This document shows positions 1 to 64,000 of a DNA stretch of 64,000 bases, in pieces (positions within the stretch are counted from its first letter, which is position 1; each line of letters starts with the position of its first letter). The position numbers and the translations under genes are program-made. The notes beneath the pieces were generated by a model. That model saw only the letters and a program-made list of their open reading frames with translations. It did no database searches and had not been told where the DNA came from. Source of the DNA: Streptomyces sp. R33 (GTDB taxonomy: Bacteria > Actinomycetota > Actinomycetes > Streptomycetales > Streptomycetaceae); assembly GCF_041200175.1 (NCBI RefSeq), contig NZ_CP165727.1:2418001-2482000 (forward strand). The letters run 5' to 3'.

Positions 1-2
1 GA

Positions 3-3000
3 GCGGCGAGGCACGGCAGCGAAGCCGGCGACGCCGTACGTGACGGTGCCGGAGTGTCGTTCGCGCAGCGCAGGCTGTGGTTCCTCGACCAGCTCACCGG
101 AGGCTCCGCCGAGTCCCTGCTCCCGCTGGCCCTGCGCATCCGCGGCGCCCTCGACGTCCCTGCCCTGGAGCGGTCGCTGACGGGGATCGTGGACCGGCAC
201 GAGGTGCTGCGCACCCGGTTCACGGCCGTCGACGGAGAGCCCGTACCCGTGGTGGACCCGGCGGGCCGCACCCGGCTGGCGCGGGTGGAGGCGGGCAGCA
301 CCGCCGAGCTCTTCGACCGGGAGCTGGCGCGCCCGCTCGACCTTGCGAAGGAGCACCCGCTGCGGGCCACGCTCACCCGCCTCGGGCCCGAGGAGCACGT
401 CCTGCTGCTGGTGGTGCACCACATCGCCGTGGACGGCTGGTCGTGGGACGTGCTGCTGCGCGAACTGGACGCCGGATACCGGGGCGAGGCGGTGGACGCG
501 CCGCCGCTGCAGTACACCGACGTGGCCCGCACCGAGGCCGAACGGCTGGGCGGGCCGCGCATGGAGCGGCTGCTCGGGTACTGGCGCGAGCGGCTGGCCG
601 GCGTCGCCCCACTCGCGCTGCCCGCGGACCGGCCCCGGCCGGCGTTCTGGGACGGCTCCGGGGACGTGGTCCGCTTCGAGCTGCCGGCCGAGCTGGTCGC
701 CGAGGTCGACCGGGTGGCCCGCGAGCAGCGTGCGACCCGTTACATGCTGCTGCTCGCCGTGTACCAGGCCCTGCTGGGGCACTACTCCGGCCGCTGCGAC
801 ATCGCCGTGTGCACCACCCTGGCCGACCGCGGTCGCGCCGAAGTGGCGGGCCTGATCGGCCCGTTCGTCAACACGATCGTGCTGCGAACCGATCTGTCCG
901 GCGATCCGACCTTCGCCGCCCTGCTGAGCCGGGTGCGGTCGGGGGCCCTGCGGGACTTCTCGCACTCCGAGGCCCCGTTCGACCGGGTGGTCGGCGAGGT
1001 GGTCACCGAGCGCGACCTGTCCCGCCACCCGCTCGCGCAGGCCTCCTTCACGCTGCTCAACACCGTTCCGTCGGCGGCCCGGCTGGACGAGCTGGACGTG
1101 GCGCTGGTCCGGACCCCGCTGACGGGCACGCCGCTGGACGTGTTCCTCGACCTGAGCCTGCGCGCCAACGGTGACATCGCCGCGCGGCTCCAGTACTCCA
1201 CGGCCCTGTTCGACGAGAGCACGATGGTCCGCTTCACCGAGGGCTACGTCGAGCTCCTGCGCGCGGTGACGGCCTCGCCTGACACCCCGGTGGCCGAACT
1301 CGCCGGGCGGCTCGCGCCGTTGCCCGGCAAGGAGCGGCGCCGCCTGCTCGCCATGGCGGGCTCGGGGCGCCCCGCGCCGACGGCCGCGGCGCCGTTCACC
1401 GTCACGGGCGCGCCCGACGCGGTGGCCCTGGTCTGCGGGGAGGAGACCCTGCGCTACGGCGAACTGGACGCGCTCGGCGGCGGCCTGGCCACGGCCCTGC
1501 GGGCGGCGGGCGTGGGCCCCGGGACGCCGGTGGGCGTGTGCCTGCGGCGCGGGATCCGGTCCGTGGCCGCGATGACGGCGATCTGGCGGGCCGGCGGGGT
1601 CTACGTACCGCTGGATCCCGCGCTCCCCGAGGAGCGGCTGCGGTTCATGGCCGAAGAGGCCGGGCTGCACTGCGTGCTCACCGATGCCGCGACCGGCGGA
1701 CTGGCCGCCGCGCTCGGCCCGCAGGTGCTCCGGGTGGAGGACGCCGGGGCCGATGCGGGCGCCGCGCACCACACCCCCGACCCGCAGGACCTCGCGTACG
1801 TCATCTTCACCTCGGGCTCCACCGGCCGGCCGAAGGCCGTCGGCATCGAGCACGGGGCGATCGCCGCCCATGTGGCCGCCGTCCGCGAAGAGTTCGGGAT
1901 CACCGCCGGGGACCGGGTGCTCGCCTTCTCGTCCTTCTCGTTCGACGCCTCGCTGGACCAGCTGCTGACCGCCCTCGGCTGCGGGGCCACCCTGGTGGTC
2001 CGGCCGGACGAGCAGTGGCTGCCCGCGCAGCTCCCCTCGGTGGTCGAGCGGCACGGGATCACGGTCCTGAACCTGCCGCCCACCTACTGGGCCGAGCTGG
2101 CGTTCTCGCTCACCGGCCGCACCGCGGCCTCGCTGGCCCCGCTGCGCCTGCTGGTCCTCGGCGGGGAATCCGTCCCGGCCGCGGCGCTGGCCGCCTGGCG
2201 GGCGCGGGCCCCGCACGTACGGGTGCTCAACGCGTACGGCCCGACCGAGACCACCGTCACCGCCACCACACACGAGATCGGCGCGGAGGGAGATTCCGGC
2301 AGGGTGCCGATCGGGCGGCCGCTGGGCTCCCGCCGGATGTACGTGGTCGACGGGCACGACGAGCTCGTACCGGTCGGCGAGCCCGGCGAGCTGCTGATCG
2401 GCGGCCCGGAACTGGCCCGCGGCTACCTCGGCCAACCGGCCCTCACAGCCCGGAAGTTCGTACCGGACCCGTACGGCGAAGACGGCGACGGCGGCGGCGG
2501 GGGCCGGCTGTACCGCACCGGAGACCTGGTGCGCCGGCTGCCCTCCGGGGAACTGGAGTTCCTCGGCCGCACCGACGACCAGGTCAAGATCCGGGGCTTC
2601 CGCATCGAACTCGGCGAGGTGGAGGCGGTCTTGGCGCAGTGCCCGGGCGTGGTGGCCGCCGCGGTGGCCGTCGGCGCGGACGCCCAGGGCGGCAAGAGCC
2701 TGACCGGCTACGTGGTGGCCGGCCCCGGCGGCCCGGTGGAGCCCGCCGTACTGCGGTCCTTCTGCGCCGGCCGGCTGCCGCACTACGCCGTGCCCGCGGA
2801 CTTCGTGTCGCTCGACGCGCTGCCCGTGAACACCTCGGGCAAGCTGGACCGGGCCGCCCTGCCCGCCGCCCGGCCGGACGGGGGGCGGGCGGAACGGGAC
2901 CGGGCGGCCGCGGGCGGCCCCGAGTTCATCGCGCCGCGCGACGCCACCGAGCAGGTGGTCGCCGAGATCTGGGCCGAGGTCCTGGGGGTCGACCGCGTCG

Positions 3001-6000
3001 GCGTCGACGACGGCTTCTTCGACCTGGGCGGCCACTCCCTGCTCGCCACGATGGCCGTCTCCCGGATAGCGGAGCGGCTCGGCCGCGAGGTGGAGCTGCG
3101 CACCCTGTTCGAGAACCCCCGGATCCGCGAGTTCGGGCCGCTGGTGGCCGCCGCCCGGCAGGCGGGCGCGGCGACCGTCGTCCCGGTGGACCGTTCGGGG
3201 CTGCTGCCGCTGTCCTTCGCCCAGGAGCGGATGTGGTTCCTGGACCGCATGTCCGACGTCGGCGACGAGTACGTGCTCTGGTTCTCGTGGCGGATGCGCG
3301 GCGGGCTCGACCGGGATGCCTGGCAGGGCGCCCTCGACGAGGTGGTGGCCCGGCACGAGGCGCTGCGGACCGCCCTCGTCGAGGTGGACGGCCGGCCCGC
3401 GCAGCGGGTGGTCGACGGGGTCCGCGTACCGCTCGTGTGGCAGTCGGCCCCGTCCGGCGACGACGAAGCCTCACGGCTGGCCCGGCTCCGGGAGGTGGCC
3501 GTCCCTTACGCCACCCGCCGTTTCGACCTGGCCGGGCCGCCGCTGCTGCGGGCCGGGGTGTGGGAGCTGGACCCGCAGGACCACGTCGCCGTCATCTCCT
3601 TCCACCACGTGGCGACCGACGGCTGGTCCAAGGACGTGATCATCGGGGAGCTGGCGCAGGCGTACGCCGCCCGCGTGGCCGGGCGCCCGGCCGGACTGCC
3701 GCCCGTGCCCATCCAGTACGGGGACTTCGCGGTCTGGCAGCGCGACCGGATGGCCGGCGAGGAACTGGACCGGCAGCTGGCGTACTGGGAGCGGGCCCTG
3801 GCCGGCGTGCCCGTACTGGAGCTGCCGACGGACCGGCCGCGCCCGGCGGGCTGGTCGGGCCGGGGCGGCGCGGTCGAGATCGACCTGCCGAAGGAGCTGG
3901 AGGCCGCCCTCGGCGAGCTGGCCCGGCGGCACGGGGTGACCCGGTTCACGGTGCTGCTGGCCGTGGTGCAGATCGTGCTGGGCCGCTGGTCCGGGCAGCA
4001 GGACGTAGCGGTGGGCACGCCGGTCGCGGGCCGCGGCCAGGTGGAGCTGGAGCGGCTGGTGGGGCTGCTGGTGAACACGGTGGTGCTGCGCGGGGACCTG
4101 TCCGGCGAGCCCTCGTTCACGAAGTTCCTGGGCCGGGTCCGGGAGACGGTGCTCGGGGCCTTCGACCACCAGGAGCTGCCGTTCGAGCGGCTGGTGGAAC
4201 AGCTGCGGCCGGAGCGGGATCCGTCGCGCAACCCCTTGTTCCAGGTGATGTTCGACGTACAGGAGAGCGCCGCCGGCGGGCCGCGGGTCGAGGGCCTCGA
4301 CGTGGAGCACTTCGTCCTGCCGTGGGGCTCGGCCAAGTTCGACCTGACCGCCACCTTCCTGCTCTATCCCGACCGGTTCGCGCTGAACGTGGAATACGCG
4401 AGCGATCTCTTCGATGCCGCCACGGTCACCCGGTTCGCCGGGCACGTGGGCCGGGTGCTGGAGTCGGTCGTCGCCGATCCGGAGCAGGCCGTCGGGCGGC
4501 TGGAGCTGCTGTCCGCCGCGGAGCACGAGGAGCTGGCGAAGGCAGCGGGCTGCGCAGCGGCCGCCCCGGCGGCGCCGTTCACGGTGTCGGGTGCGCCGGA
4601 CGCGGTGGCGCTGCTCTGCGGGGACGAGAGCCTGACGTACCGCGAACTGGACGGCCTGACCGGCGGGCTGGCCCGCGCCCTGACCGGCGCCGGAGTACGG
4701 CCGGGCACACCCGTCGGCGTGTGCCTGCGCCGCGGCGTCCGCTCCGTCGCCGCGATGGCCGCGATCTGGCGGGCCGGAGGGGTCTACGTACCCCTCGACC
4801 CCCGGCTGCCCGAGGACCGGCTGCGGTTCATGTGCGCCGAGGCGGGCGTGCACAGCGTCTTCAGCGACGCCTCGACCCACGCCCTGGCCGCCGCGCTCGG
4901 GCCGCGGACCGTCCCCGTCGACACCGTCGTGCCCGACCCGGACGCCCCGCACCACACCCCCGCTCCCGACGACGTCGCCTACGTCATCTTCACCTCGGGC
5001 TCCACCGGCCGCCCCAAGGCCGTCGGCGTCGAACACCATGCGCTCGGCGCGCACGCCGCCGCGGCCCGCGAGCTCTTCGGCATCACGGCGGACGACCGCG
5101 TCCTCGCCTTCGCCTCCTTCTCCTTCGACGCCTCGCTGGAGCAGGTGCTGCCCGCCCTCGGCGCGGGAGCCTCGGTGGTGGTCCGGCCGGACGGGGTGTG
5201 GGCGGTGGAGGAGCTCGCCGAGGCGGTCCGCACCCAGGGCGTCACGGTCATGGAGGCCACCCCCGCCTACTGGGAGGAGATCGTCGCCCGGCTCGACACG
5301 GTCGCCGGGGACCTCAAGAGCCTGCGCCTGCTCGTCACCGGCGGCGAGGCACTGCCCTCGGCGCCGCTGGCCCGCTGGTTCGCGCACCTCCCCGACGTTC
5401 CGGTCGTCAACACGTACGGCCCGACCGAGTCGGTCATCTCGGCCACCGCGCACACGGTCACCGCACCCGTCGAGGGCCGGGTGGCGATCGGCAGGCCGCT
5501 GGGCTCCCGCCGGGCGTACGTCGTGGACGCGCTCGGGCAGCTCGTACCCGTCGGGGTGCCGGGCGAGCTGCTGATCGGCGGCCCGGAGCTGGCCCGCGGC
5601 TACCTGGGGCAGCCCGCCCTGACCGCCGAGAGGTTCGTACCCGACCCGTACGGCGGCGACGGCGGCGACGGCGGCCGGCTCTACCGCACCGGCGACCTGG
5701 TCCGCCGACTGCCCTCCGGGGAACTGGAGTTCCTCGGCCGCACCGACGACCAGGTCAAGATCCGCGGGTTCCGCATCGAACCGGCCGAGATCGAAGCCGT
5801 CCTGGAACAACACCCGGGCGTGCACGGCGCAGCCGTACTGGTCCGGGAACTGCGCGGCGAGCGCGCCCTCGTCGGCTACGCGGCCGGCCAGGGGCTCGAC
5901 GCCGAGGTGCTGGCCGCCTGGTGCCGGACGCTGCTGCCCGGCTACATGGTGCCCGCCGCGTTCGTCCTGCTCGACGCCCTGCCGCGGACCGTGCAGGGCA

Positions 6001-6347
6001 AGACCGACACCGCCGCACTGCCCGACCCGGTCCTGGCCGCGCCCGCCGCGTCCGTGGCGCCGCGCACCCCGACCGAGGTCGTGACGGCCCAGATCTGGGC
6101 CGAGGTCCTGGGCCTGCCCGAGGTCGGGATCCGGGAGGACTTCTTCGCCCTCGGCGGCCACTCGCTGCGCGCCGTGGCGGCCGCGTCCCGCCTGCGCACC
6201 GCGTTCGACTGCCCGATCCAGGTACGCGACCTGTTCGACCACCCGACGGTCGAACTGCTCGCCATGGAAGTGGAACGACAGCTCATCGACCAGATCTCCT
6301 CGATGAGCGACGACGAGATCGACCTGTCCCTGACCTCCGACTTCTGA
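3..6347 (+). CDS. Nonribosomal peptide synthetase, C-A-T-C-A-T (5' partial)
   Basis: Dimodular synthetase adding two amino acids to a carrier-bound peptide. Numbering from the GTG at 54: C1 about 1-430 with HHIAVDG near 122; A1 about 448-960 with [22 protein letters not shown] and NTSGKLDR; carrier Ser in LGGHSL near 995; C2 from about 1052 with HHVATDG near 1185; A2 about 1508-1970; carrier Ser in LGGHSL near 2037. The frame is open to the window edge, and the GTG at 54 falls inside the first C-domain motif, so the true start is probably upstream. My hand-read ten-residue codes are DADNVGAVTK (A1) and DAEEVGTISK (A2); I cannot assign either, though acidic pocket residues in A2 would suit a basic substrate. 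The acidic C-terminus looks like a docking tail for the next synthetase. A1 and A2 share long near-identical stretches. Confidence 0.95.
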
Positions 6348-6399
6348 TCGCCGCAGCGATCCCCGCCCCGGTCCCAGCCTTGATTGGACGGCACTTCCG

Positions 6400-9300
6400 A
6401 TGACCACTGCACAGGTCGAACCCTCCACCACCTCTTCCACGAACCCCGGCGGTCTCTCCCCGGCGGCCCGCCGGCTCCTCGAAATGCGCCTGCGCGGCAA
6501 GGCCGCCGCCGCGCCCGCGGGCATCCCCCGGCTCGACCCGCGCCCCGCGCAGGCCCCGCTGTCGGCCGCCCAGCAGCGGCTGTACTTCCTCGACCAGCTC
6601 GACCCCGGCGGCGTCGAGTACCTGATGCCCGCGGCCTGGCGGTTCACCGGCCCCCTGGACGCGGCCGCGCTGAGCGCCGCGATCGGGGACCTCGTCGCCC
6701 GCCACGAACAGCTGCGGGTGGTGTTCACCCAGGAGGACGGCGTACCGGCCCAGCACGTGCTCGCCGCCGCCGACGCACCCGGCCTGGACGTGGTCGACCT
6801 GCCCCCGGCGGTGCGGGGCGGCGGCCCCGGGGCGATCGCCGAGGCCGTACGGGAGGTGGCGCTGCGCCCCTTCGACCTGGCCGCCGCGCCCCCGTTCCGG
6901 GCCACCCTGCTGCGGATCTCCACCGAGGACCACGTCCTCGTCCTGGCCATGCACCACATCGTCTCGGACGGCTGGTCGCTGGACATCCTGACCGGCGACC
7001 TGAGCGCCTGCTACCGCGCCAGAACCCAGGGCCGGCCCCCGCACCTCGCCGCGCCACCGGTCGAGTACACCGACTACGCACACTGGCAGCGCGGGGCCGA
7101 CGAGAGCACGGAGCTGGACTACTGGCGTACGGCCCTGGCCGGGCTGACCCCGCTCGAACTGCCCACCGACCACCCGCGGCCGGCCGTGCGCACCTGCGCC
7201 GGCGCCGTGCACACGGTCGAGCTCCCCCAGCCGCTGACGGCGGCCCTGGCCGAGCTCGGCCGCCGGGCCGACACCACCTCGTACATGACCCTCATGTCGG
7301 CCTTCCAGGCGGCGCTGGCCTTCCACAGCGGCCAGGACGACATCGCGATCGGCACCGTCGTCGCCAACCGGGAACGCCCGGAGACCGAGCAGCTGGTCGG
7401 GTTCTTCGTGAACACCCTGGTGATCCGTACCGACCTGTCGGGCGACCCGACCTCGGCGCAGCTCCTCGCCCGGACCCGGGAGAGCGTCCTGGGCGCCCTC
7501 TCCCACCAGAGCCTGCCCTTCGAGCGGGTCGTCGACGAGCTGAGCCCCGAGCGGGACCTGTCGCGCAACCCGCTGTTCCAGGTGCTGTTCTCGCACTCCG
7601 CCGCCGCGAAGCAGGGCGCGTACGCCCTCGGCGACGCAACGGGAACGGCCTTCCCCATCGACCTGACCACCGCGAAGTTCGACCTGACGCTGGACGTCGG
7701 CGAGGACGCGGACCGCATCCGGCTCCGGTTCGTCTACCGCCCCGACCTGTTCGACGCGGCTTCGGTGGCGCGGCTGGCCGAGCACACCCTCGCGGTGCTG
7801 CAGGCGTTCGCCGAGGCCCCGGACGTCCCGCTCGGGATGGCCGACCTGCTCAGCGCCGACGAGCGGGCCGCACTGCTCGGCCCCGACGGCCCGGCGAACC
7901 GCCCGTCGGCGGCCGCCGTACCCGAGCCGGCACCCCGGCTCGCGCCGGAGCGCCTGGCCGAGCGGATCCGGCTGGCCCCCACCGCCGTGGCCGTCTCCGG
8001 CGGCGGCCGCAGCCTGACGTACGCCGAACTCGACGCGGCCTCCCTGGCCCTGGCCCGGCGGCTGCGGGCCGCGGGCATCGGCCCGGAATCCCTGGTCGGG
8101 GTCTGCCTGGGCCGTTCGGTCGACCTGGCCGTGGCCCTGCTCGGCGTATGGCGGGCGGGTGCGGCGTACCTGCCGCTGGACCCCGCCCATCCGCGGGCCC
8201 GGCGGGAGTTCACGGTCGGTGACGCCGGGGTGGAGTGGGTGGTCGCGGACGCCGTCGGCCGCGCCGCGGTGGAGGGGCTGCCGGTGGGCGTGATCCCGCT
8301 CGAGGACCCCGCAGAGGGCACGGGCGCCGACACGGCCGGCGGCTCGGCCGACGACACCGGGGAGCCGCTCTCCGCCGTGTCCTGCGGGCCGCAGACGCTC
8401 GCGTACGTCATCTACACCTCGGGATCGACAGGGCAGCCCAAGGGCGTCGAGATCACCCACGGCAACCTGGCCTGGCTGCTCGGCGCCGCCGACCGCCACT
8501 TCGACTTCGGCACCGACGACGTGTGGACGCTCCTGCACTCCCCCGCGTTCGACTTCTCCGTCTGGGAGCTGTGGGGGCCGCTGACCTCCGGCGGCCGCGT
8601 CGTGGTGCTGACCGAGGACGAGGTCCGCGACCCCGCCGCGGTGCACGCCGTCCTGCGCGACGAGCGCGTCACCGTGCTCAACCAGACCCCGGCCGCCTTC
8701 AAGGGGCTGCGGGCCCATCTGGCCCAGCAGGGCGAGGAGTTCGGTGCGCTCGCGCTGCGCACCGTGGTCTTCGGCGGGGACGCCTTCGACGCCCGCGACT
8801 ACCGCGACTGGTTCGCCGTACCCGAGGGTGAGCGGCCCGCTCTGGTGAACATGTACGGGATCACCGAGACCACCGTGCACGTCACCTACCGGCTGATCAC
8901 CGAGGAGGACACGGTCTCCCCCGTGTACTCGCCGATCGGCCGTCCCCTGGCCGGCCAGCACGGCTACGTCCTGGACCGGGCGGGCCGGCTGGTGCCGCAC
9001 GGCACGGTCGGAGAGCTGTACGTGGCCGGCGGCGGCGTCGCCCGCGGCTACCGCAACCGGCCGGAGCTGTCCGCCGAGCGCTTCCCCCTCGACCCGTTCG
9101 GTCCGGCCGGGACCCGCATGTACCGCACCGGCGACCTGGTACGGGTGCTGCCCGACGGGCAGTTGGCGTACGCCGGCCGGGCCGACCACCAGGTGAAGAT
9201 CCGCGGGTTCCGCATCGAGCCCGGCGAGATCGAGACCGCGCTGCGCGCCCTGCCCGGCGTACGGGACGCCGCGGTGGTGGCCCGGCCCGATGCGCACGGC

Positions 9301-12300
9301 GGCGCCCGCCTGGTCGCCCACGTGGTGCTGACCGAGGGCCGGCCGCTGGACGCGCCGGACCTGCGCGACCGGCTGCGGCTCACGCTGCCCGACTACATGG
9401 TGCCCGCGCTGTTCGTCCGGCACCCGAAGCTGCCGATCACCGCCAACGGCAAGGTGGACCGCACGTCCCTGGTGGCGGTGGCCGCCGAAGGGGCCGCCGC
9501 TCCCTCCGGGCACGTCCCGCCGGCCGGCGCGACGGAGGAGGCACTGGCCCGCATCTGGTCGGACGTGCTGGGCGCCGAGCGGATCAGCCGTACGGCGAAC
9601 TTCTTCGACCTGGGCGGCGACTCGATGCTGGCCCTGCGGGTGATCGGCCAGGCCCGCTCCGCCGGGCTGGGCCTGAGCGTCCCGGACCTGTTCCGCGCCC
9701 GCACCCTGGGCGACCTCGCGGCGCTGGCGACACAGGCCGCCGACGACACCGGCCCCGCGCCCGTGGAGCCGTTCTCCCAGCTCGACCCGGCCGACGCGGC
9801 CCGGCTGCCGGAGGGGCTCGAGGACGCCTACCCCCTCACCCTCCTGCAGACCGGCATGCTGCACGAGATGCTGGCCGACGAGCGGCGCGGCGCCTACCAC
9901 AACGTCACCGACCTCAAGATCACCGTGCCGGAGGGCTTCGACCTGTCCGCCTTCCAGGCGGCGGTGGACACCGCCGTGCGCAGCCAGGACATCCTGCGCT
10001 CCTCCATCGACCTCGTCTCGTACGGCGAGCCGCTGCAGCTGGTGCACCGGACCGCCGAACTCCCCGTCGGCTACAGCGATCTGCGCGCTCTGAGCCGTGA
10101 GGAGCAGCGCGCGGCCGTGAAGGCCTACGTCAAGGAGGAGTTCTCCCGCCGGTTCGACCTGGCCGCCGCGCCGCTGGTGCGCCTCCACCTGCACCAGCTC
10201 ACCGACCACGAGCTGCGGTTCACGATCACGGACTGCCATGTGGTCCTGGACGGCTGGAGCCTGACCTCGCTCATCGCGGACCTGCTCGACCTGCACCGCC
10301 GGGCCGTGGCCCTCGGGCGGGAGCCGAGCCTGCCCCCGTCCCCCCGGTTCGCCGAGTACGTGGCGCTGGAGCGGTCGGCGGCCGAGTCCGAGGAGGGGCT
10401 CGCCTTTTGGAGCGGCCGGCTGGCCGAGCTGCGGCCCGTACGGTTCCCGCGGCGCGGCAGCGGGTCCCCCTGCGCGGGGAGTTCGGACATCGTGGAGATC
10501 CGGCGCTCGTACGCGGCGCTGGCCGGGCCGATCGGCCGCCTCGCCCGGCTCGCCGGGGTACCGCGGCGGACCGTCCTGCTCGCCGCCTTCCACCACACGA
10601 TGGGCCTGTTCGCCGAGCCGGACACCGGCCATCCGGCCGCAGGCCACTCGATCGGCCTCGTCACCAACGGCCGTCCGGAGCTGCCGGGCGCCGACCGGAT
10701 GCGCGGGCTGTTCCTCAACAGCGTCCCGTTCGGTATCAGAAGGCCCGGCCCGGGGCAGAGCTGGCTGGATCTGCTGCGCACCGTCTTCGCGGCCGAGCAG
10801 GATCTGATGCCGCACCGCAGGGTGCCGCTGGCGCGGATCGGCCGGCTGCGGCCGAACGAGCCGGGCCTGGTCGACGTCCTCTTCAACTACGTCAACTTCC
10901 ACCGGCTCGCCGGGGACAGCTGGGACGAGTCCGAGGAAATCGCGCAGACCATGTTCCCCCTCAACATCAATGTGAGCGTGGAGGGGTTCAGCGTCGACGT
11001 CGACACGACGCGGGTGGATCCGGCCGCCGCCGAACAGCTCTCCGACGTGGTGTGCAAGCTGCTGGAGACGATGGTCGCCGACCCCGAGGGGCCGGTCACG
11101 GCGCCGCTGCTGGCGGCGGACGCGCGCCGGCGCGCCCTGGTGGACTGGGCGCGGGGCCCGGTGGTGGCGAACCCGCCGCAGCTGTTCCACGAGTGGATCG
11201 GCGAGCACGCCCGGCGCAGCCCGCAATCGGTGGCCGTCGCCCACGGCACCCGCGAGGTGACGTACGCCGAACTCGACACGTCGGCACAGGCACTGGCCGT
11301 CCGGCTGCGGGAACTCGGCGTGGGACCCGAGGTGATCGTCGGGATCTGCGCCGACCGGGGCCCGGACATGGTGCGGGCGGTGGTCGCCGTGCTCAAGGCG
11401 GGCGGCGCGTTCCTGCCGCTCGATCCCCAGCACCCCGCCGAGCGCCTCGCGTTCGTGGCCGGTGACAGCGGGATGCGGGTGCTGCTCACCCAGTCCGCGC
11501 TGGCGGGGACCGTACCGTTCGAAGGGGAGACGGTGCTGCTGGATGCGCCCCTTCCGGACTCCGCAGGGCCCCCGCCCGCGGCCGGGACCGGCGCCGACAA
11601 CACCGCGTACGTGCTGTACACCTCCGGTTCGACCGGCCGGCCCAAGGGTGCCGCGGTGCCCCACCGCGGGCTGACGAACCTGATCCACGGCCAGCGGGAC
11701 GTGTGCCGGCCCACCGGGACCGACCGGGTGCTGCAGTTCGCCTCGTTCAGCTTCGACGTGTTCGTCAGCGAACTGACCTGGGCCCTCGCGAACGGGGCGC
11801 GGCTGTGCACGGCGCCGAAGGAGGCGCTCTTGCCCGGCCCCGACCTGGCGGCCACGATCAACGCCCAGGGGATCACCGCCGCCGCACTGCCGCCGAGCTC
11901 GCTCGCGGTTCTGGCGGAGGAACGGGACGAGCTGCCCACGCTGCGCACCATCGTGACCGGCGGCGAGGCGCCCACGGCGGAGATGGCCGATGTGTGGTCC
12001 CGCGGTCGGCGCTTCGTCAACTCCTACGGTCTGACGGAGACCTCGGTGTGGTCCTGCGGTGAGATCTGCCGGGTGGGCGGCGGCCTGCCGCCGATCGGCC
12101 CGCCGATCCGCAATACGCAGGTGTACGTGCTCGACGACGCGCTCCAGCCGTTGCCGGTCGGGGTACCCGGCGAGATCTGCCTCGGCGGCGACGCCGTCGG
12201 CCTGTACTACCTGAACCGGCCCGAGCTCACCGCCGCCACCTTCGTGCCCGACCCGTACGGAACGACCCCCGGCGGGCGGCTGTTCCGCACCGGCGACCTC

Positions 12301-13749
12301 GGCCGCTACCACGCCGACGGCAGCATCGAATGCCTCGGGCGCCGCGACACCCAGGTCAAACTGCGCGGCTTCCGCATCGAACTGGGCGAGCTCGAACACA
12401 CGCTGCGGGAGCTGCCCGCGGTGCACAAGGCGGTGGTCCTGCTCCGCCGCGACCTGCCGGGCGACCCGGCTCTGGTCGCGTACGTGGTCCCCGCGCCGGA
12501 CTGCGCCCCGGACGCGGAGGCCCTGCGACTGGAGCTGCGCTCCCGGCTGCCCCAGTACATGGTGCCCGCGCGGTTCGTGTTCCTGGACGAGCTGCCGCTG
12601 AACACCAGCCGGAAAGTGGACCGGGGCGCGCTGCCGCTGCCGCAGGAGCGCTCCGACCTCGACACCGCCTACGTCGCACCGCGCACGCCGGCCGAGAAGG
12701 CGCTGGCGGAGGTGTGGCGTACGGTGCTCGGCCTGCCGCGGGTCGGCGTCCACGACGACTTCTTCCGCATCGGCGGCAGCTCCCTGTCGACGGTCCGGGT
12801 GGCCGCGCGGGCCGCGGCCCGGGGGCTGGCGGTCTCGGTCCGCGACCTGATCGAGGCACCCACGATCGCCCAGCTCGCCGCCCGTGCCGGGCGGTCGGCG
12901 GACACGGCGCAGGACGACGCGCAGGACGTCAGGTCCGAGGTCCGGCTCCGCGAGGGCGCGGGCGATCCGATGTGGTGCGTCCACCCCACGGGCGGCAGCG
13001 CTGCCTGGTACGTCGGGCTCGCCCGGGCCCTGCCCGCCGGAGTGCCGGTCCGGGCCTTCCAGGCCCGCGGGCTGCTCGGCGGGGTCGATCCGACCACGGT
13101 GGCCGGCATCGCGGCGAACTACGCAGCCGAGATCGCCGCCCATGGGGGGACCGGCCCGCACGACCTGTTCGGCTGGTCCATGGGCGCCAATCTGGCCCTG
13201 GAGATGGCGACACAGCTGCACGGGGCCGGCCACACCGTGGCGCCCCTGACGCTGATCGAGCCGTACCTGCCCTGCCCCGCCTCCCGGGAGCAGCTCGCCA
13301 CCGTCGGCCGGCACATGGAGGAGGGGCTGCGGCTGCGCGACCGGGTGCGCGCCCTGCCGCCGTCGGCCGAAAGGGAGGCGACGACCGCCGAGCTCACCGC
13401 GCTGCTGCTGGATGCGGGCATGAGCCCCGGCGAGGCGGCCCTGGTGGAGAACGCCCCGATCGAGGTGTGGCACTCGCTGCTCACCGCCCTGGCCGGCTAC
13501 GAGCTCCGGCCCTACCCCGGCCACATCCACCTCGTGGTGGGCTCGCAGGCCGCCGGGCTGCCCGACGGCGAGCCGATGCCCGGTCTGGACGTGGGCTTCC
13601 GGGAGTACGTCGAACGCTGGCGCGGGCTGGCCCTGGGCGGGCTGACCGTCCATGTGACCGAGGGAGACCACATGTCGCTGATGTCCGAGCCCCTGATCGG
13701 CACGACCGCGGCCCTTCTGCACTCCATCCGGACGGAGGCCCGGCGATGA
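6400..13749 (+). CDS. Nonribosomal peptide synthetase, C-A(Thr)-T-C-A-T-TE
   Basis: Terminal dimodular synthetase that adds two residues and releases the product. An N-terminal segment ([13 protein letters not shown]) looks like a docking region. C3 carries HHIVSDG near 186. A3 (about 511-1040) gives the code DFWNVGMVHK, matching the well-known threonine code apart from a conservative Ile-to-Val change. Its carrier is LGGDSM near 1071. C4 (about 1140-1570) has CHVVLDG in place of HHxxxDG, keeping the second, catalytic His. A4 (about 1593-2090) has YGLTE instead of YGPTE and the unassigned code DVSAVGSVWK. The second carrier is IGGSSL near 2124. The C-terminal thioesterase (about 2190-2449) has GWSMG near 2258 and GDHMSL near the end, so Ser and His are present. 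It starts 52 bp after the previous synthetase and overlaps the P450 gene by four bases (ATGA). Confidence 0.95.
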
Positions 13750-15056
13750 CTGCGACCGCGACTGAGACTACGACTACGACTACGACTACGACTGCCACTG
13801 CCACTGCGACCGGCCCGGCGCCGGCACCTGTCTGCGCACCGGCCGGATTCACCGAGCGGTACCTGCTCGACCCCGCCGTGAACGCCGACCCGTACGGGTA
13901 CCTGGGCTCCCTGCGCGACCACGACCCCGTGTACTGGTCCGCCATGCACCGGGCCTGGCTCGTCACCGGCCACGCCCAGCTGATGCACTGCCTGCGCGAA
14001 CCGGCGGTCTCCGCCGAGCGGGTGCGCCCGCTGATGGACGCCGTGCCGGAGGGCGCCCGCGAGGACGCCGAGCGGGCCTTCGCGATCCTGTCCCGCTGGA
14101 TGGTGTTCAACGACCCGCCCCAGCACCGGCGGCTGCGCCAGGTGTTCCAGGAGCAGTTCGCGGCCCGCTCGATCGGCCGCTACCGGGCCTTCGTCGAGCG
14201 CGCCACCCGCGCCATGCTCGCCCGCCGCGCCGTCCCCGGCCGGATCGGGGACCTGGTGGCCGACATCGCCCGGCCGCTGCCCGCCCTCGTCTTCGCCCGC
14301 TGGCTGGGCGTCCCCCAGGCGCACGGCCCGTCCTTCTGGTACTGGAACGCCCGGGTCGGCGACCTCGTCCTGGGTGCGGCCCAGGAGGAGCGCGAGTACC
14401 GCACCTCGCTCCAGTCCCTGGTCAACCTGGACGACTACCTCGCCGACCTGGTGCAGCAGCGCCGCGCCGACCCCAAGGACGACCTGATCAGCGCCGTGCT
14501 GGCGGGCGGCCAGATCGGGAAGTCGGTCAGCGAGGAGGAGTTCGTCGGGATGCTGACGCAGATGGCGTTCGCCGGCGGCGAGACCACCAGCAACCTCATC
14601 GTCAACGCCGTGCTGGCCCTGCTGGAACACCCCGAGCAGCTGGCGGCCGTACGGGAGGACCCGCAGCTGGTGCCGATGGCGGTGGAGGAGGCCATGCGCT
14701 TCGACGGCCCGTCGAAGATGTCGATCCGCACCGCCGCCCGGGACTTCGACCTCGACGGGCGGTCCGTCCGCGCGGAGGACCGGCTGTTCCTGGTCACGGC
14801 GGCGGCCAACCGGGACCCGGCGCGCTTCGCGGACCCTGACCTGTTCAGCGTCCGGCGCGGCAGCGCCTCGCACCTCGGCTTCGGCTTCGGCGCGCACTTC
14901 TGCATCGGGGCGGCGCTGGCACGGCTGGTGGCCGGGGCGGTGGTCGACGTACTCGTACGCGAGTACCCGGGCCTGGAGCTGCTCGACCGGCAGCAGCACA
15001 CCTGGCAGCTCTCGCTGCTCAACCGCGCTCTGACCGCCCTGCCCGTCCGCTACTGA
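13746..15056 (+). CDS. Cytochrome P450
   Basis: Haem monooxygenase of 436 residues, probably tailoring the NRPS peptide or a carrier-bound residue. Diagnostic motifs: I-helix [10 protein letters not shown]-helix EEAMR (ExxR), and the haem-ligand loop [10 protein letters not shown] with the proximal Cys. Its length fits a soluble bacterial class I P450, which needs external ferredoxin and reductase; neither is seen nearby. The ATG overlaps the synthetase stop (ATGA), with GGAGG at 13734-13738 seven bases upstream, so translational coupling is likely. The first 30 or so residues are a Thr/Ala low-complexity tail encoded by tandem GACTAC-like hexamers, unlike normal P450 N-termini. Substrate cannot be told from sequence. 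Confidence 0.93.
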
Positions 15057-15062
15057 CCGACC

Positions 15063-15090
15063 GGCGGAGCCGCCGCCCGGCGGCTCCGCC
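15063..15090 (+). terminator. Hairpin after the P450 gene
   Basis: Perfect 12-bp inverted repeat (GGCGGAGCCGCC, 4-nt loop GCCC, complementary arm) seven bases past the P450 stop. There is no T-tract; a pyrimidine-rich stretch follows up to the MFS gene. It may terminate, attenuate or protect the 3' end of the NRPS transcript. Confidence 0.55.
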
Positions 15091-15153
15091 CTCCTGCTCC
15101 CCCTCCGGCTTCTCTTCCTGCTCCTCTTCCGGCTCCTCGAAGGGTTTTCCCTC

Positions 15154-16452
15154 ATGGCTACCACTCTGGCGGACGCGGGATCACGGCTGCGCGCCCCCGC
15201 CCGGCTGCCGTCGTTCCGCCTGCTGTGGCTCGGGCAGTCCCTGTCGCTCCTCGGTGACGGGTTCAGCTACATCGCCTTCGCCTGGATCACGCTCGGCCTG
15301 ACCGGGTCCACCCTGGCCCTGGGCTACGTACTCGCCTTCCAGGCGGTGCCGCGGGCCCTGCTCACCCTGGTGGGCGGCTCGCTCAGCGACAAGTGGTCCT
15401 CCCGGACGCTGATGAAGTTCTCCAGCTGGGCCCGGGCCGCCCTGATGGCGGCCGTGGGACTGGCCGGGACGGGCGGCGCCCTGACGCTCTGGATGCTGTG
15501 CTGCGCCGCCGCGGCCTTCGGCGCCGTCGACGCGTTCTTCCAGCCCGCCAGGGCGTCGATCCTGCCGTCGGTGGTGGACAAGGAGCTGCTGGCACCGGCC
15601 AACGCCCTGCTCACGGTGGCCGCCAAGGTCGCGGCGGTGCTCGGCCCGGCCGTCGGCGGCATGGTGGTGGCGTTCAGCGACGCCTCCATCGCCTTCCTCG
15701 TCGACGCGGTGTGCTTCGCGCTGTGCGGGCTGTGCGTCGCCGGAATACGGCCCCTGGCCCGGCCCGCGGCGCCGGAGCAGGAGCAGGAGCAGGAGCCGGG
15801 TGCGCCGCAGGCGGACGGTGAGCGGCCCGCGCCGGCGCCTGCGGCCGGGGACTCGCTGGCCGCCCGGATGCGCGCGGGGCTGCGGTACGCCTTGGAGGAC
15901 CCCCGCATCCGGACGATCCTGGTCGTCGACGCGGCGGTCACGTTCTGCCAGTCGGGCCCGTTCACCGTCGGCTTCGCCACCCTGGCCAAGGTCGACCTGC
16001 ACGGCGGCTCGACCACCCTCGGCCTGCTCAACGGCGCGCTGGCCGGCGGGGCGATGCTGGGCACGCTCGTCGGAGGCTCCCTGAGCAGCCGCCCCCGGGT
16101 GGGTCTGCTGATCGCCGCGCTGGCCGGCTGGCTCGCCGTCGGCACCGCGGCGCTCGCCCTGGTCGGCAACACCGGGGCGGCCCTCGCCACGGTCCTGGCG
16201 ATGGGCTTCGGCATGGGCTTCCAGGGGGTGTTCGGCCTCAGCTGGATCCAGCGCAACATCCCCGGCTCCGTACTGAGCCGCGTCATCGCGGTGGACATGG
16301 TCATCGGCTACGCCGTCGCCCCGCTCTCCCTGATCGCCTGCGGAGCCCTGGCCGGCTCGGGCACCGGCCCGATGTTCGCCCTCTCCGCGGTGATCCTCGC
16401 GGTGACCGCCCTCGGGATCCTCGGCTCGCGGACGGTCCGCGAGATGCGCTGA
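15154..16452 (+). CDS. MFS transporter, putative peptide exporter
   Basis: Integral membrane protein of 432 residues with alternating hydrophobic segments typical of 12-helix major facilitator proteins of the EntS-like group. The loop LVGGSLSDKWSSRTLMK after helix 2 fits the MFS A-like motif. A hydrophilic loop near residues 205-235, rich in Glu/Gln and Ala/Pro, separates the two halves. It lies 97 bp after the P450 on the same strand, past a hairpin, so it is probably part of the NRPS cluster and exports the product or gives self-resistance. An AAGGG sits about ten bases before the ATG. It ends convergent to the LAL regulator, 64 bp away. Confidence 0.88.
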   Translation: MATTLADAGSRLRAPARLPSFRLLWLGQSLSLLGDGFSYIAFAWITLGLTGSTLALGYVLAFQAVPRALLTLVGGSLSDKWSSRTLMKFSSWARAALMAAVGLAGTGGALTLWMLCCAAAAFGAVDAFFQPARASILPSVVDKELLAPANALLTVAAKVAAVLGPAVGGMVVAFSDASIAFLVDAVCFALCGLCVAGIRPLARPAAPEQEQEQEPGAPQADGERPAPAPAAGDSLAARMRAGLRYALEDPRIRTILVVDAAVTFCQSGPFTVGFATLAKVDLHGGSTTLGLLNGALAGGAMLGTLVGGSLSSRPRVGLLIAALAGWLAVGTAALALVGNTGAALATVLAMGFGMGFQGVFGLSWIQRNIPGSVLSRVIAVDMVIGYAVAPLSLIACGALAGSGTGPMFALSAVILAVTALGILGSRTVREMR

Positions 16453-16516
16453 CCGGCCCCTGCACCGGCCGGCCCGGCGTCGTCCCGGCGCGGGGCCGGG
16501 GCGCGGGGCCGGCGCG

Positions 16517-19447
16517 TCACGGCGCCGACGGGGCCAGGGACGCGGAGAGTTCGCAGAGGGCGGCCCGGTTGGTGCGGCCCGTCTTGGTGCCCAGGGCGGC
16601 GATGTGCTTCTCGACCGTGCGCGGGGAGATGTAGAGGCGGTCGGCGATGTCCTTGTTGCCCAGGCGCTCCGCGAGCAGCCGGAAGACCTCGTACTCGCGG
16701 ACCGTGACGCCCTGGGAGCGCAGGACGTCCGGGATCGTGCTCGATCCCGTGCGGCGCTGCTGGACCGGGGCGCCCATCCGGCGCAGGGCCGCGCGGCAGG
16801 CGCCCGCGACCGCGGCCACGCCGCCCTGGTGGAAGTGCTCCTCGACGCGGCGCAGCCAGGCTACCGGCTCGCCCCAGCCGTCCTCGTACGCCGCTTCGGC
16901 GATCAGCCGCAGGCCCAGGTGGAGTGCGGTGGCGTACGGGGCTGCGGCGCGCAGGGCCTCGGCCGCGGCGGCCGCAGCCTCCTCGGGGCGGCGTTCGCGG
17001 CCCAGCAGGACGGCGCCGGCGAAGAGGACGAACTGCCGGTTCCAGCGCATCCGCCCGGGTGCGGTGGCGGCGATCTCCTCGTACGCGGCGCGGTCGGCCT
17101 CCCCGGACAGCACGTCCAGGAGCAGGCCGATGCCGTACCGCCCGCTGAGGTAGTACGTGGTGGGGTTGGTGTCCTCGAGGTCGGCGACGGCGCGCAGTTC
17201 GCGGACGGCGCCGGGCCGGTCCTCCTCCGTCAGTGCGCAGAAGGCCCGGGCGAGGCCCCGGGTCAGCGGTTCCTCCTGGGAGCCGGCCCCGTCGCAGTCG
17301 GCGAACGCGGCGAGGGCGCTCTCCATCGCGGGGCGGTCGCCCCGGTGGGCCGCCATCGCCGCCCGGGCCATCAGGACGTAGCGGGTGGCGGGAGCCAGCC
17401 GCAGGCGCTGTACGACGGCCAGGCACTCCTCGGCGGACTGCTGCGCGGCGGTGAACTCGGCGCGCAGGACGGCGTCGAGGATCATGATGCCGTCGATGGT
17501 GTAGACGATGGTGGCCGAGCCGAGCCGCTGGGCTTCGCTGCGGGCCGCCAGCAGCGGGGCGGTGGCGCCCTCGGTGAGCCAGTAGTTCCCGCCGATCCGG
17601 GTGAGCGCGTACATGCGCTGGAGCGGGAGCTGGTGCTGTTCGGCGGTCTGCAGGGCGGATTCCAGCAGGGCGGTGGCCTCGTCGAAGTCCCGTTCGCGGG
17701 CGAGGGTGGCGAGGAGTTCCAGGGACTGGCAGGCGACGGTCGCCAGGCCGTGGCGCTGCGCCGCCTGGAGCGCGGAGTGGGCGAGTTTCTCGGCCAGTTG
17801 GGTGCGGTCCGGGCCGGGGGTGTCGAGTGCGAGGTACGCGGCGGTGACGTCGATCGAGGCGGTGCAGCTTTCGTCGGGCCGGGGACCCAGGAGGGCTCTG
17901 GCCTGGGATATCTGTCTGTTGCCGTCCTCCCAGCGGCCCGCGGTGTGGGCCACCTTGGCGAGCCGGGTGTGCAGCGCGGCGAGCCGGGAGGCGCTCAGGC
18001 CGCTGCCGCCGAGGGTGTGCAGGTTCTCCGCGAAACCGAAGGCCCGGGCGAAGTCACCGGCTTCGGCGAGCGCGGGGAGCAGGGCCTCCAGGGCGTCGGT
18101 GCGCCCTGCGGGGTCCTGGCTGGCGGCGAGCAGCCGTTCGGCGCGGCTGAGCAGGGTGATCGCGGAGCCGATCGCGCCGGCCGCGAGGGCGCGCAGGCCT
18201 GCGTCGGTGAACAGGCGGCCGGCCTCGGCCTCGTCGCCCGCCTGGGAGCGCAGCTCGGCGACGAGGGGGCACCAGTCGCCCTCGAGGTCCGGGTAGAGCG
18301 CCTGCACCGCGTCCGCGGCACGACCGGACATCGTGGCCCGGTTGCCCGGTGTGAGCTGGGTGAGCAGGGCCTCGGCGGTCAGCGAGTGGCGGAACGCGTA
18401 CCAGTCGGGGGCGGGTTCGTCGGGGACGACGAGCTGCGCCGCGACGCCGGCGTGCAGGTGGCTGAGCAGTCCGCGGTCGTCGATGCCGGTCATCCGCTGG
18501 AGCACGGTCAGCGGGAAGCGGCGGCCGATCACGGCGGCCGCGGACAGCAGGGTCAGCCCCTGCGGGCCGAGCCGGTCGATGCGGCGCAGGATCCCGCGCG
18601 CGAGGGCGGTGGACACATCGCTGCGCAGGTCGCCGACCACGCGCCAGCCGTCTTCGAAGCGGACGAGGGCGCCGCTGCCGATCATGCCCTGGAGGAGTTC
18701 CTCGACGAGGAAGGGGCTGCCGGCGCTGTCGTCCCAGAGCCGGTCCAGGGCCGCCTGCGGCACCCGTTCGGGTTCGGTGTCCAGCTGGGCGGCGATGACC
18801 GCCCGGACCTCGGGGCGGGTGAGCGGGGCGAGTTCCAGTACGGTCCCCACGCCGCGCCGACGGGCCGAGTCGGCCATGTCGAGCGCGTCGCAGGGCTCCG
18901 TACGGATCGTGGCCAGGAGCACCACGTTCGTGTACTCCAGGTTGTCCACCAGGTATTCGACGACCGCGAGCGTCTCGGGGTCGGCGTCGTGCAGGTCCTC
19001 CAGCAACAGGAGCTGGCCGTGCTCCTTGCCGGTGGCGATGAGCAGCCGCAGCACGGCCTCACCGAGGACGACCATGGAGCTGTTGTTCTGGGCGTCGCTG
19101 CTCCAGTCCGGGATGATCCTGCCGAGCGCGGGCCGGTAGGGGCCCAGCGGCAGGTCGTCCAGGGAGGTGCCGTCGAGCGGGCCGCTGCGGAAGAGCGACA
19201 TCAGCGCTTCGGTGAGTGGCCGGAAAGGGACGGTGGGGCCGGTGGTGCTGCTCCGGCCCCGTAAGGCCCGCATGCCCGCGCCGAAGGCCATGCCCACGGC
19301 TTCGGCGGCGAGCCGGGACTTTCCGATTCCGGCTTCGCCGACCAGGAAGACGACCCCGCCGCGCCCTTCGCCCGCGTCGGTCAGTGCCTGCTTGATCTCG
19401 CGCAGTTGCGAGTCACGACCGACGATGTACCGCGAACGGGAACGCAT
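16517..19447 (-). CDS. LAL-family LuxR transcriptional activator with AAA/STAND ATPase
   Basis: Large 976-residue regulator. The N-terminal NTPase has Walker A GEAGIGKS (about 37-44) and a Walker B region LLLLEDLHDAD (about 145). A long helical-repeat middle follows, then a C-terminal LuxR helix-turn-helix (about 905-965, LTREYEVFRLL-like start, NKDIADRLYISPRTVEKHI). Proteins of this build are common pathway-specific activators in Streptomyces clusters. Codon 62 is TTA, so translation may depend on the bldA tRNA. The gene follows the precursor-peptide gene on the same strand after 130 bp and converges with the NRPS operon. It could control either cluster; position alone does not decide. Confidence 0.92.
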   Translation of the reverse strand: MRSRSRYIVGRDSQLREIKQALTDAGEGRGGVVFLVGEAGIGKSRLAAEAVGMAFGAGMRALRGRSSTTGPTVPFRPLTEALMSLFRSGPLDGTSLDDLPLGPYRPALGRIIPDWSSDAQNNSSMVVLGEAVLRLLIATGKEHGQLLLLEDLHDADPETLAVVEYLVDNLEYTNVVLLATIRTEPCDALDMADSARRRGVGTVLELAPLTRPEVRAVIAAQLDTEPERVPQAALDRLWDDSAGSPFLVEELLQGMIGSGALVRFEDGWRVVGDLRSDVSTALARGILRRIDRLGPQGLTLLSAAAVIGRRFPLTVLQRMTGIDDRGLLSHLHAGVAAQLVVPDEPAPDWYAFRHSLTAEALLTQLTPGNRATMSGRAADAVQALYPDLEGDWCPLVAELRSQAGDEAEAGRLFTDAGLRALAAGAIGSAITLLSRAERLLAASQDPAGRTDALEALLPALAEAGDFARAFGFAENLHTLGGSGLSASRLAALHTRLAKVAHTAGRWEDGNRQISQARALLGPRPDESCTASIDVTAAYLALDTPGPDRTQLAEKLAHSALQAAQRHGLATVACQSLELLATLARERDFDEATALLESALQTAEQHQLPLQRMYALTRIGGNYWLTEGATAPLLAARSEAQRLGSATIVYTIDGIMILDAVLRAEFTAAQQSAEECLAVVQRLRLAPATRYVLMARAAMAAHRGDRPAMESALAAFADCDGAGSQEEPLTRGLARAFCALTEEDRPGAVRELRAVADLEDTNPTTYYLSGRYGIGLLLDVLSGEADRAAYEEIAATAPGRMRWNRQFVLFAGAVLLGRERRPEEAAAAAAEALRAAAPYATALHLGLRLIAEAAYEDGWGEPVAWLRRVEEHFHQGGVAAVAGACRAALRRMGAPVQQRRTGSSTIPDVLRSQGVTVREYEVFRLLAERLGNKDIADRLYISPRTVEKHIAALGTKTGRTNRAALCELSASLAPSAP
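19262..19264 (-). other. TTA leucine codon in the LAL regulator
   Basis: On the minus strand the Leu in M-R-A-L-R-G (codon 62) reads TTA, in frame. By eye it is one of only two in-frame TTA codons in the annotated genes. In Streptomyces TTA is decoded by the developmentally controlled bldA tRNA. Confidence 0.9.
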
Positions 19448-19577
19448 GTCCGCAATCTAGTTCATGTGAACGGCTCATTGTGCGACGAAAGTTGGCCGTT
19501 CCGAACAGAGGCGGCGTGGAGATCCGGGAAAGATCCGGAGAAGATCGGACACGGACCACCAGGCGACGGGAGACGGG

Positions 19578-19805
19578 CTACCAGGTGACGTTCGGGGCCG
19601 AGACGCTGGTGTCGATCGAGCTCAGGGTGATCACGATGCCGCTGGTGAGCACCACACCGGCCAGAGCACGGGCCCGGGCGCACGCCTTGTTCCGACCCGA
19701 CAGGGTGATCCCGCCGGCCGGGTCCTCGATCCGCGCCTCGGCCGCGGTGGCGGCGGCCTCGTCGGCGGCGGTGACGGACTGGGCGTTGACCTGGGGCTTC
19801 TGCAT
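19578..19805 (-). CDS. Lanthipeptide-like precursor peptide (LanA candidate)
   Basis: A 75-residue peptide lying 41 bp downstream of the LanM-like gene on the same strand. Residues 1-32 form an acidic, Ala-rich leader ending DPAGG, a double-Gly site typical of class II leaders. The 43-residue core after it has one Cys (C42), five of its basic residues between 38 and 46, then a hydrophobic C-terminal half rich in Ser/Thr (T54, S55, T60, S62, S63, T66, S67, S69, T74) ending in Trp. The tetrapeptide ITLS occurs twice (33-36 and 59-62). One Cys allows at most one thioether ring, so much of the core could remain as dehydrated residues. The ATG follows AAAGG at 11-nt spacing. The identification rests on context and leader form; no family match is claimed. 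Confidence 0.75.
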   Translation of the reverse strand: MQKPQVNAQSVTAADEAAATAAEARIEDPAGGITLSGRNKACARARALAGVVLTSGIVITLSSIDTSVSAPNVTW

Positions 19806-19846
19806 GGTGGTGAGTACCTTTCTCGTTGCCTGACGGGGAGTGGTGC

Positions 19847-22800
19847 TCAGTGCTGACGTGCTGCGGTGCCGAGGTGCCGATCGGGTTCGAGGAGCAGGAC
19901 GGACGGGACGGCCTCCGGGAAGCCCAGCCTGAGCAGGGCGTATCCGATCCCGGAGAGCCCGGTGAGGAAACCGGGGGACGGTACGTGGTCGGGGGTGCCG
20001 CAGCGGTGGCCGTGGTCCTCCAGCCGGCCGAGGACCTCCCCGGCGCGGTGGCCGAGTGCGGCCCGGGCCCCCTCGTGGCCCTGACCGGCGAGGACGCCGA
20101 GCAGCTCCAGGGAGCCGAGGGCGCCGTGGTGCAGGCTGAGGTCGCAGGATTCGAAGGGCGCGCCCAGCAGGGCGGCGCACCGGTCGAGTTCTGCCACGGG
20201 CACGCCGGAGCCGAGTGCTTCGGCGCCGAGTGCGTCGGGGCCGAGTACGTCGGCGGCGGCCAGCGCGGTGCCCGCGAGGCCCGTGTGCCAGCCGAGGTCC
20301 GCGGGACGGCGCAGGGCCTCGTCCAGCGCCGGGCGCAGCAGCGCGGCACCGGTGCGGGCGTACGCGGCGTCCGGCTGCCCCGCCTCCTGCGAGGCGGCGG
20401 CGTGGCGCAGCAGGGCCCAGCCGATTCCGGCGTCGCCGTGGGCGAAGCCGGGGGCCGCCGGGCGCTGTTCGGCGAGCCGCTTCTCGGCCCGTCCCAGCAG
20501 CCGGGCGGCGAGCCGCCGGGTCACCGCCTCCGCGCCGGCCCCGTACGTGCGCTGCGCGGCGACCGCGGCGGCCAGGGCTCCGGCGAGGCCGTCGGCCAGA
20601 TCGGCCGGCCCTTCAGCGCCTTCCTCGGCATCGGCCTCGGCCACGCGTTCCAGGGCGGCGAGGGCGTCGGGCAGGCAGTCGCCCAGGCCCTCGCCGAGCA
20701 GCGGGGCCAGCCGGGCCACGGTGTAGACGATGCCGCCGAGTCCGTGCAGCGCGCCGGGTCCCACCGCGGCGCCCAGCCCGGGGTCCCCGGCCAGCGTCGC
20801 CAGCAGCGCGGGCAGCGGCCGTACGGCCTGCCGGGCCAGCGCGGTGTACCGCTCCGCGCCGGTCAGGGCGCCGAGCTGGGCCAGGAACAGCGCCACCCCG
20901 CAGTAGCCCTGGGCGAGCCCGCCGCCCATCGGCAGGACGGCCCAGTGCTCGCCGGCCACCTGCTCCAGGCCGAGCCAGTTGACCCGCCCGCCGCCGTGCA
21001 CCGCCCGGGCCGCGATCTCGTCCGCGATCCCGCAGGCCGCGGCCAGCAGCCGGGACGGCTCGGGTACCACGGCCGGCGCGGCGGGTCCGGCGAGGGTCGA
21101 ACGGGGGCCGCCGACGCTGAGGTTGGCCCCGGTGACGGCCAGCGTCGCCGAGATGATCCACTCCTGGTCGTGGCGGTCCACCTCCCCCATGGCGGCGATC
21201 TTGTCGCGGGCGGAGCGCAGGCTCGGGGCCGGCAGCACACCGTCGAGGCGGGTGCCCCGGGAGGTGCGCAGCGCGGTGTCGGCGGGGTGGTGGAAGAAGA
21301 GCGGCACGTCCCCGGACCACAGGTCGGCGATCTCGTCCTCGATCAGCCGCTGGCGGGCCGGGTCGTGCTCGGACTCCGCCCAGAGCACGGCGAGCACCGC
21401 GTCACGCGTCAGGGCGTCGCGCAGCACGTCGGGGTGCGTGGACTCGTCCAGCAGGGTCGTGTAGAGGCGGGTCGAGCGGGCGATCAGGCGCCCGGGGCTG
21501 GTGGCCCAGCGGGCCAGCAGACCGCCGTCGGCGCCGCCTTCCTCACCCTGGGCGTCACTGCCCAGGAGTTCGGCCCGGTGCTCGGCGATCGCGTCGTACC
21601 CGGCGCGGAACCCCTCCAGCAGCGCGGCCCGGTGGTCGGCGTGGCCGGCCGCCCGGCCCTGCGGCGCCGGCCGGTTCTGCCCGGCAGCGCTGGCCACCGG
21701 GCCGCGCAGCAGCCGCATCCCGTCCGTCCCGGCGGCCTCCCAGCGCAGCCCGTCGCTGGGGTACGAGCCGCCGTCCCCGCCGCCCAGCGCCGAGATGTCC
21801 ATGGCGCCGTTCTCGCCGATCAGCAGGCTCGGCAGCAGGCAGGTGCGGTACACCGAGGAGGCCAGGGCCTCCGCAGCCGGGTCCGACCCGCAGGTCACCG
21901 CGGCCGGCAGACCGGCGTGCAGCAGGGTCTCGGCGTCCACCAGCACCGGCTGGTCACCGCAGGCGATGACGTTCTCGTAGTGCATGTCCACGCCGTCGAC
22001 CGCGTAGAGGAGGGCGAGGAGCGCGCCCTGGCGCCGGTAGAACCGGTCCAGTTCGGTGGGCGTGGCGCACCAGCCGTGCTCGATGAACTCCAGCCAGCCG
22101 TACCCGTCGCCGCGCACCGAGCGCGGGGTCCTGAGGCCCAGGCCCGGCACCTTGCCGTTGGCCCAGCCCACCGCCTGGTCCAGCAGGACGTGCTGGTCCA
22201 GCGGCCGGGGCTTGTAGACGACGGTCGCCCCGTCGGCGAAGCCCAGCAGGGCCACGGACCGGTTGCCCTGGTGGACGTCACCCCGGCCGAGGTCCACCCG
22301 TACGAGGGCGCCCGGGTCGCAGCCGTGCAGCAGCCCCTCGACGATCGCCGCCCGGTCGGCGGTGAAACGGTCCAGCAGCTCCACCGTGGCCGAGGCGGCG
22401 AGGCCGCAGGCCTGGCCCAGCATCCGCGCCAGCACCGGGTAGCGTGTGAAGAGTTCGGCGAGGCCCTGCCGGGTGCCGAGCCGCGCCAGGAAGGCCGCGA
22501 ACCGCTCCCGCGGGGTCTCCCCCGCCAGCAGGCCCTCCGTACGGGCCCGGTGGAGTTCCCGGACCAGGGTGCGGGCCGACTGCCGGATCAGCCGGTCACC
22601 GAGCCTCTCCTCGAACGCGGCGCGCACGGCGCCGAGTTCGCCCTCGGCGAGGTCGATGCGTCCGGCCGCCTCCGCCCAGGCGGCCGCGATCAGGGGGCGC
22701 AGCGCGGGCAGGAACACCGCGGCGCCGTCCGCGTCCGCCGCCGCGGGGACCGGCCTGCCTGCCTCTGCGGGGGCCGCGGCCACCATCTGCTCGATGTACC

Positions 22801-23086
22801 GGGCCCACTGCGGCTTGGCCGTACGGGCGGCCAGCCGGCCGGGGGCCTCCGCCGCGAGGGCGTACGCCACGTCCTCGCCGGCTCCCAGGCCCGCCAGCCG
22901 GGCCGCGAAGCCCTCCGTGTCCCCCAGGGACCACGAAGCCGGCCGGCCGTGGGGGGCGTCGGCCGGTGCGGGTACCGGGGTACCCGGGGCGGCGAGCCGC
23001 TCCCGCAGGTTCAGGGCCCGGGCCCACCAGGAGGGGGCCAGGCCGCCGACCTGGGTTTCTTCGGCGGTGGTGGCGGTGTCAGTCAC
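19847..23086 (-). CDS. LanM-like class II lanthipeptide synthetase with altered zinc site
   Basis: Bifunctional synthetase of about 1079 residues. The N-terminal dehydratase appears intact: GDVHQGN, VVYKPRPLD, DMHYEN (368-372) and VDAETL, all expected for Ser/Thr phosphorylation and elimination. The C-terminal LanC-like barrel keeps GFAHG (H883) and the repeated G-x-x-G helices, but the expected WC-x-G reads WHTG (H934) and the expected CHG reads HHG (H986, H987). Both zinc cysteines are therefore His. The protein may dehydrate the precursor while cyclising poorly, or bind metal differently. I chose the GTG at 23086 because GAGG lies eight bases before it; another in-frame GTG is at 23119. 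It is followed by the precursor gene. No dedicated LanT peptidase-exporter is nearby. Confidence 0.88.
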   Translation of the reverse strand: MTDTATTAEETQVGGLAPSWWARALNLRERLAAPGTPVPAPADAPHGRPASWSLGDTEGFAARLAGLGAGEDVAYALAAEAPGRLAARTAKPQWARYIEQMVAAAPAEAGRPVPAAADADGAAVFLPALRPLIAAAWAEAAGRIDLAEGELGAVRAAFEERLGDRLIRQSARTLVRELHRARTEGLLAGETPRERFAAFLARLGTRQGLAELFTRYPVLARMLGQACGLAASATVELLDRFTADRAAIVEGLLHGCDPGALVRVDLGRGDVHQGNRSVALLGFADGATVVYKPRPLDQHVLLDQAVGWANGKVPGLGLRTPRSVRGDGYGWLEFIEHGWCATPTELDRFYRRQGALLALLYAVDGVDMHYENVIACGDQPVLVDAETLLHAGLPAAVTCGSDPAAEALASSVYRTCLLPSLLIGENGAMDISALGGGDGGSYPSDGLRWEAAGTDGMRLLRGPVASAAGQNRPAPQGRAAGHADHRAALLEGFRAGYDAIAEHRAELLGSDAQGEEGGADGGLLARWATSPGRLIARSTRLYTTLLDESTHPDVLRDALTRDAVLAVLWAESEHDPARQRLIEDEIADLWSGDVPLFFHHPADTALRTSRGTRLDGVLPAPSLRSARDKIAAMGEVDRHDQEWIISATLAVTGANLSVGGPRSTLAGPAAPAVVPEPSRLLAAACGIADEIAARAVHGGGRVNWLGLEQVAGEHWAVLPMGGGLAQGYCGVALFLAQLGALTGAERYTALARQAVRPLPALLATLAGDPGLGAAVGPGALHGLGGIVYTVARLAPLLGEGLGDCLPDALAALERVAEADAEEGAEGPADLADGLAGALAAAVAAQRTYGAGAEAVTRRLAARLLGRAEKRLAEQRPAAPGFAHGDAGIGWALLRHAAASQEAGQPDAAYARTGAALLRPALDEALRRPADLGWHTGLAGTALAAADVLGPDALGAEALGSGVPVAELDRCAALLGAPFESCDLSLHHGALGSLELLGVLAGQGHEGARAALGHRAGEVLGRLEDHGHRCGTPDHVPSPGFLTGLSGIGYALLRLGFPEAVPSVLLLEPDRHLGTAARQH

Positions 23087-23418
23087 AGGAGAAACCTCGC
23101 AGAGCGCGGCGCCGCGCACATGGGGGCCGATCCCCCATATTCCGCGGACCCGCCCCCATGGACCCCGGGGGCCCGCCGTACGGGGTGGTGCGGAGGCCGT
23201 CGGGCAGGCCGGCGGCGCACCGGTTCCGCACGGGTTCCGGCAGGTCGCGGGCCGCTCGAGGGCTGGCTGCGCGGGGCCCGTGCCTGCGGAGGGGCCCGTT
23301 CAGGAAATGTGGGGGCCGGAGCCCGATGCCCCACCCGGCCGGTGCCCCGCAGCCTGGGTCCAGTGCCCCTTCCGCCCGTCCGGCTACCCCGGCCGGCGGA
23401 TGATCATCGGAGGACCTG
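23087..23418. other. Divergent intergenic region between lanM-like and luxR-like genes
   Basis: 332 bp without a convincing gene. It must hold the promoters for the minus-strand LanM/precursor genes and the plus-strand LuxR pair. It contains an inverted repeat (23120-23138), a further CCCCCAT half-site at 23153-23159, and the palindrome GATGATCATC at 23399-23408 just before the LuxR ribosome-binding site. No clear sigma-70 hexamers are recognised. Confidence 0.6.
23120..23138. promoter_or_regulatory. Inverted repeat upstream of lanM-like gene
   Basis: Arms ATGGGGG and CCCCCAT separated by five bases, centred about 43 bp upstream of the preferred LanM start, with another CCCCCAT about 15 bp further upstream. 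It could be an operator for one of the flanking LuxR-type regulators. This is an inference from symmetry and position only. Confidence 0.35.
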
Positions 23419-24054
23419 GTGGGAGTACCCGTGCCTGTCGACGTCGTCGCGTTCGACCCCGTGCTGGAAGCCGGAACCAAGAGCACCCTGTTCGCCTGCC
23501 CGGAGGTGTGCCTGACGGCGCCGGGCGGCGCGCCGCGGGTCGTGGTCATGACCGTGGACCAGGTCGGCCGGCCCGAGCTCGACGTCCTGCGCACCGTCCG
23601 CGAGGCCCCGGCCCGCCCCGATGTGGTGCTGGTGGCGGGCGAGTTGGCGCCCGACGGCGCCCTGCACGCCATAGCGGCCGGCGCCCGCGGTCTGCTGCGG
23701 CGGCGCGAGGCGGACGTCGCGGGACTCTCGCGCGCCGTACTGGCCGCCTCCCGCGGCGACTGCACGCTGCCGCCGGACCTGCTGGACCGGCTGCTGGAGC
23801 GCTCCGGCGCCGGAGGCAGGACGGGCAGCGGGTCCGACGGGGGTACGGACCCGTGGGCGGCGGCCGGCCTGAGCGACCGTGAGCGCAGCGTGCTGCGCCT
23901 GGTCGCGGACGGCCACGAGACGAACGAGATAGCGAAGCAGCTGTGCTACTCGCCGCGCACCGTGACGAGCGTCGTCCACGACATCACCCAGCGGTTCCGG
24001 CTGCGCAACCGTGCGCACGCGGTCGCCTACGCCCTCCGGGTGGGCCTGCTGTGA
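23419..24054 (+). CDS. LuxR-family regulator with pseudo-receiver
   Basis: A 211-residue regulator. The C-terminal LuxR/NarL helix-turn-helix is clear (about 148-205: LSDRERSVLRLVADG, EIAKQLCYSPRTVTSVVHDI). The N-terminal part has a receiver-like pattern, but where a phospho-accepting Asp is expected (DVVLxDxxLPDG) it reads DVVLVAGELAPDG, so it is probably not phosphorylated. Start GTG 23419 has GGAGG five bases upstream. It is divergent from the LanM-like gene and overlaps the next regulator by GTGA. It probably regulates the adjacent lanthipeptide-like genes; it lacks a partner kinase. Confidence 0.85.
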   Translation: MGVPVPVDVVAFDPVLEAGTKSTLFACPEVCLTAPGGAPRVVVMTVDQVGRPELDVLRTVREAPARPDVVLVAGELAPDGALHAIAAGARGLLRRREADVAGLSRAVLAASRGDCTLPPDLLDRLLERSGAGGRTGSGSDGGTDPWAAAGLSDRERSVLRLVADGHETNEIAKQLCYSPRTVTSVVHDITQRFRLRNRAHAVAYALRVGLL

Positions 24055-24473
24055 GCGCCGTCGCCGAACTCACGCGCGAGAGCGCGCCCGTACGGGTCCC
24101 GGCGGCGCCGGACCGGCTGAGCCTGCTGCGCCAGGCGGGGGACGGCCTGATGCCGTACCCGGCCCTGGTCCGCCTGCTCGGCGCGGCCACGACCGCCGGC
24201 ACGACCGCTGGCCCGGCCGCCGTCGCCGGCACCTCCGCCGCGACCGCGCCGGGGCTCCGGTCCGCGGCCCCGCCGGACGCCCCCCGGCTCACGGTCCGCC
24301 AGACCGCGGTGCTCACGCTGATGGCGGAGGGCCACGGCAATGCGGTGATCGCCCGCACCCTGTCCTGCTCCGAGCACACGATCAAGAACGTGATCTACGA
24401 GCTGATGTCCCGCCTCCAGGCCCGCAACCGCGCCCACGCGGTGGCCTGTGCGGTACGGCACAGCCTCATCTGA
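24051..24473 (+). CDS. Small LuxR-type HTH regulator
   Basis: A 140-residue protein. The N-terminal 70 residues are Ala/Thr-rich with no recognised domain. A LuxR HTH fills the C-terminus (LTVRQTAVLTLMAEGHGNAV, then CSEHTIKNVIYELMSRL). Its last helix (RNRAHAVACAVR) closely resembles that of the preceding regulator (RNRAHAVAYALR), suggesting the two arose by duplication. Its GTG start overlaps the upstream stop (GTGA), implying coupled translation and perhaps a heteromeric pair. A longer in-frame ATG further upstream is not used here because it would lie deep within the previous gene. Confidence 0.8.
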   Translation: MSAVAELTRESAPVRVPAAPDRLSLLRQAGDGLMPYPALVRLLGAATTAGTTAGPAAVAGTSAATAPGLRSAAPPDAPRLTVRQTAVLTLMAEGHGNAVIARTLSCSEHTIKNVIYELMSRLQARNRAHAVACAVRHSLI

Positions 24474-24563
24474 GGTGTTGGCCGGAAAGGCGCACTTGCC
24501 GATCGCGCCGCGGGTGTACCGTCGGCGCTCAAGTAGGCTGATCAGGGCGGGGGTTGGGGTGAC

Positions 24564-25493
24564 ATGAGCAACGGAATTCGCCGTCGGAGCGCGGACGTGC
24601 GCCGGAGGGTGGAGCAGATCGCACTCGGCCTGCTGGCCACGTCGGGCGTGGTGGTCCTGCTGGCGGACCTCTTCGGCTGGCTCGACGCACTCGCCCCCGG
24701 AGGCGCGCTCCCCAAAGTCACGCTGCTCATCCTGAGCACGGTCACGGTGTTCCTGTTGCTGGAACTCGACCGCCTGAAACGGCTCGACGAGGTGCAGGAC
24801 GACGTCAAGGCCCTGGACACCAGCGTCCGGACGAAGATCGACGCCCTGAACGACAACGTCGAGGCACACCTGTCCAAACTGGACATCGACGCCATCGCCC
24901 AGCGCCTCAAGCGGCAGCACTACGGCGGCGTGGTCGGGGTGCACAGCCGCTTCCCCGAAGAAGAGTTCACGGGGTTGCTCGAGCGGGCGGGGGAGGAGCT
25001 GGTGATCCTGCAGACCTGGATCCCCAACCTGCACCATCTCAGGGCCGCCCTGCGCAAGGCGCTCGTCGATCAGCAGATCCACGTACGCATCCTGCTGCTG
25101 CACCCCTCCTCGCCGGTGGCGGGGCTGCGCGACGAGGCGCTGCGAGCCGTGCGGGACCCCGCGCTGGCGGTCAACGTGAGGGCCGGCGTCGAATCCTGCC
25201 TCGCGGGACTCGCCCAGCTGAACGGGGACCTTCCCGCCGGGAGCCGGGCGCGCCTGCAGGTGCGGCTCTACAACTCCCTGCCCTCCCTCGCCGTGTTCAA
25301 AGTCGACCAGCATTTTCTGGTCAGCTCCTTCCTGCACGGCCAACTCGCCATCGACTCCACCCAGATCGAGATCGACGGCGGCGACACCGTCATGGGCGAG
25401 GAGGTCCAGCAGGAGCTGCGCACGCTGTGGAGCATCGGCAAGGACGTGGACCTCCTCGACTGGCGCACGTCGGTGGCAAGCATCAGCCTGTGA
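24564..25493 (+). CDS. Membrane-anchored phospholipase-D-like protein
   Basis: A 309-residue protein of unknown role. Two hydrophobic segments (about 16-38 and 50-66) form a hairpin in the membrane, followed by a predicted coiled coil (about 67-115) and a soluble C-terminal domain. The latter begins VVGVHSRFPEEEFTGLLERA and continues with patterns of degenerate PLD-like folds (ELVILQTWIPNLHHLRAALR, VRLYNSLPSLAVFKVDQHFL). No intact HxKxxxxD motif is seen, so nuclease or lipase activity is doubtful. It starts 90 bp after the LuxR pair and is followed 19 bp later by an iron-enzyme gene, likely in one transcript. It may be a sensor or effector; I do not assign a function. Confidence 0.7.
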   Translation: MSNGIRRRSADVRRRVEQIALGLLATSGVVVLLADLFGWLDALAPGGALPKVTLLILSTVTVFLLLELDRLKRLDEVQDDVKALDTSVRTKIDALNDNVEAHLSKLDIDAIAQRLKRQHYGGVVGVHSRFPEEEFTGLLERAGEELVILQTWIPNLHHLRAALRKALVDQQIHVRILLLHPSSPVAGLRDEALRAVRDPALAVNVRAGVESCLAGLAQLNGDLPAGSRARLQVRLYNSLPSLAVFKVDQHFLVSSFLHGQLAIDSTQIEIDGGDTVMGEEVQQELRTLWSIGKDVDLLDWRTSVASISL

Positions 25494-25512
25494 TCCACGG
25501 AAAGGTACGGCC

Positions 25513-26256
25513 ATGCACGATCTGCACGCTCTGGACGCGTTCGAGGACTCACTGATCGAGGAGTTCAGGGCTCATCCGGTCCTGGCGAACGCCGCCGGGC
25601 TCCAGGACGAGGACTTCGCCGCGCTCCTGCTCCAGCGGCGCTTCGTCTCCCTCGCCTTCACGCCCTCCTACGACCTCGCGATCGACCTGCTACGGGACGA
25701 GGAGGGGCTGCGGATCGCCCGGGTCATCCTGCGCGAGGAGTATCCGGACGGCCACGGCCTCACGCCCTCGCACCGCGAGGACATGACGCAGGACATGCGC
25801 CGGCTGGGGGTTTCCCGCCCGGCCCTCGCGGCCTCGCGGCCCACGGCCGAGACGCAGCAGGCCATCCGGGACACCCTGGAGCTGATCGCCGACGCGGGCG
25901 GCCACGCGAATGCCGACCTGCGGCTGCTGACGATCCTGCGGTTCTGGGGCGAGGTGCTGGTCTCCGTCGAGTACGGGCAGCTGTGGGAGCGGATGGCGCC
26001 CCTGCTGACCGAGGACGGCAGGAACCGCTCCCGCTTCTACTACCCGCACCACCTCCACGACGCGAAGACGCACTCCCTGGCGACGCTCTCCCTGCTGTCC
26101 GGCTCCCACTCCGACCGCCTGGCCACGCGGGTGACCGAACTCCTCGCCCAGGAGGAGTCGACCGACTGCTTCCGCGAACTGGAGGAGCGCGCCCTCCACC
26201 TCAAGACCCGTTTCTACGACCAGTTCCTCCCCGCCGTGGACCGCGTCGCGGTCTGA
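25513..26256 (+). CDS. Haem-oxygenase-like iron-containing redox enzyme
   Basis: A 247-residue helical protein resembling haem-oxygenase-like diiron oxidases. Candidate metal ligands are spaced as in that superfamily: Glu in LREEYPD, His in SHRED, Glu in EVLVSVEYGQLW, and H-x-x-x-D-x-x-H in HHLHDAKTH. Family members oxidise small amines, fatty acids or amino acids; the substrate here cannot be read from sequence. AAAGG precedes the ATG by several bases. It sits 19 bp after the PLD-like gene and ends 27 bp from the convergent nSTAND gene. Proximity to the NRPS and lanthipeptide-like genes leaves open a biosynthetic role, but pairing with a membrane PLD-like protein suggests a separate module. 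Confidence 0.72.
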   Translation: MHDLHALDAFEDSLIEEFRAHPVLANAAGLQDEDFAALLLQRRFVSLAFTPSYDLAIDLLRDEEGLRIARVILREEYPDGHGLTPSHREDMTQDMRRLGVSRPALAASRPTAETQQAIRDTLELIADAGGHANADLRLLTILRFWGEVLVSVEYGQLWERMAPLLTEDGRNRSRFYYPHHLHDAKTHSLATLSLLSGSHSDRLATRVTELLAQEESTDCFRELEERALHLKTRFYDQFLPAVDRVAV

Positions 26257-26283
26257 CCGGGGACCCCCGCGCGGCCGCCCCGG

Positions 26284-29200
26284 CTACCGCCCTGCGCAGA
26301 CGGGCCGGGTCGGCACGTGGACGGGCAGGGTCCGTCGCTCCTCGGCGGTGAACTCCCGGCCGCCCGTGACCTTGCACAGTTCGCGCTGCCAGAGGCCGGG
26401 GTCGAGGCGCAGCGGGCCGCCGTTGCCCTTCGGGTCGAGGTAGATCACCGTTTTGCCGTCGTTCGAGAGATCCATGAACTCGTACCCGCCCCGGCCGCCG
26501 AAGCGGTCTTTGGTCTGGCCGAAATCGTAGGAGTCCAGAGAGGCCTGGGCCCCGATCCGGAAGGTGCGGATGGTGCTGTTGGCGGCCACCACGTAGCGGC
26601 CGTCACTGTCGACGAACCATGCGACGTACTGCGTGCCGGCGGAGTCCCCGACGCTGGGCAGCGGTCCCAGCTCCCTGCGCAGCGGGTCCCTTCGCCACAG
26701 CTCGATGATCCCGCCGCTCCTCATCAGCGCGAAGTAGCGGCCGCTGGGCTCGAACTGGACACCGATCGCGTCCTCGGCGACCTGAACCGTAGCGACCGTG
26801 CGGCCCGTGGTGACGTCGGCGATGCGCACGATCGGATCGCCGGGGACGAGCACGAACACCTGGTTCGCGACCGGGTAGGGGACGACGCTCAGGGCAGGCG
26901 CCCTGTCCGCAGCGCCGCTCCCGGGGAGCAGGTCCTTGGCATCGAAGTGCGCAAGCTCCTTCCCGGTCTCCGGGTCCCACTGCTGCACCTTCGTACCCGC
27001 GTAGGTCACCAGCTTCCCGTCCCGGTGGAAGTAGTAGCCGAACGCGTCGTCGGACGGTGGCATCGCGGTGGATATCCGGACCGTCTGCCGCAGGGTGGAC
27101 ACCTCGCGGACGGAGACCGTGTTCTTCCCGTCCCGGTCGGCGAGGAGCCTGCCGTCCCGGCGCAGCGGGATTCTGGGGACCTTGGGTGCGAAGTACGGCT
27201 GCGGCCGCGGCGCCTCGGCGAGCAGCCGGTCGTCGTCCACCGCCGCGGGCCTCAGCTGCAGGGACGCGCCGCCCTTGAGCATGGTGATCGTCCTGCTGCC
27301 GTCGGGGGTCAGCCGCTGCTCGCTCACCTCGAGCCTTTGCGGCGCGGGCCAGATCCGGGTGTGGGCGATCCACGGGGTGCTGTTGCTCATCGTCGCGACG
27401 GACAGCTTCCCCTCCCGGGACACCAGGTGCAGGGAGTTGGAACTGGTCCCGTCGCGGGCCGTCGCGCGGGCGATCTCCTTCTGCTCGTCCAGGTCGACCA
27501 GGGCCAGGCCGTCGCTGTTCTTGAGGGCGACCCTGCGCCCGGTCCCGTCGGCGACCCCGTCGGGGCACAAGCTCTCCGAGAGGTACTGGCCGCCCTCCTG
27601 GACGCCGTCGGAGAGCCGGAGCCGGCTGAAGACGGAACCGTCACCCTGCTTCCGGCAGACGATGACCCTGGTCCGGTCGCCGGAAGGCACGAACGCGTAC
27701 GCCTCGCCCACCACCTCACGGGCCGGGCCGCCGGCCGGGTCGAGGGCGACGAGGCGATGCCCCTGGTCCAGGTCCTCGCCACGCCAGAGCCCCGCCAGCA
27801 GGGTCCGGTTGTCCGGCGCGAACCACAGGCTGCCGTTCGGACGGCCGGGCAGCGCCACCGATCCGCCCTGCGCACCCGTGTCCAGGTCCCACCAGACCAG
27901 GCTGTTTTCCGTCGTCACGGCGACCCGGCGGCCGTCGGCCGACATCGCCACCCCCCGTGCCGGGTCTCCGAATTGCTGCGCCCCCGCCACCTTGGGCAGC
28001 CGGTGCACCTGGCCGATGACCCGGTCCCCGTCGGCGTGCACCTCGAACCAGCCGCCGCTTCCGTCGTCGGCAACGAACGCGGCCCGGCTGCCGTCCGGCG
28101 AGACCACCGCGGTGACCACCTGCTTCGCGTCGAGCATTTCGCTGCGCACCGTGCCCGAGACGGCGTGCACGATGACCACGGCGCGGCCCACGGTCGACCG
28201 CGCGAACACCACCTCGCCGTCCCGGCTGGTGTCGAACTGCGCGATCGGTCCCGACGGTCCGGACAGCACCCGGTCCGCGTCCGCGTACGTCAGGTACTGG
28301 CGCAGCAGCTGGTTGCGCGCCTCCTCCGTCGGCGCGGTGTCGTACGCCGCGATCGCCAGCATGACGCCCCGGACCGGGTCGTTGACCGCCTCGTCCTGCG
28401 CGACCTGTGCCAGGGCGCGGGAACCGGCCAGCGCCTGGCGGTCGCGGCTCTGGCCGCTGGCGTACGCGAACATCCCACCGAAGAGCAGGGCCAGGACCAG
28501 GACGATCGCGCCGCCGGAGAAGAGGGTCCGGCGGATGCGGGTGCGGGAGCGGTGGTGGGTGCGGCCCCGCTCCAGGTAGTCGCGCTCCGCATCGGTCAGT
28601 TCGGCGCCGCGCGCGTCGAGCCATTGCCGGGCTCCGGCCAGCGCGGAGGCGGACGGCAGGAGCTCGGGGGCACGGCCGCCGGACTCCCAGCGGTCCATGT
28701 CGTGCCGCAGGGACTCCCGCCAGTCGAGGAAGGACCGGTCCGCCGCCGCCCAACCCGCCAGCCTCGTCCAGCCGGTGATCAGTGCCTCGTGGGCGAGTTC
28801 GACGGTCTCGGTGCCCTCGGCATCGGTGCCGGCGACCAGCAGCCGGGTGGCGGCGAGGGCCTGGGCGATGCGCGCTTCGTCGTCGCCCAGCTCGCGGCGC
28901 GCCGCGGTGCGGCGGGTCGCGGCCGCCGAGCCGATCGGTACCCGGATCAGCCGGGTGAACAGCGTCCGGGCCGCCACGGCGTCCGCATCCGGTACGTACT
29001 CGGCCCACATCTCCTCGGCGTAGGCGGACAGGGCGCCGGTGACACCGCCGAGGGCCCCGTACGCCCCGTGGGTCAGCAGTCCGCCGCTCTGGCGCTGCCA
29101 CAGCTGGTCGAGGGTGAACCCGAGCAGGGGCAGAGCCCCGTGCCCGGTGCCGGTGTCGGCCAGGATGCGGTCGGCGAGGTCCGCCTCGTACCGCACGCCG

Positions 29201-30516
29201 GGGACGGCGGCGACGGGAGCGGTCACGGCCTCGCGGAGCTGCCGGGGTCCGAGCGGGCCCAGGTAGCGTATGCCGTTCCGGAGCACCTCCCCCAGGCTCG
29301 CGTGGTCGAGTGCGGCCTCCAGGAAGTCCGCGCGCAGCGTGGTCAGCACGCGGACGTCCGACGGCAGCGCCTCGTGGTAGAGCACGGCGGCCAGCTGGTC
29401 CACGGCCGCCGCGCCGCGTGCGAGCAGTTCCTCGAACTGGTCGACCACGACGAGCAGCCGCCGGCCGGGCCGCCCGGCCGTCAGCCCGGCCGCGATGTCG
29501 GCCAGGCCGCCCCCGGCCAGCATCCCGGCCACGGCCGGCAGCCGGGTGAGGCGCTCGGTCTCGGACAGACCGGGCTCCAGCAGGGGCAGCAGCACGGCGG
29601 CGAAGGCCGTCAGCGGGGTGCTGCCGGACCCGGGGCGCAGGACGACCACCGCGTCGCCCGCCGCCCGTCGGCGCGGCACGATCCCGGCCAGGGCCAGTGA
29701 GGACTTGCCCGAGCCGGAGGGCCCCACGACGGTGACCCACCGCCGGACGGTGAGTTCCGCGGCCAGGTCCCGGCTCTCGGGCCCCCTGCCGTGGAAGACG
29801 GCGGCGTCGGACTCCTGGAACGCGGCGAGGCTACGGAACGGTGAGGGCGGCAGGGCCAGCTCGCTCAGTCCGGGCCAGGCGGCCAGCAGACCGGTCGTGG
29901 GGATCAGATAGCTCACCTGGGGCTCTCCGGCCTCGGCCTGCACCATCATGCCGATCACGCCCCCGAGCCGGTCGTCCCACACCGGGCTGCCGCTGAATCC
30001 CCGGGTGACCCGATAGCCCTCCCTGGACGCGGGATCGGCCTGGATCCATCCGGTGGCCTGTCCTTCCCGCAGGACGGCTGAATGCCACACCCCGCCCGGG
30101 CGGCCCGCCGGGAAGCCGAAGGCCCGCACCGGGTCGTCCCACAGGTCCTCGTGCTGCGTCTCGACCAGCCTGACCGGCCGGCCCCCGGGCAGCGGCGCGC
30201 TCAGCCGCAGCACTGCCATGTCGCCGGCGCCGGACTGCTGCGGAGGCACCCAGTTCGCGACGCTCGCCGTCACGCCGCGCTGCCCGCCGGGGAGCAGCGG
30301 CAGGTCGACGTGGAGGCGGGCCGAGGCGGGCGGCTCGGCGCCGAGCGGTGTGCCGAGCGCGGCCGAGACCACATGAGCGCAGGTGAGGGCGAGTCCGGGA
30401 GAGACCAGGAAGCCCAGGCCGACGGGCTCGCCCCGGGCGTCGCGGATCCGCAGCAGGGCCGCATCGAGGGCCTTGGGCCCGGGCCTCTCCCCTGCTAACG
30501 GAGCTGCGTCGCTCAC
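26284..30516 (-). CDS. Trypsin-like protease / nSTAND ATPase / beta-propeller protein
   Basis: A 1410-residue multidomain protein. Residues 35-215 form a trypsin-like domain with an apparently complete triad (H48 in TCAHVV, D99 in GDMAVL, S175 in GFSGSP). An nSTAND-type NTPase follows with Walker A GPSGSGKSS (265-273) and Walker B LLVVVDQFEELL (about 355). One membrane segment lies near 690-715 (GAIVLVLALLFGGMFAY), then a WD40/beta-propeller-like C-terminus. This layout is widespread in actinomycetes and has been linked in general to signalling or conflict systems. Start GTG 30516 is chosen for GGGGAG eight bases upstream and because coding similarity starts there; an upstream ATG would add an unlikely leader. 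Codon 7 is TTA. The gene is alone, converging on the HDO-like gene. Confidence 0.85.
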   Translation of the reverse strand: MSDAAPLAGERPGPKALDAALLRIRDARGEPVGLGFLVSPGLALTCAHVVSAALGTPLGAEPPASARLHVDLPLLPGGQRGVTASVANWVPPQQSGAGDMAVLRLSAPLPGGRPVRLVETQHEDLWDDPVRAFGFPAGRPGGVWHSAVLREGQATGWIQADPASREGYRVTRGFSGSPVWDDRLGGVIGMMVQAEAGEPQVSYLIPTTGLLAAWPGLSELALPPSPFRSLAAFQESDAAVFHGRGPESRDLAAELTVRRWVTVVGPSGSGKSSLALAGIVPRRRAAGDAVVVLRPGSGSTPLTAFAAVLLPLLEPGLSETERLTRLPAVAGMLAGGGLADIAAGLTAGRPGRRLLVVVDQFEELLARGAAAVDQLAAVLYHEALPSDVRVLTTLRADFLEAALDHASLGEVLRNGIRYLGPLGPRQLREAVTAPVAAVPGVRYEADLADRILADTGTGHGALPLLGFTLDQLWQRQSGGLLTHGAYGALGGVTGALSAYAEEMWAEYVPDADAVAARTLFTRLIRVPIGSAAATRRTAARRELGDDEARIAQALAATRLLVAGTDAEGTETVELAHEALITGWTRLAGWAAADRSFLDWRESLRHDMDRWESGGRAPELLPSASALAGARQWLDARGAELTDAERDYLERGRTHHRSRTRIRRTLFSGGAIVLVLALLFGGMFAYASGQSRDRQALAGSRALAQVAQDEAVNDPVRGVMLAIAAYDTAPTEEARNQLLRQYLTYADADRVLSGPSGPIAQFDTSRDGEVVFARSTVGRAVVIVHAVSGTVRSEMLDAKQVVTAVVSPDGSRAAFVADDGSGGWFEVHADGDRVIGQVHRLPKVAGAQQFGDPARGVAMSADGRRVAVTTENSLVWWDLDTGAQGGSVALPGRPNGSLWFAPDNRTLLAGLWRGEDLDQGHRLVALDPAGGPAREVVGEAYAFVPSGDRTRVIVCRKQGDGSVFSRLRLSDGVQEGGQYLSESLCPDGVADGTGRRVALKNSDGLALVDLDEQKEIARATARDGTSSNSLHLVSREGKLSVATMSNSTPWIAHTRIWPAPQRLEVSEQRLTPDGSRTITMLKGGASLQLRPAAVDDDRLLAEAPRPQPYFAPKVPRIPLRRDGRLLADRDGKNTVSVREVSTLRQTVRISTAMPPSDDAFGYYFHRDGKLVTYAGTKVQQWDPETGKELAHFDAKDLLPGSGAADRAPALSVVPYPVANQVFVLVPGDPIVRIADVTTGRTVATVQVAEDAIGVQFEPSGRYFALMRSGGIIELWRRDPLRRELGPLPSVGDSAGTQYVAWFVDSDGRYVVAANSTIRTFRIGAQASLDSYDFGQTKDRFGGRGGYEFMDLSNDGKTVIYLDPKGNGGPLRLDPGLWQRELCKVTGGREFTAEERRTLPVHVPTRPVCAGR
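30496..30498 (-). other. TTA leucine codon at position 7 of the nSTAND gene
   Basis: The minus-strand reading V-S-D-A-A-P-L has Leu as TTA, in frame with the long protein. No later plausible start would exclude it, so bldA-dependent translation is expected if the gene is expressed in a Streptomyces. Confidence 0.85.
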
Positions 30517-30721
30517 GGCGCGGACTCCCCGGACACCCCGGGCTCCACTGCATCCGCAACGAGGTACGCCATACTTCCCCCTCCGGGGCACCCGGCCCCG
30601 CCTCCACGTGCTTTCGCCCACCGGCCGGATCTGGCAGGTGCCCGTCTGACAGGTGGTCGGAAAGTACCTCCGGCCCCCGGTTCCGCGCAGGGTTTCCACC
30701 GGATCAACCCGATCGGAAGCC

Positions 30722-30755
30722 GTCGCCCCGCCGGGCAACAGCCCGGCGGGGCGAC
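30722..30755 (-). terminator. Strong hairpin downstream of msrB
   Basis: Perfect 15-bp stem (arms 30722-30736 and 30741-30755) with an AACA loop, about 50 bp past the msrB stop. There is no T-tract on either side. It probably ends the murC-msrB transcript and insulates the nSTAND promoter, which lies in the rest of 30517-30804. Confidence 0.7.
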
Positions 30756-30804
30756 ATCGTGCGCAGAGCGGGGGCGCAGGCGCAGGCGCAGACCCGCTGG
30801 TACC

Positions 30805-31212
30805 TCAGCTCTCGTCGGGCGTCAGCCGCAGCGAGATGGAGTTGATGCAGTAGCGCTGGTCGGTGGGCGTGGGGTAGCCCTCGCCCTCGAAGACGTGGCC
30901 CAGGTGGGAGCCGCACTTCGCGCACAGCACCTCGGTACGGACCATCCCGTGCGAGACGTCCGCCTTCAGCTCGACGGCGTCGGAGTCCTTCGGGTCGAAG
31001 AAGGACGGCCAGCCGCAGTGCGACTCGAACTTCTCCGTGGAGCGGAAGAGCTCGGAACCGCAGCCGCGACAGGAGTAGACGCCGGCCGTCTTCGTGTCGG
31101 TGTACTCACCGCGGAAGGCAGGCTCGGTGCCGGCCAGGCGCAGCACCTGGTACTCGGACGGCGTCAGCTCCGCCTGCCACTGCTCGTCCGTCTTCTCGAC
31201 CTCGTACGACAT
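30805..31212 (-). CDS. msrB: Peptide-methionine (R)-S-oxide reductase
   Basis: Repairs the R epimer of oxidised methionine in cytosolic proteins. The 135-residue protein has the MsrB signature: zinc cysteines in CRGCG and CAKCG, the [11 protein letters not shown] loop, and the catalytic Cys in RYCINS near the C-terminus. The start ATG at 31212 is chosen because GGGAG lies five bases before it; an in-frame upstream start adds eight residues. It follows murC by 24 bp on the same strand, so both are likely cotranscribed. Confidence 0.96.
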
Positions 31213-31236
31213 GACTCTCCCGCTCCCTCGTCTCAC

Positions 31237-32634
31237 TCAGTCCGTCAGCCGGGCGAGGATCGCCGGACCGAGGTCCGTGACGTCGCCCGCGCCCATGGTG
31301 AGAACGAGATCACCGGGCTTGGCCATTCCCGCGATGACGTCGGCGACGGCCGCCTTGTCGTGCTCGGCGGTGACGTCGGCGCCCGCGGTCCGGGCCGCCG
31401 CGATGATGATCTCGCTGGTGATGCCGGGGATCGGGTCCTCTCGGGCCGGGTAGATGTCCAGGACCACCGCGGAGTCGGCGAGGGAGAGGGCCTGGCCCAT
31501 CTCCTTGCCCAGCTCCTGGGTGCGGGAGAAGAGGTGCGGCTGGAAGACGACCAGGATCCTGGAGTCCCCGGCGGCGCCCCGGATGGCCTCCAGGTCGGCG
31601 GTCATCTCCGTCGGGTGGTGCGCGTAGGAGTCGATGACCTGGACGCCGGCGGCCTCGCCCTTGAGCTGGAGCCGGCGCTTGACGCCGGTGTACTTGCCGA
31701 GGGCGGAGGCCAGGTTGTGCGCCGGGATGCCGAGGGCGACACCGGCGGCCAGGGCCGCGACGGCGTTGTGCGCGTAGTGGCGGCCGGGCACGGAGACGGT
31801 GAAGGTGAGCATCCGGCCGCCGATGACCACGGTGACCTCGCTGGTCAGACCACGCGGCGTGATCTTCGTGATCCGGACGTCGGCGCCCTCCTCCTCGCCG
31901 TACGTGACGACGTTCAGGCCCTCGGCGCCGCGGACCCGGCCGGCGATCTCGGCGGCGCCCGCCTGGCCGTGGGCGACGACCAGGGTGCCGCCGGGCACGA
32001 TCTTGCCGACGAAGGTCTCGAAGGACTCGTAGATCTCCTCCATCGACGCGTAGTTCGCGTGGTGGTCGAGCTCCGCGTTGAGGATGATCGCGACCTGCGG
32101 GGTGTACTTGTGGAAGCTGCGGTCGCTTTCGTCCGCCTCGGCCACGAAGATGTCGCCCTCGCCGTGGTGGGCGTTGGAGCCGGGGGCGTCCAGGTCCCCG
32201 CCGATGGCGTACGAGGGGTCCAGGCCCAGGGCCGACAGGGACACCGCCAGCATCGAGGTGGTGGTGGTCTTGCCGTGCGTACCGGCGACCGCGATGGGCC
32301 GCAGGCCGTCCATCAGGCCCGCCAGGGCGTCCGAGCGGTGCACGACGGGGATGCCGAGCTCGGCGGCGCGGGCCAGCTCCGGGTTGTCGGCGCGGATGGC
32401 GCTGGAGACGACGACGCAGGTGGCGTCATCGGCCAGGTGTCCGGCCGCGTGCCCGATGTGGACCGTGGCGCCGTGGGCGCGCAGCGCCCCGGCCGTCTCG
32501 GAGTCCTTGGCGTCACTGCCGGCGACCTGCGCGCCGCGCTGGGCGAGGATCTTCGCGATGCCGGACATCCCGGCGCCGCCGATGCCGATGAAGTGCGGGC
32601 GTTCCATGGCGTTCGGCAGGCCGGGCGGCGTCAT
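31237..32634 (-). CDS. murC: UDP-N-acetylmuramate--L-alanine ligase
   Basis: Cytosolic peptidoglycan enzyme that attaches L-Ala to UDP-MurNAc using ATP. The 465-residue length is usual. It shows the N-terminal Rossmann motif (IGIGGAGMSGIA), the ATP-binding AGTHGKTTTTSM and later Mur-ligase motifs around NAELDHHANY and SYAHHPTEM. The ATG at 32634 has GGGGAG seven bases upstream; a second ATG ten codons in (MERPHF) is possible. Unusually it is not in a dcw cluster, which is normal for Streptomyces murC. It leads into msrB. Confidence 0.97.
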   Translation of the reverse strand: MTPPGLPNAMERPHFIGIGGAGMSGIAKILAQRGAQVAGSDAKDSETAGALRAHGATVHIGHAAGHLADDATCVVVSSAIRADNPELARAAELGIPVVHRSDALAGLMDGLRPIAVAGTHGKTTTTSMLAVSLSALGLDPSYAIGGDLDAPGSNAHHGEGDIFVAEADESDRSFHKYTPQVAIILNAELDHHANYASMEEIYESFETFVGKIVPGGTLVVAHGQAGAAEIAGRVRGAEGLNVVTYGEEEGADVRITKITPRGLTSEVTVVIGGRMLTFTVSVPGRHYAHNAVAALAAGVALGIPAHNLASALGKYTGVKRRLQLKGEAAGVQVIDSYAHHPTEMTADLEAIRGAAGDSRILVVFQPHLFSRTQELGKEMGQALSLADSAVVLDIYPAREDPIPGITSEIIIAAARTAGADVTAEHDKAAVADVIAGMAKPGDLVLTMGAGDVTDLGPAILARLTD

Positions 32635-32715
32635 ACGGGATCTCCCCAGAGTGCGGGTCGGTACGTCGGGGGTCTCGGCGTGCGGACCGTCCCGGCGCGT
32701 GTGTCGGACGCCAGC

Positions 32716-33183
32716 CTATTCGTTGTGGGCGAAGAGCTTGAGCACCGGAACCCCGACCTTGTGGCGCGCGCGGGAGGCCCAGTCCCGGTGGAAGAACTCC
32801 TCGACGAAGTGCGGGGCGGTCAGGACGATCACCTCGTCGGCGTTCGATTCCTCCACGACGCTCTTCAGCTTGTCGAGCGGGTGGTCCTCGATGATCTGTC
32901 CGCTGGCCTTGGCGCCCTTCCTGCGCAGGGCCTCCAGGGAGTGGACGAGCGCCTGCTCGGCCGGGCCGCGTGCGGCGTGGCCCTCGGGTACGTCGGCCTC
33001 GCGGAGCGCCTCGGGGAGCTCGCCGAGCGCCACGTCGTCGATGGCCCGCAGCAGCCGGTCCTGGTCGCCCCGGGGCTGCATGAGGACGAGGAAGGAGACC
33101 GGGTCGTCCCCGTGCAGGCTGGTGACGAAGTCCACGTCGACGCTGGTCAGCGGCTGCTCGATCATCAATACGCTCGTGAACAC
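32716..33183 (-). CDS. Conserved protein of unknown function
   Basis: A 155-residue soluble protein with alternating beta/alpha character and a C-terminal segment ending VLKLFAHNE, reminiscent of USP-like nucleotide-binding folds (ADEVIVLTAPH). I recall that some Streptomyces relatives carry an indole-3-glycerol-phosphate synthase label; no TrpC motif is seen and I do not accept that name. Start GTG 33183 is chosen over upstream ATG codons because GGAGAGG lies six bases before it. It is 81 bp upstream of murC on the same strand. Confidence 0.7.
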   Translation of the reverse strand: MFTSVLMIEQPLTSVDVDFVTSLHGDDPVSFLVLMQPRGDQDRLLRAIDDVALGELPEALREADVPEGHAARGPAEQALVHSLEALRRKGAKASGQIIEDHPLDKLKSVVEESNADEVIVLTAPHFVEEFFHRDWASRARHKVGVPVLKLFAHNE

Positions 33184-33331
33184 GGACGCCCTCTCCTTCA
33201 TGGGCCAGGGCCGGTCGGCCGGCCCCTGCGGAAACCATCCTGCCCCGCTCTCGCACGGGGCCTTGCGGGGGTATGTCTGCCCAGGTATGTGCCCACCGGA
33301 AGCTAAGCGGAACAAGAAATTCCGCCCCTTC

Positions 33332-34105
33332 TCAGATCCGACGGTAGCTCGTGAAGAGGAACCCGGCCTCCTCCAGTACGGAGGCGGGCGCCAGCCGGTG
33401 CGGCACGGCGACGGAGGGCCCTCCGGAGATGCGCTGGGCGCCGCCCGCCGCCAGCATCGGCGAGATCGTCAGGCACAGCTCGTCCAGCGCGTCCGCGGCC
33501 ACGAACTGCCCCAGCAGCCGGGGCCCGCCCTCGGTGAGCTGGCGGCGCAGCCCCCGGTCCGCGAGCTCCCGCACCACCCGGGCCGGATCCGCGCCGGCCC
33601 CGCTGCCGGCCACCACGACCTCGGCCCCGGCCTTGACGGCGGCGGCCACCCGGTCGGCGGGCGCGGTCGCCCCGGTCACCACGAGGGTGGGCACCAGGGG
33701 GGAGGTGAAGAGCGGGAGCGAGAAGTCCAGGTCGAGGCTGGCCGTGACCACCGCGATGGCGGGCGCGGGACCCTGCCCGGCGGCCTCGCGCCGGGCCGCG
33801 AAGGCCTCCCGGGCCCGGGCCGGGCGGTAGCCCTCCTGGCGAACCGTTTCGGCGCCGACGACCACCACATCGGCCAGGGCCCGCAGGGTGCCGAAGATCC
33901 GCATGTCGGTCTCGCCGGAGATCGGCTGCGAGCGCCCGTCGTGCTGGGCCGCGCCGTCCAGGGTGGAGACCATGTTGGCCCGCAGCCAGTGGCCCTCCGG
34001 GCCGGGCTCGGGGTACGCGTACGCATCCGCCAGCTCGTCCAGCGACCACTCGCGGTCACCGTGGTCGGCTGGTGTCTGATCGGTCACAGGGAACAGGCGT
34101 CGCAT
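33332..34105 (-). CDS. RibD C-terminal-domain (pyrimidine reductase-like) protein
   Basis: A 257-residue NADPH-dependent reductase-like protein of the DHFR-like RibD fold. It contains NMVSTLDGAA near residue 44, RIFGTLRALADVVVVGAETVR and EGGPRLLGQF near the C-terminus, all landmarks of the riboflavin reductase domain. It lacks the N-terminal deaminase domain, and no other rib genes are nearby, so a role in riboflavin synthesis is not certain. It is divergent from zapE across a 36-bp gap that must hold both promoters. Confidence 0.85.
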   Translation of the reverse strand: MRRLFPVTDQTPADHGDREWSLDELADAYAYPEPGPEGHWLRANMVSTLDGAAQHDGRSQPISGETDMRIFGTLRALADVVVVGAETVRQEGYRPARAREAFAARREAAGQGPAPAIAVVTASLDLDFSLPLFTSPLVPTLVVTGATAPADRVAAAVKAGAEVVVAGSGAGADPARVVRELADRGLRRQLTEGGPRLLGQFVAADALDELCLTISPMLAAGGAQRISGGPSVAVPHRLAPASVLEEAGFLFTSYRRI

Positions 34106-34127
34106 CGGTGCAGTGTGCCACGCCCCG

Positions 34128-34133
34128 TAGAGT
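34128..34133 (+). promoter_or_regulatory. Putative -10 element for zapE (leaderless)
   Basis: TAGAGT lies eight bases before the zapE GTG, placing the transcription start at or next to the start codon. No strong Shine-Dalgarno is seen and no good -35 is found. Confidence 0.4.
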
Positions 34134-34141
34134 TAAGAGCT

Positions 34142-35254
34142 GTGTCAACATCACTCTCCACCTCCGGATCCACCTACGGGCGACCCCCGATAGCCGGCCC
34201 GGCCGACGTCGGCCCGCAGGCCCTGTGCGCCCGCGAGCCGCGGGTGCCCGCCGAACGGCTGGTGGCCGAGATGGTGCCGCCGCCCCGCTTCGACTCGGTG
34301 CGCTTCGACACGTACAACCCGGACCCCGGTCAGCCGAGCCAGTCCGAGGCCGTCACCGTGCTCAGCGGCTTCGCCGCCGGGCTGGGCGGAGCCCACGCGA
34401 GCGGCGGCGGCAAGCGCCGCTGGTTCGCGAAGAAGGCCCCTGCCGCCACCGGCCCGCGCGGGGTCTACCTCGACGGCGGCTACGGCGTCGGCAAGACCCA
34501 CCTGCTGGCCTCCCTGTGGCACGCCACCCCGGCCGAGCCCGCACTGAAGGCCTTCGGCACGTTCGTGGAGCTGACCAACCTGGTCGGCGCGCTCGGCTTC
34601 CAGCAGACGGTCCAGACCCTGGGCGGCCACCGCCTCCTGTGCATCGACGAGTTCGAACTGGACGACCCGGGCGACACCGTCCTCGTCTCCTCACTGCTCA
34701 GCCGCCTCGTCGAGCAGGGCGTGGCGCTGGCCGCCACCTCCAACACCCTGCCCGGCAAGCTCGGCGAGGGCCGGTTCGCCGCCGCGGACTTCCTGCGGGA
34801 GATCCAGGGGCTCTCCGCGCACTTCCGCCCCCTGCGCATCGACGGCCAGGACTACCGCCACCGCGGCCTTCCGGAGGCGCCGGCGCCGCTCTCGGACGAG
34901 CAGGTCACCAAGGCCGCGTACGCCACCGAGGGCGCGAGCCTGGACGACTTCCCGGGCCTCCTCGAACACCTGGCCCGGGTCCACCCCAGCCGGTACGGCG
35001 CCCTCACGGACGGCATAACGGCGGTCTGCCTGACCGACGTCGGCCCGGTCCCGGACCAGTCGACGGCGCTGCGGCTGGTGGTCCTCGCCGACCGCCTCTA
35101 CGACCGCGAGATACCGGTGCTGGCATCGGGCGTCCCCTTCGACAGGCTCTTCAGCGAAGAAATGCTGAACGGCGGCTACCGCAAGAAGTACTTCCGGGCC
35201 ATCTCGAGGCTCACTGCCCTGGCGCGCGACGCGAAACCCCTGGTGTCCCAGTAG
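34142..35254 (+). CDS. zapE: ZapE/AFG1-like ATPase
   Basis: A 370-residue P-loop ATPase of the AFG1/ZapE family, which includes a cell-division ATPase in proteobacteria and a mitochondrial protein-quality factor. Walker A GGYGVGKTHLL (about 118) and Walker B LLCIDEFELDD (about 162) are clear; ATSNTLPGKLGEG and the C-terminal RKKYFRAIS also fit. The first codons (GTG TCA ACA TCA) use rare codons. Start GTG 34142 is supported by the -10-like element just upstream and by protein content beginning there. Its role in actinomycete division is not established from this sequence. Confidence 0.88.
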   Translation: MSTSLSTSGSTYGRPPIAGPADVGPQALCAREPRVPAERLVAEMVPPPRFDSVRFDTYNPDPGQPSQSEAVTVLSGFAAGLGGAHASGGGKRRWFAKKAPAATGPRGVYLDGGYGVGKTHLLASLWHATPAEPALKAFGTFVELTNLVGALGFQQTVQTLGGHRLLCIDEFELDDPGDTVLVSSLLSRLVEQGVALAATSNTLPGKLGEGRFAAADFLREIQGLSAHFRPLRIDGQDYRHRGLPEAPAPLSDEQVTKAAYATEGASLDDFPGLLEHLARVHPSRYGALTDGITAVCLTDVGPVPDQSTALRLVVLADRLYDREIPVLASGVPFDRLFSEEMLNGGYRKKYFRAISRLTALARDAKPLVSQ

Positions 35255-35324
35255 GTTTGGAGGCGCCGGCCGTTCCGTACGGACGACGGTCCGGCCGTAC
35301 CCCCATCCTCCGAAGGGATCCACC

Positions 35325-35750
35325 ATGGCCACCACGCGTACCGCGCACACCAACTGGGAAGGCAACCTGCTCAAGGGCGCCGGTGTCGTCACCCTCGACT
35401 CCTCGGGTCAGGGCTCGTTCGACGTCTCCTGGCCCTCGCGCGCCGAGGCCGCGAACGGCAAGACCAGCCCGGAAGAGCTGATCGCCGCCGCGCACTCCAG
35501 CTGCTACTCGATGGCCCTCTCGCACGGCCTGGACGGTGCCGGCACCCCGCCCACCCGGGTGGAGACCAAGGCCGATGTGACGTTCCAGCCGGGTGAGGGC
35601 ATCACGGGCATCCACCTGACGGTACGCGCCGAGGTCCCCGGCCTGGACGCCGAGGGCTTCGCCGCGGCCGCGGAGGACGCGAAGAAGAACTGCCCGGTCA
35701 GCCAGGCCCTGACGGGCACGACGATCACCCTGAGCGCAGAGCTGATCTGA
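35325..35750 (+). CDS. OsmC family peroxiredoxin
   Basis: A 141-residue thiol peroxidase-like protein of the OsmC/Ohr superfamily, reducing organic hydroperoxides in the cytosol. The two family cysteines are present: one in AAHSSCYSMAL (about 60) and one in KKNCPVSQAL (about 125). The N-terminal TNWEGNLLKGAG fits OsmC better than Ohr. AAGGGA lies about eight bases before the ATG. It follows zapE by 70 bp on the same strand. Confidence 0.93.
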   Translation: MATTRTAHTNWEGNLLKGAGVVTLDSSGQGSFDVSWPSRAEAANGKTSPEELIAAAHSSCYSMALSHGLDGAGTPPTRVETKADVTFQPGEGITGIHLTVRAEVPGLDAEGFAAAAEDAKKNCPVSQALTGTTITLSAELI

Positions 35751-35790
35751 CGGTCCGGCCGGCAGCGCCGCCGGCCGGCCGCATCCCGCC

Positions 35791-35810
35791 TCGCCGGCGT
35801 TCGAGGCGCG
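35791..35810. repeat. Dispersed intergenic repeat, copy 1
   Basis: This 20-mer is the exact reverse complement of 43552-43571 (CGCGCCTCGAACGCCGGCGA). It sits in the GC-rich spacer between the OsmC and PhoX genes, with further inverted repeats around it. It resembles small dispersed elements often seen between Streptomyces genes. Confidence 0.75.
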
Positions 35811-35915
35811 GGGCCGGGCCGCCGGGAGCGGGGGCGTGGCTCGGCGCGTCCTGGCGCGGGGGGCGGGGCCGCGTGGTAACACGGCCCCGTCACCCCCTCG
35901 CCCCGGGAGCCGCCG

Positions 35916-37268
35916 ATGTCCGTCAGCCGCCGTACCCTGCTCGCCGCCGGAGCCGGCACCGGCATCGCCTTCACCGGAGCCCTCGGCGCCCTCTTCGCCG
36001 GGAGCTCCCGGGCCACCCCGCCCCTGCAGGGGTACGGGCCGCTGCTCCCCGACCCCGGGCAGCTGCTCGACCTCCCCGCCGGCTTCCGCTACCGGGTGCT
36101 CTCCCGCGCCGGCGGCCCCCTCCGCTCCGGCGAGGGCACCGTACCGGCCAACTGCGACGGCATGGCCGCCTTCGACGCGGGCTCCGGCCGCGTCCGCCTC
36201 GTCCGCAACCACGAGAACCGGACCACCGCCGCCCTCCGCGTCCCCGCCGTCGACGGCCTCACCTACGACCCCCACGCGCTCGGCGGCTGCACCCTCCTCG
36301 ATCTCGACGCCGGCGGCAGCGTCACCGCCGAGCGCGTCGCCCTCGCCGGCACCGCCGTCAACTGCGCGGGCGGCCGCACCCCCTGGAACACCTGGCTCAG
36401 CTGCGAGGAGACCGAGGACCGGGCCGGGACCTCCGGGTACACCAAGGACCACGGCTACGTCTTCGAGGTCGACCCCGCCGACCCGCACCGCTCCGGCGCC
36501 GTCCCGCTCACCGCGATGGGCCGCTTCGCGCACGAGGCCGTCGCCGTGGACCCGTACCGCGGGACCGTCTACGAGACCGAGGACGCCTTCATCGAGCCCT
36601 TCGGGCTCTTCTACCGGTTCCTGCCCGCGCAGCCCCTCCGCGGCCCCGGCTCCCTCCGCGCCGGCGGCACCCTCCAGGCCATGCGCGTCCCGGGACTGGC
36701 CGACCTCTGCGTCGTGGACGAGCCCGGCGCCGAGTTCCCGGTCGAGTGGGTCCCCGTACCGGATCCCTCCGCGGCCGGCACCCCGATCCGGTTCCAGGAC
36801 TTCGGGCCGGGCGGGATCACCCACGCGCAGAAGCTGGAGGGCTGCTACTGGGGCGACGGCGGCGTCCACTTCGTCTCCAGTTACGCCCGCACGCTCGAGG
36901 GCGCGGCCGCCGACCACCACGGACAGGTGTGGTTCCACGACCCGCGGCGCGCCACGATCCGCCTGGACGTGCTCTTCGGCCCGGCCGCCGACATCCGGCT
37001 GCCCGGGGACTCCCCCGACAACATCTGCCTGGCCCCGGACGGCGGCCTGATGGTGTGCGAGGACGGCGGCGGGGCGCAGTACGTCTTCGGCGTCACCCCG
37101 GCCGGCGAGGTCTACCCGATGGCCCGCAACGCCGACGACATCGGCCGCCCCGGCGCCCCCGAGTGGGGGGAGTTCGCCGGGGTCACCTTCTCCCCGGACG
37201 GGCGGACGATGTACGTCAACGCCTACACGCCGGGAACCACTTTCGCCGTGACGGGTCCCTGGCGCTGA
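35916..37268 (+). CDS. PhoX-like (DUF839) phosphatase, Tat-exported
   Basis: A 450-residue secreted protein. The N-terminus has a twin-arginine signal (SRRTLLAAG followed by a hydrophobic stretch to about residue 35). The body matches PhoX/DUF839 beta-propeller enzymes: NHENRT, SCEETEDRAGTSGYTKDHGYVFEVDP, FAHEAVAVDP, DNICLAPDGGLMVCEDG. Such enzymes release phosphate from esters with Fe/Ca cofactors. Its position just before a polyphosphate kinase gene (74 bp) hints at a phosphate link, though I see no PHO box. The ATG is preceded by GGGAG. Confidence 0.87.
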   Translation: MSVSRRTLLAAGAGTGIAFTGALGALFAGSSRATPPLQGYGPLLPDPGQLLDLPAGFRYRVLSRAGGPLRSGEGTVPANCDGMAAFDAGSGRVRLVRNHENRTTAALRVPAVDGLTYDPHALGGCTLLDLDAGGSVTAERVALAGTAVNCAGGRTPWNTWLSCEETEDRAGTSGYTKDHGYVFEVDPADPHRSGAVPLTAMGRFAHEAVAVDPYRGTVYETEDAFIEPFGLFYRFLPAQPLRGPGSLRAGGTLQAMRVPGLADLCVVDEPGAEFPVEWVPVPDPSAAGTPIRFQDFGPGGITHAQKLEGCYWGDGGVHFVSSYARTLEGAAADHHGQVWFHDPRRATIRLDVLFGPAADIRLPGDSPDNICLAPDGGLMVCEDGGGAQYVFGVTPAGEVYPMARNADDIGRPGAPEWGEFAGVTFSPDGRTMYVNAYTPGTTFAVTGPWR

Positions 37269-37342
37269 GGACCGGCCGCCGTGTCCTCGCGACCCCGTCC
37301 GATCTGGTGGAGGATCGGAGGGAATCGACCGGATCGGGGTAG

Positions 37343-38311
37343 GTGGCGGTGGCCAAGAAGACCAAGAAGAAGGACGAGAGGGACGAGAAGGGCAAGGACG
37401 CCAAGGGCGCAAAGGCCGGCAAGGCCCCGAAGCGGGCCGAGAAGGCCGGGCGGGCCGAGCCGCCCGCCCCCGACGCCCCGCTGCGGCCGCTGCTCCGCGT
37501 CCCCGCCGGCGAACGCATCGACCTCGGCGCCTTCGATCCCGCCGCGACCCCCGGCGGCCCCGCCGGCAAGGCCGCCGGCCTGGCCGCCACCGCGCAGCTG
37601 GCCGGGCCGCTCGCTTCCCTCCAGGAACGGCTGTACGCGGCCAGCACCGCCGGCGACCGCCGCCGCGTCCTGCTCGTACTCCAGGGCACGGACACCAGCG
37701 GCAAGGGCGGCACCGTCAAACACGTGATCGGCTTCTTCAACCCCGCGGGCTGCCGTATCCGGGCCTTCAAGGCGCCCACCCCCGAGGAGCACAGCCACCC
37801 CTTCCTGTGGCGCATCAAGCAGGCCCTCCCCCTGCCGGGCGAGATCGGCATCTTCGACCGCTCGCACTACGAGGACGTCCTCGTCGCCCGCGTCCGCGAG
37901 CTGGTCTCGCGCAGCGAGCTGAACCGCCGCTACGCCCAGATCAACCGGTTCGAGGAGTCCCTCGCACAGGACGGCGTGACCGTGGTGAAGGTGCTCCTCC
38001 ACATCGGCTACGAGGAGCAGCGCAAGCGGCTCCTGGAGCGGCTCGACAACCCCGACAAGCACTGGAAGTTCAGCCGGGCCGACATCGACGAGCGCGGCCT
38101 GTGGTCCGAGTACCGGCACGCGTACGAGCTGGCCCTGGAGCGCTGCTCCGCAGACACCGCACCCTGGTACGTCGTCCCCGCGGACCGCAAGTGGTACCGC
38201 AACTGGGCGGTCAGCAAGCTGCTGCTGGAGCATCTGGAGGAGATCGGTCCGCGCTATCCCGCGGCCGACTTCGACGTCGAGGCGTGCCGCGCCCGGCTGC
38301 TCGAAACCTGA
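37343..38311 (+). CDS. Polyphosphate kinase 2 family protein
   Basis: A 322-residue PPK2-type phosphotransferase, exchanging phosphate between polyphosphate and nucleotides in the cytosol. It has the Walker A-like GTDTSGKGG (about 116), Walker B-like FDRSHYEDVLV (about 171) and the lid/C-terminal KHWKFSRADIDER and PWYVVPADRKWYRNWAV motifs. A 40-residue Lys/Ala/Glu-rich N-terminal extension precedes the domain; such a tail could bind polyphosphate or other polyanions (inference). GTG codons at 37343 and 37349 are both possible starts. Confidence 0.92.
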   Translation: MAVAKKTKKKDERDEKGKDAKGAKAGKAPKRAEKAGRAEPPAPDAPLRPLLRVPAGERIDLGAFDPAATPGGPAGKAAGLAATAQLAGPLASLQERLYAASTAGDRRRVLLVLQGTDTSGKGGTVKHVIGFFNPAGCRIRAFKAPTPEEHSHPFLWRIKQALPLPGEIGIFDRSHYEDVLVARVRELVSRSELNRRYAQINRFEESLAQDGVTVVKVLLHIGYEEQRKRLLERLDNPDKHWKFSRADIDERGLWSEYRHAYELALERCSADTAPWYVVPADRKWYRNWAVSKLLLEHLEEIGPRYPAADFDVEACRARLLET

Positions 38312-38380
38312 GGGGACGTGGCGGGCGGGCGATTCGCGGGCCCGCCCCCGCGCCGCTGCGATCTGCTTGGCAGATGGTCA

Positions 38381-38386
38381 TATATT
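38381..38386 (+). promoter_or_regulatory. Putative -10 element for the deacetylase gene (leaderless)
   Basis: TATATT, in an AT-rich patch unusual for this DNA, lies eight bases before the GTG start. There is no Shine-Dalgarno between them, so a leaderless mRNA is likely. The -35 is not evident. Confidence 0.45.
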
Positions 38387-38394
38387 TTGCCTGC

Positions 38395-39321
38395 GTGACC
38401 CTTTCTGTGCGCAATGTGGCGGTCGCGGCCGCCCTCAGTGCCGCTCTCTGCGCCGCCCTCGCCGGCTGCGGAGGCGGCAGCGGCACCTCCGGCTCCGGTG
38501 CCGGTTCCGGTGCCGGCGGCCAGGCCCGTATGGGAACCCCCGGGGCCTCCGCGCCGCCGGTCTCCCCCGCCTCGCCGCACACGGCCGGCTCCTCCCCGGC
38601 CGCCTCCCCGCCGCCCGCCAAGGCCCCGACCCTGGCGCCCGGCCCGAACGGCCTGACCCCGGTCTTCGAGCGGGCGAAGCAGCAGACCGACAAGACCGTC
38701 GCACTGACCTTCGACGCCGACATGACCTCCGACCAGGGGCAGCGCGCCGCGGACGGGGAGCACTTCGACAACCCCCAGCTGATCGCGACCCTGCGGGGGC
38801 TGAAGGTGCCCTCGACGATCTTCATGACGGGCCGCTGGGCCGAGGAGTACCCGGACCAGGCCAAGTCGATCGGCACCGACCCGAACTTCGAGATCGCGAA
38901 CCACTCGTACAGCCACCACGCCTTCACCTCGCCCTGCTACGGGCTCCCCGCGCTCGACGCCGCCGCCGCGCGGGCCGACGTGGACCGGGCCTTCGCCGCC
39001 TTCCGCACGGCCGGCGCGGTCAACACGGTCCCGTACTTCCGCTTCCCCGGCGGCTGCTACGACGACCAGGCGCTGCGCGCCGTGTCCACGGCCAAGGTCA
39101 CGGCCGTCCAGTGGGACGTGGTCAGCGGGGACGCCTTCGCCAAGGACCCGGACGCGGTGGCCGAGCAGGTCCTCACCGGGGTGAAGCCCGGCTCGGTGGT
39201 GGTGATGCACTGCACGCGCAGCGCCGCCCCGGTCACCGAGGAGGCCATCCGGAAGATCGTCCCGGAGCTGCGCAAGCGCGGCTACCGCTTCGTGAAGGTG
39301 TCCGAACTCATCGGGAAGTAG
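38395..39321 (+). CDS. Polysaccharide deacetylase family lipoprotein
   Basis: A 308-residue exported protein. The signal peptide ends in the lipobox LAGC, followed by a Gly/Ser then Pro/Ala/Ser-rich linker to about residue 85. The NodB-like domain begins VALTFDADMTSDQG and has NHSYSHH (metal His pair), a PYFRFPGGCYDD motif, QWDVVSGDAF and a final VVMHC. The classic TFDDG motif is changed to TFDAD, so one metal-ligand position may be shifted by a residue; this form may define a subfamily. It probably acts on cell-wall glycan at the outer membrane face. Start GTG 38395 is favoured by the -10 element; an ATG seven codons upstream is the alternative. Confidence 0.88.
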   Translation: MTLSVRNVAVAAALSAALCAALAGCGGGSGTSGSGAGSGAGGQARMGTPGASAPPVSPASPHTAGSSPAASPPPAKAPTLAPGPNGLTPVFERAKQQTDKTVALTFDADMTSDQGQRAADGEHFDNPQLIATLRGLKVPSTIFMTGRWAEEYPDQAKSIGTDPNFEIANHSYSHHAFTSPCYGLPALDAAAARADVDRAFAAFRTAGAVNTVPYFRFPGGCYDDQALRAVSTAKVTAVQWDVVSGDAFAKDPDAVAEQVLTGVKPGSVVVMHCTRSAAPVTEEAIRKIVPELRKRGYRFVKVSELIGK

Positions 39322-39337
39322 GCGGGGTGGCGCGGCC

Positions 39338-39538
39338 TCAGCCGGAGCAGGCCGAGCGCTGCGCGTCCTGCCACTCGCACACCGGGCACAGCACCCGGCC
39401 CGGGGTCGCGACCCCGTACTCGGTGGGCCTGCCGCACTCCACGCAGTCCGCGTACGGCGGCCCGGCCACCCGCCCGGCCGGCGCCGCCGGGGCGGGGCAG
39501 TACGACTCGGTTCCGGTCGGCGCGTCCACTTCGTCCAT
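39338..39538 (-). CDS. Small zinc-ribbon protein
   Basis: A 66-residue protein with two CxxC pairs (CVEC and CPVC) forming a likely zinc ribbon. No wider homology is recognised. The ATG at 39538 is only one base from GGAGG, too close; the GTG three codons later has ten-base spacing and may be the true start. It follows the membrane-protein gene by 14 bp and ends convergent to the deacetylase gene. Confidence 0.6.
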   Translation of the reverse strand: MDEVDAPTGTESYCPAPAAPAGRVAGPPYADCVECGRPTEYGVATPGRVLCPVCEWQDAQRSACSG

Positions 39539-39552
39539 GCCTCCGAGCGTAC

Positions 39553-40206
39553 TCAGCCCCGGCGCGCGCTGACGAAGCAGGCCACCGCGCCCGCCCCGCA
39601 GGCCAGCACCACCGCCCCCGCGAAAGCCGCCAGCGGCAGCGTCACGGCCTCCACCCGGGAACCCTCCACCAGCGCGGTCACCGCGCTGCGCGCCGGGGAG
39701 CCGGCGATGCCCCAGGCCAGCAGGGAGCCCAGGCCGCCCGCCAGGACCGCGAGGCCCGTCGAACGCAGCAGCGGCCGGCTGCACAGCGCCCCCACGGCCG
39801 CCCCGGTCAGCGCGCACGCGAGGGCGGCCAGTACCCCGGCCAGGGCGGCGTCCTGCGGCTCCACCGTGCGCCCGGGGCTGCCGATCAGCAGCACCACCAC
39901 CGTGCCCACGGCCCCGGCCAGCAGCGCCCCGCCCAGCGCGACGAGCAGGGCCGCCGCGTGCACCCGTACGGGACCGGCCGCGGCGGCCGCACAGTCGCGG
40001 GCGGCGTCGGGCTCGTTGGTCACGCAGACCCGGACCAGCCAGGCCGTCACCGGCACCAGTCCGGCGGCCGCGAAGCCCAGCGAGTCCAGCAGGGGATCGC
40101 CCGGTCGGACCCCTGCGGCCAGGAACGCCGCGTACACGAGCAGCGGTGCGATCCAGCGCTGGGAGCGCAGCAGCAGCACGCTCTGATAACGCAGCAGGCC
40201 GGTCAC
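39553..40206 (-). CDS. ABC transporter permease-like membrane protein
   Basis: A 217-residue hydrophobic protein with about six transmembrane segments, Ala/Leu/Val-rich. Its start overlaps the end of the ABC ATPase gene by four bases, so it is probably the permease partner. Sequence features beyond hydrophobicity are weak. The substrate is unknown. Confidence 0.72.
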   Translation of the reverse strand: MTGLLRYQSVLLLRSQRWIAPLLVYAAFLAAGVRPGDPLLDSLGFAAAGLVPVTAWLVRVCVTNEPDAARDCAAAAAGPVRVHAAALLVALGGALLAGAVGTVVVLLIGSPGRTVEPQDAALAGVLAALACALTGAAVGALCSRPLLRSTGLAVLAGGLGSLLAWGIAGSPARSAVTALVEGSRVEAVTLPLAAFAGAVVLACGAGAVACFVSARRG

Positions 40207-41003
40207 GGCAGTTCCTCCACGGCTCTGATGTGCCAGGGCGCGGGCGCGGTGAGCAGCTCGCGCAGCACGGCGTCGGACCGGGCGGCGGGCACCGTCAGCA
40301 GCAGGCCCCCGCCGGGCGCGGGCGCGGCGGCCAGGCCCGCGGGCGGCTCGGCGCCGGGCGGTCCGGCGGCCTCGATCCGTACGTACGGCCCCGCGCCGGC
40401 AGCCTCCCGTACCGGAACCAGCCCGGCCCCCTCGACCCGGTGGTGCGCATCGGCCGAGCCGGCGAGCCGCGCCGGGTCGTGGTCGACGAAGACCACCGTG
40501 CCACCGGCTGCGGTCCGCTCGGCGACGGCACGGTCCAGCTCGGTGCGGGCGGGCACGTCCAGCCCCGTCCAGGCCTCGTCGAGGACGAGCAGCCCGGGCT
40601 CGGCGAGCAGCGCCTGCGCGACGGCCACCTTCTGGCTGCTGCCCTTGGAGAGTTCGGCCAGCGGGGTGTGCGCGTACCCGGCCGCCCCGAACCGCTCGAG
40701 CCAGTCGGCCGCCCGGGCCGCCGCCTCGGCGCGTGCCAGCCCGTGCACCCGTCCCATGTGGGTCAGGTAGGCCGTCGCGGTGAGCGGCAGCGCCGCCGGG
40801 AAGCGCTCGGGCACGTAGGCCGTGCGCCGCGGCCGCCCGGTGATCCGCCCCTCGGACGGGGTGTCGATCCCGGCGACGATCCGCAGCAGGGTGGACTTGC
40901 CGCCGCCGTTGGGGCCTTCGATGCGGACGAGGGCGCCGGGCGGCAGGTCGAGTGCGACCCCGCGCAGCACCCAGGGCCGCCGCAGTCCGTAGCGGCGGCC
41001 CAC
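40203..41003 (-). CDS. ABC transporter ATP-binding protein
   Basis: A 266-residue ATPase. Walker A GPNGGGKST (about 30-38), signature LSKGSSQKV (LSGGQ variant), Walker B LLVLDEAW and the H-loop VDHD are present. The C-terminal 70 residues are a Pro/Gly/Ala-rich extension of unknown role. The GTG at 41003 is the first start in frame, but the similar upstream sequence ALKLTG suggests the real start may lie a few codons earlier at a non-standard codon. It follows the AIM24 gene by 11 bp and is coupled to the permease. Confidence 0.88.
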   Translation of the reverse strand: MGRRYGLRRPWVLRGVALDLPPGALVRIEGPNGGGKSTLLRIVAGIDTPSEGRITGRPRRTAYVPERFPAALPLTATAYLTHMGRVHGLARAEAAARAADWLERFGAAGYAHTPLAELSKGSSQKVAVAQALLAEPGLLVLDEAWTGLDVPARTELDRAVAERTAAGGTVVFVDHDPARLAGSADAHHRVEGAGLVPVREAAGAGPYVRIEAAGPPGAEPPAGLAAAPAPGGGLLLTVPAARSDAVLRELLTAPAPWHIRAVEELP

Positions 41004-41014
41004 ACCGGTCAGCT

Positions 41015-41689
41015 TCAGTGCGCCGCCGCCGTCTCGGTCACCTCGCTGGGGCGGACGATGACGAAGCCCTCGCCGCGCAGCATCAGCTGGACGGCCTCGC
41101 CGGAGCCGCCGCGGATCATCGAGCCGACCGACTGGGAGCGGTGCAGGCCCGTCTCCAGCTGGGCGCTCCAGCCGACCACCGCGTCGGTGTCCACGTACAC
41201 GGGGCTCTGCGCGGTCACCGGGATGATGATCGGGTGGCCGTCGCAGACCACGGCGAGCTTGCCGGTGCCGGTGAAGAGGCTGTTGAAGAGGCCGCCGCCG
41301 GTCATGCCGGCGCCCTTCACCATCTTTATCTCGTACGAGAGCGTGGGGTCGAAGCAGAGCACGTTGCGGCCGTTGATGGTCAGCGCGTCGCCGGGTTCGA
41401 AGTCGATGATGAAGCAGTTGCCGGCCTGGTGCGCGAACCAGGCCTCGCCCTGTCCGCGGACGGACATCAGCGCGAGGCCCTCGCCGGTGACGGCGCGCTT
41501 GAGCATGCCGCCTATGCCCTGGCCCTTGCGCTCGAACTGGAGGTTCCCCCGGAAGGCGACCATCGAGCCCTGACGGGCCAGCATTTCACCGTTGACGGTG
41601 TACTTCACGGACTTGGCGTTCTGCAGGGTCATGCCCGGAGCTGCCGACGGCTGGGCCAGGTTCTCGGACGCAAAAAGATCGCTCTTCAT
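41015..41689 (-). CDS. AIM24 family protein
   Basis: A 224-residue beta-rich protein of the AIM24 family, whose bacterial role is unknown. Landmarks include GEMLARQGSMVAFRGNL, GQGIGGMLKRAVTGEGL and FIIDFEPGDALTINGRNVL. The ATG at 41689 is preferred over the GTG five codons upstream because GGGG lies a few bases before it. It heads a four-gene minus-strand set with the ABC ATPase, permease and zinc-ribbon protein, divergent from the Pth2-like gene. Confidence 0.87.
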   Translation of the reverse strand: MKSDLFASENLAQPSAAPGMTLQNAKSVKYTVNGEMLARQGSMVAFRGNLQFERKGQGIGGMLKRAVTGEGLALMSVRGQGEAWFAHQAGNCFIIDFEPGDALTINGRNVLCFDPTLSYEIKMVKGAGMTGGGLFNSLFTGTGKLAVVCDGHPIIIPVTAQSPVYVDTDAVVGWSAQLETGLHRSQSVGSMIRGGSGEAVQLMLRGEGFVIVRPSEVTETAAAH

Positions 41690-41760
41690 GACCCCGATCC
41701 TCACCCGGCCCGGGACCCCGCGGCATCATCCTCAAGTCGGAGGCTGGCATCCTTGGCGGG

Positions 41761-42528
41761 ATGAGCAGCCAGCACCGGAACCACACTTCAGACGTACCTG
41801 CGGTCGGGGCGGACAGCCCGTTCCGGCAGGAGCACGTCGCCCGCGACGAGGCACCGCAGTTCGTACTGCCCCTGGTGGTGCGGATCGAGAAGGCCGAGCC
41901 GCCCGCCCGGACGGACGCGCTGGAGACGGCGGCCCGGGCGGTACTGGTCCTGCTGACGGACGAGCGGGCGCACGGCGAGGGCGAGTGGGCCGAGGCGGTC
42001 CGGGACTGGCAGGACGCACGGATCCGGAAGGTGGTGCGGCGGGCGCGCGGGGCGGAGTGGCGCAAGGCCGGCACCCTGCCCGGCGTCACGGTGCACGGTG
42101 ACGCGGTGGAGGTACGGGTCTTCCCGCCGGTGCCGTTGGACGGCTGGCCCAAGGAGCTCGCGAAGCTCCAGGTCTCGGGGACCGACCTGGACGACCCCGA
42201 GCCGGTCGCCCCGGCCGCCGCGGGGACTGCGGTGCTGTGGCTCAACCCGGACCTGGAGATGTCCGCCGGCAAGGCGATGGCCCAGGCCGGGCACGCGGCG
42301 CAGCTGGCGTGGTGGGAGCTGACCGGTGCGGAGCGCACCGCCTGGCAGGACTCCGGTTTCCGGCTGGCCGTACGGACGGCGGCGCGCGAGCGGTGGGCGG
42401 AGCTGAACGGGAGCGGGCTGCCGGTGGTCCGGGATGCCGGTTTCACGGAGATCGCCCCCGGTTCGGCGACGGTGGTCGCAGACCATCCGGCCCTGCGGGC
42501 GCGGCTCTCGGGCGGCGTGTCGCGCTGA
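41761..42528 (+). CDS. Peptidyl-tRNA hydrolase-like (Pth2 family) protein
   Basis: A 255-residue protein whose C-terminal half resembles Pth2: LNPDLEMSAGKAMAQAGHAAQLAWW matches the family's G-K-x-x-A-Q-x-G/A-H start. Pth2 releases tRNA from stalled peptidyl-tRNA. The N-terminal half (QFVLPLVVRIEKAEPP onward) is an extra domain of about 130 residues, so this is a longer actinobacterial form. No overlap with neighbours. Confidence 0.8.
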   Translation: MSSQHRNHTSDVPAVGADSPFRQEHVARDEAPQFVLPLVVRIEKAEPPARTDALETAARAVLVLLTDERAHGEGEWAEAVRDWQDARIRKVVRRARGAEWRKAGTLPGVTVHGDAVEVRVFPPVPLDGWPKELAKLQVSGTDLDDPEPVAPAAAGTAVLWLNPDLEMSAGKAMAQAGHAAQLAWWELTGAERTAWQDSGFRLAVRTAARERWAELNGSGLPVVRDAGFTEIAPGSATVVADHPALRARLSGGVSR

Positions 42529-42555
42529 CCCGGCCGGCCCCGACAGCACGGACCC

Positions 42556-42582
42556 GGAACCTCAAATGTTGCTCTGAACGTC
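42556..42582 (+). promoter_or_regulatory. Possible ECF-sigma promoter for the MNIO operon
   Basis: GGAAC (42556-42560), 18-base spacer, CGTC (42579-42582), about 74 bp upstream of the MNIO start. GGAAC/CGT pairs are typical of ECF sigma promoters; the spacer is slightly long. No competing sigma-70 promoter is seen. Confidence 0.4.
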
Positions 42583-42655
42583 CCTCTCCGCGGTTGGCCT
42601 GACTCCGTCGGGGCCATCACATCGGCACACGACCGACGAGAGGGGGCGAGGGGAC

Positions 42656-44014
42656 ATGGAGACCATGGCGCACCTGGGGGTGGGCATCGGCTGGCGGCCG
42701 GAGATCGCTGACGCGGTGGAGCGGCTGCCGGGCCTGGACTGGGTCGAGGTGGTGGCCGAGAACATCTGCCCCGGCCACCTGCCCGCATCACTGCTGCGGC
42801 TGCGCGAGCGCGGGGTGCGTGTCGTACCGCACGGGGTCTCGCTGGGACTCGGCGGCGCTGATCGGCCCGACGCGCAGAAGCTGGCCGCACTCGGGGAGCG
42901 GGCGGTGGCGCTGGGGGCGCCGCTCGTCACCGAGCACATCGCGTTCGTCCGGACGGCATCGCCGGCGCTGGAGGCGGGTCATCTGCTGCCCGTGCAGCGG
43001 ACGCGGGACGCGCTGGACGTGCTGTGCGAGAACGTCCGGATCGCGCAGGACGCGCTGCCGGTGCCGCTGGCGCTGGAGAACATCGCCGCGCTGATCCCGT
43101 GGCCCGGGGAGGAGCTGACGGAGGCCCGGTTCCTGACGGAGCTGGTGGAGCGGACGGGGGTCCGGCTGCTGATCGACGTCGCCAACCTGCACACGAACCG
43201 GGTGAACCGGGGGGAGGACCCGTTCGCCGTGCTGGACGCGATCCCGCTGGAGGCGCTGGCGTACGTGCACGTCGCCGGGGGCGTGGAGCGGGGCGGGGTG
43301 TGGCACGACACGCATGCCCATCCGGTGCCGGCGGTGGTGCTGGACATCCTGGCGGAGCTGCGGAACCGGGTGGAGCCGGCGGGCGTGCTGCTGGAGCGGG
43401 ACGACGATTTTCCGGCGGAGGCGGAGCTGGCCGGGGAACTGGCCGCCATTCGGGGGGTGGTGGGCCCTGCGGGGCCGTCCCCTGCCCGCCCTTCCGCCTC
43501 CCCCGGACTCCGTCCGGGAGGGACCTCCACCCGGGGCTCCGCCCCGGACCCCGCGCCTCGAACGCCGGCGACGCTGGAGGGTGAAGAGCCGGCCGGGCCG
43601 GATCAGCGGGCTCGGATCCGGGTCGGGCTGGAGCAGGGGGCGCTGTTGTCGGCGCTCGTGGCCGGGACGCCCGTGCCCGAGGGGTTCGACCGGCAGCGCG
43701 TACGGGTGCAGGCGCGGGCTCTGGCCGCGAAGCGGGCCGGGGTCGTCGCGAAGCTCGCGCCCGAGCTGCCCGGGGTCCTGGGGGGTGAGGACCCGTACCG
43801 CGAGGCCTTCCTCGCGTACGCCCGCAACCGGCCCATGACCGCCGGATACCGGCGCGACGCCCTCGACTTCGCCGAGCACCTGCTGATCCAGGACCTGCCC
43901 GCCGACCCCGCGGCCCGCCGCCGGCTCACCTCCTGGTGGCGGGACCGGGTCGGGGCGCGGCCGCCGCGCCGGATCGTGCGCTGGGCCCGGACCCTCGTGG
44001 GGCGTGCGGCATGA
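42656..44014 (+). CDS. DUF692 multinuclear iron oxidase (MNIO) with fused partner-like domain
   Basis: A 452-residue TIM-barrel iron enzyme of the DUF692 family, which includes MbnB and TglH that modify cysteines in peptides. Likely metal-site residues: [51 protein letters not shown] and LLERD. After a Pro/Gly-rich linker (about 275-315) comes a second domain (about 320-450: [35 protein letters not shown]) like the separate substrate-binding partner proteins of MNIOs. GAGGGG precedes the ATG. The gene overlaps the next by ATGA, and that protein ends in a Cys-rich tail that is the natural candidate substrate. The linker DNA contains a dispersed intergenic-type repeat. Confidence 0.88.
43502..43571. 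repeat. Intergenic-type repeat inside the MNIO coding frame, copy 2
   Basis: Contains hairpins CCCGGAC-TCC-GTCCGGG (43502-43518) and CGGGGC-TCC-GCCCCG (43532-43546) and then the 20-mer shared with 35791-35810. It encodes the low-complexity linker between the two MNIO domains and stays in frame. Confidence 0.75.
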
Positions 44015-45087
44015 ACGTACTCGCCGTCGCGATCTGGATCGCCGTCGTCGTCTCCACCGTCCTGCTGCTCCGCGGAATCCGGCGCTCCCGCCCGCCGTCG
44101 GCCGGTCCGGCCCCGCGCCTGCACGATCTGTCCGAGGCCGCGTTCATGGCCGGCGGCCCCGGCGCGGTCGTGGACTGCGCGCTCGTCTCGATGCTCGGGG
44201 ACGGCCGGCTGGTGGTCGGCGGTCCCGGGATCGTCCAGGTCCGCCCCGGCGCGCGGGCCGGCGACACCGCCGAGCGGGCCGTGCTCGAGGCCCTGCGGCA
44301 GGCTCCGTCCGGCTGGCTCTACCAGGTGCGGTACGCCGCCATGATCGACCCCGCCGTCCAGGAGACCGGGGACGCGCTGGCCGCGCGCGGGCTGCTCGCC
44401 GCGCCCGGCTCCGGGCGGAAATGGCGGCGCTGGGCGCTCGCCCAGGTCGTGGTGTGCGCGGTGTGGGTGGTGTTCTCGCTGCCCCTCACATTCGTGGCGC
44501 TGGCGCTCGATTCCGGCCCGCAGGTGCCGTTCGCCATCAAGGTGTTCCCCGCGCTGATGGGCGGGATCGTCATGGGATGCGCCCTCGCCGCCCGGGCCAG
44601 GCAGCGGCTCACCCCGGCGGGGCAGGCGGCGCTGCGCGAGATCCGCACGCAGTACCTGAACGACCAGACCCCGCACGTGCAGACCGCCCTGTACGGGCTG
44701 CGCGGCCTGCGGGACCCGTACCTGCGGGAGCAGCTGGTGCCGGCCGCGCGCAGCACCCGGCTGGCGGCCGCGCAGTCGCGCTCCGCGCCCCGGGGCTCGT
44801 CCTCGTCGCACTCGTCCTCGTCCTCGTCGGACTACTGCGGGACTTCCGCCGCGGTCCTGCCCGTCGTGTGGTGCGCGGGCAGCAGCGACGGCGGCGGAGG
44901 CTCTGGGTCCGGCTGCGGATCCACCGGATCCGGCTGCGGATCCTCTGGGTCGAGCTGTTCCTCCTCGGGCTCGGGCTGCGGGTCCTCTTCCGGCGGCAGC
45001 AGCTGCGCGAGCAGCAGCTCCAGCTGTTCCAGCAGTTCGAGTTGCAGCAGTTCGTCCGGTTCGAGCTGCGGCAGCAGCAGCTCCTGA
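44011..45087 (+). CDS. TIGR04222-like membrane protein with Ser/Gly/Cys-rich tail
   Basis: A 358-residue protein. One N-terminal hydrophobic helix (about 3-22), a soluble stretch, then two further membrane segments (about 144-168 and 176-197). From about 260 the sequence becomes extreme low complexity, mostly Ser and Gly with ten Cys spaced about every 5-10 residues (motifs CGSS, SSC, SGC). As I recall, this matches a family noted for low-complexity Cys-rich ends next to DUF692 genes. It overlaps the MNIO gene by four bases and is probably its substrate or scaffold: modification of tail cysteines would be the testable reaction. The DNA is a degenerate Ser/Cys codon repeat. Confidence 0.82.
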
Positions 45088-45279
45088 CCGGCATTCCCGG
45101 GTGACGCGGAGTCCCCCACGGCGGTGGGGCCGGGCGGGGTCCGGGTGCTCGCGGGTCCCGCCCTACGGGCGGCATCGGCCCGGGCAACGGGGGGATTGCG
45201 GCCGACACCCGGCGGTGATCCTGTACAGGGCCCCGCCCAGCGCATCTCATCAGCTCATCCGAAGAGATGAAGGTGGCCC

Positions 45280-47067
45280 ATGATGCGGACTCCGCTCGCC
45301 CGCTGCGGAGTCGCCGCGGCGGTCCTCTCCCTCACCCTGTGCATCCCGACCCCGCACGCCCATGCGGCCGCCCCCGGCCCGGACGGCGTCGGCCACGCCG
45401 CGGGGGCGGCCGCCTCACGCGCAGGCTCCGCGGCGCGGACGGCCGCCGCGAACGCGGGCGCCGAACTCGTCGCGAGCCGTGCTGCGAAGGCGGCCAAGAC
45501 CGCCGCGAGCGCAGCCAGGGCGCCCGAAGGCAGCGGTCCCACCGAAGCATCCGTCCGTCCGTCCACCGCCGGAGGCTCCGGCGGACTGGACTTCCGGGCG
45601 TGCCCCGCCGTCGAGGAGTTGCCCTCCAGCGTGCAGTGCGCGAGCCTGCGGGTTCCGCTCGACTACGCCCGGCCCGACGGGCCGCAGATCTCCCTCACCG
45701 TCAGCCGGGTCGCCGCCACCGGCAGCGGTGGCGCCGCGCGTCAGGGGGCGCTCGTCTACAACCCCGGCGGCCCCGGCGCCTCCGGGATGTTCTTCCCGCT
45801 GGTCGGCGACCTCCCCGAGTGGGAGCGCATCGGCGCCGCCTACGACCTCGTCGGCTACGCCCCGCGCGGAGTCGGCCGTTCCGCCCCGCTGTCCTGCGAG
45901 GACCCCGCCGTCCGGGCGAAGGGCCCCACCCAGGTCCCGGCGGAGCCCTCGGCCGCGTACAAGCAGCAGCGCATCGCCGCCGCCCGGGCCTACGCCCGCG
46001 GCTGTGCGCAGCGGGCCGGCGCGGCCCTGCGGTACTACTCGACCCTCGACAACGTCCGCGACCTGCACGTGCTCCGTGCCGCGCTCGGCGAGGAGAAGCT
46101 GACCTTCATGGGCGCCTCGTACGGCACCTACCTGGGCGCCGTCTACGCCACGCTCCACCCCGGCCACGTCCGCCGGATGGTCCTCGACTCCGCGGTCGAC
46201 CCCGACCCGCGCCGCATCTGGTACCTCAACAACCTCGACCAGGCACCGGGGTTCGAGCGCCGCTGGTACGACTTCCGCGCCTGGGCAGCCCGGCACCACG
46301 CCGCGTACCGGCTGGGCGCCACCCCTGCTGCCGTGCAGGCGAGCTACGAGCGCGTGCGGGACGCGGTGGCGCGCACCCCGGCCGACGGGACCGTCGGCAC
46401 CGGCGAGCTCCAGGCCGCCTTCCTGCAGGCCGCGTACTACGACGACGTCTGGCCGGAGCGGGCGGCCGCCCTCAGCGCCTTCTTGGCCGGCGATCCGGGC
46501 CCGCTGGCCGAACAAGCCCGCCCGGACCCGGAGTCGGCGGCCGCGCGCGAGAACGCGCGGGCGGTGTACACGGCGGTGCTGTGCAACGACGCGGCCTGGC
46601 CCGCGGACTGGGAGACCTGGGACCGCGACAACACCGAACTGGCGCGCCGGGCGCCCTTCGAGACCTGGGCCAACGCCTTCCTCAACCTGCCGTGCGCGTA
46701 CTGGCCGGTCGCCGAGCGGCAGCAGCCGGTGGCGGTGGGCGCGCAGCCGGCGGCGATCCCCCGCACGCTGGTCGTCGCGGCGGAGCGGGACGGGGCGACC
46801 CCGTACCCGGGCGCGCTGGAGCTGCAACGGCGGCTCGGCGACGGGGCCGCGCTGGTCACGGAGGAGGGGGCCGGGGCCCACGGAGTGGTCGGCGGACGCA
46901 ATGACTGCGTGGACCGTCACGTGGAGCGGTACTTGCTGACGGGTGACACCTCGGGGTGGCGTGTCACGTGTGCGCCGCATCCGGAGCCCGCACCGGTGTC
47001 GTTGGACGACCGGGCAGCACGAACCCCCGGGAAGGTACCCAGGGCCGTGCTGCCGCCAGTCGTCTGA
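45280..47067 (+). CDS. Secreted S33-type alpha/beta-hydrolase (tripeptidyl aminopeptidase-like)
   Basis: A 595-residue secreted peptidase-like hydrolase. A signal peptide covers about 1-30 (AAAVLSLTLCIPTPHAHA). A low-complexity Ala-rich stretch to about 100 precedes the enzyme. Catalytic features: nucleophile elbow GASYGT, Asp in VVAERDGATP and His in GAGAHGVV; NPGGPGASG forms the oxyanion region. This fits the SlpD/E-type tripeptidyl aminopeptidases of Streptomyces. AAGG lies seven bases before the first of two adjacent ATGs. It converges with hemQ. Confidence 0.9.
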   Translation: MMRTPLARCGVAAAVLSLTLCIPTPHAHAAAPGPDGVGHAAGAAASRAGSAARTAAANAGAELVASRAAKAAKTAASAARAPEGSGPTEASVRPSTAGGSGGLDFRACPAVEELPSSVQCASLRVPLDYARPDGPQISLTVSRVAATGSGGAARQGALVYNPGGPGASGMFFPLVGDLPEWERIGAAYDLVGYAPRGVGRSAPLSCEDPAVRAKGPTQVPAEPSAAYKQQRIAAARAYARGCAQRAGAALRYYSTLDNVRDLHVLRAALGEEKLTFMGASYGTYLGAVYATLHPGHVRRMVLDSAVDPDPRRIWYLNNLDQAPGFERRWYDFRAWAARHHAAYRLGATPAAVQASYERVRDAVARTPADGTVGTGELQAAFLQAAYYDDVWPERAAALSAFLAGDPGPLAEQARPDPESAAARENARAVYTAVLCNDAAWPADWETWDRDNTELARRAPFETWANAFLNLPCAYWPVAERQQPVAVGAQPAAIPRTLVVAAERDGATPYPGALELQRRLGDGAALVTEEGAGAHGVVGGRNDCVDRHVERYLLTGDTSGWRVTCAPHPEPAPVSLDDRAARTPGKVPRAVLPPVV

Positions 47068-47198
47068 ACTTCCGGGCGGGATCTCCGGCTGCGTCGTTTC
47101 GGGGGTCAGGCCGTCATCCGGACCAGCCTCCCGATCCACCGGAGGCCGCTCCCCAGTCAAGAGAGCGGTCTTCCGGTTCCTTCCCCCCAGGGGAGGTA

Positions 47199-47912
47199 TC
47201 AGGCGAGTCCGGCCACCAGATCGGCGACGGACTTGCGGCGTCCGGTGTAGAAGGGCACTTCTTCACGGACGTGCATACGGGCCTCGGAGGCACGCAGGTG
47301 ACGCATGAGGTCGACGATGCGGTACAGCTCGTCGGCCTCGAAGGCCAGCATCCACTCGTAGTCGCCCAGCGAGAAGGACGCGACGGTGTTGGCGCGGACG
47401 TCGGGGTAGCCGCGGGCCATCTTGCCGTGGTCCGCGAGCATGCGGCGGCGGTCCTCGTCGGGCAGCAGGTACCAGTCGTACGACCGCACGAACGGGTAGA
47501 CGCTGACGTAGTCGCGCGCGACCTCGTCGGCCAGGAAGGCCGGGATGTGCGACTTGTTGAACTCGGCCGGGCGGTGCAGGGCCATGTTCGACCACACCGG
47601 CTCCAGCGCGCGGCCGAGCTTGGTGCGGCGGAACAGGTTGTACGCGGTCTGCAGCTCGTCCGAGGTCTCGGCGTGCCACCAGATCATGATGTCCGCATCG
47701 GCGCGCAGGCCGGAGACGTCATAGGTGCCGCGGACGGTGATGTCCTTGGCGGCCAGCTGGTCGAACAGCTCCTGGACCTCGTCGGCGTAGCCGGTGCGGT
47801 CCTCGGGCAGGACGTCCTTCAGCTTGAAGACGGACCACAGGGTGTAGCGGATGACCTCGTTGAGGTCCTTCGCCTTCTTCCCCGCGTTGGGAATCTTCTC
47901 TGGTGCAGTCAT
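47199..47912 (-). CDS. hemQ: Coproheme decarboxylase (chlorite dismutase family)
   Basis: Converts coproheme to haem b by two decarboxylations in the coproporphyrin-dependent pathway of actinobacteria. The 237-residue protein shows the family patterns [37 protein letters not shown] (with the proximal His and catalytic-region Tyr) and [18 protein letters not shown]. It begins 23 bp after hemY on the same strand, so the last two haem steps are probably cotranscribed. No clear ribosome-binding site precedes the ATG. Confidence 0.93.
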
Positions 47913-47935
47913 GTGTCCATTGTCCCGTGTGCTGA

Positions 47936-49420
47936 TCAGTGGTCCGTGCCAGGGGTGCCCAACGTGGCCTTCACCACGTCGGCGGCCTTGCCGGCGCTCG
48001 CGATGCACGCCGGGATGCCCACCCCGTCGTACAGCGCGCCGCACACCGCGAGGCCCGGCAGGGCCGCGACGGCGCCGCGGATCCGGGCCACGCGGGCGAG
48101 GTGGCCGACCGGGTACTGGGGCAGGCCGCCGTCCCAGCGGGTGACGGTGGAGGCGACCGGCCGGGCCGCGAGGCCCACGGCCTCCCCGAGGTCGCGCAGC
48201 GAGACCTCGACCAGCTCGGAGTCCTCCCGCCCCAGGTCGCCCTCGTCGCCGTACCGGCCGACCGAGGTGCGCAGCAGGAAGAGCCCGGGGTCGGCGCCGG
48301 CCCAGGCCCACTTGTTGCTGGAGAACGTGGAGGCCTTGATCGTCCGGCCGTCGACGGGCGGTACGAGGAACCCGCTGGCGCCGCCCCCGGTGATCACCGC
48401 GGGCAGCTCGGAGCGCCGGAACGCCATCGTCACCAGGGCCATCGAGGCGTACTCGACGGTCCGCAGCTCGGCGGCCGCGGCCGGCGCGTGCCCGTCCAGC
48501 AGCCGGGCGGCGGGCCCGGCCGGGACGGCCAGCACCACGGCATCGGCGTCGATGACCTCCGCGCCGGTGACGACCCTCCAGCCCCCGGCCGTACGGAGGA
48601 GCTCGCGCACGGCGGTACCGGTGCTGATCCGCGCTCCGGCCGCCCGGCACGCCTCGGCCACGGCCTGCGGGAGCCGTCCGATGCCGCCGTCGATGCCGGA
48701 GAAGACGGGACGGCCGGCCTGCTCGGGCTGCTGCGCGGCGGCCCGGTGCTGGAGTGCGCGTACGCCGTCGCCCAGCGAGGCGTGCGTACGGGCGGCCTCG
48801 AAGAGCTGCGGAACGGCGGCGCGCATGGAGATGCGGTAGGCGTTGCCGGCGTAGACCCCGCCGAGGAGCGGCTCCACCAGGCGGTCGACCACCTCGTGGC
48901 CCAGGCGGGCGGCGACGTACTCGCCGACGGCGACGTCCTCGCCGATCTCGGCGGGCGGCAGCTCGCGTTCGGCCTCGATCCGGGCCAGGCCCTCGGCGGA
49001 GAGCACCCCGGAGGCGGCGAGCGGGGCCAGGTCGCCGGGGACGCCCATGACATGGCCGCGGGGCATGGGCCGCAGCGCGCCGCGGGTCCACAGGTGGGCG
49101 GTGGCGGTGGCGGGGGGCTGGAGGGCCTCGCCGAGGCCCACGGCCCGGGCCAGTTCGAGGGCTTCGGGGCGGCGGGCGAGCACGGACTCGGCGCCGAGGT
49201 CGACGGGGGCGCCGGCGAGCTCGCCGGCGAGCAGCTTGCCGCCGAGGCGCGGCCCCGCCTCGAGGAGCGTGACGCGCAGGCCGTCGGCGAGCAGCCGGTG
49301 GGCCGCGGCGAGGCCGGCGATGCCGCCGCCGATGACGACGGCGTGCCGGGCCGGGGCCGACGCGCCCGCCGGGCCCGCCGGGCCTGCCGCGTCGTCCGTA
49401 CGCATGTCCGCTTCGTGCAT
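47936..49420 (-). CDS. hemY: Coproporphyrinogen III oxidase, FAD-dependent (HemY/CgoX type)
   Basis: A 494-residue flavoenzyme oxidising coproporphyrinogen III (or protoporphyrinogen) before iron insertion. The N-terminal FAD motif [16 protein letters not shown] is followed by [24 protein letters not shown] and the C-terminal [11 protein letters not shown]-like segment fit the family. The ATG at 49420 is used; a GTG two codons upstream is equally possible. It lies directly upstream of hemQ, which argues for the coproporphyrin branch. Confidence 0.92.
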
Positions 49421-49570
49421 GGACACATCGTCTCAGACCGTTCCCGTACCGATCACCGAGGCCGGACCGTGACCGCATCGGGACCGGGTCGGGACCGCCG
49501 GAGCGAAACCCGCGACGGGACCCTGTACGTCACAACGGCGACATCAGCCGATCCCCGGGGGGTACCACCG

Positions 49571-50590
49571 ATGCGCACCATCACCAGAGGCACCGTCGTG
49601 AGACACCGCGGCGCGGCCGCCCTGGCCGCCCTGTCCCTGGCCGGAGTCCTCGCGCTCACGGGCTGCGGCGCCGACCGGGACACCGCCGGCCCGGCCTCGG
49701 CCGACAAGGCCGCGGCCGGCGCCCGGGAGGGCGCGGCCCAGGGCAAGCCGGGGGCGGCAGCGGCGGCTCCCCCGGCGGCCGCGGGGGCCGCGGGCTCCGA
49801 CGCGGCCAAGAACGGTCAGCAGCCGGCCGCCGTACGTCCGCACGTCATCCGTACGGCGACGATCGCCCTGGAGACGGCGGACGCGCAGAAGGCCCTGGCC
49901 GCGGCCCGCACGGCGGCGGAGGGCGCGGGCGGGTACGTGGGCAACGAGTCCACCAGGCGCGGCGAGGACGGCCGGATGACGTCCACGCTGACGCTGCGCG
50001 TGCCGGGCGACCGCTTCGACGCGGTGCTCGGCGCGATGGAGGGCAGCGGGAAGCTGCGCAGCCGCAAGGTCGAGGCGCAGGACGTGACCGAGAAGGTCGC
50101 GGACGTCGACAGCCGGGTCAAGTCGCAGCAGGCCAGTGTCGCCCGGGTGCGGGACATGATGGACAAGGCCTCGGCGCTCAGCGACGTGGTGATGCTGGAG
50201 AGCGAGCTGAGCAAGCGGCAGTCGGACCTGGAGTCGCTGCTCGCGCAGCAGACGGCGCTGAAGGACCAGACCTCGATGGGCACGATCACGATGGAGGTCT
50301 CGGAGCCGGCGCCCAAGGCGGCTCAGAAGCCGAAGGACGAGGAGCCGAGCTTCCTGGGCGCCCTGAGCGGCGGCTGGAACGTCTTCACGGCGATCGTGCG
50401 GTACCTGACCCTGGTGGTCGCCGTCCTGCTGCCGTTCGCGGTGACGGCCGCGGTCGTGCTGCTGTGCTTCCGCGTGTACCGGCGGCTGCGCCCGGCGAAG
50501 CCGAAGGCGGGGCCGACGCCGGAGAAGGTCCCGGCCGTACCGGGGGCGCGGTCCGCGGACCCGACGGAAAAGACCGACGTCCGGGACTGA
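49571..50590 (+). CDS. DUF4349 lipoprotein
   Basis: A 339-residue exported protein with a lipobox (LALTGC at about 30). An Ala-rich linker leads to the DUF4349 domain (RTATIALETADAQKAL, LTLRVPGDRFDAVLGAM, QDVTEKVADVDSRV), which includes a coiled coil about residues 175-240. A C-terminal transmembrane helix (about 275-298) and basic tail follow, so the protein may be anchored at both ends. Role unknown. GGGGGG precedes the ATG by about eight bases. Divergent from hemY. Confidence 0.85.
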   Translation: MRTITRGTVVRHRGAAALAALSLAGVLALTGCGADRDTAGPASADKAAAGAREGAAQGKPGAAAAAPPAAAGAAGSDAAKNGQQPAAVRPHVIRTATIALETADAQKALAAARTAAEGAGGYVGNESTRRGEDGRMTSTLTLRVPGDRFDAVLGAMEGSGKLRSRKVEAQDVTEKVADVDSRVKSQQASVARVRDMMDKASALSDVVMLESELSKRQSDLESLLAQQTALKDQTSMGTITMEVSEPAPKAAQKPKDEEPSFLGALSGGWNVFTAIVRYLTLVVAVLLPFAVTAAVVLLCFRVYRRLRPAKPKAGPTPEKVPAVPGARSADPTEKTDVRD

Positions 50591-50650
50591 ACAGGCATTC
50601 GGCCGTAGCGTGTTCGGTACGAGATGGCGGTGCGGAGGACGGGGCGGACG

Positions 50651-52033
50651 ATGGCGACGGAACGACTGGTGGTGGTCGGCGGTGACGCGGCGGGAATGTC
50701 CGCCGCGTCACAGGCCCGGCGGCTCAAGGGCCCGGCGGAGCTGGAGATCGTCGCCTTCGAGCGCGGGCACTTCACGTCGTACTCGGCGTGCGGGATCCCG
50801 TACTGGATCGGCGGCCAGGTCGCCGGGCGGGACGAGCTGATCGCCCGTACGCCCGAGGAGCACCGGGCCCGGGACATCGACCTGCGCATGCGCACTGAGG
50901 TGGTGGAGCTCGACCTGGCCGGGGGCCGGGTCCGTGCCCGGGACCTGGAATCCGGATCCGAATCCTGGACGGGCTACGACAAGCTCGTCCTGGCCACGGG
51001 GGCCCGGCCGATCCGCCCCCGGCTGCCCGGGATCGGCGCGCACGGGGTGCACGGCGTGCAGACCCTGGACGACGGCCAGCGGCTGGCAGACACGCTGGAG
51101 CGGACGCAGGGCCGCAGGGCGGTCGTCGTCGGCGCGGGCTACATCGGCGTGGAGATGGCGGAGGCGCTGGTCGCCCGGGGGTACGAGGTCACGGTCCTGC
51201 ACCGCGGGCAGCAGCCGATGGCGACCCTGGACCCGGACATGGGCGCTCTGGTGCACGCCGCGATGAACCGGATGGGGATCCGTACGGTGTCCGGGGCCGA
51301 GGTCACGAAGATCCTCGCGGACGATCAGGGCGCCGTCCGCGCGGTGGCCACGGCGGCGGGGGACGAGTACCCGGCGGACGTGGTGGTCCTCGGCATCGGC
51401 GTGGAGCCCCGTACGTCGCTGGCCCGCGCGGCGGGGCTGCCGCTGGGCGAGTCCGGCGGCGTCCTCACGGACCTCTCGATGCGGGTCCGGGGCCACGAGA
51501 ACATCTGGTCGGGCGGCGACTGCGTGGAGGTCCTGGACCTGGTGGCCGGCCGGATGCGGCACATCCCGCTGGGCACGCACGCCAACAAGCACGGCCAGGT
51601 GATCGGTTCGGGCGTGGGCGGCGGCTACGCCACCTTCCCGGGAGTGGTGGGCACGGCGGTGAGCAAGGTCTGCGACCTGGAGATCGCCCGTACGGGCCTG
51701 CGCGAGAAGGACGCGCTGGCGGCGGGCCTGCGCTTCGTCACGGCGACGATCAGCTCGACGACGACGGCGGGCTACTACCCGACGGCGGCGGACATGACGG
51801 TCAAGATGCTGGCGGAACGCCGCACGGGCCGCCTGCTCGGCGTACAGATCGTCGGCGGCGCGGGCTCCGCGAAGCGGGTGGACATCGCGGCGGTGGCCTT
51901 GACGGCCGGCATGACGGTGGACCAGGTGGTCAGCCTGGACCTGGGCTACGCCCCACCGTTCTCCCCGGTCTGGGACCCGGTCCTGGTCGCGGCCCGCAAG
52001 GCGGTGAGCGCCGTCCGCTCGGCGGACGTCTGA
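50651..52033 (+). CDS. FAD-dependent pyridine nucleotide-disulfide oxidoreductase (CoA-disulfide reductase-like)
   Basis: A 460-residue flavoprotein. The N-terminal FAD motif VVVGGDAAGMSAA is followed by the single redox Cys in YSACGIPYW (C47), the hallmark of CoA-disulfide reductases and NADH oxidases of this family. The NAD(P) motif VVVGAGYIGVEMAEAL and a C-terminal dimerisation domain are present. It may recycle a low-molecular thiol or oxidise NADH. The ATG at 50651 is preferred for purine-rich DNA upstream; an in-frame ATG at 50624 would add nine residues. Confidence 0.9.
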   Translation: MATERLVVVGGDAAGMSAASQARRLKGPAELEIVAFERGHFTSYSACGIPYWIGGQVAGRDELIARTPEEHRARDIDLRMRTEVVELDLAGGRVRARDLESGSESWTGYDKLVLATGARPIRPRLPGIGAHGVHGVQTLDDGQRLADTLERTQGRRAVVVGAGYIGVEMAEALVARGYEVTVLHRGQQPMATLDPDMGALVHAAMNRMGIRTVSGAEVTKILADDQGAVRAVATAAGDEYPADVVVLGIGVEPRTSLARAAGLPLGESGGVLTDLSMRVRGHENIWSGGDCVEVLDLVAGRMRHIPLGTHANKHGQVIGSGVGGGYATFPGVVGTAVSKVCDLEIARTGLREKDALAAGLRFVTATISSTTTAGYYPTAADMTVKMLAERRTGRLLGVQIVGGAGSAKRVDIAAVALTAGMTVDQVVSLDLGYAPPFSPVWDPVLVAARKAVSAVRSADV

Positions 52034-52141
52034 CCCGCCGCCGAACACGAGGACTCCGTGTGAGCTCAGATCGCGCGCCGATGGGTTTCCCGCGGCGCGC
52101 CGGTCCGTACGCGTGGGACCGACTCACGGAAGGCTGGCGCC

Positions 52142-52705
52142 ATGCGGAAACTGATCTACGGCATGAACCTGAGCCTGGACGGCTACATCGCCGCGCCCGG
52201 CGACGACATCGGCTGGAGCGTGCCGAGCGACGAGCTTTTCCAGTTCTGGTCCGACCAGTTGCCGGCGACCGACCTGTCGCTGTACGGGCGCAAGCTGTGG
52301 CAGACGATGAGCTCCTACTGGCCGACCGGCGACCAGCAGCCGGGCGCCACCCCGGCGGAGATCGAGTTCGCGCGCCGCTGGCGGGACATGTCGAAGGTGG
52401 TGTTCTCCTCGACGATCGACGAGGTCGACTGGAACACCCGCCTGGTCACCGGCGACGCGGTCGCCGAGATCACCCGGCTCAAGGCCGAGGACGGCGGCCC
52501 GATGGACATCGGCGGCGCGACGCTCGCCGGGGCGGCCATGCGGGCCGGGCTGATCGACGAGTACGTGCTGGCCACCGCGCCGGTCCTGGTGGGCGGCGGC
52601 ACGCCGTTCTTCACCGCACTGGACAACTGGGTGAACCTCAACCTCGTGGAGACGCGGACGCTTCCCTGCGGCGTGATCCTGACCAGGTACGAGACGAGGC
52701 GCTGA
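52142..52705 (+). CDS. Dihydrofolate reductase family protein
   Basis: A 187-residue protein of the DHFR/RibD-C fold, beginning KLIYGMNLSLDGYIA and containing DLSLYGRKLWQTM and PMDIGGATLAGAAM. It probably binds NADPH; the substrate is unknown and it is not the essential folate enzyme. GGAAGG sits eight bases before the ATG. The 222 bp after it, up to hemE, contain only a weak 63-codon frame that I do not call. Confidence 0.88.
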   Translation: MRKLIYGMNLSLDGYIAAPGDDIGWSVPSDELFQFWSDQLPATDLSLYGRKLWQTMSSYWPTGDQQPGATPAEIEFARRWRDMSKVVFSSTIDEVDWNTRLVTGDAVAEITRLKAEDGGPMDIGGATLAGAAMRAGLIDEYVLATAPVLVGGGTPFFTALDNWVNLNLVETRTLPCGVILTRYETRR

Positions 52706-52927
52706 ACGCCCGTCCTGGGTGACCGGACCACCGCCCGGACCACCCGAACGAGTGAAGCCCCTGACCGGCAAGTCTCAGCCCACGACATGGTGCGTGAAGG
52801 TGCTGGGCAGGCGGTCGTCCCCCGTGACCTCGGAGTCGCCCGGAGGCGCCTCGACCGCGCTGGGCAGCGCGGTCGCCCCCGCTCTGCTGTGGCGGCTGCG
52901 CACCCGGTGACGGGGCGGAGGCTTCGC

Positions 52928-53992
52928 TCAGCGGGCCGTCCGGGTGTGGACGTAGTCGACCAGGCGGGTCAGGGCGTCGGGGGGCGTGGTGGGGAGGACT
53001 CCGTGGCCCAGGTTGAAGACGTGGCCCTCCAGGCCCGACGCCGCCGCGAGGACCTCGTCCGTCTTCGCCCGCACGGCCTCCTCGGTGGAGAAGAGCACCG
53101 CCGGGTCCAGGTTGCCCTGGAGCGCCTTGCCGGGGCCGACCCGGCGGGCCGCCTCGTCGAGCGCGACCCGGTAGTCGACGCCCACGACGTCCGCTCCGGC
53201 CTCGCCCATCAGGCCGAGCAGCTCGCCCGTACCCACGCCGAAGTGGATGCGCGGGACTCCGTACGAGGCGACGGACTCCAAGACCTTGGCCGACGCCGGC
53301 ATCACCGAGCGGCGGTAGTCCGCCGGGGCGAGCGCGCCGACCCAGGAGTCGAAGAGCTGGATCGCGGAGGCGCCGGCCTCGATCTGGACCTTGAGGAAGG
53401 CCGAGGTGATGTCCGCGAGGCGGTCCAGCAGGTCGGCCCAGAGCTCCGGGTCGCCGTACATCAGGGCCTTGGTGTGCTCGTGGTTCTTCGACGGGCCGCC
53501 CTCGACCAGGTAGCTCGCGAGGGTGAAAGGCGCACCGGCGAAACCGATCAACGGCGTGGCGCCCAGTTCACCCGTGAGCATGCCGATCGCCTCGGTGACG
53601 TACGAGACGTCCTCCGGGGTGAGGTCGCGCAGCTGTGCGAGGTCCTCGCGGCGGCGGATCGGCTGGGCGACGACCGGGCCGATGCCCGGCTTGATGTCCA
53701 GGTCGACGCCGATGGCCTTCAGCGGGACGACGATGTCGGAGAAGAAGATCGCCGCGTCCACGTTGTGGCGGCGGACCGGCTGGAGCGTGATCTCCGTGAC
53801 CAGGTCGGGCCGCATGCACGACTCCAGCATCTGGGTCCCCTCGCGTACCTTGCGGTACTCGGGGAGCGAGCGCCCGGCCTGCCGCATGAACCACACCGGG
53901 GTGTGCGGCACCGGCTCCCGCCGGCACGCCTTCAGGAAGGCGGAATCGTACGTCTGAGTCGGCTGGCCCTTGGGGCGGTCGTTGGCGCTCAC
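52928..53992 (-). CDS. hemE: Uroporphyrinogen decarboxylase
   Basis: Decarboxylates uroporphyrinogen III to coproporphyrinogen III. The 354-residue protein has the signatures [49 protein letters not shown] and the C-terminal [13 protein letters not shown]. The GTG at 53992 is chosen because family similarity starts there; the upstream extension would run into the divergent promoter. It lies about 4 kb from hemY-hemQ, with four unrelated genes between. Confidence 0.97.
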
Positions 53993-54070
53993 GCGCCAAA
54001 TCTTCGCACGTATGAAGAAGTGCCCGGCCCGGCGCGGGTGTCCCTGCGCCGCACGGACGCTCGTTCCGCC

Positions 54071-54076
54071 TAGTCT
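54071..54076 (+). promoter_or_regulatory. Putative -10 element for the DUF3000 gene (leaderless)
   Basis: TAGTCT is seven bases before the ATG with no Shine-Dalgarno, again predicting a leaderless transcript. The gene is divergent from hemE. Confidence 0.4.
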
Positions 54077-54083
54077 TCCCCGC

Positions 54084-54740
54084 ATGGCTGCGGCTCAGGG
54101 ACGATTTTCAGATGGCGCTGACGGTGTGGACAGCGCGAAGGAGAGCTCCGTCCCGCTCCCGTTCCGACGCGCGGTCGACGGCTTGAAGAAGGCGCGCCTG
54201 CGTCCGGGGATCGAGATCGACCCCACCAGACCGCCCCAGCGCCTGGCCCCGCACGCCTATGCACTCGAGGCCGCGGTCGTGGACGGCGAGGACGACCTGG
54301 CCGACGGCCGGCTCATCCTGCTCCACGATCCGTCCGGGCACGACGCCTGGCACGGGACCTTCCGGCTGGTGACGCTCGTTCGCGCCGAGCTCGAGCCCGA
54401 GATGGCCGCCGACCCCCTCCTCCCCGAGGTGTGCTGGTCCTGGCTGACGGGGGCTCTGGAGGCGCGCGGCCTGGCGTACGGGGAGGCGAGCGGGACCGTG
54501 ACCATGGCGAGCTCGCACTACTTCGGCGGGCTCGCGGAGCGGCGGCCGGCGACGCAGATCGAGATCAGAGCCTCGTGGACGCCGCGCGAGGGCGTGGGCG
54601 GGGTGCCGGACACCTCGGCGCACCTGGCGGCGTGGTGCGAGCTGCTCTGCCAGATCGCGGGGCTGCCGCCGGTCGGGCCGACGGACTCGGGGACCGGTGT
54701 GGTCTCCCTGCCACAGCGGCGCGGTCCGCACCACCCGTAG
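54084..54740 (+). CDS. DUF3000 family protein
   Basis: A 218-residue protein of an actinobacterial family of unknown function. Landmarks: [52 protein letters not shown] and a C-terminal [17 protein letters not shown]. No enzyme motif is recognised. It is conserved beside hemE in many Streptomyces as I recall. The ATG at 54084 follows a -10-like element. Confidence 0.85.
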
Positions 54741-55046
54741 CCGCAGGGCCGTACGGCTGCACCCGGCCGGCCCAAAGGCTCCGCGCACCGTCCGAATGCA
54801 CCGGGCCCCGTAGAACGGCCGATCGAGCGTCGGCGGCGGGGTGTCGGAACCGGGCGCCCGTTGTGGGCTTCTGATCACCCGATGATCGATCGTGCGTCCG
54901 AATTGCCCGAATTGTTACTCACCAAATCGTGATCATTCCCTAAAGCCGGGCGGGTGACGTGCCGAAGGAGTCAGTGACCATCCGCACGGTTCGCACCGGC
55001 TTCCTTCCCCGAGCCGGCCGTCCCGCCACTCCCCCAGGAGGCCTAG
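54741..55046. other. Intergenic region before the response-regulator gene
   Basis: 306 bp with an unusually AT-rich stretch (54880-54945). It contains a direct repeat of CGAATTG (from about 54898 and 54909) and several GATC motifs, and probably holds the response-regulator promoter and regulator sites. A TTGTTA (54912-54917) lies 17 bases from CATTCC, a poor -35/-10 pair. The 73-codon frame starting at 54959 looks spurious. Confidence 0.5.
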
Positions 55047-55709
55047 GTGTCCGTTCTTCTCGAGCAGCCCGCAAGCCTGGTCGCCTACCGCCCGAACAAG
55101 CCGACGGCCATGGTCGTCGTGGCCGACCCGCGCGTGCGTTCCACCGTGACCCGCCATCTGTGGGCCCTCGGAGTCCGTGACGTGATCGAGGCGTCGTCCA
55201 TCGCGGAGGCCCGCCCCCGCGTCGGCAGCCCGCGCGACATCTGCGTGGCCGACGTACACCTGCCCGACGGTTCCGGTCTCACCCTGCTCTCCGAGACGCG
55301 GGCCGCCGGCTGGCCGAACGGCCTGGCCCTGTCCGCCGCCGACGACATCGGCGCCGTGCGCAACGCCCTCGCGGGCGGAGTGAAGGGCTACGTCGTCACC
55401 GGCACGCGGACCAACATCGGGCTCCCCACCCGGCCCGGCGCCGCCCCCATCGGTGCCGCAGCCGCCCGTATGCACCGCCGCCCCCCGGGTGCCCCGAGCC
55501 ACCCGGGCGGCTACCGCGAGCTCTCCGGCCGCGAGGTCGAGGTCCTGCGCCTCGTCGCGGAGGGCCAGTCCAACAAGGCCATCGGCGTCTCGATGGGCCT
55601 GTCCGCCCTGACCGTCAAGTCCCACCTCGCCCGGATCGCCCGCAAGCTCGGCACCGGCGACCGGGCCGGGATGGTCGCCGTCGCCCTGCGGACCGGGATC
55701 ATCCACTGA
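55047..55709 (+). CDS. NarL-type response regulator
   Basis: A 220-residue regulator. The receiver (about 20-130) has D69 in VADVHLPDGSG as the likely phospho-acceptor, one acidic-pocket Asp (VVADP) and the Lys of VKGYVVTG; the second pocket acid is missing. A LuxR HTH follows (about 155-215: LSGREVEVLRLVAEGQSNKAI, LSALTVKSHLARIARKLG). No kinase gene is adjacent, so it may be an orphan or have a distant partner. AGGAGG lies about six bases before the GTG start. Confidence 0.9.
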   Translation: MSVLLEQPASLVAYRPNKPTAMVVVADPRVRSTVTRHLWALGVRDVIEASSIAEARPRVGSPRDICVADVHLPDGSGLTLLSETRAAGWPNGLALSAADDIGAVRNALAGGVKGYVVTGTRTNIGLPTRPGAAPIGAAAARMHRRPPGAPSHPGGYRELSGREVEVLRLVAEGQSNKAIGVSMGLSALTVKSHLARIARKLGTGDRAGMVAVALRTGIIH

Positions 55710-55834
55710 CACCCGCCCGGCGGCTCCCGGGGAAACTCCGGGGGAAGCCGGGGAAACACCCGAGCCTCCACCCCGCGCCCGTCGACGGAACGTTCCGGCG
55801 ACGGGCGCGCCGTATCCGCGGATACCCTTGAGCG

Positions 55835-57106
55835 GTGACCGACGCCCAAGAGACCGCAGCAGACCTGCGCACCACCACCGGGGGCGGCCCCCCGGACGAC
55901 GTCGAAAAGGCGCCGATTCCGTTGCTCGAGCCCCGTGAGGGGATCCCTCCGGTGGTCGCCGACGAGGACGCACTCGCCCGGGTGGTCGCGGCCTTCGCCG
56001 CGGGCACCGGGCCCGTGGCCGTCGATGCCGAGCGCGCCTCCGGATACCGCTACGGCCAGCGCGCCTATCTGGTGCAGCTGCGCCGCGAGGGCGCAGGATC
56101 CGCGCTGATCGACCCGGTCGGCTGCCCCGACCTGTCCGCACTGGGCGAGGCCCTGTCCGGCGCCGAGTGGATCCTGCACGCCGCCACCCAGGACCTGCCG
56201 TGCCTGCGCGAAATAGGCATGGTTCCCACCTCCTTGTTCGACACCGAGCTGGCCGGCCGCCTCGCCGGCTTCCCGCGGGTCGGACTGGGCGCGATGGTCG
56301 AGAGCGTGCTCGGCTACGCGCTGGAGAAGGGCCACTCCGCCGTCGACTGGTCCACCCGCCCGCTCCCGGAGCCGTGGCTGCGCTACGCCGCGCTCGACGT
56401 GGAGCTGCTGGTGGACCTGCGGGACGCGCTGGAGAAGGAACTGGACCGGCAGGGCAAGCTGGAATGGGCCCGGCAGGAGTTCGACGCCATCGCCGCCGCC
56501 CCGCCCGCGCCGCCGCGCAAGGATCCGTGGCGCCGTACGTCCGGCATGCACAAGGTGCGCCGCCGCCGGCAGATGGCCGTCGTACGGGAGCTGTGGGAGT
56601 CCCGGGACCGGATCGCGCAGCGGCGTGACGTGTCGCCCGGCAAGGTGCTGGGGGACGCGGCGATCGTCGAGGCCGCGCTCGCGCTGCCGGCCAACGTGCA
56701 GGCGCTGTCGGCCCTGCCCGGGTACGGGCAGCGGATGGGCCGGCGCCAGCTGGAGCAGTGGATGGCGGCCGTGGACCGGGCGAAGGCCCTGCCCGAGAAC
56801 GCACTGCCGCAGCCGGGTGCGACCCCGGCGGGTCCGCCGCCGCCGCGTTCGTGGGCGGACAAGGACCCGGTCGCCGCGGCGCGGCTGGCGGCGGCGCGGA
56901 CCGCCGTCTCGGCGATCGCGGAGGGCCTGAACCTGCCGCAGGAGAACCTGATCACCCCGGACACGGTCCGCCGGCTGTGCTGGGAGCCGCCGCAGCGGCT
57001 CGAGGCGGACGCGGTGGCGCAGGCCCTGGCGGGCTACGGCGCCCGTCCGTGGCAGATCGAACAGGTGACGCCGGCGCTGGTCACGGCCCTGGCCGCGACC
57101 GCCTGA
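55835..57106 (+). CDS. rnd: Ribonuclease D-like 3'-5' exoribonuclease
   Basis: A 423-residue DEDD-superfamily exonuclease that trims 3' ends of structured RNAs. The motifs VAVDAERASG (D/E pair), HAATQDLPCL (second Asp) and RYAALDVELL (last Asp with Tyr) give the DEDDy site. An HRDC-like helical domain follows (about 235-320). A TACCCT element six bases before the GTG suggests a near-leaderless transcript. It ends at an intrinsic terminator. Confidence 0.9.
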   Translation: MTDAQETAADLRTTTGGGPPDDVEKAPIPLLEPREGIPPVVADEDALARVVAAFAAGTGPVAVDAERASGYRYGQRAYLVQLRREGAGSALIDPVGCPDLSALGEALSGAEWILHAATQDLPCLREIGMVPTSLFDTELAGRLAGFPRVGLGAMVESVLGYALEKGHSAVDWSTRPLPEPWLRYAALDVELLVDLRDALEKELDRQGKLEWARQEFDAIAAAPPAPPRKDPWRRTSGMHKVRRRRQMAVVRELWESRDRIAQRRDVSPGKVLGDAAIVEAALALPANVQALSALPGYGQRMGRRQLEQWMAAVDRAKALPENALPQPGATPAGPPPPRSWADKDPVAAARLAAARTAVSAIAEGLNLPQENLITPDTVRRLCWEPPQRLEADAVAQALAGYGARPWQIEQVTPALVTALAATA

Positions 57107-57127
57107 CGCCCCGGTTTCCCGAAAGAG

Positions 57128-57155
57128 CCCCCGGCCCCACCGGCCGGGGGTTCTT
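57128..57155 (+). terminator. Intrinsic terminator after rnd
   Basis: Perfect 9-bp stem (CCCCCGGCC, 5-nt loop, complementary arm) followed by TTCTT, 21 bp past the stop. It is the clearest classical terminator in the window. Confidence 0.85.
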
Positions 57156-57190
57156 CCTGTCCCGGTTCCGCAACAGGGGCGCGGAAGCAC

Positions 57191-57206
57191 TTTTGAACAT
57201 GCTCAA
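57191..57206. promoter_or_regulatory. Operator-like site 1
   Basis: TTTTGAACATGCTCAA, an imperfect palindrome (12 of 14 core positions), overlapping the expected -35 of the ferritin-like gene. A near-identical site lies 28 bp downstream. Confidence 0.65.
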
Positions 57207-57213
57207 ACCTGGC

Positions 57214-57219
57214 TAGCTT
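57214..57219 (+). promoter_or_regulatory. -10 element of the ferritin-like gene
   Basis: TAGCTT between the two operator-like sites, seven bases before the ATG. Seventeen bases upstream lies TTTTGA (57191-57196), part of site 1, as a possible -35. A leaderless transcript is predicted. Confidence 0.5.
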
Positions 57220-57234
57220 TTTGAACATGATCAA
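57219..57234. promoter_or_regulatory. Operator-like site 2
   Basis: TTTTGAACATGATCAA, matching site 1 at 15 of 16 bases and itself an imperfect palindrome. It covers the predicted transcription start and the ATG, as expected for a repressor site. Confidence 0.65.
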
Positions 57235-57964
57235 TCACGGGTACGAGGCATGGGTACGCGACTTCGAGGCCGAGCGGGAGCGCCGCGCGGCGGTCGGGGA
57301 TCCGGAGTGGGGCCGGGGGGCCGTACTCGATCCGGCGCTCGTACGGAGCCTGCAGCGGTTCCAGGTCGGCGAGGACGGGGATGGCTCGGCTCTGATCGGC
57401 AAGGCGGACCGGGCCGGGGACCCGGTGTACGCGCAGGCGGTACGGCTCTTCGTGGCCGAGGAGCAGAACCACGCGCGGATGCTGGCGCTGCTGCTGGCGG
57501 CGGGCGGGGCCGGAACCCTGGACGGGCACTGGAGCGACGCGGTGTTCGTACGGCTGCGCAGGCTGCTGGGGCTGCGGGTGGAACTGCTGGTGCTGATGGT
57601 GGCGGAGGCGGTGGCCCTGGGGTACTACCGGGCGGTGCGGGACGGGGCCCCCGATCCGCTGGCGGCGGAGGTGGCGGGGCGGATCCTCGCGGACGAGGAG
57701 CGTCACGTCCCCTTCCACTGCCGGCGGCTGCACGAGGCGCTGACACCCCTCCCGGCCCCCGCCCGCCGGGCCGCCACCCTGGCCTGGCAGGCCATGCTCG
57801 CGGGGGCGGCCGTGGTCGTCGCCGTGGACCACGGCCCGGCGCTACGCCACCTCGGCATCCGGCGCCGCCGGTTCACCGCGGACGTGATCCGCTCCTCCGC
57901 CCCCCTGGTCAGGGCGATGTCCGCCCTTCCCACCCCTGCCGAATCCACCCTCGCCCGCATGTGA
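57227..57964 (+). CDS. Ferritin-like diiron protein
   Basis: A 245-residue helical protein with two E-x-x-H type metal motifs: EEQNHARML (about 78) and DEERHVPFH (about 162), plus Glu in VAEAVALGYY, arranged as in ferritin-like diiron carboxylate proteins. The family is probably a membrane-associated or soluble oxidase of unknown substrate. The ATG at 57227 is preferred; a TTG two codons upstream is in frame. Two near-identical palindromes flank the promoter, so the gene is probably tightly repressed by a regulator not encoded next to it. Confidence 0.75.
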   Translation: MINHGYEAWVRDFEAERERRAAVGDPEWGRGAVLDPALVRSLQRFQVGEDGDGSALIGKADRAGDPVYAQAVRLFVAEEQNHARMLALLLAAGGAGTLDGHWSDAVFVRLRRLLGLRVELLVLMVAEAVALGYYRAVRDGAPDPLAAEVAGRILADEERHVPFHCRRLHEALTPLPAPARRAATLAWQAMLAGAAVVVAVDHGPALRHLGIRRRRFTADVIRSSAPLVRAMSALPTPAESTLARM

Positions 57965-57981
57965 GGCGCGGGGTCCGGGGC
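57963..57981. repeat. Dispersed intergenic repeat, copy 3 (partial)
   Basis: A 19-mer that is the reverse complement of 43541-43559. It starts within the stop codon of the ferritin-like gene and is followed by GC-rich inverted repeats up to about 58035 that may act as a terminator. Confidence 0.65.
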
Positions 57982-58090
57982 GGGGCCCCGGGAGGCCGGG
58001 CGCAGCCCGGGGCGCCCCCGCGGCGACGCCCCCGGAGTGTGACCTTCGCCGCTCCTCCCGGAGGGGGTGTGCACGCCGGTTACCGGCAAG

Positions 58091-58096
58091 TAGCAT
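58091..58096 (+). promoter_or_regulatory. -10 element of the fadA-fadB operon
   Basis: TAGCAT, about 80 bp upstream of the chosen start, preceded by TTACCG. It would start transcription near 58103 and leave a 5' leader with a good ribosome-binding site before fadA. Confidence 0.45.
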
Positions 58097-58177
58097 GACC
58101 GGGTGAGCGGGCGCTCAGCCACCGGCCGACCGCGCCCCCGCGCAGCAGTGCACACCCGCACCTGGAGGAGAGCCAAC

Positions 58178-59404
58178 GTGCCTCGTACCGTCAGGGACGT
58201 CGTCTTCGTCGACGGCGTCCGCACCCCGTTCGGCAAGGCGGGCCCGAAGGGCATCTACCACGAGACCCGCGCCGACGACCTCGTCGTGAAGGCGATCCGG
58301 GAGCTGCTGCGCCGCAACCCGGACCTGGACCCCAAGAAGATCGACGAGGTCGCCATCGCCGCGACCACGCAGATCGGTGACCAGGGCCTGACGCTGGGCC
58401 GTACCGCCGGCATCCTCGCGGGCCTCCCGCAGTCCGTCCCGGGCTACTCCATCGACCGCATGTGCGCCGGCGCGCTGACCGCCGTGACCGCCGTCGCGGG
58501 CGGCGTGGCCTTCGGTGCGTACGACGTCGCCCTCGCCGGCGGTGTCGAGCACATGGGCCGCCACCCCATGGGCGAGGGCGTCGACCCGAACCCGCGCTTC
58601 GTCTCCGAGAAGCTGGTCGACGAGTCCGCCCTCTTCATGGGCATGACCGCCGAGAACCTGCACGACCGGTACCCGACGATCACCAAGCTCCGCGCCGACG
58701 AGTACGCCGTGCGCTCGCAGGAGAAGGCCGCCAAGGCGTACGCCGACGGCAAGATCCAGCAGGACCTGGTCCCGATCTCGGTGCGCAACACCAACGAGGC
58801 GGCCGGTGAGACGGGCTGGGGCCTGGTCACCACCGACGAGCCGATGCGCCCGGGCACCACGCTGGAGAACCTGGCCGGCCTGAAGACCCCGTTCCGTACG
58901 CACGGCCGGGTCACCGCGGGCAACGCCGCCGGTCTCAACGACGGTGCCACCGCCGCGATCATCGCGTCCGAGGACTTCGCCCGCGAGAACAACCTCCCGG
59001 TCAAGATGCGCCTGGTCTCGTACTCCTTCGCGGGTGTCGAGCCGGAGGTCATGGGCTACGGCCCGATCCCGGCCACGGAGAAGGCCCTCGCCCAGGCCGG
59101 CCTGTCCATCGAGGACATAGGCCTGTTCGAGATCAACGAGGCGTTCGCGGTCCAGGTCCTCGCGTTCCTGGAGCACTACGGCATCGCCGACGACGACGCC
59201 CGCGTGAACCAGTACGGCGGCGCCATCGCGTTCGGCCACCCGCTGGCCTCCTCCGGCGTCCGCCTGATGACGCAGCTGGCCCGCCAGTTCGAGGAGCAGC
59301 CGCACGTCCGCTACGGCCTGACCACCATGTGCGTCGGCTTCGGCATGGGCGCCACGGTCATCTGGGAGAACCCGAACTTCAACGCCGAGGGAGACTCCAA
59401 GTGA
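58178..59404 (+). CDS. fadA: Acetyl-CoA C-acyltransferase (thiolase)
   Basis: Thiolytic last step of fatty-acid beta-oxidation. The 408-residue protein has the nucleophile Cys in DRMCAGALTA (about 94), the AFGHPLASSG His and the C-terminal MCVGFGMG Cys. The GTG at 58178 has GGAGGAG eight bases upstream and starts at the family N-terminus; an upstream in-frame GTG at 58103 would add 25 unlikely residues. It overlaps fadB by GTGA, so the two form the beta-oxidation complex. Confidence 0.95.
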   Translation: MPRTVRDVVFVDGVRTPFGKAGPKGIYHETRADDLVVKAIRELLRRNPDLDPKKIDEVAIAATTQIGDQGLTLGRTAGILAGLPQSVPGYSIDRMCAGALTAVTAVAGGVAFGAYDVALAGGVEHMGRHPMGEGVDPNPRFVSEKLVDESALFMGMTAENLHDRYPTITKLRADEYAVRSQEKAAKAYADGKIQQDLVPISVRNTNEAAGETGWGLVTTDEPMRPGTTLENLAGLKTPFRTHGRVTAGNAAGLNDGATAAIIASEDFARENNLPVKMRLVSYSFAGVEPEVMGYGPIPATEKALAQAGLSIEDIGLFEINEAFAVQVLAFLEHYGIADDDARVNQYGGAIAFGHPLASSGVRLMTQLARQFEEQPHVRYGLTTMCVGFGMGATVIWENPNFNAEGDSK

Positions 59405-61530
59405 GCACCACCGCTGAGCTCCTGAAGGGCGCGGCCGAGCTGTTCCCGGACGAGGTCGTCACGTCCGCGCACGTCCGCCACCTGGACCTGCCGTTCGGCG
59501 CCGGGCGCTTCGCGCTCATCACGCTGGACAACGGCTTCGACCACACCAAGCCGACCACGTTCGGCCCGCAGTCCCTCGCCAACCTGAACGCGGCGATCGA
59601 CCAGGTCGAGCAGGAGGCCCTCGCGGGCTCCATCGTCGGCGCGGGCATCACCGGCAAGCCGTTCATCTTCGCGGTCGGCGCCGACCTCAAGGGTGTCGAG
59701 CTGCTGAAGCAGCACGACGAGGCGCTCGCCATCGGCAAGGGCGGCCACGACGTCTTCAAGCGCCTCTCGGCGCTGGCGGTCCCGACCTTCGCGTACTACA
59801 ACGGCGCGGCGATGGGCGGCGGTGTCGAGGTCGGCCTGCACTGCACCTACCGCACCGTCTCGAAGGCCATCCCGGCCTTCTCCCTCCCCGAGGTCTTCCT
59901 CGGCCTGGTCCCCGGCTGGGGCGGCTGCGCCATCCTGCCGAACCTGATCGGCGCCGAGCGCGCGGTCTCGGTGATCATCGAGAACTCGCTCAACCAGAAC
60001 AAGCAGCTGCGCGGCAAGCAGGTCTTCGACCTGGGCATCGCCGACGCGCTGTTCGAGGGCGCGGACTTCCTGGAGCAGTCGCTCCTGTGGACCGCGAACG
60101 TCCTGAACGGCACGACCGAGGTCGTCCGCGCCGAGATCGACCGCGGCGAGGCCTGGGACGCGGCCGTCGCCAAGGGCCGTTTCATCGCGGACTCCAAGGT
60201 GCACGGCGCCGCTCCGGCCGCCTACCGCGCGCTGGACATCATCGCCGCGGCCAAGTCGGGCGACCTGCAGGCCGGCTTCGACGCCGAGGACACGGCCCTG
60301 GCCGACCTCATCATGGGCGGCGAACTGCGCTCGGGCATCTACGCCTTCAACCTGGTCCAGAAGCGCGCCAAGCGCCCGGCCGGTGCCCCGGACAAGTCGC
60401 TGGCCCGTCCGGTCACCAAGGTCGGCGTCGTCGGCGCGGGCCTGATGGCCTCGCAGCTGGCGCTGCTCTTCCTGCGCCGCCTGGAGGTGCCGGTGGTCCT
60501 CACCGACATCGACCAGGAGCGCGTGGACAAGGGTGTGGGCTACGTCCACGCCGAGATCCAGAAGCTGCTCGGCAAGGGCCGCATCAACCAGGACAAGGCC
60601 AACCGCCTGACCGCCCTGGTGACCGGTGTCCTGGACAAGGCCGAGGGCTTCGCGGACGCGGACTTCATCATCGAGGCCGTGTTCGAGGAGATGTCCGTCA
60701 AGCAGAAGGTGTTCGCGGAGGTCGAGGCGGTCGCCCCGGCGCACGCGATCCTCGCCACCAACACCTCCTCGCTGTCGGTGTCGGAGATGGCCTCGAAGCT
60801 CCAGCACCCGGAGCGCGTGGTCGGCTTCCACTTCTTCAACCCGGTCGCGATCCTCCCGCTGCTGGAGATCGTCCGCGGTGAGCAGACCGACGACGCCTCG
60901 CTGGCCACGGCCTTCGGTGTCGCCAAGAAGCTGAAGAAGACCGCGGTCCTCACCAAGGACGCCCCGGCGTTCGTCGTGAACCGCATCCTGACCCGCTTCA
61001 TGGGCGAGATCCAGAACGTCATCGACGAGGGCACCCCGGTCGTCACGGCGGAGAAGGCCATCGAGCCGCTCGGCCTGCCGATGTCCCCGCTGGTGCTGCT
61101 GGAGCTCGTCGGCCCGGCGATCGGTCTGCACGTCTCCGAGACCCTCAACCGCGCCTTCCCGGAGCGCTTCACCGTCTCCCCGAACCTGGCTGCCGTCGTC
61201 AAGGCCGGCAAGCGCGGCTTCTACGTCTACGACTCCGGCAAGCCGGAGCTGGACCCCGAGGTCGCCGCCCTCCTCGTCCAGGGCGACTCCGTCCTGACGG
61301 AGGAGCAGGTCCGCGACCGCGTCCTGGACGCGGTGGCGCAGGAGATCGGCCTGATGCTGGAGGAGGGTGTCGTGGCCGAGGCCCAGGACATCGACCTCTG
61401 CCTCATCACGGGCGCCGGCTGGCCCTTCCACCTGGGCGGCATCACGCCGTACCTGGACCGCGAGGGTGTCTCGGAGCGCGTGAACGGCAAGAAGTTCCTC
61501 GCCCCGGGCCTGGCGAGCGTCCCGGTCTGA
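59401..61530 (+). CDS. fadB: Fatty-acid oxidation multifunctional enzyme (enoyl-CoA hydratase/3-hydroxyacyl-CoA dehydrogenase)
   Basis: A 709-residue bifunctional enzyme. The N-terminal crotonase part (about 1-300) has GADLKGVELL, NGAAMGGGVEV and PEVFLGLVPGWGG with the catalytic Glu region. The dehydrogenase part has the NAD motif VGVVGAGLMASQLA (about 340), NTSSLSVSEMA and HFFNPVAILPLLEIV. It partners with fadA in one operon, coupled by a GTGA overlap. A strong terminator follows. Confidence 0.95.
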   Translation: MSTTAELLKGAAELFPDEVVTSAHVRHLDLPFGAGRFALITLDNGFDHTKPTTFGPQSLANLNAAIDQVEQEALAGSIVGAGITGKPFIFAVGADLKGVELLKQHDEALAIGKGGHDVFKRLSALAVPTFAYYNGAAMGGGVEVGLHCTYRTVSKAIPAFSLPEVFLGLVPGWGGCAILPNLIGAERAVSVIIENSLNQNKQLRGKQVFDLGIADALFEGADFLEQSLLWTANVLNGTTEVVRAEIDRGEAWDAAVAKGRFIADSKVHGAAPAAYRALDIIAAAKSGDLQAGFDAEDTALADLIMGGELRSGIYAFNLVQKRAKRPAGAPDKSLARPVTKVGVVGAGLMASQLALLFLRRLEVPVVLTDIDQERVDKGVGYVHAEIQKLLGKGRINQDKANRLTALVTGVLDKAEGFADADFIIEAVFEEMSVKQKVFAEVEAVAPAHAILATNTSSLSVSEMASKLQHPERVVGFHFFNPVAILPLLEIVRGEQTDDASLATAFGVAKKLKKTAVLTKDAPAFVVNRILTRFMGEIQNVIDEGTPVVTAEKAIEPLGLPMSPLVLLELVGPAIGLHVSETLNRAFPERFTVSPNLAAVVKAGKRGFYVYDSGKPELDPEVAALLVQGDSVLTEEQVRDRVLDAVAQEIGLMLEEGVVAEAQDIDLCLITGAGWPFHLGGITPYLDREGVSERVNGKKFLAPGLASVPV

Positions 61531-61580
61531 GGACCGTACGCCCGTGGGTACGCCCGTACGCCGGGCGGTGCGTGAGCATC

Positions 61581-61617
61581 GCGGACGCCCGTCCCCCTCG
61601 TGGGGGCGGGCGTCCGC
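61581..61617 (+). terminator. Hairpin terminator after fadB
   Basis: Long GC stem (GCGGACGCCCG plus a C-run, loop TCGT, matching arm with one bulged T), 50 bp past the fadB stop. There is no T-tract, as is common in Streptomyces. Confidence 0.75.
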
Positions 61618-61700
61618 CGTTCCACGGGGCAGGGCGGGGGCGGCGCCAGGCACCGGGCCCGGCGCGGAACCTGCCCGCCCGAGCTGGCAGAATACGGTCC

Positions 61701-62741
61701 ATGGCGGATGGCAAGACACCTTTCAGCCGCCGGACCCTGCTGTTCGCGGGCGGCGCGGTGGCCGCCGGCCTCACCACGAGCGGGCTGACCTGGGCGCTGC
61801 GCGCCGAGCCCGGTGAGCAGGCCGATGCCCGGCCGGTGGCCGGCGAGTTCGACATGCGGACCGGTGGGCAGCTGCTCGCTTCGACTCCGCTGTTCAATAC
61901 GACGGGTCCGCAGTCGTTCGCCTTCGACGACACGAACGGTCAGGTCTACACCCTGCAGACCGTCCAGGCCGGTATCCGGCTCGACGACGAGGAGGACGCG
62001 GTCGACGCGGGCGACCGGAAGACCTCCGGCGACTTGTGCCTGACCCGGCTGAGCAGTTCCGGGCAGACGCTCGGGCACATGTATCTGCGCGGCTTCGGTC
62101 ACGGAATTTCCTGCGGCGTCGAGCCGACGGGCCAGCGCACGTACATATGGGTGGAGGGCAGGGCCGACGCCGAAAGCGGTTACGGCCGCACGGTGGTCCG
62201 GGTGCCGTTCAAGGACGGTTCGGTCCTCGACAGTTCCGACGAGTCCGTCCACCATTTCGATCCGGTTCCCGGATCCACCGACGTCTCCCCCGCGCTCGAC
62301 CTGCCCGGTGAGCGGGTCCTGGTGAGCCACGAGGAGGAGGGCGTGCACCGGTTCTCGGTGTACGGGATGGCGGACTTCCTGGCCGGGCGCTTCAGCCCCT
62401 CGCAGGTCATCAAGGCCGGGGTGCAGGTCAAGGAAGAGGAGTGGTTCCAGGGCTGCGCGCTGTACGGGGACTTCATCTACGTGCTGACCGGCAACCCGTA
62501 TACCGGACAGAACGGGGACAATCCCCGGAAGTCCGGGGGAAATACATTTGTCTCCGCAATTGACGTCCGCACCGGCAAAGCGCAAGGGCGTCACCGCGTG
62601 ACCGTGGCACCGGATCTGGTCTACCGGGAACCCGAGGGAATCGCGGTCAGTCTGGCCGGCGGACGGCCGGCTTTGTGCGTCGGATTTTCCGTGAAGGCGA
62701 AGGACCGGCGCGAGCTGGCGCTGTATCGCTACACCCCTTGA
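61701..62741 (+). CDS. Tat-exported beta-propeller protein (TagC/phage receptor-binding-like)
   Basis: A 346-residue secreted protein. The twin-arginine signal SRRTLLFAGG with hydrophobic stretch ends near residue 35. The rest has repeated beta-strand motifs (FAFDDTNGQVYTLQ, LCLTRLSSSG, GHGISCGVEP, VHRFSVYGM) like a propeller domain seen in TagC-like and phage receptor-binding proteins. A role at the cell wall is likely but unproven. A CAGAAT element seven bases upstream of the ATG suggests a leaderless start. It lies 171 bp before a TagF-like gene, fitting a wall-teichoic-acid theme. Confidence 0.75.
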   Translation: MADGKTPFSRRTLLFAGGAVAAGLTTSGLTWALRAEPGEQADARPVAGEFDMRTGGQLLASTPLFNTTGPQSFAFDDTNGQVYTLQTVQAGIRLDDEEDAVDAGDRKTSGDLCLTRLSSSGQTLGHMYLRGFGHGISCGVEPTGQRTYIWVEGRADAESGYGRTVVRVPFKDGSVLDSSDESVHHFDPVPGSTDVSPALDLPGERVLVSHEEEGVHRFSVYGMADFLAGRFSPSQVIKAGVQVKEEEWFQGCALYGDFIYVLTGNPYTGQNGDNPRKSGGNTFVSAIDVRTGKAQGRHRVTVAPDLVYREPEGIAVSLAGGRPALCVGFSVKAKDRRELALYRYTP

Positions 62742-62854
62742 GGACCCGCGCAACAGGAACTCAAGAGGGACTGATGTCACACGCCTTTGTGAAGAAGCCC
62801 TGAATCATTGGGCTGTGGTTCACCAGGCGTTCTAGAGCCGTCCATGAGGCTGCT

Positions 62855-62860
62855 TATACT
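62855..62860 (+). promoter_or_regulatory. -10-like element upstream of the TagF-like gene
   Basis: TATACT, preceded by TG, lies 52 bp before the ATG; a second TATACC is at 62884-62889. No matching -35 is evident. A GGGGGAGG ribosome-binding site follows. Confidence 0.45.
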
Positions 62861-62912
62861 ACTGCGACACTTCACAGGATCCTTATACCTCCACAGGGGG
62901 AGGCACCGCACC

Positions 62913-64000
62913 ATGGGCTCCAAGCGGCTGCGAGCCGTGTTCGGCGTTCTGATCACGGCTGGGCTCATCCTCAGCTTCGTCGGGATGCTGGTCGCCGTCG
63001 CTTTCGTCTCACTCCCCCTGTTCGCGGGCTGCGCCGCGCTCAGCTACGTCGCCGACCTGATGCTCCACAACACCGAGTCGCCGACGCTGGAGAAGCTGCG
63101 CGACTCGCGTTTCGGCCTCACCATGCGCTTCCTGATCCGGCAGTTCCTGCTGCTGGGCCTGTGCGGGGCCATCGCCGACATCGAGTCGTTCGTGGCGCAG
63201 ATGACGACCATCGGCCTGCTCCTCCTGTTCATCCTGCAGCTCGCGTACGGCGCGCTCCTCAAGCACGTCCGCAAGATGCGCAACGAACTGCCGTTCACCA
63301 CGCGCGGGCTGGACCTGGAGGCCCTCGGCATCCGCCGCATGCCGCACCCGTTCCTGATGAACAAGCACGTCCGCAAGACGCTGCACCTGGACATCCCGCT
63401 GGTGGCCGGCTCGCTCACCACCATCGCGACGGACGACTGGCGCTTCGTCACGTACGGCATGATCACCACCGTCTTCCTCGCCTACTTCTCGCTGCTGGTG
63501 CTGGTGCCCGACGCGCGCAACGCGCTCAAACTGCCCACCACCGACGAGGCCATCGAGGAGCTCAACCACCAGCTGGCCGAATACCGCCCCCAGGTCGCGC
63601 TGTACTTCACCTTCGCCGCCGTCTCCAAAGACTTCATGTACCAGGTGAACATGTGGCTGGAGTCGCTGGAGGCACTGGAGCTGCGGCCCATCATCGTGCT
63701 GCGCGAGCGGGCCACCCTGCGCTACCTGGACGCCACCTCGGTTCCCGTCATCTGCATTCCGAAGGCGGACAACCTCGCCCGTATCGAGATGAACGAACTC
63801 CGTGTCGCCCTCTACCCCGGCAACGCGGGCAAGAACGTGCACATGCTCCAGCGCGCCGAGGTCAAGCACGTCTTCATCGGCCACGGCGACAGCGACAAGC
63901 TCGCGAGCAGCAACCGGGTCAGCAAGGTCTTCGACGAGATCTGGGTGGCCGGCCGGGCAGGCCGCGACCGCTACGAGCGCATCAAGCACGCCGTGTCGCA
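62913..64000 (+). CDS. CDP-glycerol glycerophosphotransferase-like (TagF-like) protein (3' partial)
   Basis: A membrane-anchored wall-polymer enzyme, cut by the window end after 362 codons. The N-terminus has several hydrophobic segments (about 8-48, 72-110, 155-180). A glycosyltransferase-like domain then starts: LELRPIIVLRERATLRYL, SVPVICIPKADNL, and HVFIGHGDSDKLASSNRVSKVFDEIWVAG, the CDP-glycerol transferase signature around the catalytic His. GGGGGAGG lies about nine bases before the ATG at 62913. It probably adds polyol phosphate units to a teichoic-acid chain. Confidence 0.87.
   Translation, partial: MGSKRLRAVFGVLITAGLILSFVGMLVAVAFVSLPLFAGCAALSYVADLMLHNTESPTLEKLRDSRFGLTMRFLIRQFLLLGLCGAIADIESFVAQMTTIGLLLLFILQLAYGALLKHVRKMRNELPFTTRGLDLEALGIRRMPHPFLMNKHVRKTLHLDIPLVAGSLTTIATDDWRFVTYGMITTVFLAYFSLLVLVPDARNALKLPTTDEAIEELNHQLAEYRPQVALYFTFAAVSKDFMYQVNMWLESLEALELRPIIVLRERATLRYLDATSVPVICIPKADNLARIEMNELRVALYPGNAGKNVHMLQRAEVKHVFIGHGDSDKLASSNRVSKVFDEIWVAGRAGRDRYERIKHAVS

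Follow-up and report, generated by a model that had tools for sequence, protein, structure and literature searches.

A zinc-less clade of LanM-derived enzymes in Streptomyces and Streptacidiphilus, encoded beside a candidate precursor peptide with a cysteine-free tail

The window, by which we mean the whole stretch of 64,000 nucleotides analysed here (Streptomyces sp. R33, contig NZ_CP165727.1, positions 2,418,001 to 2,482,000), carries a lanM gene set among regulatory and NRPS genes. The features discussed below are:

54..6347, plus strand: NRPS (condensation, adenylation and carrier domains), syntenic neighbour
6400..13749, plus strand: NRPS with terminal thioesterase, syntenic neighbour
13878..15056, plus strand: cytochrome P450, syntenic neighbour, inside a 908-aa ORF from 12330
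15154..16452, plus strand: MFS transporter, syntenic neighbour
16517..19447, minus strand: LAL-type regulator (AAA_16 ATPase and GerE/LuxR HTH), third member of the triad
19578..19805, minus strand: candidate precursor peptide, 75 aa, directly downstream of lanM
19593..19613, minus strand: conserved precursor tail DTSVSAP, residues 65-71, proposed dehydration target
19680..19682, minus strand: Cys42 of the precursor, present in 49/49 peptides of the zinc-less clade
19847..23086, minus strand: lanM (LanM-like synthetase), GTG start, 1079 aa, stop included; PF13575 dehydratase and PF05147 LanC-like cyclase without Zn-ligating Cys
20126..20131, minus strand: H986-H987 in HHG, second and third zinc-ligand positions (CylM Cys911-His912)
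20285..20287, minus strand: H934 in WHTG, first zinc-ligand position (CylM Cys875)
21923..21940, minus strand: VDAETL, residues 383-388; D384 is CylM Asp364
21971..21988, minus strand: DMHYEN, residues 367-372; D367, H369 and N372 are CylM Asp347, His349 and Asn352
22205..22216, minus strand: YKPR of the dehydratase, residues 291-294; K292 is CylM Lys274
23431..24054, plus strand: small LuxR-type regulator, divergent from lanM
24051..24473, plus strand: second small LuxR-type regulator

An alternative GTG start of lanM, upstream at 23119, is possible. A scan of bacterial genomes yielded 58 related loci, and 58 usable LanMs entered the family alignment. A LAL-type regulator lies at most four genes downstream of lanM in all 49 loci with enough sequence, and 40 of 50 loci have small LuxR genes upstream of it. 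LanM, peptide and LAL-type LuxR regulator make up an invariant triad that in most cases has NRPS genes next to it. Next come NRPS, P450 and MFS genes in the majority of Streptomyces loci; the neighbours in L060 are PKS-like, and the part of L114 that was read contains no NRPS gene. No YcaO gene occurs near lanM (the nearest is 1.7 Mb away), and neither a protease, a C39 peptidase nor a LanT-like exporter was found beside it. Elsewhere in the window (26284-30738, minus strand) there is a large protein with trypsin-like and nSTAND1 NTPase domains and weak beta-propeller matches, a domain combination frequently seen in signalling or defence. Many zinc-less loci, L029 (positions 1-5825) and similar ones, also encode Lant_dehydr_N-only proteins, a free PCP, an MbtH-like protein, a PPTase and a PLP enzyme, and resemble NRPS clusters with PEARL-type enzymes (PMC11212132). 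The window also encodes, at 42656-44014 on the plus strand, an enzyme of the MbnB/TglH/ChrH (DUF692) family, a RiPP-modifying family.

Enzymes of the LanM family normally remove water from a peptide and then close sulfur rings. The window LanM matches the LanM profile TIGR03897 over nearly its full length with 635 bits (cut-off 304 bits), has the class II fusion of PF13575 (DUF4135) to PF05147 and possesses both the kinase and the elimination residues of the dehydratase. The Cys-Cys-His (or Cys-Cys-Cys) zinc site of a class II cyclase is missing from it and reads HHH. An earlier note on this DNA had pointed to YKPR, DMHYEN, VDAETL, GFAHG, WHTG and HHG, and all of them are present at the positions it gave. 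It had also claimed that both cyclase cysteines were replaced by histidine, and had proposed an alignment that might place the true ligands elsewhere. The alignment with CylM bore out the replacement: H934, H986 and H987 fall on Cys875, Cys911 and His912, the published zinc ligands, and no displaced Cys ligands came to light. Normal LanMs likewise have His as their third ligand, so only two ligand positions have been replaced. A sequencing error is not the explanation, because the LanM of S. katrae (97% identical) shares HHH and all 48 zinc-less enzymes are without the Cys pair. H883, which sits in GFAHG, is not diagnostic because this position varies among zinc-intact relatives too. Cys1029 (20000-20002, minus strand) is invariant in all 58 family LanMs; as a substitute zinc ligand it was rejected, being invariant in the zinc-intact relatives as well. 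An AlphaFold model of moderate quality (pLDDT 70, pTM 0.55; usable for the fold, unfit for site geometry) matched LicM2 (6ST5, Foldseek E 4.7e-30) and CylM (5DZT, E 2.2e-22) over the whole length, and its cyclase half also matched LanC-like proteins.

The zinc ligands are Cys-Cys-His in 10 of the 58 aligned LanMs, all of them basal. In 48 the site is absent, and these enzymes make up a clade of about 48 LanMs from Streptomyces and Streptacidiphilus. As many as 26 different triplets stand at the three ligand positions of the 48. HHH is found in two only, the window LanM and that of S. katrae; six near relatives have HHR, HHS or HGH, other branches have HRH, YRD or YGR, the largest branch has mostly SGQ, AGQ or VGQ, and L054 (CGH) retains Cys at the first position. 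Ranked by variability against all cyclase columns, the three ligand columns reach the 95th, 69th and 83rd percentile. Because there are so many triplets, HHH is so rare and the nearest relatives have HHR, HHS or HGH, the HHH of the window is best described, judging from these sequences, as a snapshot of decay and not as a selected tri-His site. To obtain a base rate, LanMs were collected with TIGR03897 from 296 genomes drawn evenly from the class (actinobacteria) and scanned for the motifs by pattern, some partial ORFs not being readable at both of them; WC and C(H/C)G were kept in every readable LanM other than the window enzyme and G426, which itself belongs to the zinc-less clade. In a tree built from the dehydratase part alone, the zinc-less and intact states need one change, and the zinc-less group has an SH-aLRT value of 89, just below the strict mark. 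The zinc site was lost once, in a single event. The lanM genes of L053 and L061 are frameshifted, for which sequencing error and pseudogene formation are both possible.

The equivalents of CylM D252, H254, K274, D347, H349, N352, D364 and R506 are invariant in 58/58 LanMs. The T512 position is T or S in 57/58; among zinc-less enzymes it is T except for Pro in L008, and S occurs in some zinc-intact ones. In the cyclase, W933, G936, G939, G988 and G991 of the scaffold, together with C1029, are kept in 48/48 zinc-less LanMs, and 50 of the 68 columns that are invariant in zinc-intact relatives stay at least 90% conserved. The metal site is gone and the cyclase barrel is retained, since the scaffold residues are kept and the model matches LicM2, CylM and LanC-like proteins. 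Taken as a ratio, cyclase over dehydratase, the protein distances come to 1.35 within the zinc-less clade (sd 0.18, 1124 pairs) against 1.00 in zinc-intact enzymes (sd 0.09, 45 pairs), a gap to be read with the reservation that the pairs are non-independent and that saturation, the intact relatives being more distant, may explain part of it. Between close pairs the cyclase dN/dS is 0.26-0.46, so that purifying selection persists. To judge from these rates the domain is under relaxed constraint and has not been abandoned, and because selection persists it presumably still does something.

The candidate precursor is encoded directly downstream of lanM, and precursor-like ORFs of 64-92 aa adjoin lanM across the family. 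They share a layout of a variable N-terminus, a D[PA]AGxIxL motif, a basic segment GRNxxCARAR, a hydrophobic stretch (Kyte-Doolittle 17-mer mean 2.04) and the tail DTSVSAP. In the window the C-terminus is the Cys-free DTSVSAPNVTW, and Cys42, part of the basic segment, precedes T66 by 24 residues. D65, T66, V68 and S69 are conserved in 49/49 precursors of the zinc-less clade. Residues 28-75 have a pN/pS of 0.31, indicating purifying selection, and the N-terminus has 1.63. In a scan of 150 genomes of the genus the precursor adjoined lanM in 11/11 carriers, and the R33 genome has one convincing copy, the one adjoining lanM. No Pfam or NCBIfam model names the peptide. Nor is it a LanA with Ser/Thr and Cys in its core, for the tail is Cys-free in every zinc-less member and the one Cys lies upstream. 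PAGG was considered as a double-glycine cleavage site and rejected; because its second Gly can be R, D or Q instead and is not retained by the outgroups, a role within a recognition motif seems more plausible. A weak class-wide match, G408, was likewise rejected as an unrelated protein. In L031, L033, L048, L053 and L061 a precursor copy has as its divergent neighbour the gene of a second LuxR-like regulator, about 330 aa long, and L048 and L061 additionally carry a copy beside lanM. The adjacency in five loci supports a pairing of peptide and regulator.

Tails with Cys occur in basal members (L055 DTTCCPP, L060 ETSCCPP, L056 TTCCPT, L049 TTPICSVS) and only together with intact zinc sites, and all zinc-less members have Cys-free tails. 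A third group (L114, whose tail alignment is uncertain, L035, L036, L112 and L113) combines Cys-free tails such as HTTVSAPI or IDTTVS with intact zinc sites. Because such intermediates exist, the plainest reading of the tree is that the thiols of the tail were lost first and the metal site of the enzyme later. The family would then offer lanthipeptide biosynthesis a natural case of substrate-enzyme co-evolution whose intermediate stages are still living.

A probable explanation can be put together from these observations. Loss of the cyclase metal site has probably turned a class II LanM into a dehydratase-only enzyme that makes a linear dehydropeptide from the adjacent Cys-free peptide, itself the likely substrate. 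LanM would phosphorylate and then eliminate Ser/Thr in the tail DTSVSAP, the residues dehydrated being presumably T66, S67 and/or S69, and the product would be a linear peptide with Dhb/Dha and no thioether. The cyclase domain would persist in a structural and probably also substrate-binding role; a DTTCCPP-type ancestral tail would have lost its Cys before the single loss of the zinc site. There is good support for the suggestion of the earlier note that dehydration may be the main activity, the dehydratase residues being invariant, the zinc site erased clade-wide and the tail of the candidate substrate free of Cys. A LanM annotation does not imply rings, and about 48 enzymes labelled lanthionine-forming by current models now have a named candidate substrate.

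Some observations do speak against a dehydratase-only enzyme: Cys42 is conserved in 49/49 precursors, the cyclase is under purifying selection, L008 has Pro at the T512 position, and the gene has neither a protease nor a LanT-like exporter beside it. The first two would suit a metal-independent cyclisation in which Cys42 and a dehydrated Ser/Thr form a ring, in the zinc-independent manner of class III LanKC domains; class III cyclases function without metal (PMC10604976, PMC10301443). In principle Cys42 could form a ring, either enzymatically in class III fashion or spontaneously. However, the domain is class II by sequence (full-length TIGR03897 match, LanKC 29.5 bits), Cys42 is placed in the basic segment well ahead of the tail, and L112/L113, the next zinc-intact outgroup, have no equivalent of it, so that we regard this explanation as unlikely.

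It is less likely still that the LanM no longer modifies peptides at all and is decaying or moonlighting like the Clostridium LanM-like protein CA_C0082. Zinc-less LanM-like regulators without known catalysis do exist (PMC10301443), and the frameshifts in L053 and L061 would fit decay, but the zinc-less clade keeps all dehydratase catalytic residues, including those for elimination, which CA_C0082 does not have, and the linkage of lanM and peptide is maintained across genera. Finally, the three histidines of the window and S. katrae enzymes, together with H883 of GFAHG, might be taken for a novel metal site, still able to activate a thiol or to perform other chemistry. The earlier note had thought of such a site with altered metal binding; as an evolved feature it fared badly, HHH being one triplet of 26 in variable columns and the near relatives having Arg, Ser or Gly there, and we consider it very improbable.

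If the LanM is indeed a dehydratase-only enzyme, the use of its product may lie in regulation. The peptide, with its signal-anchor-like segment, might undergo export and then be recognised by the LAL or LuxR proteins. From the gene neighbourhood, we tentatively propose, as a possibility somewhat short of an even chance, that the product acts as a regulatory signal to the LAL/LuxR proteins encoded next to it, which would control the neighbouring NRPS or PKS cluster. More speculative, and rather doubtful at present, is the idea that dehydratase-only LanM, membrane-anchored or Sec-exported small peptide with the five-residue tail DTSVS and LAL receptor constitute a new signalling module, in which Dha/Dhb and not thioether rings would be the signal chemistry controlling NRPS/PKS clusters. 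The locus provides a testable peptide-plus-regulator module linked to actinobacterial NRPS and PKS clusters.

The window LanM shares the two-domain fold and the dehydratase catalytic residues with CylM (5DZT) and LicM2 (6ST5), but its clade lacks the cyclase zinc site and the tail of its candidate precursor lacks Cys. Because the zinc site is a defining LanM feature, the enzyme should, on sequence grounds, be termed LanM-derived rather than a lanthionine synthetase. That dehydration can outlast the zinc site has a precedent in lacticin 481 synthetase, whose zinc-ligand mutants keep it (Paul 2007, as cited in PMC10301443). A natural counterpart is CcaM (LanMbC) of the dehydrazoles, in which a DUF4135 dehydratase is likewise joined to a cyclase domain without zinc; it dehydrates without forming rings, gives a product with dehydro residues and no lanthionine, and still requires its cyclase half for dehydration (PMC10676384). 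CcaM differs in that its cyclase domain is of the class III type and that it has YcaO as a partner; neither applies to the window LanM, a class II enzyme minus its ligands. CA_C0082 of Clostridium acetobutylicum is also LanM-like, without the zinc motif and linked to signalling genes, but it is shorter (about 700 aa against 1079 aa), has lost the dehydratase residues that the window LanM keeps, and has no known precursor (PMC10301443). In the literature that we searched, no description of this clade was found. Since Cys-free precursors beside LanMs in actinobacteria have been noted before (Zhang 2015, as cited in PMC7268733), surveys already in print may show the clade. The clusters with Cys-free precursors that PMC7268733 names in this connection combine LanM with LanKC, whereas the clade described here is linked to NRPS genes.

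Follow-up and report, generated by a model that had tools for sequence, protein, structure and literature searches.

A Streptomyces MNIO enzyme with a fused partner-like domain and the cysteine-rich tail of its coupled membrane protein as a candidate substrate

The unusual cysteine chemistry for which MNIOs are known takes place on small precursors, and the locus described here raises the question of whether such an enzyme could act on the tail of a membrane protein encoded beside it. In the window, a stretch of 64,000 nucleotides from Streptomyces sp. R33, the forward strand carries an MNIO open reading frame (42656-44014; 452 residues, P0001), the TGA of which shares an ATGA stop/start overlap (44011..44014) with the ATG of a TIGR04222 protein (44011-45087; 358 residues, P0002). 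This computed gene anatomy agrees with the preliminary description of the locus in the coordinates, in both reading frames and in the overlap. According to a computational proposal (Antoine et al., 2025; PMC12452194), 40% of the Cys proteins that have no signal peptide and whose genes precede an MNIO gene are TIGR04222 proteins, they bear C-terminal Ser/Gly-rich Cys tails, subsets of them are proposed as MNIO substrates, and the order peptidyl-tRNA hydrolase, MNIO, TIGR04222 is listed as adjamnio-II (Table 2). As the pair is described there and the window has the same gene order, the central idea was already known as a computational proposal; no experiment on the MNIO/TIGR04222 pair was found in the literature searched.

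The catalytic domain occupies residues 1-268 of P0001 (42656..43459), of which residues 8-268 match PF05114 with an E-value of 9e-76 and 255 bits (gathering cut-off 25). Among NCBIfam models, the closest are BufB, HvfB and ApyH, all scoring under their cut-offs; with 176 bits against the 310 of the MNIO_BufB equivalog, the enzyme does not classify as a BufB maturase. The best solved relative of the barrel is TglH (8hci/8hi7; E-value 8e-23), in which iron is bound by His71, His107, Glu151, Asp184, Asn187, His216, Asp229, His231 and Glu258 (PMC10880893). In the computed alignment these nine ligands correspond to H59, H94, E141, D174, N177, H205, D218, H220 and E247 of P0001, and all nine are invariant in 59 Streptomyces orthologs. 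The enzyme is widespread, as 141 of 150 sampled Streptomyces genomes carry an MNIO and 131 of 150 a TIGR04222 protein.

Beyond a Pro/Ser/Gly-rich linker without a Pfam domain (43460..43594), P0001 ends in an all-helical C-domain (residues ~314-452; 43595..44011). It had earlier been read as the enzyme's own partner-like domain, and this reading gained support from homologous separate reading frames elsewhere and from a weak likeness to DUF2063 and MbnC. The domain is found at 61 of 61 Streptomyces MNIO loci, mostly fused and in a handful located past the point where the MNIO frame stops, like a separate reading frame; it is fused in all 80 of the closest named relatives. In most other Actinomycetes, a separate reading frame homologous to the C-domain directly follows the MNIO, and the two are fused again in some, a gene-fusion pattern across the class that supports a partner role. 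The C-domain of the window itself has no match in Pfam, PF09836 included, and no credible sequence match in the PDB. However weakly, DUF2063 is matched by 12 of 63 homologs (best E-value 2e-4), and the C-domain profile is colinear with the DUF2063 partners of actinobacterial bufferin-type MNIOs (hhalign probability 27%; E-value 7e-4 for one comparison). The AlphaFold2 model (pLDDT 91) contains no RRE-like beta domain, and its top structural match is MbnC (7dz9_C), with Z 5.3 over 83 residues and 3.9 for the next row; Foldseek found nothing significant for this model either (E-value 7.7). A Z of about 5.3 is not counted by itself for a helical domain, and the weight lies in the sole outstanding row being an MNIO partner. 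Being helical, DUF2063-like and encoded with an MNIO, and having no Pfam DUF2063 signature, the domain falls into PME-type 2. The evidence for its relationship to the partners is weak to moderate; the C-domain is homologous to a separate post-MNIO gene and weakly DUF2063/MbnC-like, and the Streptomyces MNIO-partner enzyme is therefore a fused one. Fusion of a partner domain to the MNIO in Streptomyces is new here; the available text of PMC12452194 makes no mention of it, and the fused domain may explain the many TIGR04222/MNIO loci that, in that text, seemingly have no partner gene.

The layout of the surrounding island was drawn from 60 Streptomyces loci selected for MNIO. A PTH2 gene is followed by often a DUF4142 protein (PF13628), the MNIO and the Cys-tail TIGR04222 gene, and further along by often a second, Cys-free TIGR04222 gene about 1.1 kb on and then an alpha/beta hydrolase. 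The PTH2-type peptidyl-tRNA hydrolase of the window (PF01981, E-value 1.7e-11) is located upstream of the MNIO on the same strand (41761..42528). Of 74 close named relatives with a Cys-tail gene, 71 show an ATGA or GTGA stop/start overlap; at most Streptomyces loci with such a gene, its start lies 17-40 bases past the MNIO stop. The second paralog, of about 260 residues and about 1.1 kb after the MNIO, forms its own Streptomyces clade (L065, L072, L103 and others), and within this tandem pair the Cys tail is carried by the MNIO-coupled paralog and is absent from the other. The window genome also has a second TIGR04222-like match near recA/recX (L034, 3199-4929), without a Cys tail and in a frame that continues into what was recognized by eye as a Clp-N-like domain, and at a further locus (L223) three TIGR04222 genes, each with a short Cys repeat, surround one MNIO.

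Upstream of the MNIO, what looks like an ECF-sigma promoter (GGAAC-N18-CGTC) was identified in a 27-base element, GGAACCTCAAATGTTGCTCTGAACGTC (42556..42582, forward strand). This element is highly conserved among close relatives apart from a variable three-base center, has one genomic copy when as many as three mismatches are allowed and, as counted by eye, accompanies 22 of 39 Streptomyces loci with a Cys tail versus 4 of 22 without. We take SCO6045 to be the MNIO of S. coelicolor. One paper places SCO6045 among the genes under a redox-sensing system (table values 1.59 and 3.01), which is not used as evidence here. Downstream of the island, the reverse strand (47202-49426) encodes a HemQ-type chlorite dismutase family protein and an amine-oxidase-type flavoprotein, the latter probably a protoporphyrinogen oxidase, and a heme or iron link is possible.

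The coupled protein begins with a TIGR04222 membrane domain (residues 1-239; 44011..44727), delimited by NCBIfam, the AlphaFold2 model and the charge pattern, with residues 7-233 matching the family at 147 bits (cut-off 43). As the preliminary description had proposed, it has three predicted membrane helices (~2-25, ~136-166 and ~174-197), supported alike by the AlphaFold2 model (pLDDT 95), by the charges and by hydropathy; TM1 is followed by a soluble domain (~40-125), TM2, TM3 and further helices. TM1 and the TIGR04222 fold suggest that P0002 is anchored in the membrane. P0002 has no Pfam match to DUF2282 (Buf1) and so does not classify as a bufferin precursor of that kind. Foldseek returned nothing significant for its model, and rows for ExbB/TolQ and CorA were set aside as common helical arrangements.

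The orientation of the tail was read from the charges flanking the helices. In 38 three-helix Cys-tail proteins, the mean number of Lys and Arg residues is 0.1 at the N-terminus, 3.2 after TM1, 3.2 before TM2, 0.7 in the TM2-TM3 loop and 3.4 after TM3, and the column profile concurs. From this flank pattern and the positive-inside rule, we infer an outside N-terminus, with soluble domain and tail both on the inner side. The P0002 model resembles GOLPH3, of the cytosolic GPP34 family (Z 7.4 and 6.8 over residues 32-248), and a weak profile alignment links TIGR04222 to GPP34 proteins of Streptomyces (probability 32%), suggesting that the soluble part is a GPP34-like fold plus a membrane hairpin, a lead in which homology is not demonstrated. 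The stretch of the window with this weak GPP34/GOLPH3 likeness is 44170-44415, and DUF2207_C of Pfam is weakly matched by 16 of 72 TIGR04222 members. Judged from the charge pattern and the weak GPP34-like match, the Cys tail most likely faces the cytoplasm, a placement that is new here and contradicts the published periplasmic one (PMC12452194).

The tail itself comprises 119 residues (~240-358; 44728..45087 with the stop codon) and contains ten Cys at residues 276-353, spaced by 12, 14, 7, 7, 7, 9, 7, 6 and 8. With a Ser/Gly-rich C-terminal tail, several Cys and a gene adjoining an MNIO, P0002 belongs to the Cys-tail subset of TIGR04222/MNIO proteins. The evenly spread Cys noted in the preliminary description were confirmed against shuffled tails: in 61 related tails, spacings of three or fewer make up 3.5% versus 30% after shuffling, the coefficient of variation of spacing is 0.39 versus 0.72, and Cys accounts for 7.5% of tail residues versus 0.8% of the domain. 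The regular pattern is more than chance. It is also conserved, as had been proposed for examination, since the tails of 28 close relatives keep 7-11 Cys around a LPVVWCAG-like anchor (VVWCAG in the window), and aligned Cys are retained at 95% versus about 74% for Ser and Gly, a figure that depends on aligning low-complexity sequence. Most tail Cys precede Gly or Ser.

Pairing of the tail with the enzyme was surveyed from both sides. Frequent occurrence of the tail protein without the oxidase, which the preliminary description had named as evidence against the pair, was not observed: in a sample partly chosen for MNIO, 64 of 70 Cys-tail proteins adjoin an MNIO, five of the other six come from genomes with an MNIO elsewhere, and one is at a contig edge. 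A fairer test is provided by a class-wide TIGR04222 sample drawn regardless of MNIO nearness. Outside Streptomyces, three or more [SG]C[SG]-type motifs are present in 27 of the 29 proteins beside an MNIO versus 6 of 37 not beside one, and an MNIO-adjacent case missed by the profile (L227) also has the motif, giving 28 of 30; one protein beside an MNIO (L219) has no Cys tail. By genome, the motif occurs in 32 of 41 with an MNIO versus 1 of 25 without (Fisher p ~2e-9), the lone MNIO-less case (L247) being cut off by the start of its contig just where the MNIO would be expected. The association is clade-structured, with few independent switches beneath it, and a tree-aware test of independent pairs (about 2 switches agreeing, 0.1 disagreeing) is not significant. 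Since relatives that have no MNIO frequently retain a Gly/Ser/Asp-rich tail but no Cys repeat in it, it is the Cys, rather than the tail, that goes with the enzyme. This link of tail Cys to the MNIO outside Streptomyces is new here.

Cys tails occur almost exclusively in MNIO genomes. From the side of the enzyme, roughly one in three of the Streptomyces MNIO loci sampled (some 20 of 60; L080, L087, L090, L121, L123 and others) has no adjacent Cys-tail protein. Most of these tail-less loci fall into one clade of the MNIO tree, and their enzymes retain the fused partner and every one of the nine iron ligands; genomes such as G013, G023, G107 and G110 have an MNIO and no TIGR04222 match. No small Cys-rich precursor gene was apparent within 300 bases past the MNIO stop at 19 tail-less loci, where the stretch holds only the upstream regions of the next genes. 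Because about a third of the Streptomyces loci are tail-less with iron ligands intact, a sole-substrate role for the tail is unlikely, and in these strains the MNIO is probably kept for another one.

We put a probability of about 0.6 on the reading that the fused MNIO-partner enzyme oxidizes Cys in the cytoplasm-facing tail of the coupled membrane protein, which would yield a tethered metal-binding or redox surface. The enzyme would be a single-chain holoenzyme, composed of an iron-dependent TIM-barrel oxidase and a fused DUF2063/MbnC-like partner domain. Residing in the cytosol, it may bind or stay near the membrane protein co-translationally through the ATGA/GTGA coupling, and with the tail most likely on the cytoplasmic side, it could also reach it after membrane insertion. 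Cys in the low-complexity [S/G]-C-[S/G] tail of the three-helix protein would be ligated to the iron center and then oxidized. The products would probably be heterocycles formed from Cys, such as thiooxazoles or oxazolone-thioamides. MbnB turns Cys into oxazolone-thioamide, and thiooxazole is present in bufferins (PMC8888699; PMC12452194). The modified tail could act as a membrane-tethered soft-metal-binding or redox-active surface and buffer copper or other soft metals. A bolder version, which we offer only tentatively, would make the cytosol-facing tail a permanent membrane-tethered polymer of metal-binding heterocycles and give the same MNIO a second substrate in tail-less Streptomyces.

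Known systems resemble this pair in different respects. The MNIO/TIGR04222 pairs of PMC12452194 belong to the same enzyme and membrane families and share the Ser/Gly-rich Cys tail and the gene order; there, however, the partner is often seemingly absent and the tail is placed in the periplasm, whereas in the window the partner is fused and the charges point to the cytoplasm. MbnBC likewise combines an MNIO barrel with a partner that is helical N-terminally, the window domain having its best, though weak, match in MbnC residues 1-87 (Z 5.3), but it consists of two chains with a small precursor peptide and an RRE-like beta domain in MbnC, as opposed to one chain, a large membrane protein as candidate substrate and a model without that domain. 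TglHI of the 3-thiaglutamate/pearlin pathway provides the best solved barrel relative, with nine iron ligands in common, although it acts on a C-terminal Cys borne by a peptide scaffold and its partner TglI is separate. Bufferins (BufA/BufB/BufC) have several Cys per polypeptide and the closest NCBIfam MNIO model, BufB; they differ in that the window enzyme is under the BufB cut-off, its membrane protein is without DUF2282 and its partner domain without PF09836.

Three other accounts have to be weighed against a cytoplasmic, modified tail. As published, the tail would lie outside the cytoplasm; modified no later than during membrane insertion, it would then be exposed like a membrane-anchored copper-capturing bufferin. 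AlphaFold2 and topology prediction place it outside in other TIGR04222 proteins (PMC12452194), and the periplasm is the site of bufferin action, but the Lys and Arg counts favor N-out/C-in, the weak likeness of the soluble domain is to a cytosolic family, and export would be needed after modification, which leaves this account a limited chance. Alternatively, the main substrate may be encoded in trans, the Cys tail being an unmodified metal- or redox-binding tail with a merely co-regulated gene. Such a substrate would fit the tail-less Streptomyces clade, which keeps the fused MNIO with intact ligands, has no Cys-rich gene seen after it and includes genomes without any TIGR04222; as Cys tails are nearly limited to MNIO genomes, mostly as direct neighbors, and the stop/start coupling is kept, we consider it doubtful. 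Low-complexity drift would make the Cys incidental Ser/Gly changes within a GC-rich repeat, and TGC is indeed one base from AGC, TCC and GGC; nevertheless, the non-random spacing, the conserved Cys number and anchor motif, and the same kind of tails without Cys repeats in MNIO-less relatives render it highly improbable.

With its fused partner, the enzyme provides a simple two-gene test system, and the disputed orientation of the tail is open to direct experiment. The locus is near-core in Streptomyces, and if the tail of a membrane protein is modified, MNIO chemistry would extend to ordinary cell proteins, and the locus could uncover a common metal or redox device of actinomycetes.
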